From a virus, in IMG/VR virus record IMGVR_UViG_3300025086_000067, positions 1 through 42,359 of that record: a stretch of 42,359 bases of DNA; one strand, written 5' to 3'. Made by a program: the position numbers and the translations under genes. This document shows positions 1-42,359 of the stretch, in pieces. A model generated the notes under the pieces. The model saw only the letters and a program-made list of their open reading frames with translations. It ran no database searches and was not told the DNA's origin. Numbering within the stretch: position 1 is the stretch's first letter; each line of letters starts with the position of its first letter.

Positions 1-6
1 ACTATA

Positions 7-189
7 ATGTACTCTGTATTTAAGACCTCGTGGAAATGCTCTCAAATGATAAGTAGGATATATCGTATCCTATTAGGTGAGGAAGACTTACCCACTTCAG
101 AAAGAAGTGTATTTTATAAAAATAAATCATATACAGATAAAGTTTATAACAAAGCTATAGATGATATGATAAAAGATAAAGATAGATAA
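7..189 (+). CDS. Small hypothetical protein, possibly the C-terminal part of a longer gene
   Basis: This is a 60-residue reading frame that I do not recognise. The frame stays open to the first base of the window, so the ATG at 7 may be internal and the true start may lie upstream. The product is basic, rich in Lys, Tyr and Ser, and has no membrane segment. Its last codons run straight into the next small gene at 192 with a 2-base gap, consistent with membership of the same operon. No motif gives a function. It is kept as a gene because its spacing and composition match its neighbours. Confidence 0.5.
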   Translation: MYSVFKTSWKCSQMISRIYRILLGEEDLPTSERSVFYKNKSYTDKVYNKAIDDMIKDKDR

Positions 190-191
190 TT

Positions 192-329
192 ATGCCAGAA
201 TTTAAAAAAAATAAATCTTCAGTTTTGAAAAAGAAAGGACCATTTAAAATGAAAAGTTCTCCTACTAAAATATATGGAAAGAAAGCTTCTGCTGTAAAGA
301 ATTACAAGAAAGGATATTACGGAGCATAA
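192..329 (+). CDS. Small Lys-rich protein with a GPFKMKS motif
   Basis: This 45-residue gene starts at ATG 192, and its stop overlaps the next start by one base (TAATG at 327-331). The product is strongly basic (about 15 Lys) and starts MPEFKKNKSS. It contains the segment KKKGPFKMKSSP, and nearly the same segment (KKSGPFKMKSP) occurs in the 41312-41575 gene. The C-terminus is rich in Tyr, Gly and Lys. No known fold is evident. A nucleic-acid- or membrane-binding role is possible from charge alone. The tight TAATG junction and the shared motif support it as a real gene despite its size. Confidence 0.6.
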   Translation: MPEFKKNKSSVLKKKGPFKMKSSPTKIYGKKASAVKNYKKGYYGA

Positions 330-751
330 TGGGATTTAAACTAGGAACAAATAGAGGATTAGAAGCTACAGGCGGCGAAATTAAAACAAAAATGCGTTTT
401 GGTAAACAAGCTGGAGATATAGGTTCTGTACCTGGTACACCTGTTATAAGAGTACCGTTAGAAGAAGGTATAATGGGTGAAGCTAATATGGATGGATCTA
501 TTTATGTTAACGAAAATATTATACCTGGTAGTTACGAAGACAAACAGGTGATAAACCACGAAATGAGACATGCTACTGATATGAAAATTGGTAAGTTAGC
601 TTATGATGATAATAGTGTCACTTATAACGGCGAGACTTTTCCTAGAATGGATATAGATGGTGTAGACTCTATACTAGTAGATGGAAAATGGAAGGAAGCT
701 GGAGATACTGGTTTTCCTTGGGAGAATGATGCTAATAACGGGATAGAATAA
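329..751 (+). CDS. HExxH metallopeptidase-like phage protein
   Basis: This 140-residue protein has a clear zincin signature, VINHEMRHATDMK, near residues 74-86. The two His and the Glu of HEMRH would bind zinc and activate water, and the downstream Asp or His could supply the third ligand. The N-terminal half contains a Gly/Pro-rich stretch (GSVPGTPVIRVPL) and GEANMDGSIYV, typical of the beta sheet before the active helix. There is no signal peptide. The gene is translationally coupled to the small basic gene before it and lies 1 base from a membrane protein and then a holin. A lytic role (peptidoglycan peptidase delivered through the holin) or a virion/host protease are both possible. Similar small proteins occur in marine phages; substrate is unknown. 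Confidence 0.6.
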   Translation: MGFKLGTNRGLEATGGEIKTKMRFGKQAGDIGSVPGTPVIRVPLEEGIMGEANMDGSIYVNENIIPGSYEDKQVINHEMRHATDMKIGKLAYDDNSVTYNGETFPRMDIDGVDSILVDGKWKEAGDTGFPWENDANNGIE

Positions 752-752
752 T

Positions 753-980
753 ATGTGGAGCTTATTTAAAGATAAAAACGAAATAAACGAAAAGAACGTG
801 GTTGGTTTTATATCATTTGTAGTAATGTGTTTGTTTGCTATAGCTGATTTAGTAACTAGCTTTATATTTGTAGGTGAAGAAGCCTATTTAGTAATTAACG
901 AAGTAATATACAATTCATTTGTGTGGGTAACATTAGGGTGTTTTGGTATTAGTTCGTTTGAAAAAGTAAAAACAAAATAA
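753..980 (+). CDS. Small two-span membrane protein, holin/antiholin candidate
   Basis: The product has 75 residues. After a charged N-terminus it has two hydrophobic segments, roughly residues 18-40 (VVGFISFVVMCLFAIADLV) and 52-68 (NSFVWVTLGCFGISSF), and ends with EKVKTK. That tail closely resembles the end of the next protein (SLEKVKK preceded by a Gly-rich membrane segment). It is separated by single bases from both neighbours, so the three genes are likely co-translated. Size, topology and the neighbouring 3TM-type holin suggest a second holin or an antiholin. No family was recognised with certainty. Confidence 0.55.
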   Translation: MWSLFKDKNEINEKNVVGFISFVVMCLFAIADLVTSFIFVGEEAYLVINEVIYNSFVWVTLGCFGISSFEKVKTK

Positions 981-981
981 T

Positions 982-1368
982 ATGTTAGGTAAACTATTTT
1001 CCGGTGGAGCAGCTGATTTAGTAAAAAGCGTGGGCGGTGTAATAGACAACCTACATACATCTAAAGAAGAAAAAATGGCTGCTGAGCTTAAAATCAAGCA
1101 ACTTATAAGTGACTATGAAGTAGAGATGGAGAAGAATATAACTTCTCGTTGGGAGGCAGATTTAAAATCAGATTCATGGCTTAGCAAGAATGTTAGACCA
1201 ATGGTCTTGATATTTTTAATAGTATGCACCATGCTATTAATATTTATTGATGCTGGTGCAATAAAATTTAACGTAAAAGATTCTTATGTAGATCTTTTAC
1301 AATTAGTATTAATAACTGTGATCGGCGCATATTTTGGTGGACGATCATTAGAAAAAGTAAAAAAATAA
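982..1368 (+). CDS. Phage holin of the 3TM / GTA-holin type
   Basis: The product has 128 residues. The layout matches the GTA/3TM holin family: an amphipathic start, a charged helical stretch (residues 25-65), then SWLSKNVRPMVL leading into a hydrophobic span (about 72-92), a short loop with Asp and Lys, and a second span (about 103-121) ending GGRSLEKVKK. Holins of this type oligomerise in the inner membrane and time lysis. It sits just after a small two-span membrane protein and an HExxH protein, which suggests a lysis module, although no classical muramidase or amidase is visible in the window. The start ATG follows the previous stop by 1 base. Confidence 0.8.
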   Translation: MLGKLFSGGAADLVKSVGGVIDNLHTSKEEKMAAELKIKQLISDYEVEMEKNITSRWEADLKSDSWLSKNVRPMVLIFLIVCTMLLIFIDAGAIKFNVKDSYVDLLQLVLITVIGAYFGGRSLEKVKK

Positions 1369-1372
1369 AATT

Positions 1373-1783
1373 ATGGGAAATAATTCAACAGAAGTAGCTT
1401 ATGGTTTTGGCCAAATGGGCTCTATATTCACTAACGCTAATACACAAGTGGTAGCTCCAGACGATAAGGTTATAGTAGCTATTCAATTTCTAGCAGACAC
1501 AACTTTTGATGAGTTATCACCAGAAGGAGGTACTTCTGCGCTAGGTGGTATATGTGTTGGGGATGCTACCGACGAAAAAGGTGCTGGTTTAGAAGTAGCT
1601 GCTGCTAGTGGTAGTACTGGTGGTATAATGAATGACGGTGCTAGTGGTGGTCAGATTATTAACGCTGCTGGTGACTCAAATTTAACAGTATTTCCAAAAG
1701 GAATGGTATTATATGGTAGATGGAAATCATTTACTATAGATGCTGATGCTGATGGAGGTGTAATAGCTTATTTAGGATACTAA
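1373..1783 (+). CDS. Conserved virion structural protein (small, surface/decoration type)
   Basis: This 136-residue protein is rich in Gly, Ala and Ser and has no charged coiled coil or membrane span. The pattern VIVAIQFLADTTFDEL in the first half and FPKGMVLYGRWKSFTI near the C-terminus is familiar from small proteins beside fibre genes in marine phages. The middle (residues 60-100) is a Gly/Ala/Ser-rich loop region. A compact beta fold on the virion surface (decoration or fibre base) is a reasonable inference, but no experiment or named family supports it here. Its stop overlaps the next start (TAATG), giving translational coupling. Confidence 0.55.
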   Translation: MGNNSTEVAYGFGQMGSIFTNANTQVVAPDDKVIVAIQFLADTTFDELSPEGGTSALGGICVGDATDEKGAGLEVAAASGSTGGIMNDGASGGQIINAAGDSNLTVFPKGMVLYGRWKSFTIDADADGGVIAYLGY

Positions 1784-2088
1784 TGGCACCTTTAGGTTTT
1801 CCTGTTACATTAGTAGGTGGTATTGGTGATTTAGGTGGTGTAGTACTTTCTGAAATGAATGATGTTTGCTTTTGGCAAGACATGGGTAGCTGTGAGCTAG
1901 CACCGAAAGCATTAGGAACGGTACTTGATCTAACTAACGACGTTTGGGATTTAGTTACTGTTGATGGGGAGGATAATCATTACACATTAGAAGATCCTAG
2001 CGGTCTGGCTTCTTCATGTTTCTGGGATTTAGACGGAAACACGGACGAATGCCGACCAAACGATGCATCTATTGTTAGATGTACTTAA
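1783..2088 (+). CDS. Hypothetical protein with repeated CFW motif
   Basis: This 101-residue, acidic protein starts at the ATG overlapping the previous stop. It has five Cys, unusual for this genome, and the tripeptide CFW occurs twice (VCFWQD and SCFWDLDGN), each followed by Asp. The N-terminus (MAPLGFPVTLVGGIGDLGG) is Gly-rich and only mildly hydrophobic, and I do not read it as a signal peptide. I do not recognise a family. It sits between two virion-type proteins, so a small virion or assembly role is the simplest guess. Confidence 0.5.
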   Translation: MAPLGFPVTLVGGIGDLGGVVLSEMNDVCFWQDMGSCELAPKALGTVLDLTNDVWDLVTVDGEDNHYTLEDPSGLASSCFWDLDGNTDECRPNDASIVRCT

Positions 2089-2115
2089 AATAAAATATAA
2101 ACAAAAAAATAAAAC

Positions 2116-3036
2116 ATGGCAACACCAAAATTAGTACCTAGAGCAAATGGTGAAGGAGGTTTAGGAGCCGCGGCTTTAGGTTGGGGACCAGTGTTTGTAA
2201 CAGACACAACGACAAGTAGTGCAACAACCGGAGGTAAATTAACATTAACAGCAAACGATGGCGCTGCAATGGATAACAACCACAGGTTAGGTGTAGTAGA
2301 ATTTAACGGAGCTACAGATGCGAGTAATAGCCTTGGTAAAGGAGCTCGTATTCAAGCAATATGTAGAGACGCTTGGGATGGGTCGAACAACGACGCAGAT
2401 TTAGAGTTTTACACAACCAACGGAACAAATCCCAATCAAAACGTGTTAACACTAAACGCTGACATGGAAGCTGTTTTTTCGACTAAAGCACTCATTAGTG
2501 CAGCGGGAGTTACTGCTGTTAACAAAAGAACCTTATGGGTTCCTATCGCTAATATGGTTCCAGCAGGCACAAATGGAGCTGATGAAGAATCGGTAGAATA
2601 TCATGCAACGGACGCTGGTACTCTTAAAAAATTAAAATACGACAAAACCACAACAGAATTTGCTGATTTTTCTTTAGTAATGCCAGAGCAATGGGATGGT
2701 GGAACTATGAAAGTAAAGTTTTATTGGAGTTCAGCCACTAGTGGTGGTGGTACCGTGTGGAGAATAAAATCTCGTGGTATTGGAGATGGAGAAAGCTTTA
2801 CTGGTTGGGGAACACCAGTTACTTCAACTGACACTTCAACTGGAGCTAACGCGTTAAATATATCTCCAGCAACAGCAGCGATGACTGTTGCAAATAGATC
2901 TGATAATACCGCGCTATTATTTTTTAGAATAGAAAGAGTAGTTGGTGATGCTTCTGATGACCATAATGACGACACTAGATTAATTGGTGTAAACATAGAG
3001 TACACGGAACAAATAGAAGCTCACACGGCATTCTAA
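2116..3036 (+). CDS. Fibre/appendage-type virion protein
   Basis: The product has 306 residues. The first part (about 40-120) has the pattern seen in phage fibre shafts: LGVVEFNGATDASNSLGKG, then ARIQAICRD, then LEFYTTNGTN and LTLNADMEAVF, a repeated strand layout found in trimeric fibres. The second part (about 135-306) starts at NKRTLWVPIANMVP and continues with MKVKFYWSSATSGGG and FFRIERVVGDASDD, a beta-sandwich-like domain often found at the end of marine phage appendage proteins. It ends with HTAF. The leader before ATG 2116 is A-rich without a Shine-Dalgarno sequence. It is probably a capsid- or tail-attached fibre; which one cannot be read from the sequence. Confidence 0.6.
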   Translation: MATPKLVPRANGEGGLGAAALGWGPVFVTDTTTSSATTGGKLTLTANDGAAMDNNHRLGVVEFNGATDASNSLGKGARIQAICRDAWDGSNNDADLEFYTTNGTNPNQNVLTLNADMEAVFSTKALISAAGVTAVNKRTLWVPIANMVPAGTNGADEESVEYHATDAGTLKKLKYDKTTTEFADFSLVMPEQWDGGTMKVKFYWSSATSGGGTVWRIKSRGIGDGESFTGWGTPVTSTDTSTGANALNISPATAAMTVANRSDNTALLFFRIERVVGDASDDHNDDTRLIGVNIEYTEQIEAHTAF

Positions 3037-3042
3037 TATCAA

Positions 3043-3957
3043 ATGGTATTAGGTTTAAATAACAATATAATTAGTGGAAGTACCTTAGATAGTGGATACG
3101 TGAATCAATATAGTTTACAACTAGACGGTGTTGGGGATGGACTTTTAGTTGACAGAACCTCTGCTCTACGTTGTGAAGATACAAATTCTTTCACAATGGG
3201 AGGTTGGGTTGGTAATGAATACGGTTGGTCTACAAATAGTGTTAATGATTTTATTATAACTTCCAATCATGGTGGTGGATTTGGTATTGGAGTATATGCC
3301 AACAGGAAAGTTAGAGCGCAAGTTGATTTAAATGATGGTTCTGGTGGGTCAAATCAAGACATGACAATTAGTACTAATTTTGATTCACATCAATTTGGCT
3401 ATAATTCTGGTACAAACACAGGTTACAGTACGGGTGATGGTGGTTATCAATTTATTGTAATGACTCTTGACACTACGTCTGGCACTGGAGTTTTTAGTTT
3501 ATATGTTGGTGGTGGTGGTTTAGGTACAACTGTAAGCAAATCTAACGACATACATTTGGTAGGTACTGACACCGCAACTTCAGGTAATGATACTATAAAT
3601 TATGCTTATACTGGGTGGGGTCTTGATAGAGATATAAGTATTGGTTATAAAGATCAAGGTTCCAGTACGCCAATTCAGCATATGACAGGTTTTATAGACG
3701 AAGCTTTTATAATGAATACCGCATTATCTATCGGTCAACTGAGAACAGTTTATAACAATGGTGCTGGAATTGATATGACTAAAGCTAGCGGGGCTTTAGC
3801 GGGTGGAGCTGCTTATGATCCAGGCTCTAACTTAGTTGGATTATGGAGAATGGACGAAGGCACTGGAACAACAGTAGAAGATTCAAGTGGTAACAATCAC
3901 ACTGCTACTCTGCAAGGTGATCCAACTTGGTCTACAACAGTGAGACAAGCTATTTAA
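3043..3957 (+). CDS. LamG/concanavalin-like virion protein
   Basis: This 304-residue protein shows the LamG (Laminin_G_3-like) pattern: YSLQLDGVGDGLLVD at the start of the domain, SFTMGGWV, then FIVMTLDT, GFIDEAFIMNTALSIGQLRTV, and LVGLWRMDEGTGTTVEDSSG near the end. Such jelly-roll domains bind sugars or proteins. A second domain with the same order of motifs is inserted in the 14606-16246 neck protein (GDMDEFAVWNTALSASEIST; YYKFNEGSG...DSSGN). Gly/Asn/Thr richness and the fibre-type neighbour suggest exposure on the virion, probably for host-surface or glycan binding. It lies 6 bases after the previous gene. Confidence 0.75.
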   Translation: MVLGLNNNIISGSTLDSGYVNQYSLQLDGVGDGLLVDRTSALRCEDTNSFTMGGWVGNEYGWSTNSVNDFIITSNHGGGFGIGVYANRKVRAQVDLNDGSGGSNQDMTISTNFDSHQFGYNSGTNTGYSTGDGGYQFIVMTLDTTSGTGVFSLYVGGGGLGTTVSKSNDIHLVGTDTATSGNDTINYAYTGWGLDRDISIGYKDQGSSTPIQHMTGFIDEAFIMNTALSIGQLRTVYNNGAGIDMTKASGALAGGAAYDPGSNLVGLWRMDEGTGTTVEDSSGNNHTATLQGDPTWSTTVRQAI

Positions 3958-3968
3958 TATTATAAAGT

Positions 3969-4283
3969 ATGCAAGAAGAGAAAAAGTACGTAATAGTAAA
4001 TATAGAAGATAGTAATAACATAGATTTTACACAAACGTCTTATGTTGACGCTGATCACTGCAGGTTTAATTATGGCGCTACAAAATTTATAGTACCATTT
4101 AGAGGTGATAAACCTGAAACTCTATCTGCTTACCAGGAATACACTGGAGACGAAATAAGAGCATTAGTTCACTCGGAAACAAATGAATGGTATATACCAA
4201 GCGCTGAGGTAGAGAACGGTAGTTGGTACGATTCAGTAAAAGATAAAATAAGGATATACAATCCATTTAAGGATTGGTTTTAA
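3969..4283 (+). CDS. Small conserved phage protein, function unknown
   Basis: This 104-residue acidic protein has many aromatic residues and a strand-rich look: KYVIVNIEDSNNIDFTQTSY, then ATKFIVPFRGDKP, then IRALVHSETNEWYIP. I do not recognise a named domain. It directly follows the LamG protein (11-base gap) and is followed by a 33-base AT-rich gap, one of the longer gaps in this part of the operon. Position between fibre-type and packaging genes is the only hint of role. Confidence 0.5.
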   Translation: MQEEKKYVIVNIEDSNNIDFTQTSYVDADHCRFNYGATKFIVPFRGDKPETLSAYQEYTGDEIRALVHSETNEWYIPSAEVENGSWYDSVKDKIRIYNPFKDWF

Positions 4284-4294
4284 CAATAATTAAA

Positions 4295-4316
4295 TTAACT
4301 TAAATTAAATAAAAAA
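4295..4316 (+). promoter_or_regulatory. AT-rich leader with 16-base repeat copy 1
   Basis: The 16-mer TTAACTTAAATTAAAT (4295-4310) stands 6 bases before ATG 4317. An exact copy stands 3 bases before ATG 28212 (28193-28208). There is no Shine-Dalgarno sequence. It could be an A/T-rich ribosome-loading site of the kind used in Bacteroidota, or part of a phage promoter. Low sequence complexity means chance remains possible. Confidence 0.35.
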
Positions 4317-4613
4317 ATGGCAAAAAACACAAGTAAAAAAATTAAAGAACTTAGAGGCGTTAAACCTGAGAAAGTAACTGATGAGCAATTAAAAAAAGTT
4401 CAAGAAGTAATTAACGAGATAAATAGGTCTCAAATGGATATTGGTCAAATGGAGGTTAGAAAACACGCTATAACACACCATATAACAAAGCTACAAGAAG
4501 ATGTTAATGTGATCAGAGATGAGTTTGAAAAAGAATATGGTACAGCTGACGTTAATATTCAGGATGGTACAATAAACTACGAAGAAAATGTCGAAGCTGA
4601 TAAGAAAGATTAG
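4317..4613 (+). CDS. Small coiled-coil phage protein
   Basis: The product has 98 residues. It is charged and helical over about residues 20-80 (EQLKKVQEVINEINRSQMDI, HITKLQEDVNVIRDEFEKEY), suggesting a coiled-coil dimer. It ends with a short acidic tail containing VNIQDGTINYEEN. Similar small proteins sit upstream of packaging genes in marine Bacteroidota phages, but their function is not known to me. The end of the gene overlaps the next start by 26 bases. Confidence 0.6.
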   Translation: MAKNTSKKIKELRGVKPEKVTDEQLKKVQEVINEINRSQMDIGQMEVRKHAITHHITKLQEDVNVIRDEFEKEYGTADVNIQDGTINYEENVEADKKD

Positions 4614-4809
4614 TATTGGTAAAGACTACAAAAACGACGCTATGCACTATGCCGTGGGGCAAGAAGTGTATGGTGGTCATACTATCTGCGATATTATAGA
4701 GGAAGATGAAAAGTATTCTATTTATATTAAAAAGAATAAAGACGTATTACCTTGGAAGGATTTTAACAAGAATATGGCTGTATCTGTAGAGTATAATTTA
4801 CAATACTAA
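4588..4809 (+). CDS. Small conserved phage protein, function unknown
   Basis: The product has 73 residues and is translated in another frame over the last 26 bases of the preceding gene. It reads RKISIGKDYKNDAMHYAVGQ, then VYGGHTICDIIEEDEKYSIYIKK, then WKDFNKNMAVSVEYNLQY. That is a short beta-rich pattern with a conserved-looking end (VSVEYNLQY). The stop overlaps the co-chaperonin start (TAATG). No function can be assigned. The start at 4588 gives the fullest version; a later Met (residue 19) would remove the RKISIGKDY segment, which looks like part of the family. Confidence 0.6.
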   Translation: MSKLIRKISIGKDYKNDAMHYAVGQEVYGGHTICDIIEEDEKYSIYIKKNKDVLPWKDFNKNMAVSVEYNLQY

Positions 4810-5399
4810 TGAAGAGTGTTTACGACTTCGTTGTAAAGCCAAAAGGGGATAGGTATAACAATACTAAAAAATTAGATGGTGGAGAGTTAATTCTTAACAC
4901 AGAAATTTTCAATCATCAATATGTCAATAGAGAAGCAATTGTAATATCAACCCCTATACTTGGTGATACAGATATAAAAGCCGGAGATACAGTTTTAGTG
5001 CATCACAATGTATTTCGTAGATGGCATAACATAAAGGGTGTTGAGAAAAATAGTAAGGCTTATTTCGATAAAGATACTTATTTCATAAACCACGATCAAA
5101 TTTTTTTATATAAAAGAAATGAAGAATGGATAGCTCCAAAAGGTTATTGTTTTGTAAAACCTTTAAAAGCAATCGATCAATTTAATATTGAATCTGAAAA
5201 ACCTTTACAAGGTATCGTTAAGTATTCAGACGGTACAGTTGAAGTTAATGACTTGGTTGGTTTTAGACCAAGTAGTGAATATGAGTTTGTCGTTGATGGC
5301 GAAAGACTATATCGAGTTTTATCTAATTTTATTACAATCAAATATGAATATCAAGGAGACGAAGAAGAATATAATCCAAGCTGGGCACAAAGCAGTTGA
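4809..5399 (+). CDS. GroES-like co-chaperonin with two tandem Cpn10-like folds
   Basis: The product has 196 residues. Residues 1-103 follow the Cpn10 layout: strand YDFVVKPKGD, a loop with KLDGGELILNT at 21-31 that matches the GroES mobile loop (GGIVL-type hydrophobic anchor), then REAIVISTP, IKAGDTVLVHHN and a closing strand HDQIFLYK. Residues about 110-181 repeat the core: GYCFVKPL, GIVKYSDG, VEVNDLVGFRPS, RLYRVLSNFITIKYE, but with only about 15 residues where the mobile loop should be. Phage co-chaperonins such as T4 gp31 replace GroES on GroEL so that the capsid protein folds. Its place just before the terminase and capsid genes fits that role. The tail ends in a polar acidic stretch. Confidence 0.72.
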   Translation: MKSVYDFVVKPKGDRYNNTKKLDGGELILNTEIFNHQYVNREAIVISTPILGDTDIKAGDTVLVHHNVFRRWHNIKGVEKNSKAYFDKDTYFINHDQIFLYKRNEEWIAPKGYCFVKPLKAIDQFNIESEKPLQGIVKYSDGTVEVNDLVGFRPSSEYEFVVDGERLYRVLSNFITIKYEYQGDEEEYNPSWAQSS

Positions 5400-5619
5400 A
5401 GAGCTGATTAAAGTAGCAAAGGAAGCAATCGTTGATTCAGACGATGATATATCAGCAGATAGACTTAAGAATGCAGCAGCCACTAAAAAACTAGCTATAT
5501 TTGACGCATTCGAAATACTTAATAGAATCCAAGAAGAAGAGAACATACTCGAGGGAAAAACACCTGAAGAGGCAAAGGAAAAGACTTTTAAGGGATTCGC
5601 GGAAAGTAGATCTAAGTAA
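5344..5619 (+). CDS. Terminase small subunit candidate
   Basis: This 91-residue helical protein starts at ATG 5344, 56 bases inside the end of the co-chaperonin gene and in another frame. A longer frame opens at 5188, but its first 52 residues are low-quality shadow coding inside the co-chaperonin, so the 5344 start is preferred. Residues 11-70 read IQAGHKAVEELIKVAKEAIV, then DISADRLKNAAATKKLAIFD, then AFEILNRIQEEENI, a compact amphipathic helical bundle. It directly precedes and overlaps the large terminase start (5619), the usual place of the DNA-recognition subunit. Assignment is by position and helical character; no helix-turn-helix is certain. Confidence 0.55.
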   Translation: MNIKETKKNIIQAGHKAVEELIKVAKEAIVDSDDDISADRLKNAAATKKLAIFDAFEILNRIQEEENILEGKTPEEAKEKTFKGFAESRSK

Positions 5620-7832
5620 TGTACAATCAAAGTTTAGTTAAAACAGTTGAGCCTATTAAAAAAACTACTATTAGTAGGCTTAATAAAGGTAAGAAATGGA
5701 AATACGGCTACGATAAAGAACATGATATTGTAATATTATCTAGAACAGGTCAAATAGGTGAGATAATAGAAATACAAGGACTAGTTATTGCGCTACCAAA
5801 AACTCCTAAAGAAGTATATAAAAATGCTAAGAACAAATGGGTGAAATTCGAGTACCCCAAGGAGTTACAAAGAATTAAAAATATATTCGATTGGAGAAAC
5901 TATCCGGAAAGCAGTAAAGAAAAATGGTACGATTATATAGACGAAGAATTTAAAAGAAGGGAAGAGGGGTTTTGGTTTGTGAATAATGGTAAACCAACCT
6001 GGATAACAGGTACGCAATACATGTACTTGCAATGGAGTAAAATTGATGTAGGTGCTCCAGATTTTAGAGAAGCAAACAGATTGTTTTTTATATTCTGGGA
6101 AGCTTGCAAAGCAGATAAAAGATGTTATGGTATGTGCTATCTAAAGAATAGACGTTCTGGATTTTCTTTTATGTCGTCTGCAGAAACGGTTAATTTAGCC
6201 ACTCTTGCAAGTGATAGTAGATTTGGTATACTATCCAAAACAGGTAGTGATGCAAAAAAGATGTTCACGGATAAGGTTGTTCCTATATCAATTAATTATC
6301 CATTCTTTTTTAAACCTATCCAAGATGGTATGGATCGTCCTAAATCTGAACTTGCATATAGAGTACCTGCTAGTAAGTTTACAAGAAAAAAGATGTCAGC
6401 CACAGATGGTATGGAGGATATTGAAGGTTTAGATACAACGATTGACTGGAAAAATACTGGAGATAATAGCTATGATGGTGAAAAACTAGCTTTATTAGTT
6501 CATGATGAAAGTGGGAAATGGGAGAGACCCGATAATATTTTAAATAACTGGAGAGTCACAAAAACATGTTTACGATTAGGTAGTAAAATTATTGGTAAAT
6601 GTATGATGGGCTCAACTTCAAATGCTTTAGATAAAGGTGGAGAAAACTTTAAAAAACTATACAACGCATCAGATGTCACTAAAAGAAATAGAAATGGCCA
6701 GACAAAATCTGGTTTATACTCTTTGTTTATCCCAATGGAATGGAACTACGAAGGATTTATTGATGAGTACGGAATTCCAGTATTCACTACTCCTGACGCA
6801 GATGTGCTTGCCCCGGATGGCGAATTAATAGATATAGGCGTAATAGATAGTTGGCAAAATGAAGTTGATGGTTTAAAAGATGATCAAGACGCTTTAAACG
6901 AATTTTACCGTCAATTCCCAAGAACAACTGAACATGCTTTTAGAGATGAAACTAAAAACTCTATCTTTAATCTTGTTAAGATATACGAACAGATAGATTA
7001 TAATGAGGAGTTAGGTAGAACGCTAGGTGTAACAACTGGTAATTTTCAATGGGTTAATGGTGTAAAAGATTCACAGGTAATATTCTATCCAGACCCAAAA
7101 GGTAGATTTAAAGTTAGTTGGGTTCCACCTCAGCAATTACAAAATAGAGTGATACTTAAAAATGGTATTAAATACCCTGGTAACGAACACATGGGAGCGT
7201 TCGGTTGTGATTCATATGATATATCAGGAACTGTAGATGGACAAGGATCAAAAGGAGCGCTGCATGGCTTAACTAGATTTAGTATGGAAGATGCTCCTGC
7301 TAATAGCTTCTTTTTAGAATACCTATCAAGACCACCTACGGCTGAAATATTCTTTGAAGATGTGTTAATGGGACTAGTGTTTTATGGTATGCCAATACTC
7401 GCGGAGAATAATAAACCTAGATTACTGTACTATTTAAGAAGAAGAGGTTATAGAGGTTTTTCTATGAATAGACCAGATAAAGTCTGGAACAAACTTTCTG
7501 TAGCAGAAAGAGAGATAGGTGGAATACCTAATTCATCTGAAGATATTAAACAAGCTCATGCCGCTGCAATTGAGATGTATATACAAGATCATGTGGGCAT
7601 GAAGCAAGATGGAACATTTGGAGATTTATATTTTAACGAACTATTAAATGATTGGAGTAAGTTTGATATAAACAAAAGAACAAAGCATGATGCGTCTATA
7701 AGTTCAGGTTTAGCTATTATGGCTAACAACAGACATTTATATAGACCTAATGCTGAGGTTAAAAAACCTCAATTAAATATAAACATTTCCAAGTATAGTA
7801 ATACTGGAACAAATTCACAAATAATAAAATAA
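5619..7832 (+). CDS. terL: Terminase large subunit (packaging ATPase and nuclease)
   Basis: The product has 737 residues. The ATPase part shows a phage-style variant Walker A at about residues 176-187 (KNRRSGFSFMSS) and a Walker B at about 289-301 (LALLVHDESGKW, with Asp-Glu). The C-terminal nuclease part shows acidic residues in GAFGCDSYDISGT (about 525-537), FFEDVLMGLVFYG (about 578) and KRTKHDASISSGLA (about 686-699), consistent with an RNase H-like fold. The N-terminal 90 residues are an extra basic region. The enzyme pumps DNA through the portal encoded next and cuts the concatemer. Its start overlaps the small-terminase stop, and its stop is 1 base from the portal start. Confidence 0.85.
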   Translation: MYNQSLVKTVEPIKKTTISRLNKGKKWKYGYDKEHDIVILSRTGQIGEIIEIQGLVIALPKTPKEVYKNAKNKWVKFEYPKELQRIKNIFDWRNYPESSKEKWYDYIDEEFKRREEGFWFVNNGKPTWITGTQYMYLQWSKIDVGAPDFREANRLFFIFWEACKADKRCYGMCYLKNRRSGFSFMSSAETVNLATLASDSRFGILSKTGSDAKKMFTDKVVPISINYPFFFKPIQDGMDRPKSELAYRVPASKFTRKKMSATDGMEDIEGLDTTIDWKNTGDNSYDGEKLALLVHDESGKWERPDNILNNWRVTKTCLRLGSKIIGKCMMGSTSNALDKGGENFKKLYNASDVTKRNRNGQTKSGLYSLFIPMEWNYEGFIDEYGIPVFTTPDADVLAPDGELIDIGVIDSWQNEVDGLKDDQDALNEFYRQFPRTTEHAFRDETKNSIFNLVKIYEQIDYNEELGRTLGVTTGNFQWVNGVKDSQVIFYPDPKGRFKVSWVPPQQLQNRVILKNGIKYPGNEHMGAFGCDSYDISGTVDGQGSKGALHGLTRFSMEDAPANSFFLEYLSRPPTAEIFFEDVLMGLVFYGMPILAENNKPRLLYYLRRRGYRGFSMNRPDKVWNKLSVAEREIGGIPNSSEDIKQAHAAAIEMYIQDHVGMKQDGTFGDLYFNELLNDWSKFDINKRTKHDASISSGLAIMANNRHLYRPNAEVKKPQLNINISKYSNTGTNSQIIK

Positions 7833-7833
7833 T

Positions 7834-10260
7834 ATGGCAGAGTCTGGCATGAAAAGTTATTTTCCTAATCAAACAGTTAGTGACGCTGAAAAGCTAAGTT
7901 ATGACTATGGTTTAAAAGTAGGTAAAGCTATAGAGCAAGAATGGTTTAATGACAACAGAAGTCTTAATAAATATAAAACTAACCACAATGATTTCCATAA
8001 TTTAAGATTATACGCTAGAGGCGAACAATCTATTCAAAAGTATAAGGATGAGTTATCTATAAACGGTGATTTGTCCTATTTAAATTTAGACTGGAAGCCA
8101 ATTCCTATTATTTCTAAGTTTGTAGATATAGTTGTAAATGGTATAGCTGAAAGAACATATGATATAAAGGCTTTTTCACAATCTCCAAATGGTGTTGAAA
8201 AAAGAACCAAGTATATGGAGGCTATATTAAGTGACATGGAGATGAGAGAATTTAACCAAGAGGTTGAATCTAGGTTTGATGTTAATATGAAGGAAACAAA
8301 TATAGCCAACGAAGATCTACCAGAATCTAATGAAGAGCTAGGTATACATATGCAGCTTAATTATAAGCAATCTGTTGAACTAGCTGAAGAACAAGCTTTG
8401 AGTGTACTTTTTGAAGGTAATAAATACGAACTAACAAAGAAAAGATTTTATTATGATCTAACGGTTCTAGGTATAGGTGCTGTAAAAACTTCTTTTAATA
8501 CATCTGAAGGTGTAACTATTGATTATGTTGATCCTGCTAATTTAGTTTACTCTTATAGTGACTCACCTTATTTTGATGACATATATTATGTTGGTGAAGT
8601 AAAAACTATCCCGGTAAATGAGTTAGCAAAAGAATTCCCACACTTAACAGAGAGTGATTTAGAAGATATAATGAAAAATAAATCTTATAATAGATCCAAT
8701 TATAACTCTAGACACACTGAAGATAAAGAAGATAATAACACTATTCAAGTTTTATATTTTAATTATAAAACTTATATGAATGAAGTTTATAAGGTGAAAG
8801 AAACAGCTACAGGTGCTGACAAACTTATACCTAAAGACGATTCGTTTAATCCACCTAGTGATATGGAAGGTGGTTATAGTAGAATGCTAAGATCTGTAGA
8901 GTGTTTGTACGACGGAGTTATGATTGTTGGTACTAACAAGTTGCTTAAATGGGAGATGTCTAAAAATATGATGCGTCCTAAAAGTGATTTTACTAAAGTA
9001 AAGATGAATTACGCTATCTGTGCACCAAGAATGTATGATGGTAGAATTGATTCATTAGTAAAGCGTATTACTGGTTTTGCTGATATGATTCAGTTGACAC
9101 ATTTAAAATTACAACAAGTATTATCTAGAATGGTTCCAGATGGTGTTTATTTAGATGCTGATGGTTTAGCAGAGGTTGATTTAGGTAATGGTACTAATTA
9201 CAATCCACAAGAAGCTTTGAACATGTTCTTCCAAACGGGTTCCGTTATAGGTAGATCATTTACAAGTGAGGGAGATTTAAATCCTGGTAAGGTTCCAATC
9301 CAAGAAATCACATCAGGTTCTGGTGGAAATAAAATGCAAGCTTTAATTGGTAATTATAACTATTACCTACAAATGATAAGAGATGTGACTGGGTTGAACG
9401 AGGCTAGAGACGGTAGTATGCCAGATAAAAACGCTTTAGTAGGCGTTCAAAAACTAGCGGCAGCAAATTCTAATACAGCAACTAGACACATATTGCAAGC
9501 TGGTTTATTTTTAACAGCCGAAACAGCAGAGTGTTTGTCTCTTAGAATATCTGATATTATAGAATACTCACCGACAAAAGAAGCTTTTATACAAGCAATA
9601 GGCGCTCACAATGTTGCTACGCTAGAAGAGATGTCTGAGTTACATTTATATGATTTTGGTATATTTATAGAATTACAACCAGATGAAGAAGAAAAAGCTG
9701 TATTAGAAAACAATATACAAATGGCTCTTCAACAACAAAACATAGAGTTAGAAGATGCTATTGATCTTAGAGAGATACGTAATATAAAATTAGCAAATCA
9801 ATTGTTAAAAATACGTAGAAAAAGAAAACAAAATAGGGATAGGCAAATGCAAATGGAAAATATCCAAGCGCAAACACAATCCAACGCTGAAGCTGCGCAA
9901 GCAGCCGCTCAAGCTGAAGTTCAAAAGAACCAAGCTTTAAATGCTGGTAAAGCGGAGTTATTGCAAGTTGAAGCTCAAATTGATGCTCAAAAAATGGCTC
10001 AAGAAGTTGAAATGAAAAAACAACTAATGGCTTTAGAGTTCCAATATAACATGCAATTGAAAGGAATTGAAGTTGATGGTTTAAAACAAAGAGAAAAAGA
10101 AAAAGAAGATCGTAAAGACGAAAGAACGAAGATACAAGCTACGCAACAATCAGAAATGATTGAACAAAGAAATAGTGGAAAACCACCTAAAAACTTTGAG
10201 TCCACAGGTAATGATATACTAGGTGGGGGATTTAATTTAGGTGCATTTGACCCTAGTTAA
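7834..10260 (+). CDS. Portal protein
   Basis: The 808-residue size fits large portals of the P22 type. The order is an N-terminal wing/stem region, a central part with SVECLYDGVMIVGTNKLLKW, and a core helix region with MIRDVTGLNEARDGSMP followed by GVQKLAAANSNTATRHI, a pattern common to portals of marine podovirus-like phages. Residues about 630-770 are a long Gln/Ala/Lys-rich coiled coil, matching the C-terminal barrel of P22-like portals. The dodecameric portal is the DNA entry and exit channel and docks terminase and neck proteins. It lies directly between terminase and scaffold. Confidence 0.85.
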   Translation: MAESGMKSYFPNQTVSDAEKLSYDYGLKVGKAIEQEWFNDNRSLNKYKTNHNDFHNLRLYARGEQSIQKYKDELSINGDLSYLNLDWKPIPIISKFVDIVVNGIAERTYDIKAFSQSPNGVEKRTKYMEAILSDMEMREFNQEVESRFDVNMKETNIANEDLPESNEELGIHMQLNYKQSVELAEEQALSVLFEGNKYELTKKRFYYDLTVLGIGAVKTSFNTSEGVTIDYVDPANLVYSYSDSPYFDDIYYVGEVKTIPVNELAKEFPHLTESDLEDIMKNKSYNRSNYNSRHTEDKEDNNTIQVLYFNYKTYMNEVYKVKETATGADKLIPKDDSFNPPSDMEGGYSRMLRSVECLYDGVMIVGTNKLLKWEMSKNMMRPKSDFTKVKMNYAICAPRMYDGRIDSLVKRITGFADMIQLTHLKLQQVLSRMVPDGVYLDADGLAEVDLGNGTNYNPQEALNMFFQTGSVIGRSFTSEGDLNPGKVPIQEITSGSGGNKMQALIGNYNYYLQMIRDVTGLNEARDGSMPDKNALVGVQKLAAANSNTATRHILQAGLFLTAETAECLSLRISDIIEYSPTKEAFIQAIGAHNVATLEEMSELHLYDFGIFIELQPDEEEKAVLENNIQMALQQQNIELEDAIDLREIRNIKLANQLLKIRRKRKQNRDRQMQMENIQAQTQSNAEAAQAAAQAEVQKNQALNAGKAELLQVEAQIDAQKMAQEVEMKKQLMALEFQYNMQLKGIEVDGLKQREKEKEDRKDERTKIQATQQSEMIEQRNSGKPPKNFESTGNDILGGGFNLGAFDPS

Positions 10261-10276
10261 AATTATTAATTATTAT

Positions 10277-10293
10277 TATATTATATTATGGAA
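10277..10293 (+). promoter_or_regulatory. AT-rich start region, 17-base repeat copy 1
   Basis: The 17-mer TATATTATATTATGGAA covers the leader and first two codons of the scaffold gene. The same 17-mer spans the start of the gene at 13024 (13013-13029). Both genes lack a Shine-Dalgarno sequence. It may mark a shared translation-start signal. The low-complexity sequence tempers confidence. Confidence 0.3.
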
Positions 10294-11478
10294 GAAAAAG
10301 ATGAAAATGTAGTCGAAGAGACTGCGCAAGAAACGACTGAACAAGTCGATGAGAGTAAATTTGAGTCTGCTGGAGACGACAGTGTTATAAAAGTAGATTT
10401 AAACAAACCACCAACACCAAAAGAAGAAAAAAATGAAGTTAAAGAAGATAACGCTGACGACAGCGGAGTGGTTGCAGAGTCTGAAAATGCCGAGCCCACA
10501 GAAAAACAAGAAGAAGTACAACCGGAAGCAGAAGCACAAGAAGCTCCAGTATTAGAAGAAATTACTGAAGATTCTACTGAAGAGGAGGTTGCTGAAGCAG
10601 AAGAGCAAATAGAAGAAGCTGTGGCTGAAGCTGAAGCTACTGGAAAACCATTACCAGAAAATATCCAAAAGCTAATGGACTTTATGGAAGAAACTGGTGG
10701 AGATTTAAGTGACTACGTTAAGCTTAACCAAGATTATTCAAAATTAGACGATCAAAATCTATTGTATGAGTACTACAAGCAAACAAAACCTCATTTAAAT
10801 AATGAAGAAATTAACTTCCTTATGGAAGATTCGTTCTCTTACGACGAAGAAGTCGATGAAGAAAGAGATATACGAAGAAAAAAATTAGCGCTAAAAGAGC
10901 AAGTTGCCAGCGCTAGAGCCCATCTGGACGGGCAAAAGTCCAAATACTATAATGAAATCAAAGCTGGATCGAAACTCACTAATGAGCAACAAAAAGCGGT
11001 TGATTTCTTTAATAGATATAACAAGGAGTCAGAAGCAACTCAAAAAACAGTTAAAAAGAACTCTGACATTTTTACACAAAAAACTAATCAAGTTTTTAAC
11101 GACAAGTTCAAAGGTTTTGAATATAATGTCGGTGATAAAAAATACAGGTTTAATGTAAACAATGCTGAAGAGGTTAAAAACACTCAGAGCGATATAAGCA
11201 ATTTCACCAAAAAGTTTTTGGATAAGAATTCTGCTTTAACAGACGCTAAGGGTTATCATAAATCTCTATACACAGCAATGAATGCGGATGCTGTTGCAAA
11301 ACACTTTTATGAACAAGGAAAAGCTGATGCTATGAAAGATAGCGTTGCTAAAGCCAAAAATGTTAATATGAATCCAAGACAAAGTCATGGAAAAATTGAA
11401 GCTGGTGGTTTAAAGTTCAAAGTGCTAGGTGATAATTCTTCTGATTTTAAGTTTAAAATTAAAAACAAAAACAAATAA
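10288..11478 (+). CDS. Capsid scaffolding protein
   Basis: The product has 396 residues with strong charge asymmetry. Residues 1-125 are dominated by Glu, Asp, Ala and Gln and are probably disordered. Residues 126-250 are helical (LPENIQKLMDFMEETGG; RRKKLALKEQVASARAHL). The C-terminus is basic and ends FKFKIKNKNK, as in scaffolds that bind the coat protein through a basic tail. It lies between portal and capsid protein, the classic scaffold position. There is no clear prohead protease domain, so maturation cleavage, if any, must rely on another gene. Confidence 0.78.
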   Translation: MEEKDENVVEETAQETTEQVDESKFESAGDDSVIKVDLNKPPTPKEEKNEVKEDNADDSGVVAESENAEPTEKQEEVQPEAEAQEAPVLEEITEDSTEEEVAEAEEQIEEAVAEAEATGKPLPENIQKLMDFMEETGGDLSDYVKLNQDYSKLDDQNLLYEYYKQTKPHLNNEEINFLMEDSFSYDEEVDEERDIRRKKLALKEQVASARAHLDGQKSKYYNEIKAGSKLTNEQQKAVDFFNRYNKESEATQKTVKKNSDIFTQKTNQVFNDKFKGFEYNVGDKKYRFNVNNAEEVKNTQSDISNFTKKFLDKNSALTDAKGYHKSLYTAMNADAVAKHFYEQGKADAMKDSVAKAKNVNMNPRQSHGKIEAGGLKFKVLGDNSSDFKFKIKNKNK

Positions 11479-11499
11479 CAAATTTAAAATTATTACAAA

Positions 11500-12948
11500 A
11501 TGGCAATTACAAGCAATTACACGCCTACTCCTGCTCCGATAAAGCAGACGTTAGCTTCAGCTTACCTAGACTTTACAGGTGGCTCAAGTACTGACTGGGC
11601 AAGACAATATGTTCCGGACTTGATGGAGCAAGAAGCTGAAGTTTTTGGAAACAGAACTATTTCAGGTTTCTTATCACAAGTTGGGGCTGAAGAATCTATG
11701 ACTGCTGACCAAGTTGTTTGGTCTGAGCAATCAAGATTACACTTATCATACGAGGGTACTACAGGTGATACTGGTACGACATTAACAATTACTAAAGATG
11801 CTGACGGAGCAGTTCCTGGCACAGATGTATATTCTACAAAAGATCACGGTGTTAGAGCTGGTGATATGTTATTAGTGGCTAACGCTTCTGTAACATTAAA
11901 ATGTTTTGTACTTTCTGTACACGCAAGCACTGGTGTTATAACTGTTGATGTATATGATAGAGCAAACATGACTTCTTCTTCTGGTATCGCAGATTCACAA
12001 ACTGTTAAAATCCTAGTTTTTGGTTCTGAATACGCAAAAGGAGCTGTTGGTAGAGACGCTACAAACAAAGCGATGTTTAAGTCTTATGACAACAAACCAA
12101 TTATTATAAAAGACAAGTATGATATCTCAGGATCTGATGCTTCTCAAATTGGTTGGGTTGAGGTTTCTGGTGAAGCTGGTCAATCAGGTTACTTATGGTA
12201 CTTAAAATCATCTGGTGATACTAGATCTCGTTTCACTGATTATATTGAAATGGCAATGGTTGAATCTCAAAAAGCTTCTGTTACTATTACAGCAACTCAA
12301 ACTAATGCCACTGGTACTATAGCTGGTACTGAAGGTTTATTCGCAGCTATTGAAACTAGAGGTAACGAAACTACTGGTATTACTGGTGTTAACGCTGCCA
12401 CTGATTTAGCTGAGTTTGATTTAATGTTAGCTGAATTAGACAAGAATGGAGCGATTGAAGAAAACATGATGTTTGTTAATAGAAATACTGCTTTAGCTAT
12501 TGACGATATGTTAGCTTCTATGAATTCTTACGGAGCTGGTGGTACTTCTTACGGAGTATTTGACAACTCAGAAGATATGGCATTAAACTTAGGTTTCTCT
12601 GGTTTCAGACGTGGATCTTACGATTTCTACAAGTCAGACTGGAAGTACTTAAACGATTTAGCTACTAGAGGTTTAATAAACGCTCAAGATACAGTTAACG
12701 CTATTAGAGGAGTTATGATCCCAGCTGGTGTATCTTCTGTTTATGACCAAAATTTAGGTAAAAATCTTAAACGTCCATTCTTACACGTTAGATATAGAGC
12801 TTCACAAACTGATGACAGAAAGTTTAAAAACTGGGTTACTGGTTCTGTTGGTGCTACTACGTCTGATTTAGACGCGATGGAAGTACACTATTTATCTGAA
12901 AGATGTTTAGTTGTTCAAGGAGCAAACAATTTCTTCTTAATGAACTAA
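11500..12948 (+). CDS. Major capsid protein, HK97-like fold expected
   Basis: The product has 482 residues. The N-terminal arm (SAYLDFTGGSSTDWARQYVPD) is followed by a Thr/Gly/Ser-rich beta insertion (about residues 85-165) containing AGDMLLVANASVTLKCFVLS, which looks like a small beta barrel. The core includes GTEGLFAAIETRGNETTG (about 276-293), a region recognisable in capsid proteins of marine podovirus-like phages. It also includes a long helix with FDLMLAELDKNGAIEENMMF and a C-terminal segment ending NNFFLMN. Position after portal and scaffold and before a strong terminator supports the call. Its codon choice looks more uniform than that of its neighbours, as expected for a highly made protein. 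Confidence 0.85.
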   Translation: MAITSNYTPTPAPIKQTLASAYLDFTGGSSTDWARQYVPDLMEQEAEVFGNRTISGFLSQVGAEESMTADQVVWSEQSRLHLSYEGTTGDTGTTLTITKDADGAVPGTDVYSTKDHGVRAGDMLLVANASVTLKCFVLSVHASTGVITVDVYDRANMTSSSGIADSQTVKILVFGSEYAKGAVGRDATNKAMFKSYDNKPIIIKDKYDISGSDASQIGWVEVSGEAGQSGYLWYLKSSGDTRSRFTDYIEMAMVESQKASVTITATQTNATGTIAGTEGLFAAIETRGNETTGITGVNAATDLAEFDLMLAELDKNGAIEENMMFVNRNTALAIDDMLASMNSYGAGGTSYGVFDNSEDMALNLGFSGFRRGSYDFYKSDWKYLNDLATRGLINAQDTVNAIRGVMIPAGVSSVYDQNLGKNLKRPFLHVRYRASQTDDRKFKNWVTGSVGATTSDLDAMEVHYLSERCLVVQGANNFFLMN

Positions 12949-12963
12949 TCAATTATTTTAAAA

Positions 12964-13000
12964 GAGGGTGGAGCTTAGTCTCCACTCCCTTTTATTTTTA
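12964..13000 (+). terminator. Intrinsic terminator after the capsid gene
   Basis: A hairpin with stem GTGGAG (12968-12973) and CTCCAC (12980-12985), extended by a G-U and a G-C pair, has a 6-base loop CTTAGT. It is followed immediately by a T-rich run (12990-12999). The placement 15 bases after the capsid stop fits a terminator that limits expression of downstream genes relative to the capsid. Confidence 0.75.
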
Positions 13001-13012
13001 TTAATTTTATTA

Positions 13013-13029
13013 TATATTATATTATGGAA
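13013..13029 (+). promoter_or_regulatory. AT-rich start region, 17-base repeat copy 2
   Basis: This is the same 17-mer (TATATTATATTATGGAA) as at the scaffold start. It follows the capsid terminator and covers the start codon at 13024. It could be a translation-start element or part of a promoter that restarts transcription after the terminator. No clear Bacteroidota -7 element (TAnnTTTG) is visible in this gap. Confidence 0.3.
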
Positions 13030-13785
13030 AACAAAGAAATGGAGATTGAAACTCCTAAAAAAGATACATGGGAAATAAAAGATCGTCAGTATTATCTAAC
13101 AGGTAATAGATCCCCTTTAAGTAAATCAATTAGATCATCAAATATATTTTGGTTTGATGAAGAAAAAGGTTACGAAAGAGAACTAAAATATACGTCAAAC
13201 CAAAGAACCTGTTTTGTTGATGAAATGGTAGGCGAACAAAGATTAGAACATATTGTTTTTCGAAACGGAGCTTTAATGGTACCAAAAGAAAAAACTATTT
13301 TACAAAAACTTTTATCTTTATACCACCCGCATAGAAAAACTTTATTTTTTGAAAGCAAACCAGCTCAAGTAGCAGCTAGTCAAGTTGAGACTATTGAGAT
13401 GGAAATAGAAGCATTAAACGCAGCGCAAAACTTAGATATAGATATGGCTGAAGCGGTTATGCGTGTAGAATTAGGTTCTAAAGTATCAGAGATGAGTTCT
13501 AAGGAACTTAAAAGAGATTTACTATTATATGCTAAGAGAAATCCAGCATTATTCTTAGAATTAGTAAATGATGAAAATGTTGTTTTAAGAAACTTTGGTA
13601 TTAAAGCAACTGAAATGGGGATAATTAAATTATCTTCTGATCAAAGAACTTTTTCATGGGGTTCTAACGATAGAAAGTTAATGAATGTTCCTTTTGATGA
13701 ACACCCTTATTCAGCTTTAGCCGCTTGGTTTAAAACTGACGAAGGAATGGAGATTTACTCCAATATTGAAAAAAGATTAAAATAA
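13024..13785 (+). CDS. Conserved capsid-proximal phage protein
   Basis: The product has 253 residues. It opens with a polar stretch, then TWEIKDRQYYLTGNRSPLS, ERELKYTSNQRTCFVDEM and IVFRNGALMVPKEKTILQKL. It then has a helical middle (about 115-185, with MEIEALNAAQNLDIDMAEAV) and an end domain with NDRKLMNVPFDEHPYSALAA. This overall pattern is familiar from genes directly after the capsid gene in marine phages, but I know no demonstrated function. A virion or head-completion role is an inference from position. It is separated from the capsid gene by a terminator, so it is likely expressed at a lower level. Confidence 0.6.
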   Translation: MENKEMEIETPKKDTWEIKDRQYYLTGNRSPLSKSIRSSNIFWFDEEKGYERELKYTSNQRTCFVDEMVGEQRLEHIVFRNGALMVPKEKTILQKLLSLYHPHRKTLFFESKPAQVAASQVETIEMEIEALNAAQNLDIDMAEAVMRVELGSKVSEMSSKELKRDLLLYAKRNPALFLELVNDENVVLRNFGIKATEMGIIKLSSDQRTFSWGSNDRKLMNVPFDEHPYSALAAWFKTDEGMEIYSNIEKRLK

Positions 13786-13799
13786 TAATCACTTGTAGA

Positions 13800-13825
13800 T
13801 GCAGTCGCTCTACGGGGCGATTGCA
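13800..13825 (+). other. RNA hairpin in the gap before the first neck gene
   Basis: The inverted repeat TGCAGTCGC (13800-13808) and GCGATTGCA (13817-13825) forms a 9-pair stem with one G-U and an 8-base loop. The following bases are A-rich rather than T-rich, so it is not a standard + strand terminator. It may be a processing site, a weak attenuator, or a structure that holds the start of the next gene open. Confidence 0.45.
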
Positions 13826-13845
13826 AATACAAATAAAAAGAAATT

Positions 13846-14601
13846 ATGGCGATAAGTGTAGATAGAGTATATCAAAAAGTTTTAGCAATAGCTAATAAAG
13901 AACAGAGGGGTTACATAACACCTCAGGAGTTCAACTTATTTGCCGACCAAGCTCAAATGGCTATTTTTGAGCAATACTTTTATGATTTAGAACAAAGACA
14001 AAGAGGTCCTGGTAATAGTTTTGATTATGCAGATATTGTTTCTAATATAGAGGAAAAAATAAGTCTTTTTGATGTACACGACACAAGTATTGGAGCAAGT
14101 GTTAGTGGAGAGTTTACATTACAAAATTTAGGTAATACTTGGTGGAGATTGGGCTCTGTAAAAGTATTACATGTAAACCCTGCTGCTGTTGGTTTTGCAA
14201 ATATTAATAAATACCGTGAAGCAGAACAAGTTCAACAAAAAGAAATAAATAAGTATTTAGATTCTTACCTTACAAATAGATTTGGAGGACCATATTACAC
14301 GAGATATAGAAACTCGATAGGCGTACCTATGATACGTGTTTTTCCAAATGATGTGTCTGAAGTGTTGGTTAGTTACATAAGAAAACCACATCCGCCAAAT
14401 TGGACGTATGTTATTGTAGATGGTGAAAACGCATCGTTCAATTCGGCTGGTGGAGCTGTAGATTTTGAGTTACATGATTCTGAAGAAAACGAACTAGTTG
14501 TTAAAATATTACAGCTAGCTGGTATTACTATTAAAAACCCAGAGTTGGTCCAAGCCGCGACGCAAGAAGAAATAAAAAATATTCAACAAGAAAAACAATA
14601 A
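13846..14601 (+). CDS. Neck / head-to-tail adaptor protein (first of two)
   Basis: The product has 251 residues. The N-terminal half is helical: SVDRVYQKVLAIANKEQRGY, ITPQEFNLFADQAQMAIFEQ, YFYDLEQRQRGPGNSF. This is a pattern seen in connector proteins between portal and tail in marine podovirus-like phages. The second half is strand-rich, with FTLQNLGNTWWRLGSVKVLH, MIRVFPNDVSEVLVSYIRKP and, near the end, the helix ENELVVKILQLAGITIKNPE. It would form a ring below the portal. It lies 4 bases before the second neck gene and is likely co-translated with it. Confidence 0.65.
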   Translation: MAISVDRVYQKVLAIANKEQRGYITPQEFNLFADQAQMAIFEQYFYDLEQRQRGPGNSFDYADIVSNIEEKISLFDVHDTSIGASVSGEFTLQNLGNTWWRLGSVKVLHVNPAAVGFANINKYREAEQVQQKEINKYLDSYLTNRFGGPYYTRYRNSIGVPMIRVFPNDVSEVLVSYIRKPHPPNWTYVIVDGENASFNSAGGAVDFELHDSEENELVVKILQLAGITIKNPELVQAATQEEIKNIQQEKQ

Positions 14602-14605
14602 ATAA

Positions 14606-16246
14606 ATGGGATACTTAAGTACTTATAACGCGTCGGATTTTGGAAGTTATCAGTTCACTTCTTTAGAAAACATTATAACGCAATTTCAAATAGCTTATGT
14701 TGGGGAAAATAAATTAATACCTAAATTAAAAAAAGCAGACGTTTCTTTTCACGCAATGAGAGCCTTGCAAGAATTATCATTTGATACATTTAAATCCTGT
14801 AAGTCACGGGAAATTACAGTTGGTAATTCATTGCAAATGATGCTTCCAGAAGATTATGTTAACTATGTAAAGCTAACTTGGAGTGATTCTGCTGGTATTG
14901 AACATATATTATATCCAGCTACAAAAACTTCAAACCCTACACCTCAGCAAGAATTTGTGTATTCAGATGCAGTTGTGCCTTATGGATTGAGTTTTGATGG
15001 CGATGATGATTTCTTATCCATCACGTATAATTTTACTAGTGTTTTTAGAGGTTCATTTACTATCTCTTTCTGGGTAAAAGCACAGAATGGACAAGGTTCC
15101 GGAAATCAATATTTTATGGGTTCGGGTGAAACAACTGTCATTAACTCAGACATGTTTCGCTTCTATATCGATTCGACTGGTAAAATTAATTTCCTAATGA
15201 CTGCTAATATACAAAGAGATATTGGCGCTAACAGCGCAGATTACCTCACACTAAGCACCACGAACCCGGTGTTTGATGCTGGAGTTAATGACTGGAAACA
15301 TGTTGTTTTCACTGCGGAGCGTACTGGCACAGGTGCAACTCTTGCTATGGTTACCGCAAAGATTTACGTAAATGGAAGCCTAGCAAGTGACTCTCAATCT
15401 GGAGCAGTGGGCCAACTGCTAGAAAGTTCCCAATTGAGTTTCATTGCTACTTCTCCAATGTATATCGGGGCATATAACCATACACTTGGAGCTAGTCAAC
15501 ATTTTAATGGTGATATGGATGAATTTGCTGTTTGGAACACGGCTTTGAGTGCTAGTGAAATAAGTACTGTATATAACAGCGGTTCGCCTTTCGCATTAGA
15601 AACTGACATTAGTGGATATAGTAAGTCTTCAAATTTAGAAGTGTATTATAAATTTAACGAAGGATCAGGTATTAACGTTGGGGATAGCTCTGGAAATAGT
15701 AGAGATGGAACTATTTCTGCTGGTGGCGCGCCTACTTGGATAGGTGGGCTTAGCAGTTCGTTAGTTGACGGTTCATCAATCCTTCTTAATACTGAGTCTA
15801 AAACATGGCAAAACTATAAATCTACAACTCCATCTGAAAATAATAATAACGATTACGAAGACGATACTTATTGGCGTGTGAATGGAGAAAGATATGGATT
15901 AGATCCGCAGCACGCACAAGTAAATGGTTCCTATTATATAGATTGTGCTTCAGGCGCAATACATTTTAGCTCAAATTTATCTGGAAAAATTGTAATATTA
16001 AAATATATAAGTGATGGTATTGGTACGGATCGAGAGATGGTGGTACATAAGTTTGCAGAAGAAGCAATGTACAAATATATAATCCACGCTATAATGTCTA
16101 CTTCTTCTTACGGCCAAGCTTTAGTTCCTAGATTAACAAAAGAAAAGTTTGCTGCAATTAGAAAAGCAAAATTAAGATTATCAAATATTAAATTAGAAGA
16201 AATAACTCAAATATTAAGAGGCAAGTCTAAGCAAATAAAACACTAA
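14606..16246 (+). CDS. Second neck/connector protein carrying an inserted LamG domain
   Basis: The product has 546 residues. Residues 1-117 are a connector-type part: IITQFQIAYVGENKLIPKLK, SFHAMRALQELSFDTFKSCK, LPEDYVNYVKLTWSD. Residues about 390-546 resume it, with TYWRVNGERYGLDPQHAQVN and the helical end HKFAEEAMYKYIIHAIMSTS and RLTKEKFAAIRKAKLRL. Between them, about 118-388, lies a complete LamG-like domain (LSFDGDDDFLSITYNF; FTISFWVKA; GDMDEFAVWNTALSASEIST; YYKFNEGSG). Without the insert the protein would be about 275 residues, close to its partner. A hand count of 15241-15420 gives 87 G/C of 180 (48%), against 18/60 (30%) at 14701-14760 and 22/60 (37%) at 16081-16140, suggesting a recently acquired domain. 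Confidence 0.7.
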   Translation: MGYLSTYNASDFGSYQFTSLENIITQFQIAYVGENKLIPKLKKADVSFHAMRALQELSFDTFKSCKSREITVGNSLQMMLPEDYVNYVKLTWSDSAGIEHILYPATKTSNPTPQQEFVYSDAVVPYGLSFDGDDDFLSITYNFTSVFRGSFTISFWVKAQNGQGSGNQYFMGSGETTVINSDMFRFYIDSTGKINFLMTANIQRDIGANSADYLTLSTTNPVFDAGVNDWKHVVFTAERTGTGATLAMVTAKIYVNGSLASDSQSGAVGQLLESSQLSFIATSPMYIGAYNHTLGASQHFNGDMDEFAVWNTALSASEISTVYNSGSPFALETDISGYSKSSNLEVYYKFNEGSGINVGDSSGNSRDGTISAGGAPTWIGGLSSSLVDGSSILLNTESKTWQNYKSTTPSENNNNDYEDDTYWRVNGERYGLDPQHAQVNGSYYIDCASGAIHFSSNLSGKIVILKYISDGIGTDREMVVHKFAEEAMYKYIIHAIMSTSSYGQALVPRLTKEKFAAIRKAKLRLSNIKLEEITQILRGKSKQIKH

Positions 16247-16250
16247 TTAA

Positions 16251-19200
16251 ATGCCGGAAATTAAAAACAACTTTACAGGGGGGAAGATGAATAAAGACCT
16301 CGACGAGAGGTTAATGCCCAAGGGTCAATATAGAGACGCGATGAATGTAGAGGTTTCTACTTCTGAAGGTTCAAACGTTGGTACTTTACAAAATATATTA
16401 GGTAATACTAGAGTTGATGTTACTGATACTTTTACCGGTGTCCCTTCTGGTTTTAAGTGTGTTGGAAGTATAGCTGATGAAAAATCAAATAAATTATATT
16501 GGTTTGTTAGTAGTTATGAAAAAGATGCAATTTTAGAATACAATCCACAAACAAAGGAAACAATACCAGTTTTTGTTGATTTAAACGCTTGGAACTCTAA
16601 AGCGGCTTTAAAATTTGCTGGTGAAATAATTACTGGAATAAATATAATTGATGATTTATTACTTTGGACCGATAATGATAGTGAGCCAAAAAAAATAAAC
16701 ATAGAAGAGTGCAAAAAAGGTACTGTTGATTTTAATAGCCATACACAGTTAGAATTTGAACGTGGTAGTTTCAACGGTATGACACTAGAGCTTTTAAGTC
16801 CAAGTAATTCTGCGAACACGTTTGACTTTGCAATTAGCAAACCAAAAAAAGGACTTTATTTTTGGTATGAAAAAAAGCAATTAGAAAAACTATTACAACA
16901 AGATATTGTAGATGGTTTGGTTACTAATATTAGACACTATAGAAATGGAGAATATATAGGTTTAAAACAAGTAAGAATTTTTGATAATCATAGAGGAATG
17001 CATGTTAGGTTGTCTTACCGTATTAGCGACGGTGGTTGGGACCCCGATAATATTGCCACTGAAATTGGTCAAATACCAGCAGAAGAAGATTGGCACGAAG
17101 GAGACATTATTTTTGGTGAAAATATAACGTTAGATATGGAAGAACGTCATATTACGGTTATAAAACCAAAACCTTTAAAAGCACCTGCGGTAAAAATAAA
17201 CCATACCCAGCCATCAGAAAACACAAATAATATTCCTAACTTATTCGAAACAACCTTCCCAAGATTTTCTTATAGATACAAGTATAGAGATGGTGAGTTT
17301 TCTACATTTGCACCTTTCACCGAACCTGTATTTAATCCTAAATTTCCAAAAGATACAAACACAACTTCTACTGGAAACGTTTTTTACAATAAAGATAATG
17401 CTTACACTACAGAAGAACCGTATAATAAAGCTATGGAAAATTCTATTCATTCAATAGAATTAACTGATTTTATTACAGAACAAACGCCAGAGGATGTTGT
17501 GGAAATTGATATATTATATAAGCAAGAAAACTCTAGTATTATATACTCTGTAGGAACTATAAGACATGCAGATAGCGCATGGCACGCTTCAAGTAATCAC
17601 GAGGGGCTTGGTCACGATTTGGGAATAGGTGAAACAGGCACAACATTTGGATATGCTGCTACTGGTAGTTATAATAAAGGAAAATATACTGTAACAACAG
17701 AAAATATTTATGCTGCACTACCAGAAAATCAATTGCTTAGACCTTGGGATAATGTTCCAAGAAGAGCTTTAGCACAAGAGGTAACTGGCAATAGAGTTGT
17801 TTATGGTAATTACTTACAGAATTACGATATAGGCTTGTTAAAACCTGAAGTTCAGGTTGCTTATAGTGATAGGAATAGTTTAATTGGAAGTTTTACTACA
17901 CAAGGTTTACCTTCTGTAAAATCTCAAAGAAACTACCAGGTAGGGGTTGTGTATTGCGATAAGTATGGTAGAGAAACTCCAGTATTCACATCTGATAAAG
18001 GAGCTATAAATATTCCTTGGGAAAAAAATGATGGTTTGAAAAATGCTAGTAGAAATCTTCAATTAAACCCAAGTGTTGCTACTAATTTCCCAGAATGGGT
18101 GGATTCATTAAAGTTTTTTGTAAAAGAAACTTCTAACCCATATTATAATCTAGCGATGGAAAGAGCTTGGGTTTCTAAAGCTACTTATGAACTTGACAAT
18201 GAAGATGGTCATTTATGGATTTCGTTTCCATCATCTGATAGAAACAAAATTACAGAAGAAGATTATATAGTTCTAAAAAAGAAAATTGGAGTTGGAGAAG
18301 AACAAGTGGATTTTGAAAACAAATTTAAAGTTATTGATATAGCTAATGAAGCTCCTGACGCTATAAAATATCGACTAGTTAATTATGGTACAGTTTCAAA
18401 TACTGATTCAAACGCAGCTGCTGTATCACAGCAACGTGTTGACGCGCTTTTTGATAATAATAACGAAAGAATAGACGTTGAAACAGACACTATAAGGATA
18501 GATAAAAGCGAGTGGGAAGACAACTTTAGCACGCCGCTTGAGCAAGGTATGGGTGTTAATACCACTATTTTTGACCCTAAAGATTTATATATTTCTTGGA
18601 GAAAACTTGGGACGGGATCTGGACTTGGTGTTTCTTCTAAAAAATACAGAATAACTGGCGGTACTATAAGTGCTTCTGATTATATAATGAAGTTATCTAC
18701 ACCGATAACTAGAATAGACGCTGATATAGCTCATTTAAATGGAGATTCTAGCACTGGAAATAGTGGTTTAGATCTTCACGATGATTTGGTTGTGCAGATA
18801 GAAAGAAAAGAACTTAAAGACGATGAAAATTTCTCTGGTTCGTTTTTCGTAAAAATATCTAAAAATCAAGTTACAAACTTCATTGAAGAAGGTTCTGATG
18901 TAAACATTAAAGATAATTATATTGTATCAGCAAAAAATAAAAGTTGGTATTGGCGAGATAATATAGCTTCTGTAACTGATATAACTATTTCATCAGCAAC
19001 TGGATACGGCTTGTTTAATTATAATGGATTCGTTAGTACAATTACTTCGTTTGATTCAATACAACACACCCCTAACAATAGTATTGGTGATGTTGCTGGA
19101 GACACCAATAGTAACGGAGGTTTTATTGGTGTCACTGATTATGCCGCGGCTTGGGATGGTATATTGGGGGTATATGAACCAACGTTTTTTATCGATGGAA

Positions 19201-22200
19201 TGCATATGGTGGCTGGACAAAGTGAAGCTAGTGATTATGCTAAATATTGTTGTGTGACTTGGGCTGGATCTACTAAAGTAGGGACAGAAAATACTTCTGG
19301 TTGGAGTTATCCCCCTCTTAAAACCTGGTTGACAGATTTTATTGATAGCGAAAACTACAATCCAAATCAAGAGATTGAAGTGCCTGGCGTTGGTGTGACA
19401 GGAAAATTCCACACAGCATTAAAAAACGCAGTGATAGATATATCTCCTTTAGTAGCTGAAAATGATGAATATAAATTTTACGACACTGATACTAGCGGAC
19501 AAAGAGTTACCGGTTGGGTTGGGCAAGAGCAAAGCGTTAAGAGACTTCTTAGTTTAGGTAACACTATATTTGAAAATCATGTTAACGGTTTAGAAGGAAT
19601 AGTTACTACAACTGAAGACCATTCCACAGGTCCTAGAAGATGGTTTAGTGGAATAACTGGAAACCCAACAGATCAAGGTGTTGGTGTTGATACTAATACG
19701 TATGCCAATGACGATGATGACATAGGTAGACATTTTATGCATTTATCGTTTTTTGCTCCTGGCCGAGATTTAGTGCCGGATACTTTCCCAGGTACCTTCA
19801 CATTGTTTGGTAACGATTCTGTTGGAAATAATTTACAAGGAATATGGGGAGGTGGACATTTTACCGGTACGAAAAACAACGATACATTTGGAGTTGGTGG
19901 CAACACAACACTTCAGCATAGATCACTTTGTTTAGAGGGTAATAATGATTTAAATGATGGCGCTTGGTTACCAGAAACCCCTGGTCCAGGCGTTGGATTC
20001 GGTTATGATTTAGATTACAGGGATTTACACGAAAGACAATGGGACCCAACTTTTAACTCACAGACAGATCCCGAAAATAAAATACGAGATTTTATAAGAA
20101 ATCTTCATGCTGGAGCCCAATTTAAATTTTCAACTGATCCAAATGATGAAATTTATACTATAAAAAAAGTAGTTGTAAAAAAATTATACAATCACACTTC
20201 TTGGAGAAAACCTTATAATAGATATAATGTAAATAATTCTATTGTTGGATCACCTAACGGAGGTTATGATATAGACAGAGCATATCAAGACGATGTTTAT
20301 ATAAGCGTTGAAGAAGCGGCTATTGAGTGGTTAGACACTTTAGATGATAATGGTGGTGGAGGAGATGCAGATAAAGAAACATTGTTAAAAAACAAAATAA
20401 AAGCTTTTGGTAGAGCTAGTAATAGAAGACTTTGTTACATAATAGAACTTGATAAAAATCCAACAGATCAAACTCATAATCCTTTAGCGTTAGCTGTATC
20501 TGCTGATTGGCAAGCTTCCGATTTTGCTAATATAGAATTTGTAGAACAAGTTCAGTCAGTTTTGCTTTCTGAATTAAATAAATTCCCAGCAATATGGGAG
20601 ATTAGCCCTAAGAAACAACAAGTAGATTTAGATATATATTATGAGGCTAGTAATAACATACCGGTAAAACTTAATAGCACTACAAACGAGTTGTTCGCAC
20701 CTATTGGGTGTAGGGTTGAAATACTCGACGGACCTGTTTCTGGGTCTTCTCGTTTAAAAGAATGGAAAGATGGTGCAACAGCTATATTTGAGCCTGGATT
20801 TCCTTTGTTAGCTGTTCCAGGTTCTTTAGAAGCAGATTACTCTGGCTCGTCTTTTAAATTTATTAGAGAAGATGGTAGCTTTACAATAGCACAAGCCGAA
20901 GAACAGGTTCTTAGTGGAGACGTAAATACAGTTGGATACAAGACGGAGTTTCTTTTTAGAGAAGATATCGGTGACAATGTACGTGTTGGATTACCTTATT
21001 ATAATTGTTTTTCTTTTAATAATGGGTTAGAATCTAATAGAATTAAAGATGATTTTAATGAAATGTATATTGGAAATGGAGTTAAAGCATCATCAACAAC
21101 ACAGAAAACTTACGAAGAAGAACGTAGATCACATGGTTTAATATACTCTGGGTTGTATAACTCAAGCTCGGGAATAAACGATTTAAATCAGTTTATAATG
21201 GCTGAGAAAATCACTAAAGATTTAAACCCTACATATGGTAGTATTCAAAAATTATTTCAAAGAAGAATTAGTTTAATAGCTTTCTGCGAAGATAGAGTTG
21301 TAAGTATAACATCAAACAAAGATGCGTTATATAACGCTGATGGAAACCCACAGTTAGTATCAACAAACCTTGTTTTAGGTGATGTAAATCCGTTTGTAGG
21401 AGATTACGGTATATCTAAAAATCCAGAATCGTTCGCGTCGGAATCTTACAGGGCTTATTTCACTGATAAGCAGAGAGGTGCTGTTTTAAGATTATCAAAA
21501 GATGGTTTAACACCTATATCTGATGCCGGAATGCACGATTGGTTTAGAGATAATCTACTTAATTATAGTGCTCTAATAGGAACATATGATAGTTATAAAC
21601 AAAATTATAACATAAGTCTTTCGCATGCTTTTGGGGAAAATATTATATACAATACTTATTTTGATTTAGGACAAGAGTCCACTAGTCAATTAAAAACCTT
21701 ACTAAATTACGTTGCAAATCCAACTGTTACTAGTGGTACTAATTTACAGTATGGTTATGAAAGAAAAAACGTGTTAAATGACAGTGAGTTCGTTTGGGGA
21801 CCACAAAATAGAGATCTGAATGCCGACGTAGTTGTTACTATGCATCCTGCTATCGCCACTGGAGAGCTTCAAGAATATGTTCCTCCTAGAGCTCCTGTAG
21901 CAGAAGTGTTAACAAATTTACCAACGCTTTTAGGTGGGTACACTGGTTCAGGATCGCAAATCACTGGTACTACCGCGGCTGATTTAATAACAGTTAACGG
22001 GCAATTAGGCGCGTACACAGTGCCAGATAACGCGGCGACAATTTTAGCGAATGATGTATACGATTATAATGGAAACATTATTAGCTCTGTGAGTGGTTTT
22101 GTTACCGATCCTAATAATCCAAATGCGGTTGGAGCATATACAGTCGCTGCTGTTGATGCGTCTGTAAGCGATGTAATAATACAACAAAACCAACAAAACT

Positions 22201-25200
22201 TTAATACACTCAACAGTGTAGGTGGTAGTGTTACTGGTGGCAACCCAGAAACTGACCTTCAAATCACTGGTTATACAGCGGTAACAAGTGCCACACAAAC
22301 AAGCGCTACTCAAGTAACAACCACCCCTTATGATGAGGTTGGAGCTGTTGCAACACCTTTTGAAACAGCACAGTGGGACAATTACCCGAACAATCCAGTC
22401 GGAACAGATATTCTTAAAACAGTTGCTATTTCTAGTTACTCAGGAAATATTTGGGGTCAAGGCATAGCATCGACTAGTGATAACTATTTAGATCCTAATG
22501 TTTATTCTGTTCCTAGAAGAATAATAAGTGGAGTTACTATAAATGAAAATCAAATTAATTCATTGAACAATGGTAGTAGTCAATTTCCACTAGACTATGC
22601 AAATAATTATGATCCTTCAGTTGAAAAAGGTTATGGTAATAACAACGGTTATCCTGCTCAAAGCGCCAACCATCTTAATCAGTTTTCGCAAGCTATCACT
22701 AGGAGCTCGGTTAGTAAAAATATTGTTTTTGATAGAGCGCCTCACGCTAATACATATTTAGAGTTTAGAGCTATTGGGCATGATGGCGCTAGTCATTTCG
22801 ATGACTATATAACTGATATTGGTTATGATAACGTGACTTATGCCAACTGGGAGGTAGCATACGCCGCTAACCCTGCTAATACACCTATGCCTGTTCGTCA
22901 TAGATCTGTTTTTAATGGTCAAGAAATTCACGTTCAAGTGAGGTTAAAGGTTTATCAAAGTGGATTAGGTTATAACCAGATTGGTGGATATTTTAGCGGT
23001 CATAACAATGTAAAGCCTAGAATACAATTACTTGATGGGGTGGGCGGCATTATACCAAATAATAAGTTTTGTTCTCCAACCTTAGGACATTCATCAAATC
23101 CTATTACTGGTACGTTGAGTGATGAACAATTTTTATACGAGAAAGATAATCCTTTCCCTAACAATGGTTTATCTGAAGTTGCAAACGACCCAGGGACTTT
23201 TAATAAGTGGGAGTGGGATGGGCTGCAACTAGGAAATGGTAACGTGGGATCTACAGTTAATTGCAATTGTAAAGATATTAGACGTTATCAATCAAATAGT
23301 GCGGTTGCATTTTCTTCAACTGGTGATTATATTGGTTATACTGAAACTAACTCTGTAAATACTAGTTTACCGTGGCACAACACAACTGTTGGGTTTTCAG
23401 GAGGTTCATCTGTAAATATGAATAACGTGCCTCATATGTTTGATCAAACAGCTATTGTTACTGTTGGTGCTAGATGGAAGTTTAGAGATCCAGTACAGCA
23501 AAACGGTGACGGATCTCCTAAAGCAGGTATAACAAATATTATAGAGAAACAAGTAGTTAACGATCTTATAATTAGAATCTCAAACGGGGCGCCCGTGGCT
23601 AGTGACCCAACACATTATAATTATAATAATAGTTGGGGGGAAAAACCTCTTAGAAACGCGCTTTGGGAAGTGGAGCGTGTGCACGTGACAAGCCTTTATG
23701 AGCCATATAGAGCTTCTAGAACTGAAACGCTACAAGGATACATTGACTATACAGGCCCAACTCTTTATGAAAATTTTACCGCATACCAACCACCATCACA
23801 ATTCGTAACATATATACCTGTATCAGGCTTTGAACAATACATCCCGCCTGAACCAGAAATTACAGAAATAAAAGAAGTGGAGGCGGTTCCACCTTTCCCA
23901 GTACCAGCTTGGGCAGAAGTACAGCACCAAACGTTTGGATGGACAATGCAAGGTCATGGTAATTACACTAATAGTTATTTTAGTAACTTAGGTACCAATC
24001 CTGGTCAATATGGACCTTCGTTTGGTGGAATGCAAATTATTGGGAAGAAAGCAGCTCCGGATCCTGCGGATTTACCAAGTAATCACCCTGATACCACGTA
24101 CACCGTTCCTAACAACTGGGAATACAACTCTTGGAATCAAGACAATACAGTTAGCGGTGCGTCTGGAAATCCTAGTGGTAACTTTAATTGGCCTTATGTT
24201 AGTGGTGATGATAACAATCCTAACACGTATACTATTGATCAGCATTTGTTTGTCCACACGCCTTTAGATAGTAATGGAGACAAAAGTGCTGTTTATATTA
24301 AATTTGATATAACTGCTGACTCATGGGTAGCTGGCGATTGGTATTTAGTTGATCTTGAATTTGACGAAACTTATGATGGCGGTGGTGGTTTAGGCGTGGC
24401 TGGTACAGGTGGTGACAACGGAAGCTGTCATATCACTCATATCGCTTCACAAAATTGGAATGGTACTGTAGGTATAGATATACACCCAGAGGGTGTTGGT
24501 CGATATTCAGGAAAAGCTAGCCTCGTACCTAAACATTCTCATGTCATGTTGCTCCCTAGAGTTAGAAATGAATATGGTAACACTGATGGTTCTGGTGACG
24601 GTAAAAATGTTATAAGAGCAATATTTCAAGCGGCACCCGATTCTTTAAGGCTTGATAATAATATTAATACACCTACTGAAAACGGTAATCAATTTGAGCT
24701 TTATCTTTATAATTTTATAAATAGCGCAAAACTTGAAACTGTTATTGTTAAAAAACTAGATTATGGTCTTACAGAAGGTGTTATTGGTGGTAGTGCTTTT
24801 AGTTGGGAGCATACTGTAGATATCTTAACCCACTCATTTACAAAAAGAAAAATTTATTGGAAAGATAATAAATTATGTTGGGATGTAACACAAGGTAATG
24901 ATTATAATTGGCTTCAACGGTTTGGAAACCCAACATATCAAGTTCCTTCATACCCACCACCACACCCGGGTGAGTATGGTTGGATTTTAAAATTTACTGT
25001 TGGACCAAACCCAGACACAGGAACTTTTAGTGGTGATGGTCTCAGGGGTTATGTAAATAATAATGAAACAAACTTAGGGCCATTAGGAACTTCATACGAT
25101 GGATTATATTTTAGTGATATACAAGACGAAGGTGATTACGAAATATTTTTCACAACAAATGGAGATGAAACGGACTGGTATATACATCATGATAATGGTG

Positions 25201-26540
25201 GAGGAGGTGGATTTGTTCCTTACGCTACAGGAAACATAGAGTCTACAGCAACAATGAACAGCGGAACTCCTCCAGCTAGTTTAGCAAATATGATTATGTT
25301 TTCGGCTGGAGACACAACGTCTGCTCTTTCGGATTTAACGTGTAGTATTAGTAATATATCTTTAAAAGATCAAACTTTAATATTTCAAGGTGGTTCTGCT
25401 GGTTCTTGGAATTTTGACGGTTGGGATAATTCTATAGCTCCATATATAATTTGGAATAGTAACTCTGGAGTAAATGGACTAATAGAGTTTAACGATTGTC
25501 CACTTGTTGATCCAAATTCAGGATCAATTTTAACAACTTTCCTTAACGCAAATCAATTTGTTGATAGAAACATAGATAGATTTGAAAGATTTGAAATAGA
25601 ATTTAATCACGGTATAACAGAGGGAATGTTAAAAATATACTACTTCAATAGTGAGGGGTATGGTTTTAGAATACCAGACATAGGCCCTTCAACACCTTCT
25701 CTTTACAAAACAACAGTTGAGGTTGGAGATGAAATATGGGATTGGGAAAATCCTGAGGGGCCAAATTATGCTCCAGAATTAAAAGAAACATTTGTTATAC
25801 AAGTAGACAACACGTACATGCTAGCTAATCCTTCAGAAAGTGTGAATGGTTGGATAGATAGTATTAGAATGACAAGGGTTTATAATATTGAAGAAGATGA
25901 GAATGGTGAAACTATACTTGATGAAAAAACAGTTACATTTAGCGAAGCTGTCAATGGTTGGACTAGTTTTAAAAGTTTTGTTCCAGAAAGTGGCGTTAGT
26001 TTGTCTAAAAAATACTTCACTATAGATAGTGGAGGTTTATTTCAACACTATGTTCCGTTGAAAAAATATTACCCAACTGATGGTAGTGCTAGTTATTTCG
26101 TCTCTTCTTCTTCTGATGACGCTGAGAACTACAACATGTTTTATGGAATATACAGTGAAAAAGGATCTAGTGTTAGAGTTATTTTAAACAACGAACCGTC
26201 AACGGTAAAAACTTTTAAAACGTTAAATTATGAGGGAACACAAGCTCAAGTTTTAAGACCTTCTTCTATAGGAAATATTACTATTAATAACGCGGCTGCT
26301 TGGCAAGCTGGTGGTAATATACAAGGTTGGTTTTGTTCAGATGTTAAAACTAATCTAGACATGGGTTCTGTTAAACAGTTTATTGAAAAAGAAGGAAAAT
26401 GGTTTAATTATATAAAAGGAAAAGATACTTTAAATGCGGTTACGGGTGATGCTGTTTTAGATACAAGCCTTTTCAGCGTACAAGGCATTGGAGAAAGCTC
26501 TGAAATATTTGTAGCGCCTGGTGTTAATGTTATTTTTTAA
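16251..26540 (+). CDS. Giant gp10-like stabilisation / tail protein
   Basis: The product has 3429 residues. The N-terminus (NNFTGGKMNKDLDERLMPKG, then YRDAMNVEVSTSEGSNVG) is the signature of the P22 gp10-like packaged-DNA stabilisation/tail family in marine phages, followed by beta-propeller-like repeats. Conserved parts continue at about 1158 (RHFMHLSFFAPGRDL), 1677 (FCEDRVVSITSNKDALYNAD) and 1725 (NPESFASESYRAYFTDKQRG). From about 1880 to 3200 comes a long Gly/Asn/Thr/Tyr-rich stretch of apparent beta-sandwich units that I do not recognise. The family-like C-terminus (NGWTSFKSFVPESGVSLSKK; GKWFNYIKGKDT) returns at about 3235. It likely closes the portal and displays receptor-binding parts. 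No signal peptide or coiled coil is seen. Confidence 0.72.
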   Translation: MPEIKNNFTGGKMNKDLDERLMPKGQYRDAMNVEVSTSEGSNVGTLQNILGNTRVDVTDTFTGVPSGFKCVGSIADEKSNKLYWFVSSYEKDAILEYNPQTKETIPVFVDLNAWNSKAALKFAGEIITGINIIDDLLLWTDNDSEPKKINIEECKKGTVDFNSHTQLEFERGSFNGMTLELLSPSNSANTFDFAISKPKKGLYFWYEKKQLEKLLQQDIVDGLVTNIRHYRNGEYIGLKQVRIFDNHRGMHVRLSYRISDGGWDPDNIATEIGQIPAEEDWHEGDIIFGENITLDMEERHITVIKPKPLKAPAVKINHTQPSENTNNIPNLFETTFPRFSYRYKYRDGEFSTFAPFTEPVFNPKFPKDTNTTSTGNVFYNKDNAYTTEEPYNKAMENSIHSIELTDFITEQTPEDVVEIDILYKQENSSIIYSVGTIRHADSAWHASSNHEGLGHDLGIGETGTTFGYAATGSYNKGKYTVTTENIYAALPENQLLRPWDNVPRRALAQEVTGNRVVYGNYLQNYDIGLLKPEVQVAYSDRNSLIGSFTTQGLPSVKSQRNYQVGVVYCDKYGRETPVFTSDKGAINIPWEKNDGLKNASRNLQLNPSVATNFPEWVDSLKFFVKETSNPYYNLAMERAWVSKATYELDNEDGHLWISFPSSDRNKITEEDYIVLKKKIGVGEEQVDFENKFKVIDIANEAPDAIKYRLVNYGTVSNTDSNAAAVSQQRVDALFDNNNERIDVETDTIRIDKSEWEDNFSTPLEQGMGVNTTIFDPKDLYISWRKLGTGSGLGVSSKKYRITGGTISASDYIMKLSTPITRIDADIAHLNGDSSTGNSGLDLHDDLVVQIERKELKDDENFSGSFFVKISKNQVTNFIEEGSDVNIKDNYIVSAKNKSWYWRDNIASVTDITISSATGYGLFNYNGFVSTITSFDSIQHTPNNSIGDVAGDTNSNGGFIGVTDYAAAWDGILGVYEPTFFIDGMHMVAGQSEASDYAKYCCVTWAGSTKVGTENTSGWSYPPLKTWLTDFIDSENYNPNQEIEVPGVGVTGKFHTALKNAVIDISPLVAENDEYKFYDTDTSGQRVTGWVGQEQSVKRLLSLGNTIFENHVNGLEGIVTTTEDHSTGPRRWFSGITGNPTDQGVGVDTNTYANDDDDIGRHFMHLSFFAPGRDLVPDTFPGTFTLFGNDSVGNNLQGIWGGGHFTGTKNNDTFGVGGNTTLQHRSLCLEGNNDLNDGAWLPETPGPGVGFGYDLDYRDLHERQWDPTFNSQTDPENKIRDFIRNLHAGAQFKFSTDPNDEIYTIKKVVVKKLYNHTSWRKPYNRYNVNNSIVGSPNGGYDIDRAYQDDVYISVEEAAIEWLDTLDDNGGGGDADKETLLKNKIKAFGRASNRRLCYIIELDKNPTDQTHNPLALAVSADWQASDFANIEFVEQVQSVLLSELNKFPAIWEISPKKQQVDLDIYYEASNNIPVKLNSTTNELFAPIGCRVEILDGPVSGSSRLKEWKDGATAIFEPGFPLLAVPGSLEADYSGSSFKFIREDGSFTIAQAEEQVLSGDVNTVGYKTEFLFREDIGDNVRVGLPYYNCFSFNNGLESNRIKDDFNEMYIGNGVKASSTTQKTYEEERRSHGLIYSGLYNSSSGINDLNQFIMAEKITKDLNPTYGSIQKLFQRRISLIAFCEDRVVSITSNKDALYNADGNPQLVSTNLVLGDVNPFVGDYGISKNPESFASESYRAYFTDKQRGAVLRLSKDGLTPISDAGMHDWFRDNLLNYSALIGTYDSYKQNYNISLSHAFGENIIYNTYFDLGQESTSQLKTLLNYVANPTVTSGTNLQYGYERKNVLNDSEFVWGPQNRDLNADVVVTMHPAIATGELQEYVPPRAPVAEVLTNLPTLLGGYTGSGSQITGTTAADLITVNGQLGAYTVPDNAATILANDVYDYNGNIISSVSGFVTDPNNPNAVGAYTVAAVDASVSDVIIQQNQQNFNTLNSVGGSVTGGNPETDLQITGYTAVTSATQTSATQVTTTPYDEVGAVATPFETAQWDNYPNNPVGTDILKTVAISSYSGNIWGQGIASTSDNYLDPNVYSVPRRIISGVTINENQINSLNNGSSQFPLDYANNYDPSVEKGYGNNNGYPAQSANHLNQFSQAITRSSVSKNIVFDRAPHANTYLEFRAIGHDGASHFDDYITDIGYDNVTYANWEVAYAANPANTPMPVRHRSVFNGQEIHVQVRLKVYQSGLGYNQIGGYFSGHNNVKPRIQLLDGVGGIIPNNKFCSPTLGHSSNPITGTLSDEQFLYEKDNPFPNNGLSEVANDPGTFNKWEWDGLQLGNGNVGSTVNCNCKDIRRYQSNSAVAFSSTGDYIGYTETNSVNTSLPWHNTTVGFSGGSSVNMNNVPHMFDQTAIVTVGARWKFRDPVQQNGDGSPKAGITNIIEKQVVNDLIIRISNGAPVASDPTHYNYNNSWGEKPLRNALWEVERVHVTSLYEPYRASRTETLQGYIDYTGPTLYENFTAYQPPSQFVTYIPVSGFEQYIPPEPEITEIKEVEAVPPFPVPAWAEVQHQTFGWTMQGHGNYTNSYFSNLGTNPGQYGPSFGGMQIIGKKAAPDPADLPSNHPDTTYTVPNNWEYNSWNQDNTVSGASGNPSGNFNWPYVSGDDNNPNTYTIDQHLFVHTPLDSNGDKSAVYIKFDITADSWVAGDWYLVDLEFDETYDGGGGLGVAGTGGDNGSCHITHIASQNWNGTVGIDIHPEGVGRYSGKASLVPKHSHVMLLPRVRNEYGNTDGSGDGKNVIRAIFQAAPDSLRLDNNINTPTENGNQFELYLYNFINSAKLETVIVKKLDYGLTEGVIGGSAFSWEHTVDILTHSFTKRKIYWKDNKLCWDVTQGNDYNWLQRFGNPTYQVPSYPPPHPGEYGWILKFTVGPNPDTGTFSGDGLRGYVNNNETNLGPLGTSYDGLYFSDIQDEGDYEIFFTTNGDETDWYIHHDNGGGGGFVPYATGNIESTATMNSGTPPASLANMIMFSAGDTTSALSDLTCSISNISLKDQTLIFQGGSAGSWNFDGWDNSIAPYIIWNSNSGVNGLIEFNDCPLVDPNSGSILTTFLNANQFVDRNIDRFERFEIEFNHGITEGMLKIYYFNSEGYGFRIPDIGPSTPSLYKTTVEVGDEIWDWENPEGPNYAPELKETFVIQVDNTYMLANPSESVNGWIDSIRMTRVYNIEEDENGETILDEKTVTFSEAVNGWTSFKSFVPESGVSLSKKYFTIDSGGLFQHYVPLKKYYPTDGSASYFVSSSSDDAENYNMFYGIYSEKGSSVRVILNNEPSTVKTFKTLNYEGTQAQVLRPSSIGNITINNAAAWQAGGNIQGWFCSDVKTNLDMGSVKQFIEKEGKWFNYIKGKDTLNAVTGDAVLDTSLFSVQGIGESSEIFVAPGVNVIF

Positions 26541-26564
26541 ATTAAAAAGTAAACTAAATATAAA

Positions 26565-27818
26565 ATGACAAAAAAAATAAATAATATATTAGTTGACACT
26601 TCAAACTTACCTTCAAGTATCGTTTCTAGAAGACTAATTGTCAACGGGGAGCGTGGTGCTAAATTTATACTACAAGTCATAAGTAACTCGACTAGTTCTA
26701 GTGTCATGACTAAATACTACGATTTTCAGTCAAATGCTTTTACGTCTGGTCACATTGGTAGTAGCAATAATTTAGCGGTAACAATGTCTAGTAAAAAATA
26801 CGCAACAAACATTGTGTTTCCTTCTGATGATACTTTCACTGAGTACACGATAAAATTAATAGCCTCTGAAGGAACAGAAATAGCTAATTCTAATAATAAA
26901 AAAATAATAAATAAGATTATAGAAAAACAAACCGCTAACGCAACTTTAACTTTTCAAGCTGAGAGTCTTGCTAATCCCAATAACTACCAAACAACACCAA
27001 CAACAACATCTTCTGGCGCTCTCACTGACACTGGTAGTGTAAGTTTTGATTGGACTATAACAAACGCATCTACAGATGCTGGGGGATTTGGTCTTGTTTT
27101 AAATAGTGGTTATAAAACCCTTAACCACAAAGCACTTTACATAAAAACAACAACAGATGTTGATGGGACGATATCTAGCTCCACAACGGTAACGGTTACA
27201 AGTTTAACAGGTATTGCTGTTGGTTCATATTTATGGTCTGGAACCGGTTTGTCTGGAACACCAAGGATAAACGCTATAGATACTGAAAACAAAATATTAA
27301 CATTAAGTACAGCTCAATCTATTAGTAATGGTGTGACTTTAACAGTAAAAAGTTATGGGAAGCAAATTATTCAAGATATTATAGGTGTTTCATTAGATTT
27401 TACCCCTGTTTCAGGTGGAATTGGTAATAGTCCTCGTTTTGTAGAAACTGCTTTAACCAAAACAGTTAGAGGTGCTGTTAGTGGTAGTACAAATATTACT
27501 CTAACAGATACCCATGGTATTGCTGGTGGAGAAATTGTAACATATACAGGTTTGGGAGTAGATAACAGCGCAACTAATAGAGTGACAGTTGTTACGCCAG
27601 ATTGTCCTGATTTAGCTGATAGTAGTAGTTTAGATAATGATGGAGTAGCGGCTGTTGAGTTAGCACAAACGTTAGAAGCTGGAACCGTATTAACATTCTT
27701 TGGATCGCACAAAACCCTTCAAATACTTGGTGGTATTTCAATAAATGGTTATCCATCTACAAACCAAACAATATACTTTGATTTAGACGTTCCTTTATCA
27801 GTGGGAGCTAATACATAA
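26565..27818 (+). CDS. Virion protein, probable tail/fibre-associated beta protein
   Basis: The product has 417 residues. It opens with a segment found beside gp10-like tail genes in marine phages (SIVSRRLIVNGERGAKFILQ; FYDFQSNAF-like KYYDFQSNAFTSG). It continues with strand-rich Thr/Ser/Gly sequence including SVSFDWTITNASTDAGGFGL and two similar blocks of the type GTISSSTTVTVTSLTGIAVG (about 201-220) and GAVSGSTNITLTDTHGIAGG (about 305-324). These two look like duplicated small beta modules. There is no membrane span or catalytic motif. It lies 24 bases after the giant tail gene, with an A-rich leader. A short-tail or fibre-base component is the most likely role. Confidence 0.55.
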   Translation: MTKKINNILVDTSNLPSSIVSRRLIVNGERGAKFILQVISNSTSSSVMTKYYDFQSNAFTSGHIGSSNNLAVTMSSKKYATNIVFPSDDTFTEYTIKLIASEGTEIANSNNKKIINKIIEKQTANATLTFQAESLANPNNYQTTPTTTSSGALTDTGSVSFDWTITNASTDAGGFGLVLNSGYKTLNHKALYIKTTTDVDGTISSSTTVTVTSLTGIAVGSYLWSGTGLSGTPRINAIDTENKILTLSTAQSISNGVTLTVKSYGKQIIQDIIGVSLDFTPVSGGIGNSPRFVETALTKTVRGAVSGSTNITLTDTHGIAGGEIVTYTGLGVDNSATNRVTVVTPDCPDLADSSSLDNDGVAAVELAQTLEAGTVLTFFGSHKTLQILGGISINGYPSTNQTIYFDLDVPLSVGANT

Positions 27819-27832
27819 ACAAAACAATAATT

Positions 27833-28162
27833 ATGGCAACAAGAATAACTTTTGATAATCCCATAAACTCTTCTGTACAACTTGGAGATTCGATGTATTA
27901 TACTCAACCATCAGTATTCGGAATCACCTCACAACCAAAACCTTGTGGCACAATCACGCAACTCACCCAAAACTCTGTTGTTGTAAATAGTGATATTACC
28001 GATTTAAGCGCGGGTGCTGGATATTTTTTATTTGCTAAAAACATTGCAGTAAATGAAACTAGTTTAAAAGGGTACTATGCTGATGTTAAATTTAGAAATA
28101 ATTCAAATAAAAAAGCGCGCTTATTCTCTATTGGCTCAGAAGTTGTGTTTAGCAGTAAATAA
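27833..28162 (+). CDS. Small conserved virion protein
   Basis: The product has 109 residues. It reads RITFDNPINSSVQLGDSMYY at the start and ends NETSLKGYYADVKFRNNSNK followed by LFSIGSEVVFSSK. That pattern recurs after the tail/fibre gene in marine phages. It is beta-rich, with one Cys and no membrane segment. Its position right after the 26565 gene suggests a partner of that protein in the virion; no function is established. Confidence 0.55.
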   Translation: MATRITFDNPINSSVQLGDSMYYTQPSVFGITSQPKPCGTITQLTQNSVVVNSDITDLSAGAGYFLFAKNIAVNETSLKGYYADVKFRNNSNKKARLFSIGSEVVFSSK

Positions 28163-28192
28163 AGCGCAAAAAGTGTGACTATAGAATTACAC

Positions 28193-28211
28193 TTAACTTA
28201 AATTAAATTAA
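28193..28211 (+). promoter_or_regulatory. AT-rich leader with 16-base repeat copy 2
   Basis: The 16-mer TTAACTTAAATTAAAT at 28193-28208 is an exact copy of the one at 4295-4310 and again sits just before a start codon (28212). A small inverted repeat (AAGTGT 28171-28176, ACACTT 28189-28194) overlaps its 5' edge. That could be a weak terminator for the upstream genes, although no T-run follows. Confidence 0.35.
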
Positions 28212-28649
28212 ATGAACGACAACATAATTTTTAGATCCTTTAAAGAGGGTGATTATGAAACTTGCTGTGAATGGTGGAGGTGGTGGTGGAAGCGTAGTGG
28301 TTTAGATCCAGTAAAAAGAGTCTTTTTACCAAAAGATGAAAGATGTTTTGTTTTGGAGAAAAACGGTGTTTCAATAGCTTCTTACTTTTTATTTATAATG
28401 GAGCCGAATATAGTGGGCTGGACAACCTATCTAGTATCTAATCCAGAATACAAGGAGAATGATAGAAGAGATTTAATAAAACTATTAATACAAAACGTAG
28501 AAAAAGAAGCTGAGAGGTATGGTATTATGCAACTCTTTACGGTTTGCGGTGACAGCCACATGTCTAGAATACATGACAGCTTAGATTGGATAATGATTCC
28601 GGTTGAGCATGAGGGTTTTAAATATTTAACAAATAATTTTACAAGATAA
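28212..28649 (+). CDS. GNAT-like acetyltransferase-fold protein
   Basis: The product has 145 residues. Its order fits a GNAT fold: strand IIFRSFKEGDYETCCEWW and a Trp-rich helix (WWRWWWKR), the strand pair RCFVLEKNGVSIASYFLF, VGWTTYLVSNPEYKENDRRD where the acetyl-CoA loop would lie, a helix (LIKLLIQNVEKEAERYG), and a last strand pair MQLFTVCGDSHM...LDWIMIP. The classic QxxGxG/A loop is replaced by EYKENDRRD, a variant seen in marine phage GNAT proteins. The substrate is unknown. It is embedded among virion genes, so it may modify a virion or host protein or have only a structural role. Confidence 0.55.
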   Translation: MNDNIIFRSFKEGDYETCCEWWRWWWKRSGLDPVKRVFLPKDERCFVLEKNGVSIASYFLFIMEPNIVGWTTYLVSNPEYKENDRRDLIKLLIQNVEKEAERYGIMQLFTVCGDSHMSRIHDSLDWIMIPVEHEGFKYLTNNFTR

Positions 28650-28653
28650 TAAA

Positions 28654-30171
28654 ATGGGAGATTTAACAGGTAAACGATCAAAAAGAAAGCAGACGGCCGC
28701 TATGAATCAAATGAATCAAATGGTTAATGACCAACTTGGTACTTTGCAACAACAACAAGCAGCTGCTCAAGCTACAGCTGACGCTAGTAGAGACGCTTAT
28801 AGTAACATGGAGTTTACAAATCCCTTTGCTGACGCTACAAATCCTTACGCGAATACACAAACTAATTTTGATAATATTTACGCTGGGGCTCAAAATGTTT
28901 ATGCTGACGCTCAAAACACCTTTGCTGGCGCAAGAAATACGTTTGCAGGAGCAAGAAATACTTTTGCTGGAATGGAAAATGCCTACGCTGGTTTACAAAA
29001 TCAGTATGAGGGTATGGAAAACCGCTTTGAAGACATGACGGTAGATATGCGCGCGGCTGATTTCCAAGCTCAACAAGGTCAACAGCAAAGAGCTAATATA
29101 ATGCAGGGTTTAAGAGGTGCTGCTGGTGGGTCTGGAATAGCTGGGTTAGCACAGGCTTTAGCAAATCAAGGTCAATTACAAACGCAGCAAATAGCCGCTG
29201 GTATAGGACAACAAGAAAGACAAAATCAAATGTTAGCCGCGCAAGAGGGTTCTAGAATAGATCAACTGCAAAGAGGAGCTGGTATGGAACTACAGCAATT
29301 ACAAGCTAGTGGTGCTATGGCTGTACAACAAGCAGAAAGAGCCGGAGCAGCTCAACAACAACAAATGCAGATGTCTGGGGCTATGCAACAACAGCAAATG
29401 CAAATGCAAGGTGCGGCTCAACAACAAGAGATGCAGTTACAAGGAGCTGCGCAGCAGCAAGCAATGATATTAGCTGGTGAAGCTGATGCACAAGCTTTAG
29501 GTGTTCAACAACAAAACTTACAAGCACAGGGTGAGTGGATGGCGAACATGGCCCAAATGGAAGGTGCGGCAGCTGTTCAAGCTGCAGAAGCTCAACAACA
29601 AGCAACGCTTTTAGGTATGGATTATGGTGCTTTAGCTGGGGCTAACGCAGCGGTACAACAAGGTATGGCTAACCAAATGTCGGCTATGGGTATGCAAGTT
29701 GATATGTATGGATCGCAATCACAAAATAATTTCTTTAGTCAAGCAACAGACGCTGTAGTCTCGTATAAAAGCGTAACCGTGTGTGTTCCTAAAGGTATAA
29801 ATATAGATACTGTAAATGGTAGTATAGCTATTGAGAATGTTAAACCTGGAGATATTGTTATAGGTTATAACGGTGAGCCTACCAAGGTATTGCAAAAACA
29901 CGAATATTTAGAAGACCCAGCAAGAGAAAGATTTTATAAAGTTGAATTTGATGACGGTGCAATTGTTGATGTTTGTGACATGCATAGAATCAAAGGTGAG
30001 CGAGCGATGGATATAACTGAAGGCGTAAAAAGTAAAGAAGCTTATAGTGGAGTTGAGTTTAGTTATGATTTACTAACAGAAGATTCAGGCTATAGAATAG
30101 ATGGTGTACCTGTTAACAGTATGATTCCTGAAATGGCAATTGGAATTGCTGAAATAATTAAAAACAAATAA
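28654..30171 (+). CDS. Gln/Ala-rich ejection-type virion protein with C-terminal Hint domain
   Basis: The product has 505 residues. Residues 81-129 are seven 7-residue repeats (NTFAGAR type). About 130-185 is a Gly/Ala/Gln region with ADFQAQQGQQQRANIMQGLR and SGIAGLAQALANQGQLQTQQ, as in internal proteins of marine podovirus-like phages. About 220-285 are 11-residue repeats (GAAQQQQMQMS type). Residues 377-505 form a Hint (hedgehog/intein) domain: Cys377 at CVPKGINIDTVNGSIAIENV, then KPGDIVIGYNGEPTKVL, a block B-like DVCDMHRI, and the closing SYDLLTEDSGYRIDGVPVNS. It lacks the C-terminal His-Asn and following Cys/Ser/Thr of splicing inteins. The long amphipathic part suits a protein injected with DNA; the Hint part may cleave itself off. 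Confidence 0.7.
   Translation: MGDLTGKRSKRKQTAAMNQMNQMVNDQLGTLQQQQAAAQATADASRDAYSNMEFTNPFADATNPYANTQTNFDNIYAGAQNVYADAQNTFAGARNTFAGARNTFAGMENAYAGLQNQYEGMENRFEDMTVDMRAADFQAQQGQQQRANIMQGLRGAAGGSGIAGLAQALANQGQLQTQQIAAGIGQQERQNQMLAAQEGSRIDQLQRGAGMELQQLQASGAMAVQQAERAGAAQQQQMQMSGAMQQQQMQMQGAAQQQEMQLQGAAQQQAMILAGEADAQALGVQQQNLQAQGEWMANMAQMEGAAAVQAAEAQQQATLLGMDYGALAGANAAVQQGMANQMSAMGMQVDMYGSQSQNNFFSQATDAVVSYKSVTVCVPKGINIDTVNGSIAIENVKPGDIVIGYNGEPTKVLQKHEYLEDPARERFYKVEFDDGAIVDVCDMHRIKGERAMDITEGVKSKEAYSGVEFSYDLLTEDSGYRIDGVPVNSMIPEMAIGIAEIIKNK
28894..29040 (+). repeat. Seven in-frame 21-bp repeats (heptads)
   Basis: Seven consecutive 21-bp units code NVYADAQ, NTFAGAR, NTFAGAR, NTFAGME, NAYAGLQ, NQYEGME and NRFEDMT. 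The aromatic-Ala/Glu-Gly/Asp core recurs every seven residues, giving an amphipathic helix with an aromatic stripe. Neighbouring units differ at synonymous and some non-synonymous positions, so the repeats are not newly duplicated throughout. Confidence 0.7.
29311..29508 (+). repeat. Six in-frame 33-bp repeats (hendecads)
   Basis: Six 33-bp units code GAMAVQQAERA, GAAQQQQMQMS, GAMQQQQMQMQ, GAAQQQEMQLQ, GAAQQQAMILA and GEADAQALGVQ. Eleven-residue periodicity is typical of right-handed helical coils, and the Met/Gln-rich faces resemble membrane- or channel-forming injected proteins. Confidence 0.7.
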
Positions 30172-30172
30172 T

Positions 30173-32107
30173 ATGGCGATAGATTTAAATCCAAATGCGG
30201 ATTCAACATTAGTAAACGTAGCTTATAGAGCTGCAATGGCTAATACCCCTGCTGATTATAGTGGAACATTTGAAAAAGCCGCGGCTAGTTATGAAAAAAC
30301 AATGCAGGCTCAAGGTAAAACTTGGGGTAATATAGCTAAACTAGGCACTCTTATTGGTAGTGAAATGATTGAAAACGCCAATGAGCTAGCTAATTACTCT
30401 GTTAAAGCTGGTGGGATAAATCCTGAATATGCAGATATATATATGAGTGAAATACAAGCAATTAAAGATTCCAGAAAAGAATTAGGTTTATTACCAAGTC
30501 TTGTAGGTAATCAAGAAACTAGAAAAAAACTAGCTAAATTAAAGATTGATCAAGCAAATCTTTTTGCTGAAATAGATTTTACAGCTGAAAGTATTAGAAA
30601 AGGAACCGCAGCTGTAGGCGCTGGAAATTATGATGCAAAATTAAACGAAAGAGATGCTGAAATGATAAACGCTATTATCAAAAGTAATCTTAAAGATCCC
30701 GTTACAAATAATCAAAATTTTGTTAAATTAAGTAGAGACCCAAATACAGAAGAATTAGTTTATACTTTGTATGACAAAGAAACTAATGAGCCATCGTTGT
30801 TAAGTGGTAAACCACAAACAATGACTATTAAGGAGTTTAACAAAAGTATAGCTACAAATGTCGATGATAAAGGCGCTATGAAAAATGCTTTTAACACCTA
30901 TAATAACAAAAGAGCAAATGATGGTTTTAAGAGTACAACGGGTGTTTATGGTATGGAGGAAAGACAACTTGATTCAAACATGTTAGATGGTATGGTAAAA
31001 TCTCCAGTTGATTTACGAAGAGCTTTTAGAACAAGCTTTGGTTACGAAGGTACTTCTTTTTATGATGACATACAAAGACCTAGTTCTTTATCTGCTAGTT
31101 TATTTGGAACTTTATTATCAAACGCTGAATCTGAAGTTGCTGAAGGTGAGTTAGCTGTAGGAGGATTAACTGAAGGTATTGAAGATAAAGATAATAGTGG
31201 CGGTATTAGCATGAAAGAACTTCAAGATGCTACAAACTATGGTAAGTTATCATCTAATATATTAGGTATGGTAAATCCAGAAGCTAGTAAAGCACTTTTT
31301 AAAGAATATGCGCTTGATAAATTACAGTCAGCTTATGAATATGGACATAACAAAAGACCACCTAAACCTGGTGATAGTGATGGTAATGGGGATCCTTATG
31401 GTTTTGGAGCTAAGAGTGTTGAGCTAAACGCTAAAAGAGGTTCTTACGTTACTCAAGGCCAAAGAATTACTAGAAGAAACCACATTGAAAATAATGAAAA
31501 TTTCCAAGGCGCTTTTGGGGATTATGATTGGAATAAAGACGTTGGTGGTTATATATTAAATGGTGATACTGAAAATCCAAAGACTAAATGGAAAGTGATG
31601 CAAAGTGAGATGTTAGTCGGCAATAACGATAGACAGGTGGACTTTGATTCTTTAGGATTGCAAAAATCTAAAACAGCTTTTAATACCGCGGGTGAAGAGG
31701 TTACTGGTGGTGTTACTTTAGATCTTTTAGATGGCAATGACGATGATGTTGCTAGCTCTCTAAATAATTATATACCTAAAAACAGCAATTATAGTTTTAG
31801 ACCTCAGACTTCCAGCTGGAATCCTTTTACTAAAAAGTATTGGACAACTGGAATAGCTGGTTTTGGAGGGGATGATTTACTTGAAAATGCTGTTGAGCTA
31901 ATTGATGGTAGTAAAAATCCTATTATGTGGAATGGAAAACCGTTAATTTTATTTACTTCTTCTGGAGGTGGTCGTACAAAAAGTAAAAACGAGCAAGATG
32001 CGGCTATTGCGAACTTTAACGATTGGTTAGAACAACAAAATGATTTCGAATTACAAACTGGTGGTAACACTGGAGTAGGTGTCTCAGAACCTGAAGACGT
32101 AAATTAA
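30173..32107 (+). CDS. Ejection-type virion protein with EF-hand-like calcium loops
   Basis: The product has 644 residues. It is mostly helical in the first 230 residues (STLVNVAYRAAMANTPADYS; GNIAKLGTLIGSEMIENANE), without a signal peptide or clear membrane span. A near-perfect EF-hand loop lies at 338-349, DKDNSGGISMKE, with Asp338, Asp340, Ser342, Ser346 and Glu349 in calcium-coordinating positions. A second Asp-rich loop DSDGNGD lies at 401-407. The C-terminal part is Asn/Asp-rich, with SSWNPFTKKYWTTGIAGFGG. The gene sits between the Q-rich Hint protein and the giant virion protein with 1- and 12-base gaps, the usual block of internal virion proteins in short-tailed phages. No lytic domain is seen. 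Confidence 0.6.
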   Translation: MAIDLNPNADSTLVNVAYRAAMANTPADYSGTFEKAAASYEKTMQAQGKTWGNIAKLGTLIGSEMIENANELANYSVKAGGINPEYADIYMSEIQAIKDSRKELGLLPSLVGNQETRKKLAKLKIDQANLFAEIDFTAESIRKGTAAVGAGNYDAKLNERDAEMINAIIKSNLKDPVTNNQNFVKLSRDPNTEELVYTLYDKETNEPSLLSGKPQTMTIKEFNKSIATNVDDKGAMKNAFNTYNNKRANDGFKSTTGVYGMEERQLDSNMLDGMVKSPVDLRRAFRTSFGYEGTSFYDDIQRPSSLSASLFGTLLSNAESEVAEGELAVGGLTEGIEDKDNSGGISMKELQDATNYGKLSSNILGMVNPEASKALFKEYALDKLQSAYEYGHNKRPPKPGDSDGNGDPYGFGAKSVELNAKRGSYVTQGQRITRRNHIENNENFQGAFGDYDWNKDVGGYILNGDTENPKTKWKVMQSEMLVGNNDRQVDFDSLGLQKSKTAFNTAGEEVTGGVTLDLLDGNDDDVASSLNNYIPKNSNYSFRPQTSSWNPFTKKYWTTGIAGFGGDDLLENAVELIDGSKNPIMWNGKPLILFTSSGGGRTKSKNEQDAAIANFNDWLEQQNDFELQTGGNTGVGVSEPEDVN

Positions 32108-32119
32108 AACAAATAATAA

Positions 32120-35100
32120 ATGGCAGATTACAAAGACGCTAATGGTGTAATTTATAGAGAAAATGATATTCGCGCTTGGGCTAGAAATCGAGGTGTAAGT
32201 TTTGAAGAGTATCTTGAAATCAAAGGACTGGCTTTCGACAAAATGGACTATGATGACGCTGGTTTTGCTGATAAAGTTATTAGTGTTGGTGCTAGTCTTG
32301 GTAAAGACGTGCTTGGCAAACTAGAGGGATTTGCCGACATTAAAGACGCGGCTATATTTGCCGCTACTACCGATGATGACGAAATGACTCCAGAGGCTAA
32401 AAAAATAGCTATGGATGCTATGAAAAAAGCTAACAGATGGAGTAGTGATCCATTTGAAAAAATGATTCAAGCTTTAGATGAAAAAACCTTAGAGTATGAC
32501 GAGGCTAGCATAACAGAGACTTTTAAAGAAGGTGATTATGCTGAGGGTGGTTTTAGAGCTGTTGAAGCTGGTATTGCAAGTTTACCATCAATATTAATGG
32601 CAGCAATGGGCGTACCTGGTTTGGCTGCTTTAGCTGTTACAACCGCTGGTAGTAAATTTGAAGAAGAATTTGAAGAAGACGCGTCAAGAGATGTTACATC
32701 TTTACTAGGAAATGCTGCTGGATCTGGTGTTATTGAAGCGGGGTTTGAGTTTGCTACTAGAGGTTTGTTAAAAAGAGCTGGTTTAATAAGTGGTTTGGGA
32801 GGCGAGGCTAACCAAAAGCTAGCTAAAGAAATAATTAAAGGTGGGGCTGGTAGTATAGTGAAAAACATAACTGGTGGGGTAATATCTGAAGGTGCATCTG
32901 AAGCGGCTACAGAGTTGACATCTACTTTGTGGGACCAAGTAACGCTAGGAAAGAAAGTTGATTGGGAAAAGAAGTGGTATGAAATCGCTGACGCTGGTAT
33001 TGTTGGTGGTTTAGTTGGTGGTGTTACAGGTGGTATTGGAGAGATAAATAAGAAATCACAAAAATCTAAAAATTTAGCATATTCAATATTAGCCGACGCT
33101 GATACTAAAGCGGAGATTGGTAGTTTACAAGAAAAATTATCAAGTTTAATAATGGATCAAAAGGGTACTAGAAAAAAGGCGGATCCTAAAGATGATGATG
33201 GAGAGTATGAAAAACTTCAAGATATGATCATGGAGGTTAGAGCTGATATAGTTGGTGCTAAAGAAAGAGCTTTGCAGGGGTTATCTGAAATGAATGGAGA
33301 GGAGTTTGATACTTATTTTGCAAATGTTAAAAAAGCAAGACCTTTAAACAAAATTGTAAAAGATAAGAAAAAATCCAAAGAAGCACAAGCCGCTGCGCAA
33401 AAAGAATTAGATGCCATAAATATTGAAAACAAAACAATAGTAGAAAACGCTAGTAATAGAAAGTTAGAGAAAAACCTAAAACAAGCCGAAGGTAGAGCTC
33501 GACAAAGAGGCGGTAAAGTTAAAGTTCACGAAACTCAAGAGCAGTACGTAGAAGCTGTAAGTGGAGTATCGGCTAAAAAAGTTAAAAACAAAGATGGTGA
33601 GCTAGATTACACTGATGAATTTAAAAAAGCGGCTAGACAACACAGGTGGAGTGATGGTAAAATACTAGATGGTGTTTCACATATAAATAAACAAACAGCT
33701 AAAAAACTAGGCTCAGTGTCAGTAGGTTCTCACGAAGTTCTTCACTCTATAATGGATAAGTATATTAGAAATGAAGATGGTACTGTAAAAGATGAAGGTA
33801 TAGAATTAATTGATGACATGCTAGACGGTATGTCTAAAAGTGATAGGGCTACTGTTCAAAAAAGAATAGATGATAACTATAGATTCAATAAAGACGGTAC
33901 TGAAAAAAGCAAAAAGGATTATTATGATGAATATTTAAACGTACTTCATGATGCTATTGTAAAGAAGAAAATTACTTACAATAAAAACTTTGATGCAATT
34001 GGTGGTAGATTTAGTGGTGTATTCCAAAGATTTGGTTATGGTAATATTGATTTATCTACGGGTAAAGGTCTTTTTAATCTTATAAGAACTTATACTAAAG
34101 CAATTGAAACTGGAGAAAGCACTGTTGATTTAGATAAAATTATAGAAGAATCAAAAGGCTTTGTTGTAACAAACAAAAAACAAGGTAGAAAATCAATCAA
34201 CTTAGGTTCTGAAAATGATGGCGTGCCTTTAAATGAAAAAATAGATCCACTAACTGAGGGTGCTAAAACAAAAGAAGACTTAATGAAAGGAGGTATAAAT
34301 TCTCCTTTCTCCAAAATATATCAAGGTATTTTAGACGGTAGTTTTGATAGGATTTTTGGTACTGTTAACAAGGATCAAAGACAAATACAAAGACAAGATC
34401 TAGCAGATAGATTTGCTGGTATGACAGAAGAAGGTGGTTATGATCCTGCGAAAACTCCTGAATTATCTAAATGGATGTTTGGTGGTAGTGGTATAGCTGG
34501 TAACATTGAATATACAAAAAGAAAAGCTAAAAAAGAATTAGCTATAAAATCTGAAAAAGCTAAAAGGGAAAAACGTATAGATGCTAAAAAACCTACTAAA
34601 GAAGGTGAAAAAGGGTTTGACATAACAGATGATGCTGGTTTAAGCCCAGAAGAGTTAATGATTAGAAAAGAAGAGCAAGCTAAGGAACTTGAAAAGAAGA
34701 AGGTAACTTTTGCTGCGTCATTAGGGTTGGGAGTTGAACTACAAAATAAAATAAAAGCAGCTGTTATAAAAACATTTGGTACAAAACTGCCAGCTGTAAC
34801 AGACGCAAAATATAGAAATGCTTTGTCAAAAGCTTTTAGAAACGAAATAGGTAAATCTATAGAAGAAATATTTGGTATTGATAAAACTTATGATGAATTT
34901 ATAGATAAATATTTTAAAGGTATAGTTTTTCCAAATATCTCCAATGCTAGATTAATACAGATGGAAAGGCTTTTACCTAAAGGTGAAAAAATATTTGTAG
35001 ACAAAAGAAGAATAACAAAAGTAAAAGAAGTAAGAGAATTACAAGAAAAAGGGTTAATAGCTAAAACAGTTAAACCAGCATCGGGACCAAATCTTATTCA

Positions 35101-38100
35101 AAAGAAAAAACTTAACATGAATAAGGTTAAAGCATTTTTTAATCCACCAGCAATAAACCCAAAAACAGGTGAGAAGAGTGGTTTAAGAGGTACTAGAAAA
35201 AGAGCATTAGCAGAGGCTTTAGCAGAAGAGTTGGCTCAAAACCAAACAGACGCAGTATTACAAAGTCCTGACGTAATGAATAAAGTTAAAGAGTTAAACA
35301 CTTTATTTGAATACGACGACGTAAACAACTACGCAGCAGAAGTTGCTAGGCAAATGGATAGAGGCGCTAGAAACTCTGAAAGCTTAGGTAGAGCCGCTAA
35401 ATTAGATGGTTTAAACACCGCTGACTTACGTTTAGTTCTTAATATGGATGCTGTTGAAATGGAAGACCAACATCCAAACACTTACAATGCGTTAAAAAAT
35501 GATTCTGCTGATAAATATGAGGGAAGACAAGGTTTTATTGATAATGATGGTTTTTTAGTAAGACTTACAAGAGGTATTACAAACCCTAAGGTTTTAAAAT
35601 TTATTAATGATAAGGGGTACATGTTACGTACAACAAAGAACAAGGTTAAAACATACAACGAAGACGGAGCAAAAAATCACGTAGATAGTTACAACATACC
35701 ATTACTTGGTTTTATACCTGCTTGGATGGGCGCTAGAGATATAGAAATGCAAAACTCAAAACGTAGCAAGCATATGTTTTTACATAGATCTGCCAAAATG
35801 GATAGTTCTAGAGGTGTTTTTGGACAGGATCTTACGCTGAGAGATCAAAATAGAGGTAAATGGTTTAGGGCTTTACAAGGTAAAATGGGTACTAATAAGT
35901 ACATGAGTAAAGCTACTAAAAAACTCTGGAAACAATTAAAAGAAATACAAGGTGATTTAGTTTTAATGGAATCTACTATGACTGAGCCTCAAAGTGTGTT
36001 GAGACGTGTTCACGAGGTACAAGCAATGAAGAAAACCGCTAAAGAAAAAGCAGCTATACTTAGAAAAGAATTTAATCCAAAATCTTTATTAGCCGCTCAG
36101 TTATTGTTTAAAGCCTACAACTCTAGCATACAAGACTGGGTTAATTCTCAAGTAGAAGCCAATAAGATGACTAGAGAACAAGCTATTGAGTATGTTATAC
36201 GGGACAAACAAATGAATACTAATTTTAACAAAGGCGAAAGAGCTTTAGCAGCTTTAACCTCTGTTTATTTAGTTGATGGCGTTCAAAAAGTAACAAAACA
36301 AAAAGGAGAACACGTTGTTGATTCAGCATCCGTTTCAGCTGCAACTGTTATTAGTATATATAACGATACTTTTTTACAAGATTCAGACACTATATTAAAA
36401 GGATTTGAACAATCACTTTTACCAAAAGAATTAGCGGATAGCTTAGATGATTTAGGTGGTCGTAACAGTCAACTTGGTAACTATAGGTTTTTGATGAATC
36501 CTGATATAGGTAAAAACACATATGATTTAGCTACAGGTAAAACAATGTACCAATTAGGAGTAGAACAACATGGTAAAGATCTGGTTAAGTCTATGGAAAA
36601 GATTAATGATACCAGTAGAGCTAGTGAAAATTTAGGTAAGTTTTACAAAGCAGAATCTTTTAAACTTGATCCTAATACAAAACCGAAAGGTATTAGTGTT
36701 TTTGATTTTGATGAAACAGCTGGTATTAGTGACAATGTTATTATTGCAACCAAAAATGGTGTTACAGAAGTAATAGAATCTGCTGACTGGCCTTTAGTTG
36801 GCGACGCTATGGTTAAAGATGGCTGGGAGATGGATTTTTCAGATTTCAATAAAGTTACAAATGGAAGACCTGGACCATTAATGCAGAAGTTAAAAAACCA
36901 AATCAAAAAGTATGGCAACAAAGCTGTGTTTATATTAACAGCTAGAGCTTCACAAAGCCAAAAAGCAATACATGAATATTTAAAAAGTGAGGGCGTTGAT
37001 TTACCGCTAGAAAATATAACAGGTTTAGGAAATAGTACTGGTGAAGCTAAAGCTGATTGGATGATTGATAAATTAGCTGAGGGTTATAATGATTTTTATT
37101 TTGTTGATGATGCTATGCCAAACGTTAAAGCTGTTGATGATCTATTAAGTCAATTTGATGTTAAATCAAAATCTGTGCAAGCGGTAACTAGAAATAGCGA
37201 AAGTCTTGGTAGACAAGTTGATGAGATGATAGAGACTAACGAAGGGATTAAAGTTGGTGCTGTTATAGATGAGGCGGAAGCAAGAACTCGTGGGGCTAAA
37301 AAAGGAAAAGGCGTTGGGGCTAAATTCTTTAACACGCCTGGCTCTAATGATTTTATGGGTTTAATGTACACAATAGCCAACGCAAAAGGTAAACTTGGTG
37401 AAAATCAAATAGCATTTTTTGAAGAAAATTTATACAAACCTTACAGAAGAGGTGTTGATAGAATAAATAGATTAAAACAAGGTATATCTAATAATTATAA
37501 AACCTTATTGAAATCAATACCTGATGCGGCTGGTAAATTAAAAAAGACGGTACCTGATACTAACTTTACTTATGACACTGCAGTAAGAGTTTATTTGTTT
37601 GATCAAGCTGGGCATGAAATACCTGGTTTAAGCGCGGAAAATAAAGCTAAATTAATAGAAGCTGTGAAAGCAGATCAAGGACTAATTGATTTAGCTAGTG
37701 GCGTTGCTGGTATTGTTAATAGTCCAGAACTTTATATTAAACCCGATCAAAATTGGCTTGGTGATACTATATTGTCTGATTTAGACAGTATAACTAACAA
37801 CGTGGGTAGAAAACAACACATACAAGAATTCATTGAAAATAGAAAGTTAATTTTTGGAGAATGGAAAAACGGTAAATTATCTGGCCCGATGATGAATAAG
37901 TTAGAAGCTCTTTATGGTCCTGATTACGTTGAGGCGCTAAACGATATGATGTGGCGTATGGAAAATGGGAATGCAAGACCAAGTGGTTCTAACGCTCAGG
38001 TTAACAAATGGATGAATTGGCTTACTAATTCTATTGGTGCCATTATGTTTTTTAACACAAGATCCGCGTTGCTACAAACTTTATCAACAGCTAACTTTAT

Positions 38101-39292
38101 AAACTGGGGAGATAACAATCCTATAAAAGCAGCAGCTGCATTTGCAAATCAAAAACAGTTCTGGAAAGATTTTACAACTATATTTAACTCTGATTTTCTT
38201 AAACAAAGAAGAGGAGGTTTAAAACTTGATGTTAACGAAGCTGCTTTAGCCAAAGCTATAAATCAAGGTGGTAAAAGTAAAGTTAAAGCTGCTGTAGATT
38301 ATTTGTTAAGAATTGGGTTTTTACCTACGCAAATGGCTGATAGTTTTGCTATTGCTGCTGGTGGCGCTGCGTTTTTAAGAAATAGAGCCGAAACATATAT
38401 TAAACAGGGTATGTCTAGGGCTGAAGCTGAAACAAAAGCGTTTCAAGATATGGTAGATGCTTCTGAGCCAGTTCAGCAATCATCAGATCCATCACTCATA
38501 TCTAAAGAACAAGCTAGTATTTTAGGTAGAATAGTTTTAGCATTTCAAAACGTTACAATGCAATATACTAGACGTATGAAAAAATCTGTTATTGATTTAG
38601 CAAAAGGAAGAGGTGACGTTAAAACAAATATATCTAGAATCGTTTATTATGGAGCTGTTCAAAATTTTGTATTTAATGCTCTTCAATCTGCTTTGTTTGC
38701 TATAGCTTTTGATGACGAAGAAGATAAGAAAACGTTAGCGAGAAGAGATAGGGTTGTAAACGGTATGGCTGACTCTGTTTTACGAGGTTTAGGTATACCT
38801 GGGGCAATATTTGCAACTGGTAAAAATGCTATTATAGAATACGCAAAACAAAATAAAAAAGGTTGGAGTGGAGATCAAACCTACACCTTGTTACAATTAT
38901 TAAATATTTCACCACCAATTGGAAGTAAAGCTAGAAAGTTCTATAGTTCTACGCAGACAGAAAAATGGAATAAAAAAATAATTCCAGAAATGTCCATGTG
39001 GGATATAAGCAACCCAAGATATCAATCTATTGGTAACGCTGTTGAAGGTATAACAAATGTTCCTATGGGTAGAACTGTTAATAAAATAAATAATGTTAAA
39101 CAGGCTTTAGATTCCGATCATCAAACATGGCAAAGAATAGCTATGATGTTAGGTTGGAACAGATGGGATGTTGGCGTGAAAGATAGTGATGTATTAAAAA
39201 TAAAAGAAGAAGTAAAGCATAATCAAAAAACTAATAAAAAATCTAGTGGTTATAAAAAACCTCAATTTTCAAAACCTAAATTTGGGAACTAG
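32120..39292 (+). CDS. Giant multi-domain ejection-type virion protein (metallopeptidase-like and HAD-like domains)
   Basis: The product has 2390 residues. Residues 1-45 are an N-terminal helical tag. Ala/Gly-rich hydrophobic stretches lie at about 148-175 and 290-305. A peptidase-like region has SVGSHEVLHSIMDKY at about 535-549 (HExxH). A HAD-family domain spans about 1510-1680, with DFDET (1529-1533), ILTAR (about 1604), Lys in GEAKADWM, and the acidic pair FVDDAMPN (about 1661). The C-terminal 600 residues include hydrophobic helices at about 1970-1995 (NSIGAIMFFNTRSALLQTLS) and 2175-2197. The motif R-x-S-x-x-L-G occurs at residues 690, 1084, 1500 and 1691, at apparent domain junctions. 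It is likely injected into the cell; no virion RNA polymerase motif is seen. Confidence 0.7.
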   Translation: MADYKDANGVIYRENDIRAWARNRGVSFEEYLEIKGLAFDKMDYDDAGFADKVISVGASLGKDVLGKLEGFADIKDAAIFAATTDDDEMTPEAKKIAMDAMKKANRWSSDPFEKMIQALDEKTLEYDEASITETFKEGDYAEGGFRAVEAGIASLPSILMAAMGVPGLAALAVTTAGSKFEEEFEEDASRDVTSLLGNAAGSGVIEAGFEFATRGLLKRAGLISGLGGEANQKLAKEIIKGGAGSIVKNITGGVISEGASEAATELTSTLWDQVTLGKKVDWEKKWYEIADAGIVGGLVGGVTGGIGEINKKSQKSKNLAYSILADADTKAEIGSLQEKLSSLIMDQKGTRKKADPKDDDGEYEKLQDMIMEVRADIVGAKERALQGLSEMNGEEFDTYFANVKKARPLNKIVKDKKKSKEAQAAAQKELDAINIENKTIVENASNRKLEKNLKQAEGRARQRGGKVKVHETQEQYVEAVSGVSAKKVKNKDGELDYTDEFKKAARQHRWSDGKILDGVSHINKQTAKKLGSVSVGSHEVLHSIMDKYIRNEDGTVKDEGIELIDDMLDGMSKSDRATVQKRIDDNYRFNKDGTEKSKKDYYDEYLNVLHDAIVKKKITYNKNFDAIGGRFSGVFQRFGYGNIDLSTGKGLFNLIRTYTKAIETGESTVDLDKIIEESKGFVVTNKKQGRKSINLGSENDGVPLNEKIDPLTEGAKTKEDLMKGGINSPFSKIYQGILDGSFDRIFGTVNKDQRQIQRQDLADRFAGMTEEGGYDPAKTPELSKWMFGGSGIAGNIEYTKRKAKKELAIKSEKAKREKRIDAKKPTKEGEKGFDITDDAGLSPEELMIRKEEQAKELEKKKVTFAASLGLGVELQNKIKAAVIKTFGTKLPAVTDAKYRNALSKAFRNEIGKSIEEIFGIDKTYDEFIDKYFKGIVFPNISNARLIQMERLLPKGEKIFVDKRRITKVKEVRELQEKGLIAKTVKPASGPNLIQKKKLNMNKVKAFFNPPAINPKTGEKSGLRGTRKRALAEALAEELAQNQTDAVLQSPDVMNKVKELNTLFEYDDVNNYAAEVARQMDRGARNSESLGRAAKLDGLNTADLRLVLNMDAVEMEDQHPNTYNALKNDSADKYEGRQGFIDNDGFLVRLTRGITNPKVLKFINDKGYMLRTTKNKVKTYNEDGAKNHVDSYNIPLLGFIPAWMGARDIEMQNSKRSKHMFLHRSAKMDSSRGVFGQDLTLRDQNRGKWFRALQGKMGTNKYMSKATKKLWKQLKEIQGDLVLMESTMTEPQSVLRRVHEVQAMKKTAKEKAAILRKEFNPKSLLAAQLLFKAYNSSIQDWVNSQVEANKMTREQAIEYVIRDKQMNTNFNKGERALAALTSVYLVDGVQKVTKQKGEHVVDSASVSAATVISIYNDTFLQDSDTILKGFEQSLLPKELADSLDDLGGRNSQLGNYRFLMNPDIGKNTYDLATGKTMYQLGVEQHGKDLVKSMEKINDTSRASENLGKFYKAESFKLDPNTKPKGISVFDFDETAGISDNVIIATKNGVTEVIESADWPLVGDAMVKDGWEMDFSDFNKVTNGRPGPLMQKLKNQIKKYGNKAVFILTARASQSQKAIHEYLKSEGVDLPLENITGLGNSTGEAKADWMIDKLAEGYNDFYFVDDAMPNVKAVDDLLSQFDVKSKSVQAVTRNSESLGRQVDEMIETNEGIKVGAVIDEAEARTRGAKKGKGVGAKFFNTPGSNDFMGLMYTIANAKGKLGENQIAFFEENLYKPYRRGVDRINRLKQGISNNYKTLLKSIPDAAGKLKKTVPDTNFTYDTAVRVYLFDQAGHEIPGLSAENKAKLIEAVKADQGLIDLASGVAGIVNSPELYIKPDQNWLGDTILSDLDSITNNVGRKQHIQEFIENRKLIFGEWKNGKLSGPMMNKLEALYGPDYVEALNDMMWRMENGNARPSGSNAQVNKWMNWLTNSIGAIMFFNTRSALLQTLSTANFINWGDNNPIKAAAAFANQKQFWKDFTTIFNSDFLKQRRGGLKLDVNEAALAKAINQGGKSKVKAAVDYLLRIGFLPTQMADSFAIAAGGAAFLRNRAETYIKQGMSRAEAETKAFQDMVDASEPVQQSSDPSLISKEQASILGRIVLAFQNVTMQYTRRMKKSVIDLAKGRGDVKTNISRIVYYGAVQNFVFNALQSALFAIAFDDEEDKKTLARRDRVVNGMADSVLRGLGIPGAIFATGKNAIIEYAKQNKKGWSGDQTYTLLQLLNISPPIGSKARKFYSSTQTEKWNKKIIPEMSMWDISNPRYQSIGNAVEGITNVPMGRTVNKINNVKQALDSDHQTWQRIAMMLGWNRWDVGVKDSDVLKIKEEVKHNQKTNKKSSGYKKPQFSKPKFGN

Positions 39293-39330
39293 ATAATTAA
39301 ACAATTCAAAAAATAAGTGATAATATAAAG

Positions 39331-40413
39331 ATGGTGAAAAGACTAATAATATTGCTACTACTTATATCTAATGTAACAGTAGCACAAACATATGGGATTG
39401 AGGATGTTAAGAAGATGTTGAAGTACTCGACGTTCTACGCCGCTGTAAATGGTGGTACGTCGCTTTCTGATGTTAATATTTTTTCTGTAGACAATGGTTT
39501 ATCTACAAAGACTATTTCAACTCCTTATGATTATAATTTTACCATAGGATTACGTAAGATAGCAAGATTTGGATATGAGAATAAAGCCCAAACGTTTTAT
39601 GATGGAACGGAATCTAATTACAGTGATGCGGCTACTGTAGGTAAAGTAAGGGGAGTTGAATACATGTTTGAAGTAGACTACAAAAGACAAGAAGGTGTTG
39701 ACTATATGGATCAACATCACTTTATTAGGTTTAGCTCTGATGACGGTTGTCCAGATGAACTATGTGTAAATTTCTTTGCTTTAAAAGTTGAATACTTAGA
39801 AGATGGATTTGCAGACATCAAGTATTTTGAGGCGTCCGAGAGATATAGGCATCGTAAAGGTAGAAATCTATCCTGGAATATTGGGATGACACACCGTTTA
39901 GCGGAACCATATGGTTACAACCCTTTAGATGAGTGGATGTTAGAAAATGGTAACATACATTATACTTACTTAGCGCTTCAGGAGGGTTATGAGGTAGATG
40001 TGTATAGCAACACCTACGTAAACCCTGATGGAGAGGTTGTCGCAACTAGCGCTGAGGTTTGGGAGGCGGTTGTTATACCAGAAGTATTAGCAGACTACAC
40101 AGATAAAAAAAGGAACGAATTAAAAAAAGTAATTCAACACTCTTTAGTTATGGGTTTTGATTATTATAAATATAGCAAAAGCACCTGGTTACATGTTTGG
40201 GCAAGCTTAATGCCTTGGCACTATGATGATGGTAGTGAGTTTTCATACCATAATTATATAGAAGACGATCAATGGTACGATTATTCTGGGGGATTAATTT
40301 ATGGAATAAAAGTAAATAAACAACTAGGTTATTTTGTAGAGGGTAAATACAATAAGTATTGGAATCGTGAGTGGTATGATTTTAAATTAGGAATGAATTA
40401 CACAATTTTTTAG
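39331..40413 (+). CDS. Phage-encoded outer-membrane beta-barrel candidate
   Basis: The product has 360 residues. A signal peptide (MVKRLIILLLLISNVTVAQ) with a likely cut after Ala-Gln or Ala is followed by a helical segment, then alternating strands: YDYNFTIGLRKIARFGYEN, VEYMFEVDYKRQEGVDYMD, FFALKVEYLEDGFADIKYFE, LSWNIGMTHRLAEPYGY. The last strands are SGGLIYGIKVNKQLGYFVEG and WYDFKLGMNYTIF, ending in Phe as outer-membrane proteins do for BAM recognition. Two Cys (DGCPDELC) may form a disulfide. The protein would be exported and inserted in the outer membrane. Receptor masking, superinfection exclusion or a lysis role are possible; the family occurs in marine Bacteroidota phages but no function is known to me. 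Confidence 0.65.
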   Translation: MVKRLIILLLLISNVTVAQTYGIEDVKKMLKYSTFYAAVNGGTSLSDVNIFSVDNGLSTKTISTPYDYNFTIGLRKIARFGYENKAQTFYDGTESNYSDAATVGKVRGVEYMFEVDYKRQEGVDYMDQHHFIRFSSDDGCPDELCVNFFALKVEYLEDGFADIKYFEASERYRHRKGRNLSWNIGMTHRLAEPYGYNPLDEWMLENGNIHYTYLALQEGYEVDVYSNTYVNPDGEVVATSAEVWEAVVIPEVLADYTDKKRNELKKVIQHSLVMGFDYYKYSKSTWLHVWASLMPWHYDDGSEFSYHNYIEDDQWYDYSGGLIYGIKVNKQLGYFVEGKYNKYWNREWYDFKLGMNYTIF

Positions 40414-40414
40414 A

Positions 40415-40696
40415 ATGGCAAAAGAATTAAATGAAGACACGTCTTTTAAGTTAAGTATAAAGACACTAATAGGCATAGGGTTTGCAATGGCAACTTTAAT
40501 AAGTATGTATTTTATGTTACAAGCAGATATTGCTGAAGCAAAGGAACTACCTATAATTCCACCAGACGAAGTTACTAGAATGGAATTTCAAATGAAAGAT
40601 CAAATGATCCGTAATACTATTATGGATACGCAAAAAGACGTGCAAGAGATTAAAAAATCTATAGAAAAAATAGAGGATAAATTATATAACAGGTAA
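40415..40696 (+). CDS. Inner-membrane anchored coiled-coil protein
   Basis: The product has 93 residues. A short polar N-terminus is followed by a single hydrophobic span at about 14-34 (IKTLIGIGFAMATLISMYFM) and a long charged coiled coil to the end (MKDQMIRNTIMDTQKDVQEI; IEKIEDKLYNR). With the N-terminus inside, the coil would project into the periplasm. That layout resembles inner-membrane spanins and XhlA-type proteins. It lies between an outer-membrane barrel candidate and an exported thioredoxin-fold protein and is coupled to both (1-base gap; TAATG overlap), which suggests a joint envelope function. Confidence 0.6.
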   Translation: MAKELNEDTSFKLSIKTLIGIGFAMATLISMYFMLQADIAEAKELPIIPPDEVTRMEFQMKDQMIRNTIMDTQKDVQEIKKSIEKIEDKLYNR

Positions 40697-41025
40697 TGAA
40701 AAGGTTATTAGTTATTTTATTAATATTAATATCAAGCAGTGTTAATGCTCAAATAAAAGTTGAGCAGTTTAATGCTGGTTGGAATAGTGCTAATGACGTT
40801 CCTTGGGTTATGGATCTTGAAGACGTTAAAACCTCTGGCTATATAGATATAGCTAAAGATACAGAGGCTCAAGCAAAACATAAAATAGCTGTTGTACCTA
40901 CAATTATAATATTTAAAGACGGTGAGGAAGTTGCTAGGTTCCAAGCTGATCTTAGTTTTAAAATGCTAGCAACAAAAGAAGAAGTACAAGACGAAATTAG
41001 CAATCAATTAATGAGTGACTTTTAA
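40696..41025 (+). CDS. Exported thioredoxin-fold protein without cysteines
   Basis: The product has 109 residues. A signal peptide (MKRLLVILLILISSSVNAQ) is followed by a compact thioredoxin-like pattern: KVEQFNAGWNSANDVPWVMD where the CxxC loop would be, a strand YIDIAKDTEAQAKHKI, and VVPTIIIFKDGEEVARFQA with the cis-Pro, strand and turn of thioredoxins. The protein has no Cys, so it cannot act as a redox enzyme and would instead be a binding or scaffold version in the periplasm. It is the second of three exported proteins in this cluster and starts inside the previous stop (TAATG). Confidence 0.65.
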   Translation: MKRLLVILLILISSSVNAQIKVEQFNAGWNSANDVPWVMDLEDVKTSGYIDIAKDTEAQAKHKIAVVPTIIIFKDGEEVARFQADLSFKMLATKEEVQDEISNQLMSDF

Positions 41026-41027
41026 TT

Positions 41028-41309
41028 ATGGCATATAACAATAGAAGTGTTGGACCACTTAAAATTTCAGAAGCATCTTACAATAAACAAAACCGTAAGA
41101 TGAGAAAAGAAAACCCTGGTATGGGAAAAAAACTAACTAGTGGAACAAACCCACGTAGAATAAGTTTTGCTTGTAGATTTGGTAATATGCAAGGAGACAT
41201 GAAAGACAAAAATGGAACGCCAAGCAAATTAGCTAAAGCTTTAAAAAAATGGGGTTTTGGTAGCAAAGAGGCTGCTAGAAACTTTTGTAGAAAACATAAA
41301 AAATCATAG
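41028..41309 (+). CDS. Small basic conserved phage protein
   Basis: The product has 93 residues with a strong positive charge. The C-terminal half has the recurring phage pattern RRISFACRFGNMQGDMKDKN, GTPSKLAKALKKWGFGSKEA, ARNFCRKHKKS. The N-terminal half is Lys/Asn/Arg-rich. There is no signal peptide, so unlike its upstream neighbours it should stay in the cytoplasm or virion. DNA or RNA binding is a guess from charge; the family function is unknown to me. Confidence 0.6.
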   Translation: MAYNNRSVGPLKISEASYNKQNRKMRKENPGMGKKLTSGTNPRRISFACRFGNMQGDMKDKNGTPSKLAKALKKWGFGSKEAARNFCRKHKKS

Positions 41310-41311
41310 TA

Positions 41312-41575
41312 ATGAGCAAAGATAAAAAACTAAAAGAAATAGCGGGTGAACTAGAGAACGCTAGCGAAATGCATGCTGGTCAAGCTAAAAAAATTAAATC
41401 TATGTTAAAAAAATCAGGTCCGTTTAAAATGAAATCGCCTTTAAAAGGTAAAAGAGGATTGTGGGATAATATACACGCTAAGAGAAAAAGAATTAAAGCT
41501 GGTTCTGGAGAGAAAATGAGAAAACCAGGTGATAAAGGCGCACCTTCAGCTAAAGACTTAAGAGACTCACAATAG
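41312..41575 (+). CDS. Small basic protein with GPFKMKSP and GLWDNIHAKRKRI motifs
   Basis: The product has 87 residues. A helical N-terminus (KLKEIAGELENASEMHAGQA) leads to KKSGPFKMKSPLKGKRG, the motif shared with the 192-329 gene, then GLWDNIHAKRKRIKAGSGEK and a Lys/Gly/Pro-rich tail. The segment GLWDNIHAKRKRIKAGSGEK is familiar from small proteins of marine phages. A virion-associated or nucleic-acid-binding role is possible. It starts 2 bases after the previous stop and is followed immediately by the exported gene at 41576. Confidence 0.62.
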   Translation: MSKDKKLKEIAGELENASEMHAGQAKKIKSMLKKSGPFKMKSPLKGKRGLWDNIHAKRKRIKAGSGEKMRKPGDKGAPSAKDLRDSQ

Positions 41576-42359
41576 ATGAAAAAACTACTACTTATATTAT
41601 TATTACCATTTACGGTATTTAGTCAAGGCCCACCTAACTGTGTGCCTACAACTATTATTATTAACCTTGATCAATATCAAGGTGAAACCTCTTGGGATAT
41701 AAAAGATACTAATGGAGTTGTGATTGCGGATGGTAATGGTTATTGGTCAGAACCTCAATATGGCATTGTTATAGAACAAAGATGCTTACCTCCTGTTCCT
41801 TTAACCTTTACAATATATGATTCGTATGGTGATGGTTTAAACGGATCAATGTGGGGTGGTTTAGATGGATCTTATTACGTAGTACAGTGCTATGATACAT
41901 TAATTCACGGAACTGTCCCTAACTTCTTGTACGATACCACCCATGTCTTACCATCTGCACCTTGTCCACCAATATTTGGTTGTATGGATTCTTCTTATGT
42001 AGAATTTAATCCTAGAGCAGATACAAGTGATGGCTCGTGCTCTACCTTAGTGGTTTTTGGCTGTACAGACTCATTAGCATATAACTATGATTCTATAGCT
42101 AACACAATGTCTTTAGTTCCTGCTTGTGATTATATACTAACACTAACAGATTTAGTTGGTGATGGTTGGGCGGCATCAAACTTAGAGGTAACACAAGGAG
42201 ACAGCGTTTGGAATTTTACATTAGACACGGCTGCTTACTCACAAGATTATATTATAAACTTAAAAGCACCCGAACCGGTTTCATTTAAGTTTTCAATAAC
42301 ACAACAGGCTTTTCAATCTGCAGCTCACTGTGGATTTAAATTAACAAACCCATTAGGTA
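41576..42359 (+). CDS. Secreted Bacteroidota-type adhesin-like protein, truncated by the window end
   Basis: The frame runs open to the last base (261 codons, no stop). It begins directly after the previous TAG. A signal peptide (MKKLLLILLLPFTVFSQ) is followed by TFTIYDSYGDGLNGSMWGG, the DSYGDGxNG module of secreted Bacteroidota proteins, then two related modules: GCMDSSYVEFNPRADTSDGS ending in Cys, and GCTDSLAYNYDSIANT ending ACDY. A second DGDGW-like unit (TLTDLVGDGWAASNLEV) follows. Cys are frequent, as expected for an exported protein. It is probably displayed outside the cell or delivered by the phage to the host surface. The C-terminus, which would show a sorting signal, lies beyond the window. 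Confidence 0.72.
   Translation, partial: MKKLLLILLLPFTVFSQGPPNCVPTTIIINLDQYQGETSWDIKDTNGVVIADGNGYWSEPQYGIVIEQRCLPPVPLTFTIYDSYGDGLNGSMWGGLDGSYYVVQCYDTLIHGTVPNFLYDTTHVLPSAPCPPIFGCMDSSYVEFNPRADTSDGSCSTLVVFGCTDSLAYNYDSIANTMSLVPACDYILTLTDLVGDGWAASNLEVTQGDSVWNFTLDTAAYSQDYIINLKAPEPVSFKFSITQQAFQSAAHCGFKLTNPLG

Follow-up and report, generated by a model that had tools for sequence, protein, structure and literature searches.

A four-gene set of predicted envelope proteins, including a candidate T9SS cargo, in uncultured phages

Phages are usually viewed as using host export for lysis or for single exclusion proteins only. Lambda Lom, T5 Llp and phi80 Cor are phage exclusion proteins put in the host outer membrane, each acting alone, and two-component spanins of the Rz/Rz1 type combine an inner-membrane coil with an outer-membrane partner, encoded close to the holin genes. 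In the SprB-SprF and PorP-SprF systems a cargo gene lies beside an outer-membrane barrel gene, and SprF serves type B T9SS cargo. Phage-encoded T9SS cargo, thought to be exported by the host machinery, has been described in Cryophage (PMC7468147) and in BACON/crAss-type contigs (PMC6949934), where host T9SS sorting domains are found on phage genes. Prophages of Porphyromonas gingivalis phages encode exported proteins, of function not known, that follow the Q-rule (PMC10367356), by which, in Bacteroidetes, Gln begins the cleaved protein after the signal peptidase cut (PMC5837995, PMC10653852).

A locus is described here in which a candidate T9SS cargo (g6) whose relatives also carry such sorting domains is tied to three conserved predicted envelope proteins (g1, g2 and g3) across phage lineages, whereas the cargo of Cryophage and of the BACON/crAss-type contigs consists of single variable enzymes or domains. 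Its exported proteins appear adapted to the Bacteroidota signal peptidase I, as are those of the P. gingivalis phages, for which no four-gene module is described. As in the spanins, a predicted inner-membrane coil and a predicted outer-membrane partner are encoded close to holin genes, but the outer-membrane partner is a predicted 360-aa barrel and a periplasmic protein and the T9SS cargo are present in addition. The cargo gene g6 can lie beside the barrel gene g1 as in SprB-SprF and PorP-SprF, although no sequence kinship of g1 to these proteins was found and the sorting-domain type differs. Like Lom, Llp and Cor, the module would place a phage protein in the host outer membrane; no family match was seen for the module. 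A literature search found no description of this four-gene module. In contrast to the usual view of phage export, hundreds of uncultured phage contigs keep together a fixed set of proteins predicted to lie in the inner membrane, the periplasm and the outer membrane and including a T9SS-tagged one.

Layout of the locus and its predicted proteins

The window, that is, the whole stretch of DNA analysed, is a 42,359-base virus record whose last 3 kb (39331-42359) contain six tightly packed co-directional genes. The coordinates and the close packing by short gaps or TAATG overlap given in a preliminary description of this DNA were borne out by the window sequence, with a 1-base gap between g1 and g2, a TAATG overlap between g2 and g3, 2-base gaps between g3 and g4 and between g4 and g5, and a spacing of 0 between g5 and g6. 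These genes, and two holin-type genes at the window start, are the following:

g1, 39331..40413, + strand: exported, predicted 12-strand outer-membrane beta-barrel, 360 aa, C-terminal Phe; core member
g2, 40415..40696, + strand: one-span inner-membrane protein with C-terminal coiled coil (predicted), 93 aa; core member
g3, 40696..41025, + strand: exported thioredoxin-fold protein (predicted), NxxN in place of CxxC, C-terminal Phe, 109 aa; core member
g4, 41028..41309, + strand: small basic cytoplasmic protein, DUF6321 (PF19846, 2.7e-9); variable passenger
g5, 41312..41575, + strand: small basic cytoplasmic protein, phrog_16028 (2.7e-20); variable passenger
g6, 41576..42359, + strand: exported GCTD-repeat protein (predicted), cut by the window end without a stop; core member
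Two-span protein, 753-980, + strand: holin-type gene at the window start, 75 aa; not a core member
GTA_holin_3TM, 982-1368, + strand: PF11351, 25.8 bits (cut-off 24.8); not a core member

The portal and terminase of the window virus match those of elemo/Panino-type flavobacterial podoviruses, the portal being 43-53% identical to those of Flavobacterium phage elemo, Maribacter phage Panino and MW202828. Several other genes of this elemo-like podovirus deserve mention. A phage GroES-like co-chaperonin gene (4809-5399; phrog_13932, 5.8e-19) adjoins the terminase gene, and elemo, Panino and MW202828 also carry GroES and GroEL genes. The gene at 16251-26540 encodes a structural protein of 3,429 aa whose C-terminal domain is of the crAss-type muzzle kind (PF25729), and immediately upstream of the module (32120-39292) lies the gene of a 2,390-aa late protein with the HAD-like stretch VFDFDETAG, which found no match in Pfam and PHROG and is swapped for other genes in some module-bearing loci.

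Signal peptides were scored by hydropathy with a cleavage-motif check in 31 window genes, and a Sec-type N-terminus followed by a small-x-small|Gln site was found in g1, g3 and g6 alone. The three signal peptides reported previously are thus present, but they had been said to end in AQ or SQ; under the Q-rule, cleavage leaves A or S as the last residue of the peptide and Gln as the start of the mature protein, so that the former wording straddles the cleavage point. A codon comparison with four relatives gave low dN/dS values for g1 (0.05-0.07), g2 (0.02-0.12) and g3 (0.05-0.23), which shows that these are real genes under strong purifying selection.

The signal peptide cleavage site of the window copy of g1 is VTVA|Q, with a Q-rule motif in 229 of 251 g1 relatives, C-terminal Phe in 192 of 244 and a lipobox-like motif in only about 30%. 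An AlphaFold2 model built on a more diverse alignment contains 12 long strands at moderate confidence (pLDDT 75.2, pTM 0.69) and a 75-residue insert (192-266) between strands 7 and 8. Its Foldseek/VIA matches are outer-membrane barrels, including NanC (E 1.7e-6) and Tsx (best Z 11.2, 4.8 A over 205 residues), and CymA is also among the nearest structural barrels. These matches are generic (Z ~10, 6-10% identity) and the assignment of g1 to a specific known porin was rejected; no family was matched in Pfam, PHROG or NCBIfam. Among viral structures the best match is to A0A516LKJ4 (E 1.6e-22), an entry that carries no protein name. On the basis of the signal peptide and the modelled transmembrane barrel fold, g1 is predicted to be an outer-membrane beta-barrel.

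The g2 protein has a single hydrophobic span (residues 17-35) followed by a heptad pattern (V76, I79, I83, I86, L90) and matched no known family. Lys residues on the N-side and acidic residues past the span indicate that it is probably oriented N-in/C-out. This layout is like that of an i-spanin (N-in span plus periplasmic coiled coil), with a short coil and a topology read from these residues only.

A profile of the g3 family matched PDB thioredoxins with an E value of 3.8e-9, the single g3 sequence reaching 8.8e-4 against PF00085, under the family cut-off. Fold and cis-Pro motif are common to thioredoxin (PF00085) and g3, but g3 differs in being exported and in having NxxN for CxxC, a shortened active-site helix and a fixed C-terminal Phe, present on nearly all complete copies. 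Asn replaces the first catalytic Cys in 220 of 222 homologues and the last in 214 of 222; the alignment is ambiguous around the active-site helix, where g3 is about 5 residues shorter, and the absence of CxxC is unaffected by this. A redox role for g3 was rejected because CxxC is absent. A Q-rule motif is present in 194 of 222 relatives. The g3 N-termini are of two kinds (e.g. L005:9366-9725 and L183:6482-6838), a short Lys-rich signal peptide and a longer acidic/aromatic lead, which share the same hydrophobic stretch and A-x-G-Q site.

The signal peptide of the window copy of g6 ends at VFS|Q, and a Q-rule motif was found in 146 of 176 relatives. Complete homologues have a median length of 780 aa and 5-29 GCxD repeats, and terminate in a T9SS sorting domain, either full or shortened, whereas the window copy stops before any C-terminal domain. 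The g6 proteins of L084 and L085 end in TIGR04183 (T9SS type A; 2.5e-7 and 1.3e-13, respectively), and this domain was detected on 23 of 58 sampled g6 C-termini (best 2.5e-15), the other 35 failing to reach it at E 0.01. Classified by motif, complete g6 copies comprise 106 with type A-like tails and 70 with short tails, the short form being motif-like only; 26 complete regular-expression matches, mostly a structural protein with GCxD motifs, were excluded from these counts. The sorting domain of the relatives, which the preliminary description had missed, accounts for how a surface protein could exit the cell, and the combination of Sec signal peptide and C-terminal sorting domain makes the g6 proteins of relatives candidate T9SS cargo. 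A near-invariant Cys-rich stretch (YCC...WD..C......C) lies ahead of the T9SS tail in g6 relatives (e.g. L084:7989-9953).

The proteins proposed before the present analysis agree with these data: a barrel candidate ending in Phe (g1: signal peptide, C-terminal Phe and predicted barrel fold), a one-span membrane coiled-coil protein (g2: span and heptads), an exported thioredoxin-fold protein (g3: profile match and Q-rule signal peptide) and a GCTD-module secreted protein (g6: signal peptide VFS|Q). The corresponding topologies, namely inner-membrane coil, periplasmic pseudo-thioredoxin, outer-membrane barrel and surface protein, also hold as predictions.

Co-occurrence, distribution and exchange of the four genes

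Four scans plus a genome scan with g1 yielded 253 distinct loci (IMG/VR and MAG), of which 228 contain g2, 222 g3 and 200 the g6 family, with the next family in 113. When only loci with enough flank are considered, g2 and g3 are present in 158 of 158 and g6 in 107 of 107, although these loci are related to one another and the counts are not independent. All genes lie on one strand, in the orders g1 g2 g3 g6 (102 loci), g6 g1 g2 g3 (54) or g2 g3 g6 g1 (17), plus variants. A g3-seeded scan concurs, with g2 in 79 of 79 loci, g1 in 69 and g6 in 64, and the loci without g1 end where g1 could lie. Conserved co-occurrence in relatives, which had been set as a check on the original proposal, was therefore clearly observed. 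Neither g4 nor g5 has a signal peptide, and both were dropped as module members, the DUF6321-type family being present in 94 of 253 loci and the g5-related small-protein family in 61 of 253. As judged from the sequences, that g1, g2, g3 and g6 act together as one module is the firm result of this analysis.

At least 520 relatives of g1, uncultured and mostly marine, were found in IMG/VR, whereas two different queries against 50,697 phage records found none. The earlier statement that phages rarely encode such sets thus stands for deposited phages and fails for uncultured, mostly marine ones. Among 84,980 species genomes g1 had four matches, all of them in MAGs, and an origin of these genes from the host was rejected on this ground. 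Three of the four MAGs are labelled as non-Bacteroidota (Nitrosopelagicus, Maricaulis) and the L084 contig carries phage genes; the matches in 'bacterial' or 'archaeal' MAGs (L084-L087) are likely mis-binned phage contigs.

The module-bearing viruses are diverse. Compared with that of the window, the portal is 65-88% identical in group A, 33-35% in group A' and only 21-25% in group B, where it is closest to those of crAss-like and other Bacteroidota phages, and a third module-bearing group has a T4-like TerL 55% identical to that of Flavobacterium phage immuto and 57% to that of a Microcystis phage. In each virus group, the closest named phages mostly infect Bacteroidota (elemo/Panino, crAss-like, immuto), with one Microcystis phage equally close to the T4-like TerL. 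In the g1 tree (50 rows), well-supported branches require at least 5 changes for group B, and sister pairs join the groups, as in L281(A)/L283(B) and L263(A)/L256(B). Divergence of g1 correlates with that of g3 (r 0.74) and of the g6 C-terminus (r 0.67); for g2 the correlation is weaker (r 0.41). Tree and correlated divergence point to horizontal exchange, largely as a unit, and support repeated movement of the module between elemo-like and crAss-like phages. When the complete genomes of elemoC, Panino and MW202828 were searched with g1, g2 and g3 profiles, no match was obtained, and the lack of the module in these three relatives and in the 50,697 phage records indicates that it is accessory and not core lysis machinery.

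Possible roles of the module

The reading preferred here, to which about even confidence is given, is that g1, g2, g3 and g6 form an envelope module of Bacteroidota phages for surface display via host Sec and T9SS. Late in infection, Sec would carry g6 across the inner membrane and the T9SS of the host would take it through the outer one, and it would then be displayed on the cell surface or released there. The outer-membrane g1, the periplasmic g3 and the inner-membrane g2 may support g6 by docking, chaperoning or anchoring. Conserved g1-g3 together with a g6 variable in length and repeat number fit an apparatus plus its cargo, and T9SS export is supported by the nearest relatives, which mostly infect Bacteroidota, the phylum with T9SS. 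The most likely purpose is to mask receptors or remodel the surface, given that the module is accessory, late and mobile: the infected-cell surface would be altered so that progeny or rival phages fail to adsorb to the cell or to debris from it. Adhesion or aggregation ranks second. Several points stand against surface display: the window copy of g6 stops before any C-terminal domain, 35 of 58 sampled g6 tails fall short of TIGR04183 and the short form is motif-like only, g1 showed no sequence kinship to the PorP/SprF partners of T9SS, the strong constraint on g1 is unlike that of an arms-race surface barrel, and the holin neighbours are also compatible with a role in lysis.

Lysis or egress is the main rival, possible but less likely than surface display and on the whole rather improbable. 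In this case g2 would bridge the envelope via g3 to g1 and rupture or fuse the outer membrane after holin and endolysin have acted, replacing spanins, with g6 as an added surface factor. Of the 107 loci with 7.5 kb downstream, 78 have a holin (PF11351), two-span, M15 peptidase or DUF5675 gene, and such genes often stand between those of the module; g2 has the i-spanin-like layout. Homologues of the holin genes of the window start lie directly after g3 or g6 in L079, L158 and L361, and relatives of these genes can also lie between module genes; if the contig is circularly permuted, the window holin genes would be placed right after g6. However, no small o-spanin lipoprotein is found, g1 being a 360-aa barrel in which lipobox-like motifs are infrequent, the periplasmic part of g2 is short (about 55 aa), and the T9SS-tagged g6 of every locus is left unexplained. 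The spanin replacement suggested earlier is also weakened by the close relatives elemo, Panino and MW202828, which live without the module and so do not need it to lyse such hosts.

The position of g6 directly upstream of g1 in 64 loci, where a barrel gene adjoins a cargo gene, would suit a module that assists or commandeers T9SS export, in which g1 would be to g6 what SprF is to SprB, a dedicated partner in the outer membrane. This explanation is judged distinctly unlikely, because the g6 tails are type A-like and not type B, and because the candidate identity of g1 as PorP/SprF was rejected (probability 2% in a profile comparison with four PorP/SprF sequences; no PF11751 match). Very unlikely is an aid to nutrition or signalling, with g1 as an uptake channel and g6 as a surface binding protein feeding the infected cell: the nearest structural barrels include the small-molecule channels Tsx, NanC and CymA, but only as the generic matches described above, and a late position beside holins is poor timing for feeding.

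Returning to surface display, a bolder extension, held tentatively and with low confidence, is a dedicated trans-envelope machine common to unrelated phage lineages, which would couple the inner membrane (g2) via a repurposed NxxN thioredoxin (g3) to the barrel g1 and control T9SS delivery of g6. If a phage protein is indeed displayed on infected Bacteroidota, these phages would reshape the cell surface of major polysaccharide degraders of the ocean while infecting them. The way in which Bacteroidota phages cope with a T9SS-coated outer membrane also becomes directly testable.

The module was also considered as an anti-phage defence system, which was rejected as no PADLOC match was obtained. 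Frequent neighbours of the module are a PAP2-type phosphatase (43 loci; e.g. L100:12466-12993) and a small SNase-like protein (56 loci; e.g. L302:10975-11343).
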